In this document: one piece after another, positions 1-64,000 of the stretch
Position numbering within the stretch: position 1 is the first letter of the stretch
Layout: every line of letters starts with the position of its first letter
Assembly (NCBI GenBank): GCA_026874595.1
Contig: CM049317.1
Coordinates: 10,512,382-10,576,381, forward strand
Source: Sipunculus nudus
Lineage: Eukaryota; Annelida; Sipuncula; Golfingiida; Sipunculidae
DNA length: 64,000 nucleotides
Reading direction: 5' to 3'
Position numbers and translations under genes: made by a program
The notes under the pieces: generated by a model
What the model saw: only the letters and a program-made list of their open reading frames with translations
Database searches by the model: none
What the model was told of the DNA's origin: nothing

Positions 1-165
1 TGGAAAAAGGCTATGCTTACCATCAACACAAAGGTCAAAGTTTATAAGGCCTGTGTGCTCAGCATCTTACTGTAAGGCAGAGAGGTATTGCTTTTGGTCG
101 ACCGTCAAAAGACTCAAGTATCATAGAGATATACAACCATTTTCGCGGTCTACTGTGTCATCTTT
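1..165 (+). mobile_element. Decayed LINE reverse-transcriptase fragment
   Basis: Frame 2 from the window edge reads WKKAMLTINTKVKVYKACVL and then SILL. This matches the conserved C-terminal segment of many animal non-LTR reverse transcriptases (pattern T.NTK.K.YKACVLS.LLYG.E.W). A TAA sits where the Tyr codon of LLYG is expected, so the copy is dead. Homology fades after about base 165. The rest of the element lies off the left edge or is lost. Confidence 0.6.
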
Positions 166-349
166 TTTACTCCACCAAATAAGATTACCGAAGATTATGC
201 TTTTTTTCATCATGGTTCATATATTTTCTGGATGCTAGCATTTTGTCTGTTTGTATGTTGGTTTGCATGACTAGATGCAAGTTATCCCTTGAAGAATTGG
301 AGGTTTTCTATAAAAAAATGTCTCGAGGCGAACCTAATTAATTGTAGAT

Positions 350-630
350 ATGTTTCAGCCAGCAAGAACATGTGTTACATTTCTTAAGCCAAGTCAGTCA
401 GGGCATCTCTTAATGGACAAGTGTTGTGGCTCCGCCACGCACACGACCCCAAGCGCTTTGTTGATGCTGATTCCTACATGTAATCGTCCACAGTTTTTGA
501 CACTCGTTTAAAGGGGTAAAAAAAAACGGGTTCAAAGGCAATATGTTAGCAGGTACAGATTTATTTTAAAGGGAAGATGCTATTTTCCGTGTATAGTCAA
601 TATGCTTTATAGGTGATTGGGCCCCTTTAA
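350..630. mobile_element. 5'-truncated copy of a TIR (MITE-like) repeat family
   Basis: This stretch aligns by eye with the right part of the elements at 4654-5118 and 21592-22044 (shared: TTTCAGCCAGC, GAACATG, ACACTCGTTTA, GGCAATAT, CAGGTACAGATTTATTTT). It ends in a right terminus of GTGATTGGGCCCCTTTAA. The left half is missing. It lies in the intron downstream of the exon at 870-1034. Confidence 0.65.
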
Positions 631-869
631 TTTATTATTTGTTTGTCACAAAAAATTGCATATAATCAAATATCAGGAGAATGTTTAAAATCAAAAGAAA
701 TGTCCAAGACTATTTAATCAAATTAAAAAAAAATGCATAACATTTTCATTATCATAAAAATCATTGCCGCATACATCATTAACAAAGTACCTTTGTCAAA
801 TAAAAAACTAATACGTAAAATAATGGCGAGATTAAAACGTAAAAACTAGAAGTTGTCATGGTGACGTAC

Positions 870-1034
870 CTCCCCGCTGAGGGTTCAGACATGGCCAGGG
901 CGGTAATACAAGAGCCGTCCATCATCCGGGGCAAGTAGCGTTCTAACTGTTCCTTAGTCCCGTACTGAGTGATGTAATGCATCACCATGCCAGAGTGCAG
1001 AGCAAATCCAGACGACGCATCGTTTACGTAAGCC
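870..1034 (-). CDS. ACADL: ACADL paralogue A exon 5
   Basis: Encodes (Q)AYVNDASSGFALHSGMVMHY...ALAMSEPSAGR. The acceptor is ttcttag and the donor gtacgt. The next exon should complete the FAD/substrate signature (S-D-x-x-G) and lies off the left edge. Confidence 0.88.
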
Positions 1035-4000
1035 CTAAGAAAATAAAGATAATCTGCACAGTGTATATCCATTATATTACTCTAAATATGAAGTGGGCTA
1101 CAAGAAACTCATCTCAGTAAGCTAAAATTAGTTATGGTTTGGGCTGGTAGATAGCGACATCCGTAGTGGATGGACTCTCCTGACAAAATGATTCCAAGAA
1201 TTTATGTAACCACTGTATGTGTAACATACACAATTGAAAAGCAAACGATAGAAGTATAACAGTATGTAACACATAACTGTTTCCGTGTATTCACTTTATG
1301 AAGTCAATATTATGGGCCACTGCATGTATTAGGGCATTGTTTATGCTTGGTTTAAAGAAGATAAACCAATTTCGGTTAAGATTTACTAACATACAAAGCT
1401 TTCACGAAACCCTTGAGATCTAAGAAATACTAGTAATCCCATCGCCCAACCTCTTTTGGTCCCAGATGCTCAACTGACTAAATAATGCACGGATGTGCTA
1501 TGTCTGTGCGTCGGACGCAAGTTATCTGTTGTTTACGAACACAGCAACACCTCGGGATCAGCTACGTCATAGCTCATACAAACACACTTGAAAACGATGA
1601 AACAGGCGTTGAAAATGACTACGTATTATACCGAAGCCACTTATCCTATTGCCACAACAGGTTGTGAAAATAACGTTCAGGATGAACTGTCATGACTGAT
1701 ATTTCATATACTAGACGATATGGACTAAATAAGATAAAAAACACGCACGTGATGGGTACAGCTGATTTTATGCAACTGGAGAATGCTTCTTTAATTGAAC
1801 TACTGTACCAGTTACTTATATCAGGTGGTATGTCGATCTTAAAAACACGAAATAATGTTTTCCTATTGTTACACCGACATTAGCAAGATTATATATCCGA
1901 CAGGACCAGTTTCTTTGGGGGCTTCGCGTGTAAATTAAATTAATATTAAAGGAATCTTAGCTGAGGAACGAGGATACACAATAAAAGCGAAACAATCTGT
2001 ATTTTGGACTCATTTAATTTGACAGCCAGAAGTCGGTGGACGGAGGTATTGTCCTGAGTCTAGCAACAGGCTGTGGCGACATCTGGTGGTATCGACTTTA
2101 ACATCAAAATAACTCGAAATCGATGTGAACATATTCTGATATATAATAGAACAGCGGATTGGCGACTAGGAACACACAGGAGTATGAGAAGTATGGGCTG
2201 TATGTGAACAATATGCTGATACGTAAAACATTTAAAAGATTGAAAATTACTCTGGCGGTGCAATCTAATATCATGTGATCAAGCGATCTCATACCACGTG
2301 ACTTACTGCTCTTCAATGACGATTGCTTCGGACAGATAGTCTCCTCCGATGCCGCCAATCTCGGCGGGAATGCAGACACCAAAGAGTCCGTTTTCTCCAG
2401 CCTTAAGCCATAACTAAATGACGAAAGATAATTAAAAAAATTGCTTTCACACTACCAAGTTCATGATTCATGATATGTCGCAAAATCTTAAACAAACATG
2501 ATGAAAGTTATGGTTTCGTATTCCAGCATCGTTCCTAACCGTTGAAATTATTTTTTTACAATTTTCAAATGCTACCATAACTATTCGTAATATTAATATA
2601 TTATATAGTTGTTTTTCATATTATACATATTATTCTAGAATATCAATATTATATTTATATAAAACTCTTTCAATATTTTATGTATATAAAACTCTTTCAA
2701 TATTATATGTATATAAAACTCTTTCAATATCATATGTATATAAAATTCTTTCAATATTATGTGTATCTTACCTCTTTGTCGACTTGTCCCTGTTCCATGT
2801 ATCTTAAATAAAGACAACATCACATTATCCCTGCGTTGCATGACTTTATTAATTAATTAAGTGGGGAACCGCTTCCCCGATTTGGTCTTGTAAACTTGTT
2901 ACCCGTGTGTGTGTGTGTCAGGGTGTGTTTTATTGGCTCCTCGAGAAGGATATGCGTTCATAACCGTTCGTTTATGTGATTTTATATGTGTGTTCACAAC
3001 AACAAAATCAATCATGAACGGTTGCATGAGACGATCAGAGTATTTCAAGAATGGGCAAACAAAGAATTCATCAGATTTCGGTTTGGATCTGGCTCATGGA
3101 CCGGCTTCAGGAACGCCCTCAATATATTCACAAATGAACAGTTACTAATCGAACAACAGAAGAACTTTGGATTAAGGGCAGAATAAGTGAATGCAAACGC
3201 GTTTTTGCTAGAATCTATAATAAGGATCCCCGCATGGCGGAGGCTTGCATTCCTTAGAATTCTGGGTGAAAAATACCAGGACCCAGACTTTACTCGTCTG
3301 CTTGTGACGTCATGGAGATTCAGTGACTTTATCATGTAATACATGTTCTATTAAAACATTTCTTGGTTTGCCATTTCTACACCTTGGGGGTTTCCTGTGA
3401 CCCGCCGATACCCGTAGAAGTGGAAAGTGTCCAGCAAAGTGCTCAGAGTTCCTTAATAAATCACAAACAACCTGTAGTTTTTCAGCGAAAAGTTATTTAG
3501 AAATATTTCGTGTGAGAAAATTGATGAAGCTTAATCAACATAAGGATAATTTTAAGTTTCTACAACCACAATATAAATAAATACTAGAGCACGATTACGC
3601 TTGCTTGGTCTTAATCATCTGATAAATGTAGGCAGTATGACCAGGTTCAACCTTGTAAGTTCAAGTATGTGTATAAATCCAGATCTTGTAACCCAAGGGT
3701 ACAGTCTAGTGTAGGGCCGGCTACTTGGAACAATGCAACTAGCGTCATGACGAAACCTGCTAGACTTTCACCTCAGACGGGAAGGCCCACAACGAAAAAC
3801 AAATGTACCATGGGACATGAAACTCAGCTTAATTTGACATACAGTATGTTTTGATTGTTAGTGTTATGATCTGGTAAAAAATATTTGTTGAGGAACATTA
3901 ACCTGTTGATAGAATGACACACATTGTGCTTAAAATCATGCTTTTTGCCCACAGGCTTTCGAAAATAAGATACAGCAACCTTATGTAAGGTTTCCAAGAA

Positions 4001-4342
4001 AATATTTCCAGGAACTCCCTAGATGCTAAGTTTCCATGACCAACTGCCACGATCCTTTTCCATCTAACTTCTAAATGCTCACAGAGTTTAGGTCACGTTA
4101 TTTAGGGTTTTCCAAGTAGATTCGTAGGGTTTTACCTTGATCTTAATTAAATTAAACATTTCTAGGTCAAACTGCTACGATCTATGCCGTCTGACTAATT
4201 GGGTGCTAAAATCAGGTTCTTTCACAAAACTCACAGAATATAGTCACAGTGACCTTATTTGATGTTGCCAAGGAATATTTTCACTGACCTTCCTAGATCC
4301 TAAATTAGAAGTTTTAAAATCCAACTTTAATAAATTGTGCAA

Positions 4343-4405
<63 letters not shown>

Positions 4406-7347
4406 TACTTAAATCATGTTCTTTCACATATCTTGTAGAATATAGGTCACAGTAACCTTATTACAGATGTCCAAAGGAGACATTATAATGAACTCCATTC
4501 ACATAAAAAAGAATGTTCTGGATCCAACACTAAAGACAATGTCTGACTCTCTGGATGCTAAAAATTAGGTTTTCGCTCGTAGCTCACAGAATATATGCTA
4601 CCATGAGCTAATATTAGGCGTTGAAGGGGATTTCTCAAATACCTCCTTCGATTTTAAAGGGACATAATCAGGAGCAATATTATACCTATTCTTTCACAGA
4701 ATCAGTTCAGTTTTGCTTTTTAGACAAAACTACTCCAACACACAGTGTCGGTATCTCGTATACGGCTGTTTAACACCTTGTTTTGGGGCTGCGTGTTGGT
4801 AAACACAGTCCACGTGTGTCTCTATACCATAAAAAGGCCGCTTGACCAGAGGTCCGTTTGTGAGCCTTAACAGGCGGTGTTTCAGCCAGCGGGAACATGT
4901 ATTACATTTTTCGGTGTAAGTCAGTCAGGGTATCTCCTGATTGACGTGTTTTGGCCGGGCGATGCACGCGCTGTGTTTATGTTGACACCTTTGTTCGCGC
5001 CCGGTTCACCGTTTTTAACACTCATTTATAGGATTAACCAGACGTTATCAGGGCAATATTTTGGCAGGTGCAAATTTATTTTGAAGGGAATAATCTATTT
5101 TTCATGTTAATTCAACCAATCTGACTTTCATCATACCAAAATATTTTTTCCAATAGTTCACAGAATATAGATCACAGTGACCTAATTTTAGATTTCAAAG
5201 AAGGTTTGCCCAGGATGTCTTTGGATGTTGCGTTAAAGATTCCAGACCTAAGTGCTCAAATCAGGTATTGGACTGTGTATTTCAGAATATAGGTCAACAT
5301 GACCTAATTTAAAGGTTTCCCCCACTGATTTGCTCAGGATCTCCCTGCATGTAATGTAAAACGATTAAAGGGCTTACGGTACATTTTGTACCCTGTTTGA
5401 CAGTTTGAGTGCCAAAAACCAACTCTTTCTCCTATAGTTCCCTGAATATAACCCACAGTGACCTAATTTCATGTTTCAAAAGACATTTGCAAGGATGTCC
5501 CTGAATGTTTCACGAGAAGATTCTAAATCCTTTTTTTTCGGCACGTAGCTCGCAGAATATAGGTCACCATGCCTTATTTCAGATTTCAAAGGAGATTTTC
5601 CTATGACCTCCCTAGATGTGTAGTAAGAGGTTTCTAGATCTAACGGTTGCAATTTGTGCCTTGCTAATGGAAGGGCGGCATGCGATACGGGCGGACGACG
5701 GAGAAAAGTGATCGCTATAGATGAAGTAACAAGGTGTCTGCTGGGTGTCACGTAGTTAACCGTGTCGTTTTGTTTAATCGTGGTTTATTTTTTTATATAC
5801 GGACCTGAAGCAATATAAATTAATTCCTGTGTATCCTTTTGTTACTTGACATTTAAGCGGAGTTTAAACACAAAGGGGTTGATTTTTTAGAGATGTCAAC
5901 GACCTGTGCTCATATGAGTGTGTGTGTGAAGTTTGATCGAGTATAGGGACCAGGCTCTCTGGCAACTAACCCCAGTTTTTGTATAACATATTGGAGGTGT
6001 GGGCGAACACTGGGGGTCTTAGGCCATATCCCTTTAGCATGAGGTCAGAAAATTTGATCATGCAGACAGAGTACGTCTTTCTTCTATGTGGATTATTTAC
6101 ACATAGTATGTTTTTGTACTGTGTGATGATAATACTTTGTCCTATAATAAAACACTGCCCGGCTTAATTATAATTCTTAGACAAGGAATTTCCACACCAC
6201 AAGATTAATCGCCACTATCTATGATTAATGAACTGATAAAGTATAATTAGTTCCCCTACTTGTCCTCATTTGGCTTGACCTCTTCATTGAAAAATCGTCG
6301 TACATTGGTCCGGAAAATGTCGTGTTCTTCTGAAAATATCCGACGAGTCCCGATGTCCAGTAAACTGGCCGCCTCGGCTGGTTCCGGTCGGTGGTTAACG
6401 CTGGTCTTGTGGCCGTGGGACATGCATCTGATTAGAGGAAATGATATATGTATATTAGTATACTGTGAGATATATAGAAGCACGTGACATTTTGGTAACA
6501 AGGTTCCGTCGATTCAAATAGAACTTTTATTTATCTAGCAATAATAAATCGGTCCGAAGCCACAACGGCCCCCGCCAGGATCCAAATTAAACTACAAAGC
6601 AACACAGGAAAAGTTTGTCACGGTTAAGTGACTATATTCACTGGTTTGCTTGTTATAACCATGGCACTGGGCCTCGGCAGAGGAAAAGTAGATATAGTCG
6701 AGTGCCACAAATATAAGAAATCCTTTGAATTAAAAACATATAATAATGTATAAGGTGACCTCCAAACAGGGGCGTCAATACAGGGGGGATGGGGGTATCC
6801 CCCTCCCCCACACCTATGTGGCAAGGAACATGGTCAATGTAATCACCTCCTGCTATTCAGGGAATGATATTTTTTTATTTGGAATGAATTTTATTATCAA
6901 TTAATATATTTTTAAAATAATTACCTTTTGTGTGAGGATTATGACAGACAAACCTAGCAACCAAATTAATAGAAAGACATAATACCTCTGGCCACCCGAT
7001 GGAGGCCTAATATATGAATATTCAAACGCTCAGTTCACCCCACATATTCCATATTTGACAAAAAGCATATCAAAGTTTGCTACATCAGAGAAATCTATTC
7101 ACTTGTGCATCGTGCTTAGAACTATAACATTGAACACAGTTTAACATACACTTTCTGTGGACTACGGAGCCACAATCACAAATCATAAATTATAAGATAT
7201 CCCGACAACACTTATGACTGAGCAAAGACTGAGCAAAACAAATCACAAAAAATAGTGAATATGTACTATTTACCTTGAAAAAATCTGAGTTCGCGGTGAG
7301 GTCTTCCTGGCGGCTCCACGGAGCAAAGTGGACACGGGACTCCACAT
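870..7347 (-). CDS. ACADL: Long-chain acyl-CoA dehydrogenase paralogue A (5' five exons; continues off left edge)
   Basis: Mitochondrial flavoprotein that should carry out the first step of fatty-acid beta-oxidation (acyl-CoA to trans-2-enoyl-CoA, with electrons passed to ETF). Exons in transcription order are 7274-7347, 6260-6427, 2772-2802, 2307-2413 and 870-1034, all with GT-AG ends and matching phases. The first exon encodes an Arg-rich, acid-free presequence (MWSPVSTLLRGAARK...) typical of mitochondrial import. The last visible exon ends inside the first acyl-CoA dehydrogenase signature (AMSEPSAGR). Exons 1, 3, 4 and 5 have exactly the lengths of paralogue B (74, 31, 107, 165 nt). Exon 2 is 15 nt shorter. 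No stop or frameshift is seen. Exons 6-9, which carry the catalytic Glu and the second signature, would lie left of the window. ACADL is preferred over other ACADs because of IEQGQV-like, GGIGGD and SYV/AYVNDA..G...H matches. Confidence 0.85.
2307..2413 (-). CDS. ACADL: ACADL paralogue A exon 4
   Basis: Encodes LWLKAGENGLFGV...IPAEIGGIGGD..SEAIVIEEQ. The donor is gtaagt and the length is 107 nt as in paralogue B. Confidence 0.88.
2641..2766. repeat. 27-bp tandem repeat, about 4.5 copies
   Basis: The unit is close to ATATAAAACTCTTTCAATAT plus TATATGT. It lies in the intron of paralogue A directly next to the 5' splice site of the micro-exon at 2772-2802. Confidence 0.85.
2772..2802 (-). CDS. 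ACADL: ACADL paralogue A exon 3 (31-nt micro-exon)
   Basis: Encodes (K)YMEQGQVDKE. The acceptor is tatttaag and the donor gtaagatac. The size and phase are identical to the micro-exon of paralogue B at 11507-11537. A 27-bp tandem repeat starts a few bases beyond the donor. Confidence 0.85.
3955..4653. repeat. Degenerate long tandem repeat (unit about 130-160 bp), left part
   Basis: Diverged units recur with a core like CACAGAATATAGGTCACAGT followed by GACCTTATTT, then a 'TTTCCAAGGA...CTCCCTAGATGCTAAA' part. The array resumes at 5120-5650 after an inserted TIR element. It is intronic in paralogue A. Confidence 0.6.
4346..4403. repeat. (TA)n microsatellite
   Basis: About 29 uninterrupted TA dinucleotides, within a unit of the degenerate tandem array. 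Confidence 0.97.
4654..5118. mobile_element. TIR (MITE-like) element, 3'-truncated copy
   Basis: It starts with the terminus TTAAAGGGACATAATCAGGA and matches the full copy at 21592-22044 throughout. The right terminal repeat is missing or too diverged to see. It interrupts the tandem array at 3955-5650, so it inserted after that array existed. Confidence 0.65.
5120..5650. repeat. Degenerate long tandem repeat, right part
   Basis: At least three more diverged units of the array at 3955-4653, each with a core like CAGAATATAGGTCAC...TGACCTAATTT followed by AGATTTCAAAGGAGATTT. It carries no coding signal. Confidence 0.55.
6260..6427 (-). CDS. ACADL: ACADL paralogue A exon 2
   Basis: Encodes ...VNHRPEPAEAASLLDIGTRR, IFSEEHDIF and RRFFNEEVKPNEDK. 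The acceptor is ctaatcag and the donor gtaggg. It is 168 nt against 183 nt in paralogue B. The five missing codons lie just after the start of the mature region. Confidence 0.88.
7274..7347 (-). CDS. ACADL: ACADL paralogue A exon 1 (presequence)
   Basis: The start ATG is the complement of 7345-7347. It is chosen because it aligns exactly with the start of the divergent copy and opens a mitochondrial presequence. The exon ends in AG with donor gtaaat (phase 2). Confidence 0.85.
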
Positions 7348-7351
7348 GACG

Positions 7352-7360
7352 CAAGATGGC
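7352..7360 (+). promoter_or_regulatory. YY1-like motif in paralogue A 5' UTR
   Basis: CAAGATGGC lies a few bases upstream of the minus-strand ATG at 7347. It fits the YY1 core (AAGATGGC), common near starts of nuclear genes for mitochondrial proteins. It is mirrored at 8441-8449. Confidence 0.4.
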
Positions 7361-7937
7361 CAGCGGCGAATTTATTTTACGAACCTCTCCCTGACCGAAC
7401 ACGATAAAAGATAAAACTGCAGTTTTTTTTTGTATGAAGCGTGAGTTCAAAGTTCGAGGACAGTTATATATAACACCGTGCATGCGTACTTTATTCATGA
7501 CATGGTATTGACTAATGTACCAAGTGCAGAATGGCCTATATTTTTTGCTGTGCCCAAGATTTTATATTGTCCATAATGACCTGCTTGTCCATTTAACATT
7601 CGATGAATCATAAAATTTTCTAAGGCTAGATCCTTGCGTAGAGAAACGGGCCTTGGAAATTTGAATGAAAATGTCCCAAATGTAATACCACCGGTCCCAC
7701 CGGCATCAATATTTAGTTCATACCATCGGCCGAAAGGAATCAAAATATTATTTTTCACCATCGGCCAACACACGAAACTTTCCGATGTCCTGGTGGCCGA
7801 GTACGCCCCTGTATAGTACTGCGTTATCTACAGCATAAATCTATGACTATGACTATTAAACGGTAGTGTTGTTTATTGAATTGTGATGCAAGTAACCATG
7901 CGTTTAGTGTTATGTGTATTTAAAGCCTTTAGGATTA

Positions 7938-7943
<6 letters not shown>

Positions 7944-7995
<52 letters not shown>
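7944..7995. repeat. (TA)n microsatellite
   Basis: About 26 TA units, in the region between the two ACADL starts. Confidence 0.97.
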
Positions 7996-8000
<5 letters not shown>

Positions 8001-8440
8001 CTTTTAATATTTGTGTGACAGTTCAAATATATACAAATTAAAAATAAGGTTTCAAAAAATAAAGTATTGTGTTTAAAGTATATAGAATAACGCTAAACCA
8101 GGTTTAGATAAATAACATTTCATAATAACCCCAGAAATGGAACCAATGTCTATTATTCTAATCCTTAATATATTTCATTTACGTCTATTCTGTTTGATGA
8201 ACATCGTTTTTGAGGGGTAAAATGTGTATACTCGTAAACTGCACAGCTCGCCAAGGTATACACTTTTCTTGATTGACCAGTTTTTGTTTTTTTTTATTAT
8301 GAGCGAACCAAAGTTCGTCTGGGTATAGACACTTATCTCAGTCGAGTCCACGAACTTTGGACGGACGCCAGGTCAAAAACTGGAGTTTTATCTTTTACCG
8401 CGTTGGTCAGGGAGAGATTCATAAAATTACTTCGCCGACG

Positions 8441-8449
8441 GCCATCTTG
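8441..8449 (-). promoter_or_regulatory. YY1-like motif in paralogue B 5' UTR
   Basis: GCCATCTTG ends five bases before the ATG at 8454. The reverse complement CAAGATGGC matches the YY1 core and is conserved with paralogue A. Confidence 0.4.
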
Positions 8450-8453
8450 CATC

Positions 8454-8527
8454 ATGTGGCGAGCCGTGTCCACACTGCTCAGAGGAGCTGCTCAAAAGAG
8501 CTCATCACGAGCTCAAACATTGTCAAG
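8454..8527 (+). CDS. ACADL: ACADL paralogue B exon 1
   Basis: Mitochondrial presequence with seven Arg/Lys and no acids, donor gtaaaa, phase 2. The ATG is chosen because it aligns with paralogue A and because homology before it is of UTR type. Confidence 0.88.
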
Positions 8528-11500
8528 GTAAAACGTACAGTTATCATATCCATCGTTGGTATAGGTAAGGCTGCCTTATTCGTGTCACATTTGTCACTGT
8601 CGTCACGATTGGTGATCATGATATTTTATTACACGTGCTTCGGGAATCTTGCTCGATAGACAGGCCTGTGTTAATTATTATACATGTAGCTCTTTATGCA
8701 ATACAGGGTAAGCTGTTAAATTTGGCAAACAGGTTTTAAAATTGCTTGTCGTATAATGTCGAATATGTGGGATTTGCTTGGCATTGTATTTGAATATTCA
8801 TATTAGTATTAGATATTATGAAATGTCTGAAGGGACCATGTTTAAAGGGGAAATGTTGACTGTTTTCTATATTTGAAAGCAGAACCTCTAATTCCTGTTT
8901 TTTCCCGAGCTTATGAGGCATTAGCCTTTTTCCCATAGTGTACATAGGTCTTTTTAAAAGTTTCATTTAATTGAATTAGAAGTCACTAACTCAAATGTTT
9001 ACGCTCTAGTTAACATGCTCTGGACTAACAAAACAGCCTATAGCAAAACCATGTAAATAATCATATATATAATTGACATCGTTGACGTCATCTCTCCTCT
9101 ATGAAGTAAAATCTTTGATGTAGGTTTAATACACGGGACTGGGTAGGGGTGGGCGGTTGCAGGGAGAGTACTGAGATTGAAATATATAGCCAGTAATTAC
9201 AATATATTTAGTTGTCAGAAAAAAAGTATTTCCATTCTTCTCAGTGGAATTTGACCCAAAGATCACATGACGTCGTAAGTCCCTCGTCCTATGTTGCGAT
9301 AAATCTCACATCAGTAACATAATAAAACATAATTTATTCCCATCAGATGCATGTCCCAGGGCAATGTTGATATCACACATGAGACCAACGTCAACCACCG
9401 GCCGGAACCAGCCGAGGCCGCCACCCTCATGGACATCGGGACTCGTCGGATATTTTCGGAAGAACACGACATCTTCCGGACCAGTGTCCGCCGATTCTTC
9501 AATGAAGAGGTCAAACCAAACCAGGACAAGTACGTTGTCTTCTCTCTACATAATAATAATAAATTTTGTAGCATAGATAAAAAGTGTAACAAGAGTAGAG
9601 CAGTGATTACTTTACCAAGTATTCATACACGCAGAACAAAAAAGACATAACACGTGTATTTAATCTATTTGTTTCACCTCATTTATAAAGCCCAAAGTAT
9701 GGAGCGGACACTTACAGGTGTTAATGGGTTTATTTTGACATCAATATCTGGGTATCAATATCTAACGTTTGTGGTAGACTGTTACGGAACCTAATATAAA
9801 CAGATCACGTATGCGTGATTGACACAAATTTTGTAATGGAGATAAAAACAAATCAGATTCTGTAACACTAGGCAGCGTGAAATGTCAAGGGGAATGAATA
9901 AAGAAGTCAGTGTTATTTTTGTTAATAAATAACTATAATTTATTCTTAAAACAACCCTAACATTACAATACACTAAATCAATACAATTATACAGAAAAAC
10001 AGCGGTATAACAACAAGTCAATACAATCACATAGAAAAACAATGCGCACAGTACCTGGAAACCAACACCGTCACCACGATAAGTCCTTTAAATGTAAAAT
10101 CTCGGAGAATGACAGTCCAGTGGAAAGTTCTTGCAACAACCAAGAAAGTAAGCTGAAGTCCAAATGCATAAAATCCAGGAAAAAGTCTTTGAAAATGTAT
10201 AATTGCCGCATTCGTCGGATAAGGTCCTAGAATCTGACACACGCTTCTGCGTCCGCTGAAAATCTTCTCTGTTCTCTGCCCGTTCTAAAACACAGCCCCT
10301 TTATATCCTTCACACCCCAAGCCGAGAATTTTCCACTTTTCAAACAGTCCATAAGATCTTCACAACACAGTAACACGCGTTTCAGGAATTCTCTAGAAAA
10401 CAGCGCTGTGTATCTCCACATACCAGGGTCATCACATGACCCAAGACCAGGCGTGAAAACCCAAGGCTTACATGACAACGAGAGTTCAACCAGTACGGAT
10501 TAAACATAGAATGAAATACGCGGCCAGACACGAGTGCTACAACAGGAGTTACGCCCGTGTCACATAATAAAAAGAGCACCTGTAACAAGAATTTCTCAGG
10601 CCGTAGAAAGGAAACCCATCGATCACATTTTTCTTCTCCTTTTTCTTTTCTCTCCATGTTCGCGGGAGTTGTCATTTATGACCAAGGTAAAATACAGAAC
10701 TTTGGGCACAACATAAGTCATATATAGATGACATATAATTTGCACCTACACCTAATGTCAAAGTTCGTACACTCAGTAGCTGATTCCGTATTATCGCTCA
10801 GCTGAGGGCGTCGGGTGAGGTAGCCATGACAACAAGACTCAGTAGACATTTATATTGAGCTGGTAAACACGCTAGTCGTCGACTCTCTAATGTCAGAGGA
10901 CCGACTGGCGCTACGGGTGACACCGACGTTGATAATCCAAAAACGCCTGAAAAGAGCATCTTGCATCAAATGTGAGATTTTGCATTTGACAAAAGATTGC
11001 GTTTCTTCATATCCTACAACCATCAACACGTGATATCAAGTTGAATAACCGCTCATGCGCAAACAACCACTTCCGCTCACTTTTTTTCTGTTCGTTAACA
11101 AGGGAACGTGTACCGTGTTTATATTTACAGCTTGTTGTTAACGAACTCATACACCCGTCACAGGGGCCTTATAAGAACTTGTATATATATATATATATAT
11201 CTACAAAGTAAAAAGTGAAGGTTGTGTGATTTGTTTTGGAGCTGTCAAAATTCAAAATTACTAATCATCAGGTGAAAGCTGTTAAATATGATATATATTA
11301 CTTGATCAAGTCAATATAGTCACGCCCATGACGTCACATTTACACCAGTAAATCACACCTAAGCAAGGACGCCCTGTATATAGGAAAATCACGCGGTTAA
11401 ATCGTGACTTTCACGCTTTAAGGCCTGCTAGGGACGTCCCCCGCCCCTTCATGATTTATTATTTCTCATTTTTATGAATAAAATTTGATGTTCTCTTTGC

Positions 11501-14500
11501 TTTAAGATACATCGAGCAGGGACAAGTTGACCGAGAGGTAAGATATATATGTATTGCATATGATACAGCATAGATAAATGTTTACTTTGGATCAAGATAA
11601 TCCCAATGTGTCATTAAATTTGTTATATTATGTACAAGGATAGGATGCATTTACTAGCTGAAATATCTAAACATAATTTTCTTCACAATTCTCTTTGTCA
11701 TTTGCCTGACACTGTGGTCAAAATGAATGAATAATAAGAATTATTGTTTCATTTTTTAGATATGGCTGAAGGCTGGAGCAAACGGACTTCTTGGGGTCAG
11801 CACACCGGCTGAATTTGGCGGCATCGGAGGAGATTTTTTGTCCGAAGCAATCCTCATTGAAGAACAGTAAGTCACGTGGTATGGATCAGTAGGTCACGTT
11901 ATATAGCTAGGTCACGTGATAAAGCTAAGAGCTTGCCAAGTCATTGGCCTCTCTGTTAACTTGACGTCGTGCTGCGTATATATCCGTCTGGTTAATTAAG
12001 GTTTATAATGTGCAAACTGTTAACTATTTTTAGCAGCTCATTCAAATCTTTGAAACCGTTCATGGCGTCTTCATACCATCATTCCTTCGTTCAGCGAGCC
12101 GTTTCATGAATAATGTATAAGGTAATTCAACCAATCAAATGACTTGATACTTGTCTACTCGGCGGCATGTATTGTGCTATTTTGAGACCAAACGTTTAGC
12201 TTTGTCGGATGGGCATCAAGAATCTGACCAATCACATATAAACCTGTCAAATTGCTGACAAATGTGTTCTTGTTCAAACAGCGTTTGAACAATGTATTTT
12301 TACATTTGAATCGCTGGATTTGATTGGCAGTTATGATTTCTGCCCGAATATTTGCAGCTTTGTTCATAGTTCAGGAAATAAACGCTAGAGCAGCTCGCTG
12401 AATTAAGGTTCCTGAAAGCGTCGCTTAAGTTGTAAGGGTGATATTATTGCATCTGGAAGCTATTTAAACTATTCTGTAGTAAATACTGCTGGCATTTATA
12501 CAGGGAGAAATTTTGTGTTGTCAGCAAACTAAATATAGCAGTAGCTAAAAACCTTTCTGACGCTTCTCTTACGCGCCACCTTGCGATTACCATGCAAACG
12601 AACATTTGTGATGGAATAATATTATTATGAGGCCAGACATATATTGCCGTTTCTGATGTTTCTGGTGTTGCCATGGGCCACTTCATCCCCTCATTGTTTC
12701 ATTTGGAAATAATAATTGCGATGATTTATAATTGTATAAACATTCAGTAAGCAGCTTTACTCATTTGTTTTTTTTTTATAATAAATCACACAGATTTAGT
12801 TCGGAATTTTGTGACAACATATCACGAAAAGGTTTTGTAAAATAAATAAAAAAACATATTAGATTTAGCTACCTCCTCCCGCCAGAGGTCGTTTCTATTG
12901 AATTCATACCTGTTCCAGTAAGGACTTGTTGGAATGGAATTGTCTCAAGTGACAAACCTCAAAATAAAAGTTTGTCACAATTAAATAAACGCCCTTCTTT
13001 TTAGATAGCACAAACGCATGCTTACAAAAAATAATCTTATTTAAAGAGGTTCTTCCCCCCCCCCCGACTTGAGCCACTGTTATATTTACAGGCCCGTTCA
13101 ATTGTGGGAAGAAATTGCCTGACCCACAGAAGAGTCGTTCTCTTATGAAAATGATTCTATGCATTTTGGACAGTTGCAAATAGATGAAACATTTGTATCA
13201 CCGTGTTATTCCGAGGATAACCTAGAGTAAATATAGGAGATAATTCACCATGATAGGATTGAGTATATATTGTATTTATTCTGATCTGGGCATATTAAAA
13301 TTACTTTAAAAAACATTGTTGACGCGAGAAACTATTTATGTATAGACAGGCTCCTGCACCACAGTTTGCAACGCTATGAATATTTTATCAAATTAGTAGA
13401 CCAACTCTCTAAAATTTTCAATTTATTTCATAATATTTCAAAATTAAACACACTTGCATACACTTATGCTTTTATTGAGATTATTTTTCAATCCTACATT
13501 TTACTGTTGAAGAAGAAAAAAAAGTAAGAAAAAAAACTACAAGTCATTTTTCTAAAATGTGTCACTTCTGCATGGAAGAAGAATTAGTTGCATTTTATGG
13601 ATGAGATGTATCGCGTGGCGTAGCTGAGCATGTTAACACCCATTTCAATCAACATAATGTATTGTGTTGATTTTCTTAATTGTTAAACACCCATCTACGA
13701 CGACAGGTTTAATTTATGGTATACCCAAGGTCCGTCCGTCTGTCCGTCCGTCCGTTAACTCTTAGCCCTACCAGGGCTTCAATAGATTTTTACGAAACTA
13801 ATCCTAACTGCTCTCCAATAGATTTTCTCGCCCAAGTAGACAAAATCCATGAATATTGAGTGAGATGAGAGGTCACAAGGCTACTTTGTGATGTCGCCGA
13901 AATAACTTATCAGGAATATGATGGATTTTGATGAAGCTCGACAGAAATATTAACCAAAATAATATCTTGCCGATGTTCGATTCCCGAAAAAAAAATCCAT
14001 GTATATTTAATGAGGTTAAAGGTCACCAGCTTTTGGTGGCGCCTTGATGGTTTACCTAAAATCTGATGGATATTCGTGAAACTCATCATGAATATTAACA
14101 TTTTCTCACCCGAATTGAATTCTCGGCAAAATTCACGCATATTTAATAAGGTCAGAGGTCACAAGACATAAGACGTATATTATGCACGTATGTGGTGCTC
14201 TTATTTAAGGTCTTACGTCAATGATGCCGCACTTGGGATTTCTCTTCACTCGACCATTGTGATGCCATACATCACTCAGTACGGGACGAAGGAACAGGTA
14301 GAGCGCTACATGCCCAAGATGATGGACGGCTCCTGTATCACCGCCATTGCCATGACAGAGCCCTCAGCAGGAAGGTATGTTACCATGGCAACTTCCATTC
14401 CTTGTTTTGATTATTAAGAAACGACTGATTTTCCCTTAGTTTTAGGTTTCAATCTGGTTTTTTTAGTGACATACTGCAAACTGTTTGTCAGATTCAACGA

Positions 14501-17500
14501 TAATGATAATTTATATGCTTTATTTTTAAATTTACAAAATCTTCTCATAATGTCTAAAATATAACCAAGGCAGAATAAACTTTCATATAGGATAAGTGTA
14601 TGATGAATGATGATATTATTTATTACACTGAATCAGGATGAAGGTAAACATACCATAACATCTATGAAAAATTATTTTATTATTATGATATATTTTTTTT
14701 CATAATCATGCAGTTATAAATAATTCAGAAGTCATGACCTGTCAAACATTTAATTAAAAGTGACTCTTAGAGGTTCTTTCAAGATTTCACATGTTGTCTA
14801 TGAAGACTGGCCGGGGGTAAAACAGGCCCGGTGTAAAACAGGCCCGGTGTAAAACAGGCCCGGGGTAAAACAGGACGGAGTGAAACTGGCCGGGGGTAAA
14901 ACAAGCCGGGGGTAAAACAAGCCGGGGGTACACAGTCCCGGGATAAAACTGGCCAGGGATAAAACTGGCCGGGGATAAAACTGGCCGGGAATAAAACAGG
15001 CCCGGGGTGAAACTTGCCGGGGGTAAAACTGGCTGGGGATAAAACTGGCTGGGGATAAAACTGGCTGGGGAACCTTCAGCTTCGAAGCCCGACCTTAACC
15101 ACTAGGCCATGACCTCCTCTAGTCCATAGTAAGATTTCAGAAAAAAGGGGTCTGAAGGCATGCATGGGTGACAAGATTATCTGTAGGTGTTCGGATGCTG
15201 CACTCACAGACTGCATATACCTTCGGGAAAAAAATTACCACTTAAACTTAACTATGGATTACCTTCTATTTGAACAATTATTCCGTTCTCATACAGAGTT
15301 TTTTTTTATGAATTGTTGAGCCAAGATCAGGGCCGATGGATCATTTGTTCCAATATCAGCGCAAACCTTGAGTTTTTAACGGTCTTTCTCCATCCTGTAT
15401 GAGCGCAATGTAGGCTCAGTGAAGAGGCCGTGTGGCACGGATGTTCACCACACACACACACAAGTGCGCCTTTTGAGAGTTTTGAATTGTTGTGAACCAT
15501 TGATTGGTAAAATTATACATCAAGATCCGTTTTTGTCCTTAATTAACACTAGGATTTAAATGAGAGGAAGCATGTGGTGTCGCCCTGTTTCACACTGGAA
15601 TTCTGTAGATGTACATACTTTGATTGCCTCCACTAAAATATCCTGTAATCCGCTTTTTGACTCAAGGTAAAAGTTATGAAATCCGCCATTTCCTTTTATG
15701 AAAGCTTGTTACATTTAAACAAGCCGACAGATAAAAAAAGCAAAATATTGATCCAGCAACTGCACACATATAATGTTCATCAATATTCTTTAGTGGGGAC
15801 AATTAATGATACACTGGGTAAGTGAAAAGGTTGTATATATAAGAATATTATTTCATGGTATGCCTGGTTTAATATGTGTACCAGTACTATAAGCCTTTAA
15901 TAGAAATTAATTCTTAATAACTTTAAAAGGCACCAGTCAGAAAGTTATAATGGAAACCCCACAGGAAATAATTACTCTTGCACAAATTATAAATGAAGGT
16001 GGTACCAACTATCTATACTTTGACAATTGTTACGGGGTGACGTAAAAGCGGACCGAACTGTCTCGCCATTGATGCCTGCTTTTCTAGTGAAGCGGTTGGG
16101 ACGCCGGACTTATGCTCCACCTACATGGGTTCGAATTCCGATATTTTCCCCTGAACAATTTGTATTCGTAACACAATTCCCCGCCCCCTAAAAAATATAT
16201 GAAAGCAATGAGGATAAAGAATAGCATATCATTCTTTTCACTTTTACTTCCGTTATTCTCATTTCTCAGATAACATCATCAAAGGCGAAGAAATGTTTCC
16301 ATACAAGAGTGGATCTCTCGAGCTTTGTTGTTTCCTAATAGCTAAAACACGTTTAAATAATATATAAACTTTTTCATTATAAAATAATAATTAAGCATTT
16401 ATATTTTTTTAGCGACCTGCAAGGTATCAGGACCAACGCTAAACAAGATGGCGACGACTGGATCCTGAACGGAAGTAAAGTCTTCATCACCAACGGCTGG
16501 ATGGCCGACCTCGTTGTGGTGGTGGCGGTGACGAACCCGGAAGCCAAGTCAGCGGCGCACGGTATCAGTCTATTTATAGTAGAAGACGGCATGCCGGGAT
16601 TCAAGAAGGGCCGGAAACTTGACAAGATCGGAATGAAGGGACAGGTAGCCACGCTTTGTCTATAGTTGCATCTCTGGGTGGGGCACTGTAGATGTGTTTT
16701 GGTCGTGTCTTTGTGTTTGAAGCACTGAGCATACATTAAAACCAAACACCAAAAAGATTATAAGATATGTCCCTATGGGAAGACGACTGCATATAATTAT
16801 ACAAGGGCATTTAGAGCGCAGAGTCAAAATTAAAATACTGCATATGTAATTTTTTTCTTCACGTTGGCCTTGGTGACTTTAACCCTTGGCAATTTTAGTT
16901 TAGAATAAATCCGAAAGGTGGCAGCGAAAGAAAGAACGGAACAATTGTTTCACACCAAGCACCAGATGTCGCTGCGTAACGGGTCCTAGGCCAATAAGAT
17001 AAATCAATACGTCTGACCAATCAGAACGTGGACGTGAAGCTGCTCCTCCGGTCTGTGTTAAATAAATTTACCCATTCTCCACTCATGAAGTGTGTCTATG
17101 AAGTTCAGGGATTATTCATTGTGCACAATAGACCTTATCCCTGCATGGAGGTTGTAAACTTCCCTGACATATACATTGACAACGTACCTTCCTCTGAAGT
17201 GGTCATCCAACTGGTCACCCCTCTATCGTGCATGAGGCATTATTGCCGTCTAGTTATAAAGAGATTAAGGGGAGTTTATGCAGACATAAGAACAACACTG
17301 CACAGGGTCGGACTCACAAAAGTGTGACTCTGCCGGTTATGGTTTGTGGACCCTTAATTCTAACCCCCCAAATGCACCGGCGCTTCAAAATTCACTAGCG
17401 GCGTCGGTATAAATAAAGTGAAGAGGGTGATGTAGTTGGTTCATGTAAGTATGTTAAGAATTTTTTCTTTGCAAATCACATAAAGATGGGTGTTTTATTT

Positions 17501-20002
17501 TTGTGGTTAGGACTTCACGGAACAACTAATAAACCTACACCGGTAAAATGTAAATATAAGGTGTATCCTTGGAATGTAACCAATTTGACGATTAAGACAG
17601 GTAGTCACGGCCGTTCCCACAATTCCAAACTGGAAGAGATTCATTTTGAGTAGAAAAAGGTGACATACGGGTCAAGTAGGCGATTACAATATGTTTGAAA
17701 AGTTATATATGAGGCATTTCTGAGTGGATAATGGCCTATTTTAGTTAAATAGACACTCGGTGTAAGGAGACACAGTCCGACTGGAGATATATATGCTAAA
17801 ATAAGGACCAGGGAAGGGGGATACTATAAGTGTTAATTATTTTGCCCAAACGCTACAACCATTGTATTAAGTATTTTGTTGTATGATTTATCAATATCCT
17901 ATTGAAATATGAAAGATATTGTACTAAACTTTGAAATTTATACTTTTCTGTATATATGTAAATTTGTGTCTGGAGCAAGGTTATATTAACTGTGATCCTT
18001 ATGATTCAGGACACCGCGGAGCTGTTCTTTGATGACGTCAGACTTCCCAGCAGCCAGTTGTTAGGAGAACAAAACAAGGGTTTCTACTACTTGATGCAGC
18101 AATTACCACAGGAACGGTTAGGTATAGGAATCCAAACGCTGGCAGGAGCTGAATTTATGTTTGAGGAGACCAGAGCTTACGTCAAACAAAGGAAGGCATT
18201 TGGTAAAAGCATCGCGAGTCTACAGGTACGCTTAAAGATGTTTTAATCTGTCGCCAGGAGAACTGTTAACGGGGAAAAATTATTGCGACATTTATTGTTG
18301 CTGGATTGTCAATAAAATGCTAATGTTCACTAGGCGAAGGGTAGAATCTTCAATTAAATGAATATTAAAAATAAATGTGTTTTGGTAAAGAATCAAATAT
18401 TAACTGTAGACGAATATTAACAAGGCGATTTTCAACGAATAGACAAATGTTCGCAATCTGATTATCTAATACAGGCGAAGGTTAACTTAAGAAAAAAATC
18501 AGACGATTGTCGATTACAGACGAATATCAACTACAGCCGAACGTTGACAACAGATGAATGTGTATAAGATGAATGTCAATTGCTGACGAATGCTAACTAC
18601 GGACGAATGTTAAGTTTAAACGCATATTATGAACATAAGGTATGAATGAATTAAATTTTTAGTTCGCCATCTCTTGCAGACAATCCAGCACCGCCTGGCT
18701 GAGATGAAAACAGAGATTTGTGTGGCGCGATCATTCATTGACCAGTGCCTTGAAATACATCAGGACCGTGGACTCGATTCGGAGAGTGCTTCCATGGCCA
18801 AGTATTGGTAAGCCACACACAAGGCTGAGGAAGATCTCTGGTTAAACCACATTCATTAAAAATCACTGCAAAAGGTCCTTTAATCTAATATTAAACCCAT
18901 AAAATATAATACATATAATTTTTAACTTTGCACACAGTTCTTGCCGATAATATTATTTTTTTTAATTGTGCTATTTGAAACTCCCCAGTTACAGCAAGCC
19001 ATTTTAGTCGTTTAATTTTAAACAATGGACTATATATTAAAAGTCATGTATGACCTCTTGTTAGAATACCCCCCGGAGTTTACTTTTGAGTTATTTAGCT
19101 AAACCTACAGCCAACTTGCTATAATATAAGCCAAATATGTAAATTACCACATCGGATTTCAAAATCAATTTACTTAATCATATACCATTTTGTACCAAGC
19201 TACTCATCAATCAATATAGATGTTAAAACATCTAGAATATTTCCTGAAGAAAAACTTTAAATATTTTTACAGAACTATATAAAAGACCTTAATTGAAAAC
19301 GATCATAATTTTGTATCTTGATGGTATATATTTCTACGGTTCAATCCCGAATTTCACATTTTAAATATCTATCGGTTAGGCCATCGAAAAAAATTGTTCT
19401 TCGGATTCGCCTCTCTATTTTCATTTTTTTTCCGATTATTTTTTTTCAATAGAAGATCGGGTCCTCAGTAATATTGCTAAGTTGTGCTATGGCCAAAATC
19501 CAACAAAGAATTCCTATCGGTAGGCCCTAATGGAAAATGGACAAAATTTTAAGTTAATCATATAAATCATTAATATTGAAGCTGTTTTTTTTCTGATTTT
19601 TTTAAGGGGGAGGGGGGGTTCGTGGCAAGCCTTCAAAATTTCACGTATTGTGTCACGACCGGTGAAGAAAATTTAAAGGAAGCTTTTCCCCGCTTGCACC
19701 AAGGGTTTTGTTCCCAGAGTACGTAGAACTATAGTGTGTGTGTGTGTGCGCGCGCGCCCGCGCGCGGAATAGGTGCAATTATTTATATTAAACATGATAA
19801 ACACATTTTTTTTCACTTCAGGTGCTCGGACCTCCAGAACAGTGTGGCGACCAACTGTTTACAGATGCACGGCGGATGGGGATACATGTGGGAATACCCT
19901 ATTGCGCGCGCATTTGCCAACGCGCGTGCGCAGAGCATCTACGGCGGAACTAACGAGATTATGAAGGAACTGATTTCACGCAGGATCGTATCTGACAGAT
20001 AA
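8454..20002 (+). CDS. ACADL: Long-chain acyl-CoA dehydrogenase, mitochondrial (paralogue B, complete)
   Basis: FAD enzyme that oxidises long-chain acyl-CoA at C2-C3 and feeds electrons to ETF in the mitochondrial matrix. Nine exons (8454-8527, 9347-9529, 11507-11537, 11760-11866, 14210-14374, 16413-16644, 18010-18225, 18680-18807, 19822-20002) join in phase to 1317 nt, 438 aa, against about 430 aa for mammalian ACADL. Residues 1 to about 25 are an Arg/Ser-rich presequence (MWRAVSTLLRGAAQK). Signature 1 is AMTEPSAGSD (about 179-188). Signature 2 is QMHGGWGYMWEYPIARA (about 393-409). In LCAD and isovaleryl-CoA dehydrogenase the catalytic base is a Glu in helix G. Here this is Glu about 299 in LPQERL, while the MCAD position has Gly (IYGGTNE), as expected for LCAD. 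All introns are GT-AG. The remaining intron sequence carries repeats only. Confidence 0.95.
9347..9529 (+). CDS. ACADL: ACADL paralogue B exon 2
   Basis: Encodes ...NVNHRPEPAEAATLMDIGTRR, RIFSEEHDIFRTSV and RRFFNEEVKPNQDK. The acceptor is cccatcag and the donor gtacgt. Confidence 0.92.
9861..10564 (-). mobile_element. Probable solo LTR of an LTR retrotransposon
   Basis: On the minus strand the segment begins TGTGACAC (10564) and ends GTGTTACA (9861), the inverted TG...CA termini of an LTR. In between, in the right order, lie a TATA-like GATATAAAGG (about 10295-10304) and an AATAAA (about 9937). There is no internal gag/pol. No clean 4-6 bp target duplication is seen (left flank gattc, right flank taata). 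It lies in intron 2 of ACADL paralogue B, antisense to the gene. Confidence 0.55.
11507..11537 (+). CDS. ACADL: ACADL paralogue B exon 3 (31-nt micro-exon)
   Basis: Encodes (K)YIEQGQVDRE. It is flanked by ctttaag and gtaaga and restores phase 0. Confidence 0.9.
11760..11866 (+). CDS. ACADL: ACADL paralogue B exon 4
   Basis: Encodes IWLKAGANGLLGVSTPAEFG, GIGGDFLSEAILIEEQ. The acceptor is ttttttag and the donor gtaagt. Confidence 0.93.
13725..14170. repeat. (GTCC)n-seeded dispersed repeat with about 2.5-3 long tandem units
   Basis: It starts with GGTCCGTCCGTCTGTCCGTC and then repeats a unit of about 140 bp with 'AAATCCATG.ATATT.A.TGAG.T.AGAGGTCAC' and 'GATGGAT.TT.G.GAA.CTC'. It runs almost to the acceptor of exon 5 (14210). 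Confidence 0.6.
14210..14374 (+). CDS. ACADL: ACADL paralogue B exon 5
   Basis: Encodes (Q)SYVNDAALGISLHSTIVMPY...AIAMTEPSAG. The acceptor is tatttaag and the donor gtatgt. It holds most of signature 1. Confidence 0.93.
14808..15072. repeat. GC-rich 16-17-bp minisatellite, about 16 copies
   Basis: Units of the type GGCCGGGGGTAAAACA, with variants GGCCCGGTGTAAAACA and TGGCTGGGGATAAAAC. It is in intron 5 of ACADL and is bounded on the right by a SINE-like tRNA segment. Confidence 0.93.
15073..15125 (-). mobile_element. tRNA-like SINE head fragment
   Basis: The reverse complement contains GTCATGGCCTAGTGGTTAAG (box A type) followed by TCGGGCTTCGAAGC (box B like). It is short and without a recognisable tail. 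Confidence 0.45.
16075..16150 (+). mobile_element. tRNA-like SINE head fragment
   Basis: Contains a box A-like TAGTGAAGCGGTTGGGACGC and, about 35 bases on, a good box B GGGTTCGAATTCC. The arms do not make a full tRNA cloverleaf, so a SINE remnant is more likely than a tRNA gene. It lies 260 bases upstream of ACADL exon 6. Confidence 0.5.
16413..16644 (+). CDS. ACADL: ACADL paralogue B exon 6
   Basis: Encodes (S)DLQGIRTNAK..GDDWILNGSKVFITNGW...HGISLFIVEDG...KIGMKGQ, the beta-domain that covers the flavin. The donor gtagcc is weak but phase and homology fix it. Confidence 0.93.
17286..17400 (+). repeat. Dispersed repeat, copy 1
   Basis: GTCGGACTCACAAAAGTGTG then ACTCTGCCGGTTATGGTTT and TGCACCGGCGCTTC reappear inverted at 23270-23365. 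It is non-coding and lies in intron 6 of ACADL. The open frame at 17028-17327 shows no recognised domain. Confidence 0.55.
18010..18225 (+). CDS. ACADL: ACADL paralogue B exon 7 (catalytic Glu)
   Basis: Encodes DTAELFFDDVRLPSSQLLGE...QQLPQERLGIG...FMFEETRAYVKQRKAFGKS. The Glu of PQERL aligns with the helix-G catalytic base of LCAD/IVD. Confidence 0.94.
18360..18630. repeat. Very degenerate short tandem repeat (about 17-21 bp)
   Basis: Repeated variants of GACGAATGTTAACTACAG fill intron 7 of ACADL. The copies are too diverged to count exactly. Confidence 0.5.
18680..18807 (+). CDS. ACADL: ACADL paralogue B exon 8
   Basis: Encodes TIQHRLAEMKTEICVARSFI...DSESASMAKYW, part of the C-terminal helical domain and dimer interface. 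The acceptor is cttgcag and the donor gtaagc. Confidence 0.93.
19822..20002 (+). CDS. ACADL: ACADL paralogue B exon 9 (C-terminus)
   Basis: Encodes CSDLQNSVATNCLQMHGGWG...IYGGTNEIMKELISRR and the stop TAA at 20000-20002. A (GT)n/(GC)n tract at 19735-19766 precedes the acceptor by about 55 bases. Confidence 0.94.
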
Positions 20003-20402
20003 AGACAAAACAAAGGACTGGCATGTATACTCCTGTACAGCACAGCAATTGATTCCTTAAAGCCTACTAAACACGTTTTAGTAAAATATAATTTTTGGCC
20101 ACCACCGAGTATATATTAATGACCTGTGGTTAATTCCTCATATAAAAAGCTATTATATTTATAACACGCCTGTGACTGAAGTATGCGCTTGTTTATCTGC
20201 AAGCCGTTAGTAAACATAGTACATCCAACAATGTTGACAAACGGAAAAAACATGGAACCTAAGGTGTTTGGTTGAATATATGCAAAAGTGGAAAGGTCAC
20301 TAGTTATAACACGCCCTTTGCAAACATCATCGCCAGATGCCCTTGTTGGATGCGTTTACTTTAATTTAGCAGCACTCCACATGTTATAAACACGTAGATA
20401 TA

Positions 20403-20408
20403 AATAAA
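20403..20408 (+). terminator. Candidate polyadenylation signal for ACADL paralogue B
   Basis: AATAAA about 400 bases after the stop codon, the first canonical hexamer seen downstream. Confidence 0.45.
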
Positions 20409-21591
20409 GCGAACATCCTATTAAGTTAGGATCGGCCTTTTATGGCCTATTCAGTCGTCAGATATCAGAATAGACCCCTTTAAAACCGTAATGATACAGG
20501 AATTCCCTTCATTAGTCTAGGAGGTACAGCCATTGGAACAGACATGTGATCCACGATCCTGCTGGGAATGACTGATTTCTCAATGAATTGCTATAGTCAG
20601 GTGCATATGAAAAGTATCCTTAGATAAGCAAATAAAACAAATACGTAATATATTGTTTAGTTGTGTGTATGATATCTTGAAATCTTTGTATAATTTCCAG
20701 ATATGAGTTGAAAAATAAAGCAAAAAGTAGCCAAGGTCCTCATACATACACCCGCTTGCATCCTGTTTAAACTTTCTCCTGAAATATATGAATTGAAGCA
20801 AATGGTCCTATCTTACAGTCACTGTGGTCAAGAATGGTATAAATAAAAAATATATCATGTTGATTCAGATTGCCTCCAAAATGTAATGAATTCTTTTTTG
20901 ATTGTGTGACCATTACCCTCCACAACATTTCATAAAGTTTGTTTGATACCTTTAAAGTATAATTTCTTACAGACAAAATAACAAAACAACCTGCAAAACA
21001 TGAAAAGTCATACCAGGCCAACTTGATTGATGGCCTCAGTGTCGCCATCTGATGGTAGGCGTTAGTACTAGTGATTCAACTTTACACGGAACCCTGTCAG
21101 TCGTTACTGACGTTAGTTTATTCATCAGGGTTCTGCAGAAAAACAGTACCCGTCACAAGATTGTTGCAGGTACTAGTGATTCCCTCATTTGCATATTAGT
21201 ACGTGACGTTTGTGGTCGTGGATGGTGATGACTGAATGGTCAACGCTTTATCTGCAGTGAATTTCGGCAAATACCTGAATATTGCTGAAGTCTAACGAAA
21301 ACTCCCACAGTTCAGATAAGTAGTGAAAGGTGGCGCTGACTATCGTTTATTGTTCGTCGTACCATTCGGTCTGCCAGTATGCCTACAGCTATGTGTTGGT
21401 GTGATTAATTATACATTTGCTCCCACTTCGAGACAAATTATAAACTAGTAACTCCTTCGTTGGCTGAGAACTGATAATTTAAAGTATATCGAGGCGGACA
21501 GTCAAATGTAAATCGCTACTTTAATCATATGGAATTTTGTGTATGAATTGGTGTATCACTGCATAGAGTGTGTGCGTGTGCGTTATTATAC
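20409..21591. other. Intergenic DNA, no gene seen
   Basis: Only short, uncharacteristic open frames. GTACTAGTGATTC occurs twice (near 21065 and 21171), about 107 bases apart. Confidence 0.5.
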
Positions 21592-22044
21592 TTAAAGGGG
21601 CATAATCAGGAACAATATTACTTTATACGACAGTTTCCCAGCAAAACTCTCCAAGCACACAGTCACAGTAACGCGCATACAGCTGTTTAACATCTTGTTA
21701 TGGCTCTGCGCGTTGGTGAACACAGTTCACGTGTGTCTGTTCACCACAACAAGGCCGCGTGACCGGAGGTCCGATGTTTCAGCAGGCGGTACATTGATTA
21801 CATTTTTGGTTCAAAGTCAGTAAGGACATCCCCTGATTAACACGTATTGTGGTCTGGGCAAAGCACGCACTGTGTTAATGTTGACAAATGTGATCGTGCC
21901 CGGTCCACTCTTTATAACACGCGTTTACAGGTGTAAGCAAATGGTTTCAGGGCAATATTTGGTCAGATCCACATTTATTTATATGGGAAGAAGCTATTTT
22001 TCATGTTAATTCAATATGCTTTATAAGTGATTTGGTCCCTTTAG
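21592..22044. mobile_element. TIR (MITE-like) element, full-length copy
   Basis: About 453 bp. The left end TTAAAGGGGCATAATCAGGA and the right end AAGTGATTTGGTCCCTTTAG form imperfect terminal inverted repeats. There is no open frame. It is related to the copies at 350-630, 4654-5118 and 49872-50275. Confidence 0.7.
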
Positions 22045-22283
22045 AATTAGATAAAAATTGAGTCTAGAGTTGAAGCAAAAATTATTCAAGTTTAAGTTAG
22101 TTACTGAATATTCAACCCCATAGCCCGGTCTCACATGTGACAAGTTTACTGTACTCTATGGTCTCCAGAGCTAGCCCTCTACTGGAAGATCCCACTTTCT
22201 GTCCTTTTCGCCATGTTGTGTTGTATAATCTGAAACATCTGTTTCAGTTTTTGCCTATTACATACTCAAGGGCGTCTGAACGT

Positions 22284-22374
22284 ACACTCTAAGATAAAAG
22301 GGCTCCAGCTAGGACCCTTCGTAAAAGGGGTTTTCAGAGTGGACGGAATGGAGAAAACTTTTTCCTTAGAGTGT
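22284..22374. repeat. Short inverted-repeat element (91 bp)
   Basis: A perfect 10-bp terminal inverted repeat: ACACTCTAAG at 22284-22293 and CTTAGAGTGT at 22365-22374. The next bases are partly complementary. It may be a small hairpin element or MITE remnant. Confidence 0.6.
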
Positions 22375-23269
22375 ATCCCGATTCACATAATAAACTGTAG
22401 CTCATTCATTTCTATCTTGTTCCCATAAAATTTTCTTGTGACCTATCATTGACCTAGCGTCAATCTGTCAGTATCTACATTCGGCTGTGGTCGTATATTT
22501 CGTCGACTTACTTGACTTTGGTCTGACATTTGGCACGCTACAGGCCAAAATGTTGCAGCAGTCATTGTGAACCTCATACATCAGGTATATATGATTATTA
22601 TCCCTTGTTTTTGCATCAGGTGGCATTTGAATTTTTTTAATTAAACGAACAGCACTGTCTCGCAGTGTTTCTGGTCAAACAAGATTATGCGAGTTTTCAC
22701 TCAAAGACACTGTCCTATTCAAAATTATACATATAATTTATCAGAATTATAATTATAAATCTAAATTCCTCATGATTTTGTCATAAATCATCATACATAC
22801 ATATAAGCGGTAGCTCATTTTATTCGTCTTTTTCTTAATGTGAAAGACTAATCTGCCCTTCATCTTTCGGGTTTTTTTTTTTGTGCCGAGAGGTTTGAAA
22901 TATACGTACCATTATAAACGTATTATATGTTTCGGCTTTCCCCAGAATATAGGTGTTTCATTTGACCATTCACGCAGGTTCCCAGGTCCTTCTCTCTGTC
23001 TGTCTGTATGTTTAACCCTCGCTCTATGGTCGTTTGGATCTTTTTGTCTGGAATATTGTGTCAACTGTCAAACTTTAAAACCAAATTTGTTACATTTCGA
23101 GAAAACACCTTCTGCATACTTTTTCACATGCTTACAAAAATTACTTATCCCTTTAGGTCCTTACCACAAAGAAAACCATCCATTTTAATGTAATTTGCCT
23201 TGAAATAATTTTTATTCAACATATGGGCCACATTAATATCACTCTATACTACAAATATACCAACACCGT

Positions 23270-23365
23270 TGGTTTATTTAGAAGCCCCGGTGCATTATGG
23301 GAGGCAGCCAACTAAAACCATAACCAGCAGAGTCGTACTCTTGTGAGTCTGCGCAGTGTGCCCCA
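23270..23365 (-). repeat. Dispersed repeat, copy 2 (inverted)
   Basis: GAAGCCCCGGTGCATT, AACCATAACCAGCAGAGTCG and TTGTGAGTC are the reverse complement of the copy at 17286-17400. Confidence 0.55.
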
Positions 23366-24600
23366 CGATATGTTTCCTTGCGCAAAATAAACATGATAGT
23401 TAATGCTTAGGACCAAGCCGGCGCTTTGGCCAAAAGCTTTATAAATGAAGTCGGGCCATCTTAATTGTGAAACGCATGCATTGCCAAGGAGTTACGTGCA
23501 ATCTAATTGGTGCAAAATTATGCAAGAGCGGATTCTCCAGTCTGAAGTCAACAGTTGTTGGTGCATCGGTTATACTTGTTTACGAACAGCCTGTGGATAA
23601 ACAAACCTATGCATCCATCATAGATGCATTATAACAATTTTTCTTGAAAGCAATAACTACAGTTCAAGTTCACTAATATGAGGAAGCCTAAAATCATATA
23701 AATTCTACTGAAAAGTCAGGTGATTAGCAGGCGTTAAAAAAAAAAAAAAATCCTTGGATTCGGAAGTCCTATATGTATTAGGACATATGTTCTTAAAATT
23801 GACTAAACATTGCTATAAATATTCTGTATACACTTACCAAATTAGCTGATGTATTCACGTTTTATACTATGGCCTGGGGTTTACAACTGCGAACCCTTTG
23901 ATTTTACGTATACTTAGGCAATTAGCCGAAGGACGTGATAACATATGAATAACTATGTTTTCAGTTATTATTTTTTTATTTTGTTGAAGAAATAAACAAC
24001 TTGTTTTCAGTTGACAGGCTGGCAATCCACTTCTTATTGCTGAAAAAAAAGGAAAGAAACCATTTAAATATATATGCATATAAAATATTTTTGTTTATTT
24101 ATTTATTTTAGCGTGAAATGTGGTTCTGAAAGCAATTGCTCCGAAATAAGGTTTGGTGACCATAGTGGATTAGAAAAACATGATGGAATAAATAAATGAG
24201 TGAGAGAATACGTGTTCCTATTCTACTGTGTATTGATGTGTTGTAAGATATGTACGCACACACACAATAAATTGACCACGGCCCTGGAATTTACCGCGGG
24301 ATTGATCGAATTACAATTCTGATCTCCACAGTTCGACATGGTTTATTTTTTTAATCACAACAGGTCCGTTCCCCCCTCCTCCCCCCCCCCCTTCCACCTG
24401 TTTTTTTTTCGCGATTATTATAATTATTTTTTTTTGCAAGTCCACAAACGCCAGAACTGTTTTCCAGGGCAGTAGGAGGAAATGAGTAATTAACTCTTTT
24501 GGAATTAATAAACTACGTTATGTCATTTTCCTATGAACAATTTAAAATCAAAGATGATTAACGAGACTATTCTATAGCGACATCCTGCCACTAATCTATG
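23366..24600. other. Intergenic DNA, no gene seen
   Basis: AT-rich, with a poly-A run near 23735 and a poly-C/T tract near 24370-24410. No coding signal. Confidence 0.5.
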
Positions 24601-24899
24601 AAATGGGCATGCCAGGGAACAGTGATGACGTCATAATATATTTTACGCACAAGAGGCATCTATAATCACTGGACCAATAATCAAGAGCAGAGTAGCGCAA
24701 TGCAGGGCGGGAACCATGCTACACGACTCATGGAGGAGACATGCCAACCATTCCGGCCCTCTGACATTAGAGACTACGACCAGCCACAGTCGCTCGAATC
24801 CCATCTGTGGTTGTGTTTTTATCAAGATGTGGACGAAACTGTGCACTATTTGAGTATATTGATATACCTTACGTAGTCTGTACAGAAATAGCATGTATC

Positions 24900-25575
24900 G
24901 CGTTAGAGGTGTAGAACATAGATATCAGAAACAGGTGTACAATATTTTGATGAATTTGTAGATATTGTTTATGCTATGGATTCAATGTTGTTGAGGATGA
25001 AGCTCACTTTATGCAAGAGTGTAAATTATATCACGATTTGAGGTTAAAATATATTAGACAAGACTTGCATTGTCCAAGTGAACAAAATTTTATAAAATTG
25101 TTCAATTTAGATTATCCATTTAAAATGACAAAAGTTGCTGCATACGTGTTTAATTCGTTTTTGAGGAGACGAAAAATGATTGATGGTTGAATTATGTATT
25201 TTACTATATCGGTACTGTATCGGTACTCACTGATGACAGCAAAATAGATTCATTGTGTACTTAGATGTGCAATAATGTTACATGTGTTTATGGCACGATT
25301 TATTAGTCATTATAAGACTGTTACTTTACATTATATTTTTGTAATTGTTGAACTGACTCTTTATTGAAGTGTAATTATGTTTATACTCGCAGATGATGGC
25401 AAAACAGATTTATAGTGTATGTAGGTATGCAGTTCTGTTACTTGTGTAAATGGCAGGAAATATAAGACTGCTACCTTCCATTGGATTGATGTACTTGTTT
25501 AAATTGAATATTTATTGAAATGTTTGGAACTTTGGGCCTGAGGCCTTTTTCCTGAATAAACTTCTGTTCTGTTCC
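24900..25575 (+). mobile_element. 3' end of a non-LTR retrotransposon (LINE)
   Basis: One frame reads CRYCLCYGFNVVEDEAHFMQ, then ECKLYHDLRLKYIR...FIKLFNLDYPFKMTKVA...RRRKMIDG and a stop at about 25190. This is the typical C-terminal tail of many animal LINE ORF2 proteins (pattern C..C....VEDE.HF...C..Y..LR...). An in-frame stop lies upstream of it, so the copy is 5'-truncated or decayed. A 3' UTR follows to TTTTTCCTGAATAAACTTCT with an AATAAA near 25554. It lies between the convergent ACADL and lectin genes. Confidence 0.7.
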
Positions 25576-26385
25576 GTAATATACTCCGTTTCTACCCATA
25601 TCCCCCTAAGTAGGGATTCGAATGACTGTGAACCAGCTTACTGGCTGTCAGATCAAGTAAGCTTACCAGCCCAGTTATCAGTCGGGTTAGGACGTAAAGT
25701 GAATACTATTTATAGCATATGCAGGTATGGTACCAAATATTTCTCATTCTAATTTTTTGTCGTGTTTGTCTTAATTATGTGGTTATAATCGCAAAAAAAT
25801 GGACCCGGGTTGGAGAACATTCCTTTGGACCATCGGTCACTAAAAGCCAGCCACGCACACAGAGGAATAAACTGCACAACATATTGTGCCCCATGCACAT
25901 TTCTTGACACTATTGCTTAACATACTCCTTGAAACGCAACCAACACAAAAATGCAACAGTTTTCCTGAAACAACCCAGTGTTTCCTTTGTCCGTCCCAAG
26001 AATCCCCCACCCATTTTTAAGCAACACTTTTAGAATGTTGGCGGTCACTTGTGTTGTGATCTTAAATACTTCATTTCTATTGGCTCATACTTGTGTATTC
26101 TGAAACATTTTTATGGTATAAAGCTAGCATTCCATATACATGTATGTGAATGCGGTACGCATGCGTATGGGTAATGCAGATTAACACAAACGCCAGTGAT
26201 TCCATCAATACGTATGCAGTAAATATGCAAGTATACAGCTGCATTAGTAGAGAAGTCATCTGCTAGAGGAATTTCCTATCACTGACGTCAGACTTTGGAA
26301 TTTCCCTGTCCGCTGCTGTCCCTGGGCTGCTAATGTTGGGTTGGTGGCTGATATTTATCATTAAAACATATACTTGTTAGTTTGT

Positions 26386-26388
<3 letters not shown>
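25576..26388. other. Intergenic DNA with a possible tRNA-like SINE trace
   Basis: A box B-like ATTCGAATCCCTAC (minus strand, near 25608-25622) and GCTGGTAAGCTTACTTG upstream of it hint at a SINE piece. Nothing else is seen. Confidence 0.3.

Positions 26389-26432
<44 letters not shown>
26389..26432. repeat. (TA)n microsatellite
   Basis: About 22 TA units, downstream of the lectin gene stop. Confidence 0.96.
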
Positions 26433-26435
<3 letters not shown>

Positions 26436-26641
26436 GAATTTTTAAAATATGCTATGTAAAGAGGACATTTTTTCAACTTAGGCTTAGCTCTTAAGGCTAA
26501 CGGTTTTCATTATTGCTTAAGCGCGGAGACAATGGCTGGGCGAACTTGAAAAAACGCAGAGCAAGGACTTTGGATCTGGGATCTGATAATGTTTTATGTA
26601 TGGTATCGTCTTCGTATCGTATCCTGTGTGTCAATATATCG

Positions 26642-26901
26642 TTAAAACCTTTGTATGTATGTACTCACAGCTTCACACAGGGACTGTCCAAACCACCAGT
26701 CCTGTACGTCATCAAATTTGTATCCCTCGTCCTTCCAAAGCTGAATGACAGTTCCGCTTGGCGGGGTTTCCTTTCCAGCGTCACCGAAGTCCTTCTTAGG
26801 CTCACCAGGAGCCCAGTTTGTCCATTCCACCGCTTTGTTGTTCGTCCTCCAGTACCACCGACTACCGTCAGAGGCGCCACTGGTCAACAGATCGCCAGCA
26901 T
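26642..26901 (-). CDS. Lectin gene exon 39, second half of C-type lectin domain and stop
   Basis: WRTNNKAVEWTNWAPGEPKK...VIQLWKDEGYKFDDVQDWWF, GQSLCEA and then VSTYIQRF and TAA. A perfect gtgagt follows GAAGCT (donor at 26668), so splicing to a further exon is possible. It would be phase 0, unlike every other junction, and no downstream exon is seen. The stop is therefore preferred. The canonical second Cys pair of the fold is absent. Confidence 0.75.
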
Positions 26902-29900
26902 CTGTAATTGACCAATCAGACAGATTAGTTTCCTATCGGATCACTGCGTTTACTGCAGTCGGCTTATGCCGCCGAGCTTGCAATGCTAACTCATTTATCC
27001 GTATTATTTTTTATATCTTGCTTAAAAATAAAATTGGTGATTATACAAACATTCATATATGCATCTTAGTTTGTTTTATCTATGATTTATCAGCTATAAT
27101 CTGTTCCACGGTGGGGTGGCCATTGAAAATTGGCGATTATTCTCTTTAACTTAAATAGTATCACACAATTGACAGTTAAGATGATAAGGTGTTCAAATGC
27201 CTAATATGAGATGTAAACCACCTAACAAAACCCAGCATAAATATTCTGTAACCTTTTGATTCTGTTTAATATTTAAGCCAAGTGACATGGCCTCTGTCAT
27301 GGGTTAATAGCCTCACCTCGACAATTACACTTTTTAGAATATTTATGACATTCAACCACCAATCAGTAGCTTTTAAATGTAGTTGTTTAAGCACGTGACA
27401 ACCAATCAGTAGCTTTTAAATGTAGTTGTTTAAGCACGTGACCAGTGACCTTGGCCTCAATCAGACTGGTTGAGATGTTGTAAAAAATATATAATATATA
27501 AAATATTTTCATATATTGATTTTAATGAATTACTAAATTTTTTACAAGGTATGGTTTACTTTCATTTTAGTTAATTAGACCTATGCATTATTCCTCTTTC
27601 CAGTCCATCTTGAGTCCATTATAAGGAAAGCTTTGTCACAAGCTAAACAAACTATAAAGTTAATTATAAAGTATTAACAGAATATTACAAAAAAAGACTC
27701 TAAATATATCCAAGTTTTAGCTCTGCATTGGGAGCTGAATGTAGTAAAAACATGCGAAAACTTACCATAACTGTGAGATAATGATTAGTATTTTTATGAT
27801 AATTCTTTTTAGTAAGGAGATTTTATTTGACTAGGACAAGGACTCGGTTGCCAGAGGACTCGGACTCTAAGACGGTCGATTAGAACTCAAACCTCAAGGA
27901 CTCCGGCTTTCACTTGGACTCGTACTCGGACAGTGTGGACTTGACAACATCACTGATATATGATCAGTTTAACTTCGACCATTTTGGTGACTTCTGGATT
28001 CGTCCTTGGAATACTATGAATGATGAAAGAATGGAACCTTGCTAAAAAAAATCGGCCGAGTCTTTTCGGTTCGGTAATTACATTGACCGATTTCAATTTT
28101 TCCCGCTGGGCCAGAAATTATTTTGACATATCCAAAGATTTTTGCAGCTAATGATTTTGCCGATTTTTTTAACGGCAGATTGAAAACGGGTAAATTGATA
28201 AGTGACCCACAGGCGATGAAGCTCAGTTATTCTTACCGGTCTGTGTTTTCAACCAATTGTAGATGTGAAGTCGCTCGTTCTCGTTCTCCACTCTCGCGAG
28301 ATAAGCTCCCTTCTTGTTGCACTCTGCCATGGCGGTTGTCTGGTTGTAATAATCCGCGATGAAATAGTAACACTTGGAGCCCAACACTTCCCAACTAGGA
28401 TCTGGGCAGGTAATGGCTTAAAAAAAGTATAAATCGTCTGAAACTTCAAAGGAAAGTAAACCTCTATGCAATTTATTCATAGGCTTTCCTCAGAGTGTGA
28501 CCAAGGGCGGGCAGAGAAAATTAGAAGGGGGGGGGGGGGGGAGATCATATAGCGAGGCCCCGAAGAGCCAAGAGGATGTCGCCAATATTCCCCGATACGC
28601 CATAAGCATGGTGCAGAAATTGTTTAAGATTTTTACTGTAAACTTGCAATATGGGATATTATTTTAAATTAAGCTTGTCCTGTATATTAATTGTAAAGAT
28701 TTTTACAAGCATATTAAATAATTCATACAATAAAGGAAATACATGCACTCTGTGTACTTTACTGTATGGTGAGATCGCGAAAATCGATCCCTCGCGAAAC
28801 ACTGATAAAAAATGGAAATCGCGAATGTTAAGACTATAATAAAATAAGATACCCACCTTGATCACACCTTGCTCCTTTGAAACCATCCGCACAACCATTT
28901 GAGCATGCGCCGTCCTCGTGATTACAAGTTCCACCCACGCAGTTTGAGTTACAGTTACTGTTACAATTGTCACCCCACTTGCCACTGGGACATTCTGTAT
29001 AATTAAGTACATGTGCAAATAAGTCACGTGACTAAGTTTTATTAAGGGACAAAAGACATGTCAGCATTGTTGCCTAAAATAAAGTGCTTCGATTTCGTTT
29101 TAAAAAAGATTTTGAATCATATAAAACTAGAGTCAATAATAGGAATATATACTTAAATTTATTTTTATTAATTTTTATTGCATTATCTTTTATTTTTATT
29201 GATATGAAATACAATAAATAAAAGAAAACCCTAAATATATATTATAATATTGCGCGGGTAACAAAATGAGTTCTATCTGTAGCCTGAATTTACGAAGTGG
29301 TTATCCATATAAAACAAATATCATTTTCACACCGGCTCAACCACTACCCTAATAGTACTCAGTTAAGGCGGTAGGCGGCAGAGGTGTAGTTATACGCTTT
29401 GAACAATACCAACAAACACACACATGTTTGCGTGTGTATATTTCTTACTCACGTGTTTCACACGTATCGCCAGTGTAACCAGGGTTACATCCATTGTTAC
29501 ATTTTCCGTCGGCGCCGTTACATGTGCCGCTCTTGCAGTTGGTTGGACAGTTGCTGCCGCAGTTAGCGCCCCATTTTCCAGCAGCACAAGCTAAAAGCAA
29601 ATAAACAGCAATACCATATTAAAAAAAATCATCAGAAGTGTGACATAAATATAGGGACGGATCTCCAACTTTCTCCTAGCCACTCCGCTTTAAATTTTTT
29701 AAAAGTACACCTTTATTTACGATATTAGCCAGGCCTGAGTTCAAAAGTTTGTATCCATTTGCATATGAAAATGTTGAATTTGCATTTAAATGTAGAGCTA
29801 CCAGAAAACATGCATTTTCATTAAAATACAGAGCTGAAAGCTTTAGATTTTTTAAATTTATATGTAATTCTATAGCACTGTTTAAGGAATCAAAAATGAA

Positions 29901-32900
29901 GAAAAAGGCCGCACCAGAAGTCTGATGTTCCGAGTAAAAGCTATACAAGTGGAATGAGCATGATGCCTGCGAAATAAAGTGTACGCAGAGTCTTAGCGCA
30001 TATATGTACGGAGTTGTTGCTTGATTAAGCAAGGTATCGGAAAGCGTAGCTGTCAGAACCTTGTTAATAAGAATATGGTCCAAAGTTACACAAACCAAGA
30101 AGATTACACACTGGAGAAACAACTGTCAGAAGCCTCGAGCGTGCGCTCATTGCAATTAAGACCTGATAGCCCCATTAACTCTATTGTGCGCCTATTGTGC
30201 CGCGGTGTCAGGCGCAGCGAGTCTGCTTGATGTTACTTACGGGGTCCGCTGTAGCTCGCTGAAGTGGAGAGCGATATATCCAGTAACTGAGCGGTAAATC
30301 ACTGGAATTACATTGACCAGAATTATGAAAGCGCAAATGGTTTGTTTTGTCAAAAATTATGAGTTACAAATACATCTAGAGAGGTCTCGTGTAGAGGAAT
30401 CACTGGATCGATTTTGGGATAGATGCGGTCACTCTGCATCAACTTCTGCCGTGATTCATGATGGACGACTGGTAAAAGTAAACCTTACTTTCCCTGAATA
30501 ACTTCGGAATAATAAAAATTTACATCAGTTCCCACACTTCTGACATATATCAATAATTAACCTTGTATTATAGTAAATATTTTGACGTTTATGAACGGAT
30601 AACTTTCATTTTGATAGATAGTGAGCCATCGCCCGCTCTGTCACTGATGGCGTTGTTCCTTATTATCGCCCATGTTTACCGCAGCCGGGAATAAACGAGT
30701 TGTTCCGAAGTCACGCCGAAGGGGGTCTCTCGCGCTGTATCAAATAGCGCCGGGCTTGTCAGCGGCATCTCTGGGTGCCTTTGAGCAGCCAGTTTTATGA
30801 CCCCCGTCAGCAACATTCGACACGGCCAGACTCTCACTTGATACTCCATTCTGTAATTTCCTTGCACAAGCCAATACATTCAAAGTTACACCTACGGGCA
30901 CATTTGGAGCCAGAGTAACCATCCAGGCATCCACTGGAGCACGTGCCGTCTACATGGTTACAGTTGGCTCCGCCGCCCGTGCAGCCACCACATGTACTGG
31001 CGCAGTCCTGGCCATATTTACCGTCAGCGCACTCTGGAGGCGACAAACAAAACCAAATATAAAACAGAATTTTTAGTATACATGTATATGCAAATTACAG
31101 TTAAAACTGGGAAAAAATAAACCTGTCAGGGTTGAATGAAGGCGCGGTCACGCCGACATGAAACGGTAACGTTTAGAGCACAATAGCTCTTTTTTTACCA
31201 CGTCACAATCCTCCAAATATGGTTAGATTATATATCATTATATTCAATATAATAAATTTTCAAAATATGAATAACATTTGTCCCTGTATTTGCACTCGAC
31301 ATCTTTTATCATACTTGCGTTTTATAATTGTTATTGGTATTTGCATTTACATCTTATTTATTTTAAACATTCACACGCGTTGAACCACATTTAAATCCAT
31401 CTTTGTTACACAGCATATAATATATAGTATCAAATTTTGTGATAGGATTGAAGTTTTGGAGAATAATTAGAAAATTCTATTGGCCAAGGCAGAGTACAAT
31501 AAACCACATACCGGTGTCACAGTTGGTGCCCTTGTAGCCTGGAGCACACTTGCCAGGACAAGCGCCGGTACTAATGTCACAGGAGGCGCCACTGGCGCAA
31601 TTCCCGCAGTTGTTGGCGCATCCAGCTCCCCATTTACCAGCAGGGCAGCTTGCAGCTTAAAAAAAATTAATAAATTATAATTTATTTCGGTATTCCTGAA
31701 TATAATATATCTTTATGGTTTTAATATAACGGTATAAGCCTATAAAATATAACATTACTGAAATTTTAACATCATTTTTACAATAATAGTGAAATCGCCG
31801 CATTTTTTTCCTCTCTGTGGAACTGATATGGCACTATTACACGAGCATGCGCACTGCGGGGAACTGTCGTCTGCTGTGTTTAAGTGTGCTGAGCCAGCAT
31901 TGCATGTTCATTTAATGAAACAAGATATACACCAGAGACTCTTGCAGGAATTTCACCAAGCTTTCTTTACTTTTATTATTAGATATAGAAAATTAATATT
32001 TTCTTTTGTGTAGATGCGTCTTACACTTAGTTTCAATTGTTGCCAAAAGATGTCGCTTTAGTGTTTTTGTGGTAAGAACGGTATAGAATAAGTAATATTT
32101 TGCAAGCATGAGCTTGGGAATGTAAACAGAAGGTGTTTCCTTGAAATGAAACACATTTTCATTTTAATGTTTGACACATAAGACAAGTAGTTCCGGCCGT
32201 CACACATTGCCAAAACAGTTTTTTTTAAAGTAGAAACGACCTCTGGCGGAAGGGTGGAGAAAAGGATTATTGGAAACATAAGTTTTGTATTACCGGCTTT
32301 TACTACAGGTACCATGGGAAATACTCAGCATAGGTAAACAAGAATGATAAATTTGTATATGTCATATCTGAGATAATACAAAAATTGATTACTGTCGCAT
32401 TTGTCTCCTGAGAAGGTTCCGGTGCAACCACCAGGCGGACAGAGGCCATCGATTGGGCTACAATCACCCCCTGCGCATGCGCCGCAGGTCTGGCTACATC
32501 CGACGCCCCATGTTCCACCAGGGCAAACTAAAAATTAAAAAATATGAACAGGATGTAAAATTTTGAAATTCTCAATATGAACAAACTGCACAATCTATAG
32601 ACTATCAATTTCAACATACTGCGCAATATATGAATTATTAATTTGAACAGACTGCACAATCTGAATATTATCCATTTGTGGAAACTGCACAATCCGAAGA
32701 TTATCCATATGAACAGGCTGCACAATCTTAAGATTATAGATATTAACAGGCTGCATAGTCTACAGATTTTCAAAGTGAACAAGCAGTACATTTAAGATTA
32801 TCAATAATATTTAAAATGAATAATGTGAGACAAGAGTTGTATACATGCTGGTTCAGAAAAATAAGAAAATGAAGGTAGCTAGGTGTATCGATCTTGTATC

Positions 32901-35900
32901 TGGCCCCATCAAGGATATATTGTTTCCATCCGTGAGCTTGTTTATATGTTGTCTTTTTGTCTGTTTGACTACCAGCAGGATTACGCAAACAATATGGAAC
33001 CGAAAAGCTTCTGATTTTGGCGTGGATCCGCATATAAGGTGGGGGGGGGGGGGGGTGAATTACTGATGTATTGGTTTGGCGGTGGAAAAAACTCACTGTC
33101 CTTCCTGTTACAAACATTTTCATTTCTTTTATACTTGAATGAAATTAATTGAATGGATCTGGTAAATATACATTCTTTTAGTCGCCCGAAGGTAAATATG
33201 AAAATTAGGGATCATCACATTTTATGGATTAAGTTTACCTAAGAGGTTTTTGTCTGACACCAGATCAGAGTTTGAAGTTTGTGTCAAAAATTTTGATATT
33301 TATGGCTTTACCGCAAGATTTATCTGATCTATACAAATCTGACTTTAAACTACTACCGCAACAAGGCAGCATACGCGACGTGGTTCTCTGAGGGACAATA
33401 TTTAAATAGTTCATACTCGTCGTGTTTTCAGTCATTTAACAGCCACGTCAATAAAGGCATGTAATTATATTTTATAATACACATTTCAGGTATTATACAT
33501 ATTTCTTAAAGGTAACTCAAACCGTGTGGCTCATTTCAAACTTACATTGGTCACATTTGCTGCCTGTGTAACCGGCTTTGCACCCTCCGGCAGGACACTC
33601 GCCATTCGTGTTTGCGCATGCGCCTCCAGCACATTCTCCACAAGTCTGGGAGCAACCATCGCCATATTTTCCGGCGGCGCAGGCTGTAATCACAGACAGA
33701 CATTCATATTCATCAAACGTATACATTTTTTTACTTCAGATAGGTAACTTTTCACACTGCTGGTATTTTTTATAATTGTCCAATACCACTGTTGTAAACT
33801 TTATTTATTTTTTATATATTAAAAGGTAGCTCCTCCTTCACCCCTTATTTTTCATAAGGAAATTCTGGAGCACCTGGGATTGGTACCTAGAAATCCTTCC
33901 TTATATAGCTTTACTGAGGAGAAAACTATTTATAGCTTCCATTGTATAATATATATAAATATATATATATAATATACACACACTTTTTTATTAGTATGTG
34001 TAAAATCGAGGAAGACAATGTAAAAGCCGAATCGTTGAAATCTTAGCTGGATAATAAAATATTTCATAATATACTAAACAATTAACAGCAGGTTCTCTTA
34101 GCATAATGTTTTTTCAAGTATACTATAAGGCTAAGCATTTTGGTGTGCATGTATATTTTTCTTGTCAATTTTTTTTATTTTATAGAAAAAGTATATTATA
34201 ATGGTAATGCTCTTGTCAATAATTATCGTGATTTAACCAGCGCTCATACGCCACAGCAAGGAGTTTACAACTCCTTGGTCATAGTTACCTGTTTTGCAGG
34301 TGCTTCCTGTATAACCGGCTTCGCAACCAGCTGGACAGGCTCCGTTTGTGGTGGAACATGCAGCTCCGCTCTTGCAGTTTCCACAGGTGCTGGAGCAGTC
34401 AGCTCCGTAAGTACCAGCAGAACAGGCTGTTTACGTCAATAAAATATCATCAGTGACGTCATAATACATAGAATATTACGGGATCTCGAAATATTTCAAT
34501 ATCTCGAACTATTATTTCTAATATTAGTAACAAATATTTCGAGATATTTCGAAATCGATAATTCGATACACAAAAAAAATTCTATATCCTTATCAAGCCA
34601 CCGTGAATAAACGTAATTGAATCTAATAGTAAGTCATAGATCTTTTGCTGTGTACTTTTCAATTGTGCATACCTCTGCAATTATAAAAATGCTTTCCAAA
34701 AATACTTCGCCTATGGATACATTAATTCCCTACAGTTTCTAGATAATGTTTTCATAATAGAAGCGAACGGTATAATAAATTAATAAAAAAAACGAACAAA
34801 ATATATATTCCTGACATGTACCATGTCATTCCAAATAATTATTTTCCCATGGACTCTTATATTCAACTCAACGGAATATAGATAGCAATAAAACAAAATT
34901 GCGACATATATAGTTATACTTAATACTTGTTTACGACACTGACCTGTGGTACACTGAGACCCGGAGAACCCTGCAGCACAACCGGATGGACAGTTTCCGG
35001 TAGATACATCACAGGCAGCTCCGCTTTTACAGTTTCCACAAGTGCTGGCGCAGCCAACTCCCCAGGTACCAGCAGTACAGCCTGAAATAAAAAGCTGCTA
35101 TGTGTAAAAGTGTATGTACAAAGGAAAGTGACCATTAAATATAAAATGCTGAAGATATACTGTCAAATCTATATAAACAGCCAAGTTATGTATGAGAATT
35201 ATTACAGAAAATTATATAATGTTTGCAAAGTCATACTAGGTCCGATTTTTTAAAAGTATGAACTTTATATGTGTAATTGTTGAAAATCAGTTATTACTCA
35301 TATTCATAAAAAGAATATTTTTTTCCGAGTACATGTATGTGATGGGAACAAAAGTTTCAACTTTAAAACTGCATACATCCATATATAATTTATTACAATT
35401 CAACATTTCCCATTGACATCAGCACTAATTGAGGCCAAATGCACGTTTAAAATCTTACCTGTATCACACTTGGTCCCTGTATAGCCGGCTTGGCATCCTC
35501 CCGCTGGACATACTCCGTTTGTGGCACTGCAGGCACCGCCAGCACACTTGCCGCACGCGCTTGCGCAGTTAGCTCCATAGAAACCAGAAGAACAAGCTGA
35601 GAGGGAAACATATTTATAATTTTAATATTCGTGTTATAACGATTTATTAAGATTATGCCTTTTTTGGATAAACAGACTCGAACATGCAACCTATATGCAG
35701 AGGGTAAACAGAGAGGCAAAAAAGCTACTAAAAGAACTACGTTCAAAAATGTAGTAAAGCAATGGATTTAAATGTGGGTTATATACATGTGGGAAAAGTT
35801 TTCCTCTTAGATATTGAAAAATCTCTTTTGAAGATAGAATGGAATAACTCCGACATTTCCATGATTCTTTCAGTAACACCACCTCCAGACCTAGCGTCTG

Positions 35901-37716
35901 TCTACAGCAGCTGTGACGATTCTGTTTCTCCGGGGCCGAATTGCGTATGAAAACAGGCATCATATTGACATAGATAATCCTTTGCAAAATCCAAAAAGTA
36001 GGTTTAGACCGATAGTGTCATTCGCTCTCATTTTTATAATAAGCGCTGGTTGAGGTCTGGTTTTCAAGGGCAAACATATGATAAAAACTTGGATTTTAAA
36101 TTTTTATTATATCATGTAAAAACATGTCAATAATACGAATATACTTGCCTGTGGTACATCTAGATCCAGAGAATCCGGCCAGGCACCCGCCAGCTGGACA
36201 CGACCCGTCAACGACGTTACAGACCCCGGCGGCACACTGACCGCACGCTGACCCGCAGTTGTCTCCCCAGAACCCGGCAGAACAGGCTGTAAACAACAAA
36301 GGACAAAACATTATATCCGAACACTGAACCTCAGGTATCTAGTCGGCAATATATTCATGTCAATACTATGTAATGTTTTTGTCCGAAGGACAGTGATATT
36401 AATTTATACCCTACAAGCCTGACAGCGTGGTTTTTGTGCTAATATTTTTAATAACGGGCACAGAATTTGCAAAGATGCCGACGTAATTTAATGAAAAAAA
36501 AATTTGCAACAAACCTGTTACATATTTCCCAAATCGAAATTTACACACAAATATTAATAAAAACGGCGAACCTTTTATTGTCGGACAGAAGGAATCTTTC
36601 ACAATATTCACTAGATTGTCCTTGCAGCACAAACATTTTATCCCACTTATGCCAGTCAAGGTTGCACGTACAAGATTTTTTGAGGAGCGGTCAAGCTCAG
36701 TAGAACTTAAGAGAAAACCTTGAATGAGTCATTATTTTTGTTGGGAGGGGGGGGGGGGATGGTGGTAAAAAGTAGTTTGAAAGCCTTTGAAAAGTTTTGC
36801 CGCAGGTTAAAAAGGGACCAAAACCCGACAAAAAAATCTTCTGCCACGGTATAAAAAGGTGTACCCGCAATGCGGATGTCTAATTGTTGTTAGACTACCT
36901 TGGTTCTGGAGAGCTTTATAGAATATATATATCAAAATAACCTTTAGTTTAAAGGAAATTTTTGTTTTTCGTCTGAAAATTAAAAAAGTGGAAGTGACAA
37001 TTGTACAAAATGAATCCATATTATTATTTTGTTTTGTTCCCTGCCTCTTTGTTCCCTCCCATTTATCATGTATATAATAGTAATTTTAATGTCAATTAAT
37101 GTTAAATGTCAATTCTGTAAGTGTCAAATTCAGAAGACGCTCAGCTTAAGTCCGCTAGTAAATAGGCGTTCACTTATAAAGTGTCGATAAGCACGGCCTA
37201 GATATTGCGATAAGCAGACTCAAACTCATCGTTTTCACACATATCAGTTACTGCTGCTTTCTGATCAAAACAGTCTGTGAACAGAGATTCCGATCAGCGG
37301 TCATGCAGGCCATACTTTTGTCAAAAAAAAAATTTCAACCATAGTCGAAAAGAAATTTATGATTTAATTAATATCAAAAATGAATAAAATGTAACCCTGC
37401 GTTTAGATTTGGTATTATTGTACCCGACATCATAATAAGGAATGTTCCCGTCACCAATACGGACTGGATCTCGATACCTGTGGTACATTGGACTCCGGTG
37501 TACCCTGCAGCACACCCAGCAGGGCAGTTTCCGGTTCCGCCGTCGCACGCAGCACCGTTTTTACAGTTTCCGCAGGTATTTACGCAGCCAGCTCCCCATG
37601 TTCCGGCAGAACAAGCTGAAATGTAAAACATCAGCTGTGGTATATCATGAAAACGACGGCACTACAAGTAAATTTGAATAAGAGAAAACAGCAAACTTGT
37701 CAGACTCGATACTTTG

Positions 37717-37764
<48 letters not shown>

Positions 37765-40700
37765 GTGTGTGTGTGTGTGTGTCTCCTAAAACCACCTTCC
37801 GGATATCAAAACTATTGGCAAAAGCATTACCATTATTAAATACTTTTTCTATACGATAAAAACAAGACAAAAAATATATATACAAACCGAAACACAAAGT
37901 TTACTTAAATACGCTTTTTGCTAAGATGAATATTTTATTATCCAGCTAAGAATTTCACCATTTGACTATGACATTTTCTTTCCTGTAATTTTATTGTTAC
38001 AGTAATGAAATAAGTATTAACATATATATTGTTTGGTCATTTATCCATAACAAAAAAAAGAGAACGAAACACAAAGCATATGTCTATACTACACATTTTC
38101 TTCAGTGTCTCTACAAATATGTAATTTCATTCTCTTCCAACACAACTGATTAAGCTTTATTTTTTAAGTTATCGTTTTTGAAAAACAAACTTTTTCTAGA
38201 TAGGGCTATTTATTCATTTTCAATTAAAATTAGATTCTATAAAACTTCTTGTGCGATAACATCATATGCAAAAATGTTCTCGTGGCAGTTTTGCAAGCAG
38301 TTATTGTAATGTTCATGTTAAGATTGTTCTTCTGTACAAATATAGAATATTGACAATAAAAAACTTACCTGTTTTGCAAGTGGAACCGGAAAAGCCATCT
38401 GCGCATCCACTTGGGCATGCGCCGTTGATTGTGCTGCAGGTGGCACCGTTCTTGCAGTTACCACATGTACTGGCGCAATTAACACCATAAAAGCCAGCAC
38501 TACAAGCTGTTATTAAAACAGATCAAAATATAATTATGAGACTATTTGTTAATTATGGCATAAATGGACCTATGTCACTGTTTTTTTTTCTTTTACTTTT
38601 GAGTACGAAATTGTGTGCATTTTACTCAAGTTTGAATACAGATGAAGCGAATTCAGGAATTTGTCCAATATGATTTTTTGTTATCATATTCTTGTACATT
38701 CTGTATTATTTGAAAAGGAGTCACAAAGCTATATACGTGTAATTATAAATTGAAAACAACCTAGAACACTGTGAAATATGTGGGTATGTAGACATTGTTA
38801 AAAAATACAATGATAGGGAAATTTATAGTAGCCTGTCTTTAAGATAATCTTAATCAGTTTCCCTCGCTCGAATAAAGATATATATTTTATATATATATAA
38901 AACTTGCCTGTGGTACAAAGCACGCCTGTAAAACCAGCGGCACAGCCCCCTGTACATTGTCCGTCAGTTGTGCGACATGCGGCGCCACCAGCGCAACTTC
39001 CACAAGTAGAAGCACACCCAAAGCCCCAAGTACCAGCCGTACAGCCTGGAAATGATTAGTGTGTAAGATCATATGCCTTTCACATGAAAATTAAAAAAAA
39101 AAAAAAAAACAGTTAAAACTCTTTCCGATCGAAATGTGGTGGCCACGCACTAGCTTAACTTGAGTTCAATGAACAGTTATTGTCATGAATTTTGATTAGA
39201 CGGAACACTTTCAATATGAACCGAGGCCAGCCTTTGTGCTTATGTCCTTGTTTAGCTCTTTGTAATTATTTTATTTTACTGCTGATTCAATATTTTCGGT
39301 TAATACACGCGGCTTTTAAAGCACTTCATAAATTTAAATGCCTGGTATTTTTTAATTTTGAAACTAAACGTGAGAGAAGTATCAAACTTAAAACACGGGC
39401 ATGCAAAGAAAATCTTTTAAATGAGAAGGACTAAAGAATACAATCACTTAAAAAAGCACAGGGATATATAAAACAAAACATACCTTGAATTAAGAATCTC
39501 AGTTAGTTTAGTTGAATGATAAAGCATTTCAAATTTAATATGACCCAAGACGTCACCTGAACCTCCATGATATAATCTTAATGTTACAATTCGGATCATC
39601 AGACAAAGGCATAGTTCGGAGCAAGAGAAAAGTCTGATAATATATGCAATGAAACGCAGATATTAAAAAAAATCAAGGCGATCCTGTGCCACAATCAGTA
39701 TATGAGAAAAATCAATGCGATAACTCTACAGAAACTTAACATACCAAAATGGCACGTAAAAATAGTTTTTATAATACATTTCCGAATTACCAAATTAAGC
39801 GAGTAATGTTACTTACGTTATTGAAATGTATGTTTAGATGAAATACAACACAAGCTCGTGTGAAAATGTTATAAAGGTTGCAGTATATTTATTCATCTTA
39901 TTTATACATATATTTTACCAGGATGGCCCATTCAGCATTTTCCGCTGTTTTTCGATGGGGTCCTGTATATGTTATAACAGGAGTTATCAGGTACAAATAA
40001 AGTCTAACCTGTGTCACACTTGGTTCCAATGTATCCGGCGAGACAACCTCCGGCTGGACACACTCCGGTAGACGTGCTGCACGCGCCACCAGCACACTGG
40101 CCGCACGGGCTGGCGCAGTTAGCTCCATAGAAACCAGAAGAGCATGCTGGGAAGGAAAGTAGATTTGCATATATCATATAATTATATAATTTACATATTT
40201 CATATAATCATATGATTTACATATATATTATATCCATCTCCATTAGGAGTTCTGTTCGCAAAATGCAGAAATCTCTATATATCCAAACTCTAAGCGCAGT
40301 CTAATTCATGCCACAATCACTGCTTCTTTAAATGATGAAGACTGTATGTAATTGATATTTAAAATAAAACAATCCTTTATTTTTTCCACAGAGGGCAAAG
40401 TTATACCAAAATATGAATAATTTAGAACTTATGAAAATTCCGCACGCAATGGGCAGAAATCGAAGTTGGGAATATTTTAGTCGATAAAAGTGACCTCTGT
40501 TTATTTTTTCAGTATTTTAGGACTGATTATGTGACCCAATAATCTTTACCAAAGACCTGCAAACTATAATTTTATATTAATCAACTTAGATCAAATTATG
40601 CTGAATGAACCCGATACGACATCAAAACAGCCGAAACAGTCACATTTTTGGAACACTCAGATAACCCCATACACTGATATCATATAGCTCGCATCTTATT

Positions 40701-43700
40701 TCAAACACAACCTGACCGTTTAATAACATTACTTTTATTAGGTCGCAGTAATGCAAGGTTAAGGGTTTTGACAGAACTATACCTGTTGTACACTTGGATC
40801 CAGTGAATCCTGCGAGACAGACGCCGCCCGGGCAGGATCCGTCCACGATGTTACAGGAGCCGGAAGCACATTGACCGCAGGCTGACGCGCAGCTCTCTCC
40901 CCAGAAACCAGCAGAACACCCTGAAAGGAAACGTAGGAGAGATCTGATTTTTGTTACTGGTGAATTATGTGTTTTTGCTGGACGTAGTTTATAGTATTCA
41001 ACGGGTAGAAAGTTTAACAGGGAGTTATAAATATTTTTCAAGACGAAATGAAATAAAGGTATTCTTAAAACTGAGAGTTAATTATACCATGAGAGTGGAA
41101 AATTATTCGTTCATAATTAGCTTAAATCACCAAAATTTTACTTATAATAGTCGTATACAGTTTGACAGATTAAAAGATATTAGCTGTATGGACAATGTAT
41201 ACTACATATAAATTCAACATTTACTGATATTACCAATTCACACAAGTTCGCCTAATAACTTGTGTCGTAAAGAAAACGTAAAGTTATAGAAAAATCTACG
41301 TTATTTGCCATATTTATTCCTTAATGGTGAACTAGATGTTTATGTCAAATCTACGAAAACTCACCGGATGCCCAACTTTTGTATTCTACTGGCGCTGCGA
41401 TACGTTTTGATTTGAAGAAATTCGATGATTTTTTTCCAATTCATCATGAAAATGACTAAATTAAGGCGTTTAAGATTAATTTTCATTTGCAATGGTAAAA
41501 GTGAGAAGGAAACAAATGTAAACAGTTTTGAACAGTTTGTTTGACTTTTGTCCTCTGATAATAAACAATAAATTTGACCTCTGACCTGTAGTACACTGGA
41601 CTCCTGTGTAACCTGGAGCACATCCGGCGGGGCAGTTTCCGGTCGTTGAGCTACAGGCGGCGCCACTCTTACAGTTACCGCACGTGTTGACGCAACCGGC
41701 ACCCCAGGTTCCGGCACTACAAGCTAATCAGTGAACAAATATTGTCATACATTGCAGTATTCATTCAATCCCCTAGCTCTTAAGACATGCATGCATTTAT
41801 TTTAAACAAATTATTTTAAATTAAATATAGAAAGTAGCTAATATATAGTTATATAGAAAACGCCTTCTCCCTTACAAAAGATGTTTAACACGTATCGTCT
41901 GTATCTGTTCAGAACATTCCAGCTGATTAGAAAAATTCAATAATTTAATAAACATAAACAACACTAATGAGTAGAACGTTTCATATGTTTATTCTGAAAA
42001 TCACGTCAAGGTCTAAAGCTTGGTTTTGTTATTGCCTACATGTCAAAGGTCTACCTGCATCTACGAGACCTCAGAAAATACTCACGTTAAAAAATAGAAA
42101 AGTTAATCTTTAACAAAACCATACAATTATGATAACATGGAATAAAATCAGGGCCAAGGGGTTCCCAGCATTTCAATAAAACGAAATTCCCACATTTTCC
42201 CTCAGTTTTATTAAATGAAATTTTAAAATTTCAGGACAATATCTTAACCTATTTCAAGTTTAACACATTTTTAACTTTTCATGACCTCCTGATAACACAG
42301 AGATAAAGAGGGAGATCCACACCATGAAGCCACCAAAAACAACATTCAGTGTATGGACTGCTTGGGATTGCAAGAAAATATAACAGATTGGCGACTTGCT
42401 TTTTCAGGCAAATTAAATTACTTAATTGTTCCCTGGTTTTGAGCATTTCCCCAAGTTCCCCTGAATGAAAAGGGAGAAATTCATATTTCAAGATCTAAAA
42501 AGACTGTGAATCCTGACATATGGATACCGTTTCAAATGGGTTATAAAAAATGGCATTTTGAACTTCTTATCACGTTAAACCATAGTATGGATCTATATCA
42601 ATAAAGTTTAAACTTACCTGTTGTACATGTTGGACCAAAGTAACCATCTGCGCAGCCGCTTGGGCATGCGCCGTTCGAGACACTGCAGGTGGCGCCATTT
42701 TTGCAGTTTCCGCATCTATTAACACAGTTTACACCATAGAATCCGGCGCTGCAAGCTGAAATCAATACAAGAAGAGATTAACATAAACGTAGATTAAAAT
42801 TAAATGAAAATGAAAGACAAAAATTGCCAAACCTTGTAAATAGCATCAATATATAGTTCTGTATATTGGATTTAATATGATTATAGTATCAGCTGTTCCT
42901 AATTAACTGTTAGGAAAAGTTGTTCACACTCTTATTAATAGTATAGAGGCATAATTTTAGTGCTCGCTAAAAGCTCGAAGATTGAAGCAGTGCCTCGGTT
43001 GATTATCAACGCCTTCTAGCGTACACAATAGAATGAAAATAAACTGCCAGAATGAAATTCGGATAAGCGGCGAGGTTGAATTGTTTCTTCGATGAACACG
43101 AGATGGCGCTGACACTCAGCTGTGCGTTTTGTTCTCATTATTAACGAGATTTGTGCTTTAAGAAAAGATTGCACAGAGATAGCTGATAGTTACATCTAAG
43201 TATTGTGATTATTGAAAGAACTGGTACCTGTTGTACAGAGAGCACCCGAGTATCCAGCAGAACACCCTCCTGTACATATTCCGTCTGTTGTCTGACAGGG
43301 GGCGCCGTGAGCGCAGTTGCCACAAGTAGAGGCGCACCCAACACCCCAGGTTCCACCCGTGCAACCTGAAAATGAGGTCACGTCAAGATGGTGTGAGCAT
43401 GTATTAAGGAGTTAGTTTCATACATAAAGCAATGGCGTGATATGATTGGCTGTTGTGATGCTATTGGTTCTCTTGGGAAATTAAAAATGCAGTAAAATAT
43501 GAACTTTTAAGAATTGATAAGATCCGGTTGATATTTACATACTATACTACCGTGAGCAGTTTGTGGAGATTATCCAAGATAAAATATGATTCAATTATAT
43601 GACTGAATACCCCTGTCTCATGCTACATGCCCTTTCGATTAAAGCTTGAACATAGAAAGCTGTACACTTTCACTGGTAAGGGGGATTTCCTGTTTGGCTT

Positions 43701-46700
43701 AATAGAATAGAATGTATACTACAAGTCCATGCACATGTATCTACCTGCATCAGAAATTAATTCGTAATATTATATTTTTAAATACATCATTTATAATTCT
43801 TAATATATCTTTAAACATCATTTAAAATTTTAAAGCTGGACAGTTATTTGTTTGACTATCGCTTTCCTTACACATACTATATAATGGGTACGGACGAAAG
43901 TCTTGAGGATGTCAGAGACAACTGTGACGTCATTAAGTGACGTCATCTCACCTGTGTCGCACTTAGACCCTGTGTATCCAGCTAGACAACCGCCAGCCGG
44001 ACAAGTACCGGTTGTCGCACTACAGGCGCCACCAGCACACTTTCCGCATGCGCTTGCGCAGTTAGAGCCATAAAAACCAGAAGTACAGGCTATAAAAAAA
44101 TGAAATAAATTAATATATTTTTATATGTCGTGACTGGTATATAATAATCAGCATTTTTAACTATATATACCGTGGAACCTCTATAGGATCGACAACCAAG
44201 CAGGTTGCACGTGATAGGTGGAATAAAGAGGTTAGAGAGATTAAGGTTGCGTTTTGGCGAGGTTTTGTGTTTTTCAAGGTAAAATGACCCTGAAGCGAAT
44301 GGGTTTTAACCAGTTTGCACTCAATGCCCAATTACCCTCATGTTTGTTCCGGGGCCACGTCCATTTATGTAAAGCCCCGGAACTTTGAGATAATTTGTTG
44401 GTAAATATCAATGGTGGGTTTAATAAAATTCAATCACATGTGTGGTAAATTATCTGGGCCATACTAAAGGTTACCAGATGGACATATAGATGGCTGGACG
44501 TAAGAATCCCGCCGATACAAATAACGACCCGTCTATGACACAGGTATATAAAAATCTAATTATTAAAGTAGGTCCTATAATTTAGGTGATGATCCTGGAT
44601 TACACATTTTATAAATTTCCTGTGTTAAATGTCATTTTTGTGTGTACTGTACTTGACAATTCCGTTTCCCCCATGCATTTCAGGATATCTTACTCGTATA
44701 TTCTTTTAAGATTTTTTTCGATAAATACTTGTTTCACATCCTTGCATAGTTATTACTTGGATTTCAACCACAACAGTTGTAATCATTTCATGGTCAGTAA
44801 TATTAGCAGTAAGAATGGTCTAGCAGCTGCATTCGCTTGCTTTACTCAACGTAGTATCTTATTTGTGGGTTTATAAGTAAATACTAAATATTGTTCTATA
44901 TTTCGCATCAATTCAATAATTTATTACTCATAGTATTATCAGAATTATCAATAGAAATGGTAATTATGGCATCATTATAAAAGGTAATACTAGTAGTTAA
45001 AATAATCAAAGTAGTATTTACCTGTGGTACACTGAGATCCGGAGAATCCGGCTTGACACAGGCCCCCTGCGCATGAGCCGGTCACAATATTACAGGCTCC
45101 AGACAGACAGTTACCGCACGTAGAGGCGCAGTTGTCACCATACAAACCAGCCGAACAAGCTGTATAGAAAAATATTAATGACATGTCTGATTAACACAGT
45201 GACTGAGTAAAAAGAAAAGCTACGATTTTACAATATATCTCTACACATTCACAAGTGTTTTACATCTCATAGCTCTATGTCTGGAAATTTATTATATGTT
45301 GGAAATTGCTTGAGGTGAATGAATTAAATATCAATGTTAAATAAACGTCTTTTTTTATATATATTCTCACTTCCTGTATTAGCTTTTCATTTCGACGTTT
45401 GAATGTTTCACTGTGTATTTATATTTAACTTCTTTGATCAGTTCAATAGGAAGAGGCCTAGTGCCTGAACTACTATCACTAGTTTTCCCAAAACGAGAAG
45501 ACTTTAAAAGTATTATTTTGAAAATTAGGAACATGTTTGAGCAAGGTTAATTGAATGTTCTTACTCTGTGTACATGCCGTGCCTGTGTAACCAGGGTTAC
45601 AGCCAGACGGGCAGGTACCGGTGATACTGTTACAGGTGGCGCCCTTACAGTTCCCGCACACGTTAGAGCATCCAACACCCCATGTTCCGGCAGTACAGGC
45701 TGAAAGAGCAAGCAGGTCACTTAAAAAATTATTGACGTGGTCAATTTTCCCACGAGCATGCGCACAACGTGTCATGGTCGTTTGCAGTGTTCGGATCAAG
45801 TGAGGTTTTGTAGAGTGAAACTAGATATATACCAGAGGTTTTGACACAACATCCGCGAGTAATATTAGATACACATTATTAGCTTTCTTAATTCGCCAAA
45901 TATAGTCTACATTTCTAATGCAGCGGTTATACTGTCTAACAGCTCCTTTGTTCAGCAAGTGTTTCGTGGTCTCGATACCAGGGCGGACAGAGAGCCACGA
46001 ATCAGAGTGTCGCGGGCGGGTTTATGCGATACCACGCCCTCATTGGTCTAATTTCAATTGATTGCTCTGGCCCAACCATGGTGGTATAACCAGTAGAAGC
46101 TTGTTATACGTTCGTATCGAATATTGGGTAATTTGCAATAGGAAATTCGTAAAATATATTTAAATTGCTGTGTGAATTTTCAATTTGATACATTTCTGTT
46201 AGCCTTTGGAAGTCCATAGACTTATCAAATGATGTTGCTCGAAAGAATAAGGTTTATGAAAAAAATCTATGTAACTTGCAAGCATTGACTGCTTACCTTG
46301 CAGACAAGTTGAGCCAGTGTAACCAGCCTGGCAGCCACTTGGGCATGCGCCTGTTGTGGCGCTACAGGGGGCGCCTCCGGCGCACTTTCCGCAGGCTGAA
46401 GAACAACCGCTGCCCCAGAAACCGGTCTGGCACGCTGCAGGAGAAAGAAATATGTTCCAAAAGCTGCATAACAGTAAAAGGAATAAGCTAAACAAGTTAC
46501 TAAATACATGAAGCACAAAAGTATCTAGTCATAAAACTTCACAACATTATTGCGTACAAAAGTTGATCCTGTTATATCTTAAAAAAGAAAACGTACTAGT
46601 ATCAGAAAAGCAACTAGCACACCTGAGAATTTACAGATATAAGTCACGTGACTAATTATGACGTCATTTTTGACTCGCCTGTTTTACAAGTGGCTCCAGA

Positions 46701-49700
46701 GTATCCTGGAGCACATCCGCCAGGGCAGGAGCCATCAGTTCGTGAACAAGCCACGCCGCCATTACAGAAACCGCAAGTACTAGCGCAGCCGATACCCCAA
46801 GTGCCTCCGACGCAGCCTGAAGATAAAGAATACGTGTACAGCTCAATGTTATCCCTCCAAATGATAATAGTGAAATCTCAACAGAAAACATTTAACATGA
46901 AGTTATGGATGACTTCTTGTCACTTCTACTTCACAAGAACAATATATAGGGTTATAAAACAATAAAAAAAACTGCCATGTGGTTATTTACCTCCTCATTC
47001 ACCGGACAAATATTCCCTCAACGATCCTTTGTAGTCTGCTGTTGGCACAGTACATTATATAAGGATGTGAATTACCATAATATTGTATACTATTCCGTCA
47101 TTATTATGTCATTTAGATGTGGTATTCCTCAAATGTGAGCAATGCAGACGTGACAGGCTGTTGTTCCGGCAATCTGAGTAGATCGGGTGAAATATTAGCA
47201 TATGGTTTTTCGATTCTGGTGAGGTTCTGTCTATGTAGAGACATTCGGTTTCCAATCCAGTGACAAAAGCACAATGCTCTTCCCGCTAATAACTAAATCT
47301 AACATGATCGTTTTGAACATAATATATTAAATTTATATTCGTTATTATTATTTTTCTCAGTTATTGAAGAAAGTAAACAGATGTAGCACAAATGATAATT
47401 AATTTTTTACCATGACTTTTTTCTAAACTGTACAAAGGGGACTTGTTTATTTAAGAGTCAACAGAGAGGGGTTTTCAACGATTGTTCTCGAAAACTGGCT
47501 CATTGGCTAGTTTGTGACACGTGACCTACTTGTGATACAGAGGGAGCCAGTGTAGCCTGCGGCACAGCCGCCGGTACAGGAACCGTCAGTGACAGAGCAA
47601 GTGGTTCCGCCTGCACAACTTCCGCATTTGGATGCACATCCGGTTCCCCAAGTGCCAAAGGAGCAAGCTGAAAGATAAATCACGTGACAAAATAAGACCG
47701 ACCTGACATTAAAGGAACAAAGCGAATAAAGACTTCTTTCGTATCTTTTTATTAATTTATTTACACAATCTTTAACATAAACAAACACAACATCATTTGT
47801 CGAAATTTAATAGAAAGGAAAGGCTTCAGCATCAAGTGAAAACTTTATATGGTCAGTTTTTTTTATACTGGGGATAAGAAATCTAAATATAACATTTAAA
47901 AATTAAAAAAGATGTAATCATGACATAGTCGCCAGTGTTTGCCAAGAACCGTGACCTTGCCCTTGGACCGATCAAGGCCAAAAACAATAGGCTCCGAGGG
48001 ATACCGATTTAACACTTGACCTATAAGTTTCAAAGCGGCTGATGCAAAATTGCGACCTGTAGCGTGCGGACAAACAGACAAACAAACAAACAAACAAACA
48101 GACACGACGATTAGCCTATAGTCGCCAGACCTAGGCTGGCGACTATAATAATCCATGGGTTGTATTAGTATTGTGAATATATAGAACATGCATATTCGAA
48201 TAAAATAAAACAAGTTTTAATTATTAAAAATCTATGCTCTCATGTATAATAAGATAAGGGTAGTGAAATAATCTATGGCAGGTTAATTTTTTTTTATAGA
48301 TTAAAGAAGATAGGAATCCAAGGATCATTAACAGTCACAATAAATCCATGTTATAACTGATGATGCACCTCTGGATCTTTATTTGTCACGACACTCCTCT
48401 GTGGCGACTCCTCAGAAATGCCCGTTGTCGTCTTGTACTGGCGGGAATGATGTGTCCTAAGGGGGGCCTTTTTCCATATTATTTCCGTAAATCTTGAGAA
48501 AATGAACATAGTTTTGCTAAAGAGCCATTGCAGAGTCATTTATCAGAAATTATGCTAAGTTGTGTTCAGTTGTTTAATCAAACTAAAATGGTCTTACTGT
48601 GCAAAATTATGAAAGTGTCATATTCTTGTATTGATAAAATACAAAAACGTTTCACTCACGTATGAGACAGTAGGTTCCCTGGTATCCGGCCTGACACCCG
48701 GCGGGACAGGCGCCACTCACGCTGTCACACACGGCGCCGCTCTCACATTTACCACACTGAAAGCCGCAGTTCTGTCCCCAGGTACCAGACAAGCAGGCTG
48801 AAAGAAAATGTTACAGGGAATAATAGTATATTTCAAATATTAAAGGTATGTTACCCCATATGTAAATGATGACTTTAGCACTGCTGCATAAATATAATAA
48901 CACATATACCTAAATGACTTAACAAATTCATCTAGTATTTGTCTTTTAAACAAATCGTCATTCAATTAATTTGTAATATTTTAAATGATATTAATGTATT
49001 ATCGTTAGAAACATTTTTCTTGCTTTGCATCTCAAACTAATCTTTTGCTACCTTTCACGCTAAAATAAATTCTCTCCCTTGAATAGTTTCTCAACAAAAT
49101 TTGATATCATGTATAAATACTAGAGGGCGCTGGTAAACACTTTGTGAGAGATCAGTTCTACATATGATAAATCAGATAATACTTATAATATGCCCTCATT
49201 GAGATATCCAATATCACACAGGGTTAATGTCTCCTTACAACTGATGAATAACTGTGATATTAATAGTCATTTTTCTTTTGGACTAAAGCATTATAAGCAT
49301 AGTTACTACTAAACAAAGTTCTTTAATACAATATTCATTTACTTTATTGAATATATTACTTGGTCTTCCAAGATTCTACTTTTTATGTTGTCATGATTAA
49401 GATCGAGTGGTTCAGCAAATAAGCTGCCGTATGAATAACCCAGGAATACATGCACTAGAGAAGTGATCACATAATCTTTCGTTAGAGTCTACTATTCTTA
49501 AAATGGTGTGCACGGTATAATCTGTGGACTACGCTAAACTTTGTTTAATTAAATTATTTGCACCTCATAATTACTCCTGCAAAATATGCGATAGTGCTGT
49601 GCTGGAAAACAAAACACGTGCATGATTTAAACAAATAAAGCATACTTGCTTTACTCACTCTGGAGACATTGGAAACCCCTGTAACCGGCAGCACATCCGG

Positions 49701-52700
49701 TCAGGCAACTTCCGGTTGTTACGTCACAGGCAGCGCCACCTGCACATTTACCGCAAGTCTGCGAGCATCCCACTCCCCAGAAACCGGCAGAACAGCCTGG
49801 AAACAACGATTTCAAGCAAGTAATACAAGGATTAATACATAGAAACACATAACATATATAGTTACAGAGAAAAGGATCACAAATGACCCAAGAATGTGTA
49901 CTTTCTCATGCTATCAGCTTATTTTGGTTGTATTCAAAAGTGACCCAGCAAAACTATCCCGGCACACGGACTTACTATCCCAGTTCACCTGTTTGTGCGT
50001 TTTCCATAACAAGACTGTGTGACTATCGAATCTATCCCTTGCTTCACAACTCTTTTTATGTAAGAAACATTAACAAAGAAACTCAGAAGCATCAGCGGTT
50101 TGAAACTAGATAAACTTCGCCACTGATCGAGACCGGAGCAAGCTTATTTGCATCTACGTAAAGGATAAAGCAAAAGTTTTAATGCCAAAAATTGGCGGAA
50201 ACCATAATGTTTTAAGAAGAAACACTATATTTCATGTTTTTATCATTCCTGGTATGTGAATAGGTCCCTTTAAAAGAGGTAAATTAAAAAAACAAATTTA
50301 TTATAATGCTGAATGATTTAGGATTATAAAGAAATAACATTTATGATATGTAATTTTTGTAAACATTATAAAGTAATGCATTTAAATGAATTATTACCCA
50401 CTGATGAACAAATAATGTAAACATGAAAGAGTAGATCTCCCTATTAACACACACATAAGCAGACTGGTGAGGAAAATTATGATATTTTGGCGCAGATAAT
50501 AAACAGTGCGAAGTGTATAATGGGATGTTTGAGTTTTTTAATGTGAGTGAGAAAACAGCGGAGGGAGGAGAAGAGTTAGTGTAATAATAATAATGATAAT
50601 AATAATCATCATCATAATAAGTAGGTAAATAATTCGTACATGAGTAGATCCGGAAGAAAAAGAGAAAGGACAACAGGGAAGAATAGAGAATTTAGTAATG
50701 ATCACCTGCAAAAAAAAATTAGATAAAGAAGGCAGAGAGAAACAAAAGCTGGCGAAGGGAATAAAGAATGAAGTGGTGATGAATAAGAAAGAGGTCACAC
50801 TTACTGGTAGTACAGTAAGTTCCTGAGTATCCGTTAAGGCAGCCATCTTTACAGAGTCCGGTCGCGGCATCGCAAGAACCACTTCTGCACTTGCCACAAG
50901 TCTTGGTACAACCAGCGCCGTAAAACCCGACAGGACAGGCTTGAAAAGAAAAGAAAACATTAAAATGCAACCAGCGATGTAAAACCCAGCAGGACAGGCT
51001 GGAAACGAATCAAATGACATAATACAGCCGATGTCGTTATAGCCTATGACCAAGAGGGGGAGAGACAGACAGGAGCATTGAACTTCTTCTAAAAATTTGC
51101 GGTTACAAGCAATTCAAACAAAAAAAATTGTGATAAGCCTCATGAGATGGCAAAGATTAAGGAGAGAACGACAATGGTCAAAAGTCCCTATAACAGGGTA
51201 CAGATTTTCAACCATCATTATAACAGCCGTAGTATTATTAGTTCGGAAAAGAATATATGTTTGTGATACGAAAGATGCGCAACTAAACCACTGAGTTGGC
51301 ATAGATAAAAAACAAATACAAGAAGACGTCTGACCTGTCTGACAGTTAGTTCCGGAGAAACCAGCAGCACATCCACCGGGGCACGACCCAGTAGAGGGGT
51401 CGCAGGTAGCGCCATCTGCGCATTTGCATGTGAAAGTACATCCAGCGCCAAAGGTGCCCGCAGCGCAAGCTGAAACACACAATATCAATCGTAAGTTTGT
51501 TCCTTTGATTATTTTTTTAGTTTCTCAATTTTTAATTGTTATAAGCAAGCAAACGTGTTTTGACACGATCGAAAGTATTAGTTTAGAACAAGGACTTAAA
51601 AAAGTGGCAAAATTAGCTCCATACATTAAACTCGTTTGCCAATACATTCTTAATATTCTTTTTTTGCGTATAATTCATAGTATCCACTATTGAGTTAACA
51701 TATTCAAAGATATATGAAATATATATATATATATCCTAGTCCAAGTCCGAGATCAGGCTACTCGTATCCTAGTCCAAGTCCGAGTCCAGGCTACTCGTAT
51801 CCTAGTCCAAGTCCGAGATCAGGCTACTCGTATCCTAGTCCAAGTCCGAGTCCGGCTACTCGTATCCTAGTTCAAGTCCGAGATCAGGCTACTCGTATCC
51901 TAGTCCAAGTCCGAGATCAGGCTACTCGTATCCTAGTCCAAGTCCGAGATCAGGCTACTCGTATCCTAGTCCAAGTCCGAGTCCGGCTACTCGTATCCTA
52001 GTTCAAGTCCGAGATCAGGCTACTCGTATCCTAGTCCAAGTCCGAGATCAGGCTACTCGTATCCTAGTCCAAGTCCGAGTCCGGCTACTCGTATCCTAGT
52101 TCAAGTCCGAGATCAGGCTACTCGTATCCTAGTCCAAGTCCGAGATCAGGCTACTCGTATCCTAGTCCAAGTCCGAGTCCAGGCTACTCGTATCCTAGTC
52201 CAAGTCCGAGTCCAGGCTACTCGTATCCTAGTCCAAGTCCGAGATCAGGCTACTCGTATCCTAGTCCAAGTCCGAGATCAGGCTACTCGTATCCTAGTCC
52301 AAGTCCGAGTCCGGCTACTCGTATCCTAGTCCAAGTCCGAGATCAGGCTACTCGTATCCTAGTCCAAGTCCGAGTCCAGGCTACTCGTATCCTAGTCCAA
52401 GTCCGAGATCAGGCTACTCGTATCCTAGTCCAAGTCCGAGTCCGGCTACTCGTATCCTAGTTCAAGTCCGAGATCAGGCTACTCGTATCCTAGACCAAGT
52501 CCGAGATCAGGCTACTCGTATCCTAGTCCAAGTCCGAGTCCAGGCTACTCGTATCCTAGTCCAAGTCCGAGATCAGGCTACTCGTATCCTAGTCCAAGTC
52601 CGAGTCCGGCTACTCGTATCCTAGTTCAAGTCCGAGATCAGGCTACTCGTATCCTAGACCAAGTCCGAGATCAGGCTACTCGTATCCTAGTCCAAGTCCG

Positions 52701-55700
52701 AGTCCAGGCTACTCGTATCCTAGTCCAAGTCCGAGATCAGGCTACTCGTATCCTAGTCCAAGTCCGAGTCCGGCTACTCGTATCCTAGTTCAAGTCCGAG
52801 ATCAGGCTACTCGTATCCTAGTCCAAGTCCGAGATCAGGCTACTCGTATCCTAGTCCAAGTCCGAGTCCAGGCTACTCGTATCCTAGTCCAAGTCCGAGT
52901 CCAGGCTACTCGTATCCTAGTCCAAGTCCGAGATCAGGCTACTCGTATCCTAGTCCAAGTCCGAGATCAGGCTACTCGTATCCTAGTCCAAGTCCGAGAT
53001 CAGGCTACTCGTATCCTAGTCCAAGTCCGAGTCCAGGCTACTCGTATCCTAGTCCAAGTCCGAGTCCAGGCTACTCGTATCCTAGTCCAAGTCCGAGTCC
53101 AGGCTACTCGTATCCTAGTCCAAGTCCGAGTCCAGGCTACTCGTATCCTAGTCCAGGTCCGAGATCAGGCTACTCGTATCCTAGTCCAAGTCCGAGATCA
53201 GGCTACTCGTATCCTAGTCCAAGTCCGAGATCAGGCTACTATTATCCTAGTCCGATTCCTTGAGCTTCCAGTCCGAGTCCACCTTCATCGAGTCCAAGTA
53301 ATCCGGAAGCCAGAATTTTGAATGCAAATTTAAAATTACCATAATTATTTCTATGTTAGTTTGTACATGCATTTACTTGTGTGTTTAGCTACGTTTATCT
53401 CCCGATACGGAGCTGAAGCTTCGCATTTAATTTTTTTTCATTTGTAATATTCAGTCAAGAGTTCGCACAGGTAAATAAATGTCCTAATACCATATGCCAG
53501 AAATTTCCTTCAACCGGACTCGAGATGCACTCGGCCTGATTTCTCAAATCCTTTCCTCTGCGTCTGAGTTCAGGTCCCAGTCCATAACCCCAGAGTCCAA
53601 GTCCGAGTCCCCAAAAAAAGTGGACTCGTGTCCCGACTCGGGTCATAGTCCTGACTCGAGCCCATCATCACTGGTATGATAAAGTTTAAAAGCACACATG
53701 AGTGTTAGGCGGTATATGTAAGTGTTCTTGTTTGTGTGTGTGTACGTGTGTACGCACCTGTCTGACAGGATGTTCCAGAGTATCCAGGAGCGCACGTGTT
53801 GCCTGGACACGCTCCCGTGGTTGAGTCACAGGCGGCACCGTCAGCGCAGTGACATTTAGACAGACAACTGCTTCCGTAAGTACCGGCAGAGCAACCTGAA
53901 ACGTGAAAGGAAAAATGAAAAGCATTCAAAATACTGGCGACATTATATTATAAACTTATTTATTTTACATGGATTGTACAAATAGCTATTATAACTAATC
54001 TTCGCACTCTCCATGGCTCCGATGATGGCGTTCGGTAGTCTACGGGTGGAGGAACCCGGAGAAAACCTATGGCCGTGAGGGCAACTACAACCCACTCCCA
54101 TAGCCACACCGGGGATCGAACCCGGGTCGCCAGCGGAGGGAGCCGAGCGTTTTACCCCTCGGCTATCCGTTGCCTCGACAAGGAAATACATGCACATCAC
54201 ACAGTCATATTTCAAGTTTATAAAACGAATAATCTGCTTTATCTTAACAATACTCATGTTAGTTGAATTTCACGTAGGACCCTCTGAATTTCGTTGGTGA
54301 AGCCTTCCAATTCCCGTGGTAATCCCTATATATTAAATGCTTGAGTGTCGGCATTTTTTTATTTCAGGTAGGATTTTTAACGAGAAAACACCAATATATC
54401 TCTAATCTGTCATGGAAGGAAAGCATCCGAAATTGTAAAATTAAACATACCATAGTGAATTGACAGGAAACATTAAGCTGCATTTAATTTGCCATATAAC
54501 ATCATGACTGTCTGTAATTAAGTACTTTTCTTACCTCCTGTACAGAATGGATAGCTGTATCCTGGTTTACATCCTCCTGTACAATATCCGTTCATCTTGT
54601 TGCATGGAGACTGGTTCAGACAGTTTCCGCACTTATTGGCACATCCCATACCCCAAAGACCGTCAGCGCAGGCTGAAGAAAGAGGCAAGGGTTCCACTGA
54701 TAATCTAAACCAATTTTTGGATGGTACTCTGTATGCGTGAGGATGAAGATATTCATTATAATTCATATTTATTTATAATTTTCATTTAAAAAATAATACG
54801 CTAGGATATCCTATACTCAGTCGATGTCATAATTGTTAACAGGATCTGGGTCGAGGTGTGTATTGTTAAGACAATTGGCTTCTCTATGCTCGGGGTAGGA
54901 ATCATTTAGGCATTACTCTAGAATCTCTTATGGTCAATAGAGATTTGACCATTTTTCCTTTGAGGCTGAGACGGAGATCGGACCCTGACCCTTGCGCCTT
55001 GAAGTCAAATGTCTTTACTACTGAGCTTTAGAATCCAGAAGTTTTCTTACTTTTGTCAGATAAGCATTACTCACATGCTTTTTAATGTACTAAAGTGTAA
55101 AGTTTAGGCCCTGGGCCTACGGACAGATTTGACATGAAAAAAGTCATTAAGAGACTTGTACCAAGCAGAAATATGCTTCATTGAACTCCCTGACATTACG
55201 ATAGTGAATGTAACAATGTCCACTAAATAGTAATATGTCAAAACTTATTGGCCATGGTGCATTATGACTGATTTCCTCAATCCATCTAAGTAAGCCCGTT
55301 CATAGTAATAAACGGTTCGTTTATAGACTTTTGTTTTTTTTTTACATTTAGGAACAATGAACAGAATAATACATTATGGTCGCAAGTGGATATTGAACGT
55401 TCCTTTTCATTAAGTCGACTGGGAGAGTGTTTTAAAAAGATATAATAGTGAGGATGAACATTCACTTAATATCGTGGCCTGATCTACAAGCTGATGTAAC
55501 AGTTGACAGCGTTGATATCCACCAAAGTTTTCCTATATTCACCATTTAAATGTTGAGATTTCTCTACAACACAGAAGCCGCTATACTTACTGATGCCGAG
55601 GAACCCGTCGACCTCCACCTCACACATGGTCAGGTACTCCGCCCTGTCGTTGATCTGGATGCTGAGGTAACGACCTACGAGGACCTCGGAACAGGAGATG

Positions 55701-55839
55701 TTCAGGTACTCCCCGTTACCCGCCTGCTCCGTGTAGGTGGCGCACAGCGCGTTGTTCTGGAAGGTCTTGTTGTTACCGACACGCACGTCAAAGTTGTTCA
55801 GACGCTCTGGCACACCGGGCCCTAGATCAAAATGATATG

Positions 55840-55890
<51 letters not shown>

Positions 55891-56046
55891 AGAGATTATC
55901 AATTTTTTTACTTTGTTCTGCATGTAAGCTCTTGATGAACACTTGTTCTTGTATGTTAGGTTTAAGGTGGAATAGATGTGGTGATATTTACGTGTAGTAT
56001 ATAAATTTATTAATACAATATATGTATAAAACTATATATATAATTT

Positions 56047-56108
<62 letters not shown>

Positions 56109-58180
56109 TGTTGTACTGTATATTCTGTGTATATACTGTATATAATAATTATGCATGGAATCACTGAAAAGACATGTCATGGTATAACACAGGATACACG
56201 CTTATTTATTTAAATAAATATCTCAGGATTAACTATACCACTTCGTAAATTGGCGAAAAGATACGTTGAAAATGTAATGTTAAAAACACTTGAGAACTTT
56301 GAAAAAGATGGGATAATTGATATGGGACGAGAGATGAGTAATCAGTAGAGATAATTAAAGAATCGTCATGGTAACATACATGCAGAGGCTCTGTTCTGGA
56401 TGTGGACGGTACCGATGGCTGCGGGTATCCCGATGTCCACGTACCACCACGCCCTGTCGTCCTGGTTGGTATGAGAACACGAATGTCTCCAGAAGCTGGT
56501 GTCTCGGTTACCGTCGATGGCTCTGTTAGCCACGGCGTTTGAATAGTTACTGGACTGGTACGCCTGCTTGCCCAGCAACACGTTGCCTTTATTATAAAAA
56601 AAATCAATCTTTGTATTTTTGATATAAATTGTAATGGTATCAAAAAAAGACATATTCCACTCCAGATAGCGACACCTATCGGCAGTTTCACACAGTTTTG
56701 GGACGGGTGCACAGATAATGAAGCATCGTATATAGTCATATCTCCAGATCTTAAAGTGAAAACTGACCTTGTCTTTAACAGTAAGTTTCTTTTTCATAAC
56801 ATGTCAGGTTATTTTTCATGATGTTTGCACATACTTAAGGTGCTTTTCCATATGTGCGTAGTCCGTATCCGTAGTTTGTATCCGTAGTCCGCATGCGTAG
56901 TCCGCGAAAATCGCTTTGTAGACTTTTCAACTAGGCCGTTTCCATTCATCCGCATACGTAATCCGTATGTGTAGTCCGAATGAGCACGCTGCCCGGAGCG
57001 ATTTTTGCGCACTACGCATACCAATCATCGTGTCGATTTCGTGTCGATTTCCAACTGGTCATTTCCGGGCATAAGTCTTTTGGAAACCAAACATACTGGC
57101 ATTTTGTTGAATTTTGTTTTCCTTTTTTTCGCACACAATATGTTTTCTGGATGATTGAAGCGTAAACATCACTGCCGCGTATGAAATATTACTAATTATG
57201 ATCTTTTAAAAATTTTATTATTTCAGTTTCATTATTTCAACTTTTGATGCTTATATATACAAGTGTACAATAAATATGTGGTGAAATGGCTTGCAAAAAG
57301 AAAAACTTCAGCTGTAGAACCCCTATCAATACAAAGTACGGACTACTCATATACGTACATATGGAAAACGAACTTTGCGGATACAGACTACGCATACGGA
57401 CTACGCATGCGGACTACGGATACGGACTACGCATTTATGGAAAACCACCTTTATACTCACTGCGCATGCTCGTGGCTAAGGTGCATTTGATAGGGATTTT
57501 TTTTCAATCTCTTATTGTGTCGCTCTTATAGTAGTTTCTGTATAAGCCCTTGTAGGCTCTTCCTGAATATTTTTTTTTATCACGAAAGAGATTCAGAATT
57601 AGAAGTTACTTTTTTTTTTAGCTAAAGCGAATATCTGTTCATTCGATTTGCTGCCAACAGAAAAACGGGTTATTTTATTATTATTCTCAGGCCCAACTTT
57701 AAAGAAAGACTTTAAAACGCAATATATTTGCAATAAGTGAAACGAAGAAAGGACATTTGTACTGAATGCATTATACATTTTTCACATGATTTAATCCTGT
57801 AAGCCAGAGTGTAAACTTGATTATTCTAAGAGAATATCATGAACATTGTTCCAGAAAAGGTAACAGAATAACGTAATTTTTCATTTATCATGGCCATCTT
57901 AATTCTGCATATATAGCGGGAATCAAAACGTAAGTCTTGGAGCTTACTTGAAGATATTTTCCCTGCAATGTATTAAACATAATACAACAGACCTCACTAT
58001 GTTAGAATAATCCTCCAGTCTTCAGACCGTACTTAAAGCGTTACTGTCATCTAAAATTAAGTTGTATCTAATAATGACTTAGGAGAATTCATGAGAAACG
58101 TCATACAACGAAAGACACATCTTGCGACACTAGCATTTATTAACATATCGATTAGATAAACATCGTATAAATATCACATG

Positions 58181-58229
<49 letters not shown>

Positions 58230-58242
58230 TAATTACAACAAC

Positions 58243-58286
<44 letters not shown>

Positions 58287-61200
58287 GTATATTATTATTA
58301 TTATTATTATTGACTGAAGACTAAACTATTTTCAGTCTTACCATCCTGACAGTCGGCTCCCGTCCAGCCATCCACACAGCCGGACATGCACTTGCCGTTG
58401 ACGTTACAGTCTTCCTCCGCGTTAACGCAGTGACACTCCCAGGCGCAGTTAGGTCCAAACTTACCCACTGGGCAAACTGAAAGCGGAAATATTCTGTATT
58501 TATCCACATGTTAACTACAGTACTAAGGTTGCTACTGTTAATGGGTATTTGTATTTGAAAACAGAGAGGACACTGCTTCTTAAGGTCTCTGCAATGAAGT
58601 GGCTGAACCCTGTTTTTGGCGAAATTTGCAGGTTACGACATGAAAGTATGGTAACCCATATAGCACTAAATATATATTTGTGCATTCCATGCCAAGTCTA
58701 TATAGCATCACTTTATAACGACAGTTTAGAGACTTTTAATGACATTTTCCAAGAGACCTAAGCTACGCCAAAAGCCTCTTTGTCACAGTCTAAAATTTCT
58801 GTATGATAAATAAGCTTAGCTAGAACATGAAATATGTGTGCAGTATAGTCTCAAATTAAGCCCATACGTACAAAGAACATCTGTTTGTAACTAACGTTAA
58901 GCGTACTCATGGAAATATATACAAGAAACAACATATTTTTTCCCACATATGATATATGCGCTTGATAAAATTTCGGTTAGTCTTTGATGAAGAGAAGTGG
59001 CGTCCTTTGGTGGAGATTAACATCAACACGGAAATAGCTAATGTGATTTGAATCACGTGTCCACGATACTTACCAGCTTTGGCGTAACCACGGATCATGA
59101 CCTCACACATGGTGAGGTATGTCTGCATGCCGACCAGCTGGACAGACACGTAGCGGCCTTTCAGTGGCTTGTTCTTGCAGTCGAAGATCGCCTTCTCTCC
59201 AGCGCCCACGGCCTCTTCGCGGTACGCACACTCTGCGTTCTGAGTGTAGTCCTCATTATCGCCCACACGCACCATGACTTTGGCAAGACGATCGGCTGAA
59301 ATAAATTTTGGTAAGTCGGTTGTTGCACATACGGAAGGAAAACAGAACGTATCGAATATATATATTTTTTATTTTAACCCATATATCAAATGTTTTACAT
59401 TCTAAAGTAGAAAATAGGTGTGAAATAAGTGGTGAGTATTCCTGCTTCTTAATAAATAAATAAAAAAAAATCACAAGCCACATTATCTAAAGAGGTGTAT
59501 TACATTACATGAGTGTTTAACTACACAAAAAGAATTTACTCTTACATGTTTCTCGGTTGTGATGACATGCAAAAATTCGCTTTTTTCCATTTCATTTCAA
59601 TGTTACGGTGGCATCCAAAAGAGTTGAATGAAATTACAGAGAAATTCAGACTGATAGTAAAGGTCAAAGTCACCACGCATCGCTAAAAACATGCCTCCGA
59701 CTTTTCTCCATTTCTAGTTTGACGCTCCTATCCTAATAATTACTAAAATTGTTGTATAACAGCATACGGCGAGAAATAATTGATTAATTAATAAAACGTA
59801 AAATAAAACAAACAAGAAAAATGTAAATGAAAACAGAAGACAAACAGAATAAATAACAAAGATTTCCCATCGGCATATTGACCATCTGCTTTTCAAGGTG
59901 GCATGAATTTGTTCAAACAAATCGACCAATCATGGAAACATCAATTATCTGATTGCTTCAAATGATATTATGTGTTGAATCGTATCTTTAAGACAGGATT
60001 ACGCAAAACTAGAAAAAAAAAGCATAATGAGGGGTCAGTGCAGACCCATATTTAATTTCTGCAGTTGAATATTTTGCATTGGCCGAGGTATGCGCTCCAC
60101 TGGATGCCTCTCTATTCATAATCAGGGAAATCAGAAACCTCCCCGCAAGAATCAAGAAACATAAACTTAAGACTGATACTTACGGTACAGAACTCTGTTG
60201 AGGATTCTGATGTCATAGATGATGTACTCATCTCCCAAGTCAACCTTCCACCAGGGGTCGCTGGCGAGGTCGGCGTGGGCGCAGTCTCCTTTGAAGATCT
60301 CCGTCCCCTCGTCGCCGACCAGAGCGTTGTTGGCGGAGAACAAGGCCTCGCTGTTCCACAGTGTACTGACCTGTGTGGCGTTCTTTCCCTGACCGATATT
60401 ACCTAGAATATTTTAAAACTAATTTAAGTAATAAATTCCTTGAACTTTAAATTTTGCATCATTTCTAGGTAACAGATGTTCCAGTTGCCTTTGTGTTACG
60501 ACTAATATTCCTTTAAAATTGATGTCAATATAAAAGCTATTGTAATATCCATTTGTTATTTCATTCATCTCTGTAGCAGCTTCATTAGAAACCCTCATAA
60601 TAACGACTGAACTAATATACTTTTTTTAAAGGAAGCACATCCGGACCAAAAATTAAAAATGAATATATTTCGCCCTTGAAATACTTACAAAACTTTTTTG
60701 AATGTCTTTCGGTTTCTTAACTAGAGCAAATCAAGTAAACAATCGAAACAACTGAGACAACCTTGAAATTTTACGTTACTAACCAACAGCGCATCCGGGT
60801 CCTATCCATCCGAGGGCACATCCGCTGGTACAGGAACCGGAAGTCTTGTCACAAACCTCGCTGGTTTCCTTACAGTGACAGTCATAACGACAGCTCTCTC
60901 CGAACTTCCCGTCCACACAAGACTCTGCAACGATGTATGTATCTGTATGTTTTGGGTATAACCGACTCAGTGGATGCTTTTATTTTCATATAGCACAAAG
61001 GTGAAAGAGTACAACATACTTCGTGGTACAGCCCTGAAACATCAAGTTCTAAATGAAATTTATCTTTGGTTGCTTATCCCAATAGAATTTTAGATAAACA
61101 TGCACTAAACTAAATGTTTTAAAAAATGGACAAGACTGGTGTAGTATGATTCTAGTTTTGTATAGCTCAGGACTGATACTTAAGTCCTCTGATAAATCAG

Positions 61201-61657
61201 GGTACGAAACTGACACAACAGGTGCCTGTATACAAGTAAACCTATAATATGTATTATGTACTTTTATAACTACATAATAATTTTGTGTTTCCACTCACAA
61301 ATCGTATTCTCATAATTTTACATATACAAAAATATTAAAAAGTTATAAAATAATGACAATTGGGCACTAACGCGTTTAATTTTTTTAAAAATCTGATCAC
61401 TCAGAAAATCTAAGTAAATATGTCTAATATTTGAACAATTTAAAATAAAATGTATGATGCACAGCACTTTGTGCTTTTGCTCGGATATGACATAAAAATA
61501 CCGTAAAGACTTGAATAATAACATAGAGACTGTAAAAGATAACGTAAAGACTTAAAAAGATATCGTTAAGAATTAAAAGATACCGTAAAGACTTACGAGC
61601 GGCTGCTCTTTGCCTGAGCAGGACGTAAGCCAGTAGCAGAGCTATAGCTAACCGCAT
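26642..61657 (-). CDS. Giant secreted multi-EGF / F5-8C / C-type lectin protein, 39 coding exons
   Basis: Likely a secreted recognition or adhesion protein; the ligand is unknown. Thirty-nine exons, from the ATG at 61657 to the stop at 26642-26644, join in phase to 5790 nt (1929 aa). Layout: signal peptide 1-20; EGF 21-67; fucolectin-type F5/8C 68-214; EGF 215-259; second F5/8C 260-405; thirty EGF-like modules 406-1783; C-type lectin domain 1784-1929. Each F5/8C and the lectin domain is split over two exons. Each EGF is one exon of 135-144 nt. All junctions are phase 1. The modules have eight cysteines (CxxGxxGxxC...CG.C..G.C....G.C..GC..G..G..C), as in MEGF10, Draper and SCARF receptors. No transmembrane segment or GPI signal is seen, so secretion is inferred. 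One gene rather than several is supported by unbroken phase and a single promoter. Three introns start with GC. Confidence 0.85.
27358..27443. repeat. Perfect 43-bp tandem duplication
   Basis: CCAATCAGTAGCTTTTAAAT...TTTAAGCACGTGACAA occurs twice head to tail. Each copy holds a CCAAT and a CACGTG. It is in the intron that splits the C-type lectin domain. Confidence 0.95.
27830..28015 (-). repeat. Degenerate copy of the minisatellite-bearing dispersed element
   Basis: Runs of GGACTCGGACTC-type sequence, then GTGACTTCTGGATTCGTCCTTGGA. These resemble the reverse complement of the 3' flank of the big minisatellite (GAGTCCAAGTAATCCGGAAGCCAGAA near 53290-53315, written here only as a partial match). 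Confidence 0.5.
28237..28416 (-). CDS. Lectin gene exon 38, first half of C-type lectin domain
   Basis: CPDPSWEVLGSKCYYFIADY...MAECNKKGAYLARVENENER. Long-form C-type lectin fold with the extra N-terminal Cys pair. The acceptor is tttttaag and the donor gtaaga. Confidence 0.85.
28857..28994 (-). CDS. Lectin gene exon 37, EGF-like module 32
   Basis: CPSGKWGDNCNSNCNSNCVG...CSNGCADGFKGARC. Last EGF module before the lectin domain. Donor gtgggt. Confidence 0.87.
28994..29452. other. Intron, nothing recognised
   Basis: AT-rich sequence between lectin gene exons 37 and 36. No repeat or gene is recognised. Confidence 0.5.
29453..29590 (-). CDS. Lectin gene exon 36, EGF-like module 31
   Basis: CAAGKWGANCGSNCPTNCKS...CNNGCNPGYTGDTC. 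Donor gtgagt. Confidence 0.87.
29591..30895. other. Intron of 1.3 kb, no gene recognised
   Basis: Between lectin gene exons 36 and 35. A 148-codon minus-strand open frame (29676-30122) has a composition like AT-rich non-coding DNA and no family features. The part 30650-30850 is GC-richer than its surroundings and may be an old repeat. Confidence 0.4.
30896..31033 (-). CDS. Lectin gene exon 35, EGF-like module 30
   Basis: CADGKYGQDCASTCGGCTGG...CSSGCLDGYSGSKC. The donor GTGCCC|gtaggt keeps phase 1. A nearby gtgtaa would not. Confidence 0.84.
31512..31655 (-). CDS. Lectin gene exon 34, EGF-like module 29
   Basis: CPAGKWGAGCANNCGNCASG...CPGKCAPGYKGTNC. The acceptor tttttaag at 31656 is chosen because it keeps phase. 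It makes this exon 144 nt, two codons longer than most. The AG six bases later breaks the frame. Confidence 0.82.
32393..32527 (-). CDS. Lectin gene exon 33, EGF-like module 28
   Basis: CPGGTWGVGCSQTCGACAGG...CPPGGCTGTFSGDKC. The donor gtaatc is weak. Confidence 0.85.
32560..32790. repeat. Degenerate tandem repeat (about 36 bp)
   Basis: Variants of TGAACAGGCTGCACAATCT plus AAGATTAT recur about six times. It is in the intron between lectin gene exons 33 and 32. Confidence 0.65.
33546..33683 (-). CDS. Lectin gene exon 32, EGF-like module 27
   Basis: CAAGKYGDGCSQTCGECAGG...CPAGGCKAGYTGSKC. Donor gtaagt. Confidence 0.87.
33990..34240 (+). repeat. Dispersed repeat, copy in direct orientation
   Basis: It shares TCTTAGCTGGATAATAAAAT and GAAAAAGTAT.T.ATAATGGTAATGCT with the inverted copy at 37800-37990. 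Both are in introns of block 3. Confidence 0.65.
34289..34426 (-). CDS. Lectin gene exon 31, EGF-like module 26 (block 3, position 5)
   Basis: CSAGTYGADCSSTCGNCKSG...CPAGCEAGYTGSTCKT. The ending matches exon 26. Confidence 0.87.
34484..34544. repeat. Perfect 13-bp inverted repeat
   Basis: TCTCGAAATATTT at 34484-34496 and AAATATTTCGAGA at 34532-34544, with a 35-bp spacer. More CGAAAT/ATTTCG copies flank it. Confidence 0.8.
34944..35081 (-). CDS. Lectin gene exon 30, EGF-like module 25 (block 3, position 4)
   Basis: CTAGTWGVGCASTCGNCKSG...CPSGCAAGFSGSQC. Its N-terminal half matches position 4 of the other blocks, but its C-terminal half looks like position 1. Gene conversion is possible. Confidence 0.87.
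35459..35596 (-). CDS. Lectin gene exon 29, EGF-like module 24 (block 3, position 3)
   Basis: CSSGFYGANCASACGKCAGG...CPAGGCQAGYTGTKCDT. Confidence 0.87.
36149..36286 (-). CDS. Lectin gene exon 28, EGF-like module 23 (block 3, position 2; GC donor)
   Basis: CSAGFWGDNCGSACGQCAAG, VCNVVDGSCPAGGCLAGFSG. The donor is CACAG|gcaagt. Confidence 0.87.
37478..37615 (-). CDS. Lectin gene exon 27, EGF-like module 22 (block 3, position 1)
   Basis: CSAGTWGAGCVNTCGNCKNG...CPAGCAAGYTGVQC. Donor gtatcg. Confidence 0.87.
37719..37782. repeat. Compound (TA)n(GT)n microsatellite
   Basis: About 21 TA units followed by 11 GT units. Intronic. Confidence 0.96.
37800..37990 (-). repeat. Dispersed repeat, inverted copy
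   Basis: Reverse-complement match to 33990-34240. A (TA)n(GT)n microsatellite at 37719-37782 lies at its edge. Confidence 0.65.
38369..38506 (-). CDS. Lectin gene exon 26, EGF-like module 21 (block 2, position 5)
   Basis: CSAGFYGVNCASTCGNCKNG...CPSGCADGFSGSTC. Closest to exon 21. Confidence 0.87.
38908..39045 (-). CDS. Lectin gene exon 25, EGF-like module 20 (block 2, position 4; GC donor)
   Basis: CTAGTWGFGCASTCGSCAGG...RTTDGQCTGGCAAGFTGVLC. The donor is CACAG|gcaagt, the optimal GC-type donor. Confidence 0.87.
40009..40146 (-). CDS. Lectin gene exon 24, EGF-like module 19 (block 2, position 3)
   Basis: CSSGFYGANCASPCGQCAGG...CPAGGCLAGYIGTKCDT. Closest to exon 29. Confidence 0.87.
40783..40920 (-). 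CDS. Lectin gene exon 23, EGF-like module 18 (block 2, position 2)
   Basis: CSAGFWGESCASACGQCASG, SCNIVDGSCPGGVCLAGFTG. Closest to exon 28. Confidence 0.87.
41586..41723 (-). CDS. Lectin gene exon 22, EGF-like module 17 (block 2, position 1)
   Basis: CSAGTWGAGCVNTCGNCKSG...CPAGCAPGYTGVQC. Closest to exon 27. Confidence 0.87.
42618..42755 (-). CDS. Lectin gene exon 21, EGF-like module 16 (block 1, position 5)
   Basis: CSAGFYGVNCVNRCGNCKNG...CPSGCADGYFGPTC. The 'GFYGVNC' start marks position 5. Confidence 0.87.
43228..43365 (-). CDS. Lectin gene exon 20, EGF-like module 15 (block 1, position 4)
   Basis: CTGGTWGVGCASTCGNCAHG...QTTDGICTGGCSAGYSGALC. The 'TTDG.CTGGC' signature marks position 4. 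Confidence 0.87.
43952..44089 (-). CDS. Lectin gene exon 19, EGF-like module 14 (block 1, position 3)
   Basis: CTSGFYGSNCASACGKCAGG...CPAGGCLAGYTGSKCDT. The 'GGCLAGY.G.KCDT' ending marks position 3. Confidence 0.87.
44160..45021. other. Intron, nothing recognised
   Basis: Between lectin gene exons 19 and 18. It contains an uncharacteristic 96-codon plus-strand open frame (44586-44876) with no family features. Confidence 0.4.
45022..45159 (-). CDS. Lectin gene exon 18, EGF-like module 13 (block 1, position 2)
   Basis: CSAGLYGDNCASTCGNCLSG, ACNIVTGSCAGGLCQAGFSG. The 'CNIV.GSC' signature marks position 2. Confidence 0.87.
45565..45699 (-). CDS. Lectin gene exon 17, EGF-like module 12 (block 1, position 1)
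   Basis: CTAGTWGVGCSNVCGNCKGA...CPSGCNPGYTGTAC. First exon of the first five-exon block. Confidence 0.87.
46297..46434 (-). CDS. Lectin gene exon 16, EGF-like module 11
   Basis: CQTGFWGSGCSSACGKCAGG...CPSGCQAGYTGSTC. The intron before it is only 244 bp, the shortest of the array. Confidence 0.87.
46679..46816 (-). CDS. Lectin gene exon 15, EGF-like module 10 (GC donor)
   Basis: CVGGTWGIGCASTCGFCNGG...CPGGCAPGYSGATC. Phase requires the exon to end at ACAG followed by gcgagt, a GC-type donor. Confidence 0.85.
47530..47667 (-). CDS. Lectin gene exon 14, EGF-like module 9
   Basis: CSFGTWGTGCASKCGSCAGG...CTGGCAAGYTGSLC. Donor gtaggt. Confidence 0.87.
47925..48150. mobile_element. Microsatellite-bearing non-autonomous element with terminal palindrome
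   Basis: It begins with ATAGTCGCCAG and carries GACAAACAGACAAACAAACA-type tetranucleotide repeats (48069-48101). It ends in a perfect 12-bp stem (TATAGTCGCCAG / CTGGCGACTATA, 48117-48147, 7-base loop). This layout resembles the pearl/CvA-type (Helentron-related) elements known from bivalves. That assignment is inference. Confidence 0.5.
48660..48797 (-). CDS. Lectin gene exon 13, EGF-like module 8
   Basis: CLSGTWGQNCGFQCGKCESG...CQAGYQGTYC. Donor gtgagt. Confidence 0.87.
48800..49658. other. Intron, nothing recognised
   Basis: Between lectin gene exons 13 and 12. AT-rich, with no repeat or coding signal recognised. Confidence 0.5.
49659..49796 (-). CDS. Lectin gene exon 12, EGF-like module 7
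   Basis: CSAGFWGVGCSQTCGKCAGG...CLTGCAAGYRGFQC. Donor gtgagt. Confidence 0.87.
49872..50275. mobile_element. Diverged TIR (MITE-like) element
   Basis: The right end GTGAATAGGTCCCTTTAA and internal GACCCAGCAAAACTAT...GGCACAC match the family at 21592-22044. The left boundary is approximate. Confidence 0.5.
50575..50635. repeat. Low-complexity (AAT/ATC)-rich tract
   Basis: TAATAATAATGATAATAATA followed by ATCATCATCATAAT. Intronic. Confidence 0.85.
50805..50939 (-). CDS. Lectin gene exon 11, EGF-like module 6
   Basis: CPVGFYGAGCTKTCGKC...CLNGYSGTYC. A partial copy of its 5' end lies just upstream at 50966-51002. Confidence 0.86.
50966..51002 (-). pseudogene. Partial duplicate of the 5' end of lectin gene exon 11
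   Basis: Reads CPAGFY, then IAGC, beside an AG acceptor, almost identical to the start of exon 11 (CPVGFYGAGC) 60 bases downstream in transcription. The similarity ends after about 35 bases, so this is not a functional module. Confidence 0.7.
51335..51469 (-). CDS. Lectin gene exon 10, EGF-like module 5
   Basis: CAAGTFGAGCTFTCKCADGA...GGCAAGFSGTNC. Donor gtcaga. Confidence 0.86.
51722..53250. repeat. 33-bp minisatellite, about 46 copies, with higher-order structure
   Basis: The unit begins TATCCTAGTCCAAGTCCGAG and continues ATCAGGCTACTCG. Main variants: A (GAGATCAGG, 33 bp), B (GAGTCCAGG, 33 bp), C (GAGTCCGG, 32 bp), A' (AGTTCAAG) and D (AGACCAAG). It lies in the intron between lectin gene exons 10 and 9. 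The plus strand reads as a YPSPSPRSG-type repeat for a while, but the 32-bp units break the frame. Confidence 0.97.
53480..53665. repeat. Degenerate relative of the 33-bp minisatellite
   Basis: GGACTCGAGATGCACTCGG, GAGTCCAAGTCCGAGTCCCC and GTGTCCCGACTCGGGTC recall the minisatellite unit without its regular period. Confidence 0.6.
53758..53895 (-). CDS. Lectin gene exon 9, EGF-like module 4
   Basis: CSAGTYGSSCLSKCHCADGA...NTCAPGYSGTSC. The donor is gtgcgt. A 1.5-kb minisatellite fills the next intron. Confidence 0.86.
53995..54180 (-). mobile_element. tRNA-derived SINE
   Basis: On the minus strand, box A-like GATAGCCGAGGGGTAAAACG and box B GGGTTCGATCCCCGG are followed by an unrelated body (GGCCATAGGTTTTCTCCGGG, TTCCTCCACCCG). 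This is the usual head-plus-body layout of a SINE. It is intronic, in the same orientation as the lectin gene. Confidence 0.75.
54535..54672 (-). CDS. Lectin gene exon 8, EGF-like module 3
   Basis: CADGLWGMGCANKCGNC...GYCTGGCKPGYSYPFC. First of the uninterrupted 30-module run. Confidence 0.87.
54945..55035 (-). mobile_element. tRNA-like SINE head
   Basis: On the minus strand, AAAGCTCAGTAGTAAAGAC (box A) and GGGTCCGATCTCCG (box B) are spaced as in tRNA-derived SINEs. The acceptor stem does not pair, so it is not a tRNA gene. Confidence 0.55.
55591..55821 (-). CDS. Lectin gene exon 7, second half of F5/8C domain 2
   Basis: ERLNNFDVRVGNNKTFQNNA...GRYLSIQINDRAEYLTMCEVEVDG. The pyrimidine tract before its acceptor contains a (CT)22 microsatellite. 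Confidence 0.9.
55844..55887. repeat. (GA)22 microsatellite in a splice acceptor tract
   Basis: It reads (CT)n in the sense of the lectin gene and ends about 22 bases before the acceptor of exon 7 (55822). Confidence 0.96.
56048..56107. repeat. (TA)n microsatellite
   Basis: About 30 TA units, between the two exons of F5/8C domain 2. Confidence 0.97.
56380..56586 (-). CDS. Lectin gene exon 6, first half of F5/8C domain 2
   Basis: NVLLGKQAYQSSNYSNAVAN, RAIDG...HSCSHTNQDDRAWWYVDIG...VHIQNR: canonical FTP start (G+.A.QSS.Y....A..AIDG). Confidence 0.9.
56835..57452. mobile_element. Foldback-type TIR element with tandem-repeat arms
   Basis: The left end TTAAGGTGCTTTTCCATATG is followed by a run of CGTAGTCCGTATC-like repeats. 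The right end is the inverse (...GATACGGACTACGCATTTAT, GGAAAACCACCTTTA). The arms are over 60 bp. The interior has no intact transposase. It is in the intron between lectin gene exons 6 and 5. Confidence 0.7.
57453..58181. other. Intron, nothing recognised
   Basis: AT-rich, with no repeat or gene recognised. Confidence 0.5.
58182..58311. repeat. Inverted (AAT)n / (ATT)n microsatellite pair
   Basis: About 16 AAT units (58182-58231), a short spacer, then about 20 ATT units (58242-58311). The two arms can pair into a stem of nearly 50 bp. It lies about 30 bases downstream of the 5' splice site of lectin gene exon 5. Confidence 0.95.
58342..58476 (-). CDS. Lectin gene exon 5, EGF-like module 2
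   Basis: CPVGKFGPNCAWECHC...CMSGCVDGWTGADC. It separates the two F5/8C domains. A long ATT/AAT hairpin starts about 30 bases into the following intron. Confidence 0.87.
59074..59295 (-). CDS. Lectin gene exon 4, second half of F5/8C domain 1
   Basis: DRLAKVMVRVGDNEDYTQNA...GRYVSVQLVG...YLTMCEVMIRGY, the standard FTP ending. Confidence 0.88.
59296..60183. other. Intron splitting F5/8C domain 1, nothing recognised
   Basis: No repeat or gene is recognised in this 0.9 kb. Confidence 0.5.
60184..60402 (-). CDS. Lectin gene exon 3, first half of F5/8C domain 1
   Basis: NIGQGKNATQVS...ANNALVGD...CAHADLASDPWWKVDLGDEY, IIYDIRILNR: the fucolectin/tachylectin-4/pentraxin (FTP) form of the F5/8C fold. 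Confidence 0.88.
60784..60924 (-). CDS. Lectin gene exon 2, EGF-like module 1
   Basis: CVDGKFGESCRYDCHCKETS...CALGWIGPGC, eight Cys. The donor gttagt is slightly weak. Confidence 0.85.
60925..61596. other. Intron, mostly unremarkable
   Basis: Short TAAAGACTT/TAAAAGATA repeats near 61500-61590 just downstream of the exon 1 donor. Nothing else is seen. Confidence 0.5.
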
Positions 61658-61670
61658 CTCTCAAGTGGTC
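61597..61670 (-). CDS. Lectin gene coding exon 1 (signal peptide)
   Basis: Thirteen bases of 5' UTR, then ATG at 61657. Encodes MRLAIALLLAYVLLRQRAAA, a short Arg, a hydrophobic core and small residues near the cleavage site. Donor gtaagt, phase 1. Confidence 0.82.
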
Positions 61671-62271
61671 CTGAAATATATATATATATTGTCAAAAATG
61701 AGATCGTATTGAATAAAATATATATTCTATATATTCAAATATTAAAATACTGAAGCAGTACAAAAGTATTCAAATACCATTTTTTTGCAAATCGCAAGTT
61801 ATATATATAGTGTTAAGGAATGTGAATTGCTAACGGTCTCCGATTCAATTCGGTCATCGATAATTGCCTTTCGATTTGATTCTCCATTCAATAAGATATT
61901 CCTTTGGAGAATCCATTTAATAAAACGTTATTTCCAAGAAGATACTTAGATAATCATTATAACATACCTAAACATTAAATAAACCGAATAATATTTAAAT
62001 CATCTCATCTTTTTTTTGTGATTTCTAATGAAGGATATAGATACAATTGTAAGGAGACTTTTCAGCGAATGACGAAAATTCGAATATATAATTTTTTGTA
62101 TTTTTATTATAATAATAATTTCAATGCAAATAATGAAATAACAGCTCTCTGTCACCAACATTCAAAGATAATCATAAATATTGTTAAGTAATATTAGCTT
62201 GGTTATAATTCATTCGAATAAATGGAAGCATCGACTAGAAAATTAACATTATCTTTACTGTAGTGACTCAC

Positions 62272-62381
62272 CTCTTTTTCTTCCTCCCTTCTGCAAGATG
62301 ATAAGTTTTTTTCCTTTGACCACTTACAATAAACAGCCAAACAAGCCGAGCTCTCTGATATTAAGAGGATTTCTGAAATCA
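62272..62381 (-). other. Non-coding 5' UTR exon of the lectin gene
   Basis: It runs from about 30 bases below the TATA box to AAAAAGAG|gtgagt. A matching acceptor tttcag ends at 61671, giving a 600-bp 5' UTR intron. The 5' end is an estimate. Confidence 0.55.
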
Positions 62382-62403
62382 AGGAAACGTTTGTCGGAAA
62401 CCG

Positions 62404-62412
62404 CCTTTTATA
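62404..62412 (-). promoter_or_regulatory. TATA box of the lectin gene
   Basis: On the minus strand GTATAAAAGGCGG. It predicts a start of transcription near 62381, just before a non-coding exon with a clean donor at 62271. A reversed CCAAT motif lies about 50 bases upstream (near 62458-62462). This suggests a regulated, tissue-specific promoter rather than a housekeeping one. Confidence 0.65.
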
Positions 62413-62469
62413 CTTCCCTAAAGTATCGACTTCCTACGCGTGCCTCCGCCATACCAACCAATTATATTA

Positions 62470-64000
62470 AATCTCCCACATAAAAATTCACACCAGGTGA
62501 TCGGTGGAACGCTTTGTACGGCATAATAATTAACTATACGGTATTGGAGATCAGCCGCTACACGGGTTATCCGATAAAAATCAATTTGTTGGCCGTTAGC
62601 TTAGAACGTTATACGTGACGCCTGCACAGGGTCATGATAGGTCATACAAACCCAGCTGTTCATAATGAGGTAGCTCATTTGCATATTCAAGGTTAAATAT
62701 ATGCATGCCGTTACTGTCCATGTGAGAATATGTAAGTCTATATCAACTCTAAAACGGGTTGCGTTTAAGTGCAAATGAATTTATGAACCTTATGTAACGA
62801 CATATTGTCCCATGGTGGGGTAAAAAGTCGAAAAAATCGAAAGACAACTGTCTGTCTGTAAATTATTTAGAACACTACACGTACATTCCAACTCCTGGCC
62901 GTCTTTGTGTTCAAGAATAAATCCGAAGAGATTTATATACAGCCTAATGACATATTAATAATTTTGAAAATGGTCGATGTCTTCATAATTCAGTCTATGC
63001 TCGTAGTGTTGAACAGAGTTGTTTCCGAAAAAAGCGGAAGAGCCAGTTCGAAAAACATTTATGGGATACCTCGGATCTTAGTTTTGGTCATTGTTAATCG
63101 CAGAGATTCGGAAAAATTTCATCGCTCCGGAAATAAAACTGAAACCCCACTTTTTTAAATCGCCGTATATAGATTTCAAGTCGTCAATTTTGATTCTTTA
63201 TCTGGACATCTCCTACTCATTAACCGCCACATTTTGCTAACTGTGAACACAAGTTTGTTGTGGATAAATTCCTTTAAAAGCTTCGTATTATAGAAGTGAA
63301 TATCAGATATGTCAATCAGTAATTTTATAATAAATGCAAAATTTGATTTTTACTGGTTTTTGGAATCTTCCCAGATATATAATGGATGTGCTCCTGCACT
63401 GGTAGCAATTTTTGGTAAGCTGGTTTTATTATTAAAGAGTGATTGAGTACATCCAATCAGCGGCTCTCGACTGAGACTGCTTTCCATATTACAACTGACC
63501 TTTATTGTCTCAAATGGGTCTGAAATGTTGTTACATTTGAATTGATTTATCTAGTTTTTAAATAATTATATTGCCAATAATGGTGAAAGTTAATTCCATT
63601 CTTTCCGTTGTCGTAACATAAGTTCACGCCTCCATGTTCACTAGAACTTTCTTTTAGAAAATCTTCATCAACGAGTGTTGAGATTAATTTGTTCATGTAT
63701 GAGTGTTTGGTTAAGTTTTTGTTTGTGCTGATTTTTTTTTTTGATATATATATATATTACTGATTCGGTTTTTGTTGATTTGATTTGAGATGTTAGGATA
63801 GTTTGACTCGGATTAGTTTGTTCGTGGGTCTTGGGTGGGTCAGGTTTGTGTCTTTGCAGATGCTTACTGCCTTTGTTTTTTGTGTGTTTTTTTTCCCATG
63901 CATGTGTGATGGGATTGGTTTGTACTGGTTGATTCCCAGATGTTTGTCTGGCCGGTTTTATTCGTTTTTGTTTGCACACGTTTGCTGTGTTTAAACCAAG
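62470..64000. other. Upstream flank of the lectin gene, no gene seen
   Basis: Short open frames only. The last 350 bases (about 63640-64000) are strongly G/T-rich on the plus strand. They give a spurious 103-codon Lys/Thr/Gln-rich frame on the minus strand. Confidence 0.5.

Follow-up and report, generated by a model that had tools for sequence, protein, structure and literature searches.

The fifteen EGF-like exons at 34289..45699 of the stretch of Sipunculus nudus DNA analysed here (the window, 64,000 nucleotides of contig CM049317.1) almost certainly arose by old tandem copying of a five-exon stretch, and the array probably lengthened in two tandem duplications, each of five whole exons, with the second out of register. 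The run is a good and readable case in which two duplications of several exons each, apparently in different registers, have left their trace, and it illustrates how one duplication can set up the next. The gene that carries it, on the minus strand, probably reads EGF, F-type lectin, EGF, F-type lectin, thirty EGFs and a C-type-lectin-like end, and probably encodes a putative secreted lectin with an old EGF-like array inside.

A pattern search of the minus strand recovered 32 EGF-like module exons, and exons 12-26, counted in the direction of transcription, fill 45699 to 34289 exactly, the very span that an earlier note on this DNA had assigned to its fifteen EGF exons (Table 1). The acceptor AG lies two bases 5' of the first cysteine codon in 30 of the 32, and in exons 1 and 29 an in-frame AG lies 3 and 6 bases further out than usual; a donor occurs at the expected place in every one (GT in 29, GC in 3), module donors having been sought only in the phase matching the acceptor and in genomic sequence alone. 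Given these acceptors and phase-matched donors in all module exons, we read the exons as phase 1 at both ends, so that any whole number of them could be copied without a frameshift.

Table 1. Positions within the window of the EGF-like module exons and lectin-like domains (letter, place in the five-exon order; digit, block)
Feature	Coordinates	Strand	Remark
EGF module exon 12 (a1)	45565..45699	-	
EGF module exon 13 (b1)	45022..45159	-	
EGF module exon 14 (c1)	43952..44089	-	
EGF module exon 15 (d1)	43228..43365	-	start of inferred last duplicated unit d-e-a-b-c
EGF module exon 16 (e1)	42618..42755	-	
EGF module exon 17 (a2)	41586..41723	-	
EGF module exon 18 (b2)	40783..40920	-	
EGF module exon 19 (c2)	40009..40146	-	end of first copy, inferred unit d-e-a-b-c
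EGF module exon 20 (d2)	38908..39045	-	GC splice donor; starts second copy, inferred unit d-e-a-b-c
EGF module exon 21 (e2)	38369..38506	-	
EGF module exon 22 (a3)	37478..37615	-	
EGF module exon 23 (b3)	36149..36286	-	GC splice donor
EGF module exon 24 (c3)	35459..35596	-	end of second copy, inferred unit d-e-a-b-c
EGF module exon 25 (d3)	34944..35081	-	closest to a3, not d1/d2
EGF module exon 26 (e3)	34289..34426	-	weakly e-type
EGF module exons 1-11, same array	46297..60924	-	outside five-exon periodicity
EGF module exons 27-32	28857..33683	-	outside five-exon periodicity
F-type lectin domain 1, N half (F5/8C-like)	60170..60394	-	ends approximate
F-type lectin domain 1, C half	59060..59300	-	ends approximate
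F-type lectin domain 2, N half	56400..56590	-	ends approximate
F-type lectin domain 2, C half	55585..55820	-	ends approximate
C-type-lectin-like domain, N half	28226..28417	-	weak
C-type-lectin-like domain, C half	26645..26902	-	weak; ends approximate

Eight cysteines are invariant in the 26 modules, of the 32, that were aligned. A structure model of a single module (pLDDT 83.8, pTM 0.49) returned weak fold matches, with 0.08 as the best E and none under 0.001, the top ones including SCARF1, netrin and Tie2; five joined modules searched against PDB sequences matched Tie2 best (E 2.6e-7), with SCARF1 at E 0.006, and the Pfam EGF models reached their cut-off in none of the 10 modules scanned. 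These sequence matches and weak fold matches tentatively liken the modules to those of SCARF1, Tie2 and netrin and to laminin-type EGF-like modules; unlike in those proteins, 30 modules follow one another here, with lectin domains before and after. The F-type lectin exons come after EGF modules 1 and 2. With their halves joined, both F5/8C-like domains score above the Pfam cut-offs of PF22633 (E 1.7e-12 and 1.6e-17) and PF00754, and FBP32 matches the second at E 3.2e-36; judged by sequence, both are members of the F5/8C-type fold family, with sugar binding predicted. The Pfam C-type lectin model was not found in a scan of the C-terminal region; this region has 69 weak matches in PDB (best E 1.4e-4), and of the 60 that were listed most are C-type lectin domains. 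On the minus strand 3' of module 32, simple patterns detected no kinase or phosphatase motif, and no hydrophobic stretch there rose above threshold; a scan of viral contigs with one 96-residue frame found no relatives.

The case for copying by five begins with the order of the modules, a-b-c-d-e, which occurs three times across exons 12-26. Mean residue identity is 74.6% over the 15 pairs of modules at the same position and 55.6% over the 14 neighbouring pairs, and module similarity peaks at lag 5 and lag 10. The mean identity at lag 5 is 0.768 in amino acids and 0.735 in nucleotides (permutation means 0.601 and 0.615), a value matched by none of 20,000 permutations in either alphabet and reached at any lag from 1 to 10 by 4 of 20,000 in amino acids and by none in nucleotides. 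The ten lag-5 pairs inside the run score 0.69-0.89 in amino acids and the 11 listed outside it 0.45-0.67, so the five-exon periodicity ends at the edges of exons 12-26 in that alphabet; in nucleotides the ranges overlap slightly (0.64-0.82 inside, 0.51-0.65 outside). When each exon is compared with the 31 other modules, 13 of the 15 have their nearest amino acid match at their own position in a different block, e3 being tied between e2 and a2 and d3 lying nearest to a3; in nucleotides the count is again 13 (a3 included despite a tie between a2 and d3), with d3 going to a3 and e3 to c3. For no exon of the fifteen is a neighbour the nearest match. Set against the other positions alone, a, b and c are each separated as a group by a single branch in the protein and in the nucleotide tree, and e in the protein tree; group a is weak in nucleotides (6/78, and held together in 16% of 200 bootstrap trees).

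These results bear out the central claim of the earlier note, that exons at equal positions resemble each other more than neighbours do, and the clustering of adjacent exons that would have spoken against it was not seen in the nearest matches. Its view that the array grew by five-exon segments, not by single exons, is well supported by the permutations and by the codons at invariant residues discussed below, and by the trees in part: the position-wise clustering it expected holds for b, c, weakly a (in nucleotides) and e (in protein only), and fails for d. The repeated order of module types likewise stands, while the literal motifs it gave for them, when checked against the alignment by eye, match no more than 11 of the 15 exons (a 3/3, b 2/3, c 2/3, d 2/3 and e 2/3, the misses being b3, c3, d3 and e3). 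Its unit of 3-3.4 kb has to be corrected, since this is the span of a block from first to last exon (3,082, 3,355 and 3,327 bp), with the inter-block intron omitted; from start to start the blocks measure 4.0-4.1 kb (3,976 and 4,108 bp). Most modules, then, descend by position.

Three copies of one block, as the earlier account has it, probably does not describe the run best. The sister relations switch within the block: the closest pairs lie between blocks 2 and 3 for a, b and c, and between blocks 1 and 2 for d and e. Clock-free four-point sums, with an outgroup set without modules 1, 2, d3 and e3, favoured (2,3) for a+b+c (bootstrap 0.98 in amino acids, 0.88 in nucleotides, 0.95 at codon positions 1+2); for d+e they favoured (1,2) (0.988, 0.999 and 1.0). 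Position c taken alone split its amino acid bootstrap between (1,3), at 0.51, and (2,3), at 0.43. On the lag-5 diagonal both alphabets give the same best run of five, exons 15-19 paired with 20-24, at a bootstrap share of 0.47 in amino acids and 0.72 in nucleotides; the in-register runs that start at exons 12 and 17 take 0.001 and 0.085 in amino acids and 0.034 and 0.029 in nucleotides. Among six registers compared, with trees, likelihood tests and simulations built on modules 4-29 of the 32, the switch after c (k = 3) was best, a share of 0.81 (amino acids) and 0.88 (nucleotides) of 500 simulations lying as far. We therefore lean, by a little, towards a last duplication of [d e a b c], exons 15-19 giving 20-24, shifted by three exons.

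Under this history, a first duplication would have produced two blocks, (abcde)(abcde), and a second would have copied d-e-a-b-c in the middle of the ten-exon array, with its breakpoints best placed in the c-to-d introns, to give the order a1 b1 c1 [d1 e1 a2 b2 c2][d2 e2 a3 b3 c3] d3 e3. A shifted product of just this kind is expected from crossing-over when the paired arrays are misaligned by one block, and we hold the scales level between unequal crossing-over and another mechanism of tandem duplication. Later divergence would have almost randomised the introns and silent sites, and d3 and e3 would have drifted from type. From the domain order, each round may have made the stalk that separates the C-terminal lectin-like domain from the F-type lectin domains about 225 residues longer. 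It is a good deal more speculative, and on balance quite improbable, that the five-module block is a functional super-repeat, in which five distinct EGF faces are kept by position and were copied as one unit to lengthen a rod between two kinds of predicted sugar-binding domain, and that shifted exchange continues to alter the number of copies in present-day populations.

The strongest competitor of the shifted duplication, less probable but to be taken seriously, is a history of three in-register abcde copies whose last step was the copying of a whole block, 1 to 2 or 2 to 3. It is the simplest account of the module order, and in the form that makes sisters of blocks 1 and 2, neither AU tests (p 0.06-0.60 in four settings) nor the omnibus simulations (shares 0.16 in amino acids, 0.33 in nucleotides) reject it. 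With blocks 2 and 3 as sisters, AU does not reject it in amino acids (p 0.054 and 0.133); in nucleotides AU rejects it when d is constrained (p 0.004) and does not when d is free (p 0.065). Against it stand the sister signs over a-e, which run + + + - - in both alphabets, and the directed test on constrained trees (n=300), where 'all (1,2)' reached the a, b, c signal in 0.7% of simulations in amino acids and 3.3% in nucleotides and 'all (2,3)' reached the d, e signal in 0/300; k = 3, too, reproduced the joint signal in amino acids in no more than 2% of simulations. The general tests discriminate less: AU rejects none of k = 0, 1 and 3; the likelihood of k = 0 is slightly higher than that of k = 3 in nucleotides and slightly lower in amino acids; k = 2 has the best amino acid likelihood when d is constrained; and the omnibus test rejects neither k = 0, 1 and 2 (share as far 0.16-0.62 in amino acids, 0.33-0.52 in nucleotides) nor, in amino acids, k = 4 (0.10). 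The silent codons do not bear out the sister switch, c and e alone agreeing with it. At invariant residues the codons of a and b lean towards blocks 1 and 2, as the in-register history would have it (agreement 0.80 for a1-a2 and b1-b2 against 0.67 for a2-a3 and b2-b3); d1-d2 stands at 0.53 against 0.60 for d2-d3, and across all same-amino-acid codons a1-a2 stands at 0.67 against 0.46 for a2-a3.

The shift of register could also be apparent, if block duplication was followed by gene conversion between modules that left d3 and e3 a-type or mixed. We consider this unlikely. In its favour, d3 is nearest to a3 (76% nucleotide identity), its last 30 bases look like b1 by eye, and silent sites of neighbours are somewhat alike. 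Of seven mosaic tests chosen by eye, the one placing d3 between a and b1 gave a p of about 0.001 and the one placing e3 between e and d3 a p of 0.005-0.017; one other gave 0.02-0.03 and the remaining four 0.24-0.53. As a separate point, against the shifted history, a tree with d1-d3 held in one group loses 21.7 log-likelihood units (AU p 0.145), so that the ancestry of d3 as a d is doubtful. Against gene conversion, an exact scan of all 15,576 triples of modules 4-29 retained nothing significant after correction (best p 8.8e-6, corrected 0.14; best 2.9e-4 for d3 and 1.3e-3 for e3), and the sister switch in a, b and c is independent of d3 and e3. On the strength of that corrected value we dropped d3 and e3, which had looked chimeric by eye, as mosaic exons.

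The block copies are old. Between them dS is 0.9-2.4 or undefined, and among the a, b and c copies dN is 0.07-0.27 where dS is at least 0.9. At such near saturation of silent sites the history is kept by position-specific residues and a faint codon signal, and the introns keep none of it. The codons at 15 invariant residues are identical in 56.4% of same-position pairs against 43.8% of other pairs, a figure as high in 1 of 20,000 permutations, and as these codons follow position they point to common descent and not to selection alone; the signal is weaker at all same-amino-acid codons (505 of 20,000). Local alignment of all 105 pairs of the 15 introns that follow exons 12-26 gave a forward mean of 24.9, equal to that of reversed controls (24.8). 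Each of the 15 same-position pairs was also scored against 400 random sequences of order 1: e2/e3 came out at the lowest p that the test allows (0.0025), through a TA-repeat match scoring 52 forward and 50 reversed, a2/a3 (p 0.01) was not significant after correction, and the 13 others had p of at least 0.057. The intron homology within positions that had been predicted was thus not found beyond that TA-repeat match. Its loss is expected at dS near or above 1, and so does not tell against a block origin; it does leave the length of the duplicated unit unproven, and unequal exchange, like the 3-3.4-kb length proposed for the exchanged segments, is not demonstrable from this sequence, as no exchange tract can be measured. 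The silent codons of neighbours within exons 12-26 are somewhat alike (p 0.012). This likeness is suggestive only, the joint permutation of positions within blocks ranking it 10 of 120.

Copying of exons one at a time, with period five imposed by selection for five module types at fixed places, is disfavoured and very hard to credit, as it has to contend with codons at invariant residues that track position, with neighbours in exons 12-26 less alike than random pairs (amino acids p 0.007; not significant in nucleotides, p 0.22), and with 33-40 log-likelihood units lost when neighbours are forced together in three of four pairs (AU p 0.03, 0.06 and 0.07; the fourth, d3 with e3, costs 13.4, AU p 0.19). 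Besides the silent-codon likeness just given, neighbours outside the run lend it something: in nucleotides their likeness slightly exceeds chance (modules 3-11, p 0.04; modules 27-32, p 0.05), and in amino acids it does so less clearly (p 0.06 and 0.37). It would also fit what Björklund, Ekman and Elofsson (2006, PMC1553488) report of EGF repeats, namely that they grow mostly one module at a time and are usually most like their neighbour, a pattern read there as one-domain duplication.

Multi-domain duplication as such is already known, and a five-unit one is unusual for EGF repeats. The same study describes seven-domain units in nebulin and a peak at five in cadherin, and the S. nudus array resembles those repeat proteins in that several domains were copied together, in mid-array, and are detected by autocorrelation of module similarity; in nebulin, too, the exon block repeats along with the domain block. 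It differs from the EGF repeats considered there in that its neighbours are, in amino acids, less alike than random pairs, and from the cases described there in that the unit consists of five single-module, phase 1-1 exons. As judged by titles and the openings of abstracts, we found no published description of this gene or of a five-exon EGF block. The two F-type domains, both above Pfam cut-offs, align the protein with F-type lectins (fucolectins) such as FBP32; unlike in FBP32, they are joined here to a long EGF array and a C-type-lectin-like end. Comparable partners are on record, in a review (PMC5712786), from Hydra, where an F-type lectin is combined with a C-type lectin, and from Nematostella, where it occurs with CCP and EGF-like domains.

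A pattern search of the minus strand finds 32 EGF-like modules, each in one exon whose flanking splice sites are compatible with phase 1 at both ends. A two-exon F5/8C-type (F-type lectin) domain follows module 1 and another follows module 2, and a weakly supported two-exon C-type-lectin-like domain lies downstream of module 32. The protein order is likely EGF, F-lectin, EGF, F-lectin, 30 EGFs and C-type-lectin-like, with provisional ends; judged by domain order alone, the EGF array would be a putative long stalk. The domain types together with the introns suggest an animal gene. The three copies of a five-exon block described in the earlier note correspond exactly, at 45699-34289, to our exons 12-26 in transcription order, the same exons having been numbered 17-31 by counting five extra exons ahead of them. 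We designate them a1-e1, a2-e2 and a3-e3, with letters for position and digits for block; from the exon coordinates, the present block period is 3,976 and 4,108 bp.

The five-fold module order is real. Across exons 12-26, mean identity at lag 5 (same-position modules of adjacent blocks) is 0.768 for amino acids and 0.735 for nucleotides, against 0.56-0.61 and 0.59-0.60 at the remaining lags below 10, and stands at 0.701 and 0.675 at lag 10 (blocks 1 and 3); 0 of 20,000 permutations were as high at lag 5. Mean amino acid identity is 0.746 between same-position modules (n = 15 pairs), 0.556 between neighbors (n = 14) and 0.577 between unlike positions including neighbors (n = 90). The amino acid periodicity has sharp edges at exons 12 and 26, and the nucleotide lag-5 ranges inside and outside these exons overlap slightly. 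Selection on the protein alone is insufficient to explain this pattern, because codons at 15 invariant residues also track position (56.4% agreement in same-position pairs versus 43.8% in others; 1 of 20,000 permutations as high). The excess is smaller over all same-amino-acid codons (0.502 versus 0.449; 505 of 20,000), as expected with silent sites near saturation. Neighboring exons among modules 12-26 share silent codons slightly above chance (p 0.012), despite their amino acids being less alike than those of random pairs.

Trees (135 nucleotide and 45 amino acid columns, most forks open) bear out position-wise clustering in part. With each position counted against the other positions only, a, b and c are each split off by a single branch in the protein and the nucleotide tree, with little support for a in the latter (6/78); e is split off likewise in the protein tree (93/96) and needs two changes in the nucleotide tree, and d forms in neither. 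Constrained against all other rows in the nucleotide tree, a1-a3, e1-e3 and d1-d3 cost 6.1, 4.0 and 21.7 log-likelihood units (AU p 0.37, 0.37 and 0.145), and a1-a3 plus d3 only 0.18. Adjacent exons, whose clustering would have contradicted the block-wise growth proposed in the earlier note, do not group: three neighbor pairs cost 33-40 units when forced together (AU p 0.03-0.07) and d3 + e3 costs 13.4 (AU p 0.19).

The copies are old, with NG86 dS of 0.90-2.36 in 13 of 15 same-position pairs (undefined in two) and dN of 0.07-0.32. As expected at such age, the intron homology anticipated in the earlier note did not emerge among the 15 same-position intron pairs, e2/e3 being conspicuous through a TA-repeat only and a2/a3 (p 0.01) being lost after correction; therefore, the length of any exchanged segment, put at 3-3.4 kb in that note, is unreadable from present introns.

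The closest blocks switch within the block: 2 and 3 for a, b and c, 1 and 2 for d and e (simple bootstraps 0.98 for a+b+c, 0.984 for d+e; clock-free four-point bootstraps 0.88-0.98 and 0.988-1.0). Along the lag-5 diagonal, the strongest five-exon stretch matches exons 15-19 to 20-24. In constrained-tree simulations, blocks 2 and 3 as sisters throughout is very unlikely, and blocks 1 and 2 throughout is unlikely given the a-b-c signal. A switch after c fits best among six registers compared by simulation; a switch after a, after b or none is possible by the omnibus test, and the AU test does not reject registers k = 0, 1 and 3 (k = 3 being the switch after c), rejecting k = 2, 4 and 5 only in nucleotides with d constrained. 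Counting against a shifted duplication, invariant-residue codons of a and b match more often in blocks 1 and 2 than in blocks 2 and 3 (0.80 versus 0.67), and those of d match slightly more often in 2 and 3 (0.60 versus 0.53). We therefore lean just slightly toward a putative second duplication shifted in register (a d-e-a-b-c unit).

Phase 1-1 exons keep the reading frame whatever whole number of them is copied. Two blocks, ten exons in all, would have formed first and then paired one block out of step, and a crossover in a c-to-d intron would yield the observed 15-exon order. We infer this route, no breakpoint being left to discriminate it; replication-based tandem duplication could give an equal product. 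The array is another example of the multi-domain duplications documented mid-array in repeat proteins (PMC1553488); as EGF repeats are described there as growing mostly one at a time, the five-exon unit is the mildly unusual part.

The minisatellite in the window contains long open frames on the plus strand. Two oppositely oriented genes for acyl-CoA dehydrogenase are apparently an inverted paralog pair, with four of six scanned pieces above a Pfam cut-off.

Features in the window and their coordinates
Feature	Position	Strand	Remarks
Minisatellite, 33-bp units, ~46 copies, 164-bp higher-order unit	51732-53253		Intron between modules 4 and 5
Acyl-CoA dehydrogenase gene exons	9333-19999	+	Apparent inverted paralog pair
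Acyl-CoA dehydrogenase gene exons, second gene	782-6513	-	Apparent inverted paralog pair
GC-rich 16-bp tandem repeat, ~16 copies	14809-15070		Between acyl-CoA dehydrogenase exons
GC (not GT) splice donors, module exons 10, 20, 23	46679, 38908, 36149	-	3/32 module exons
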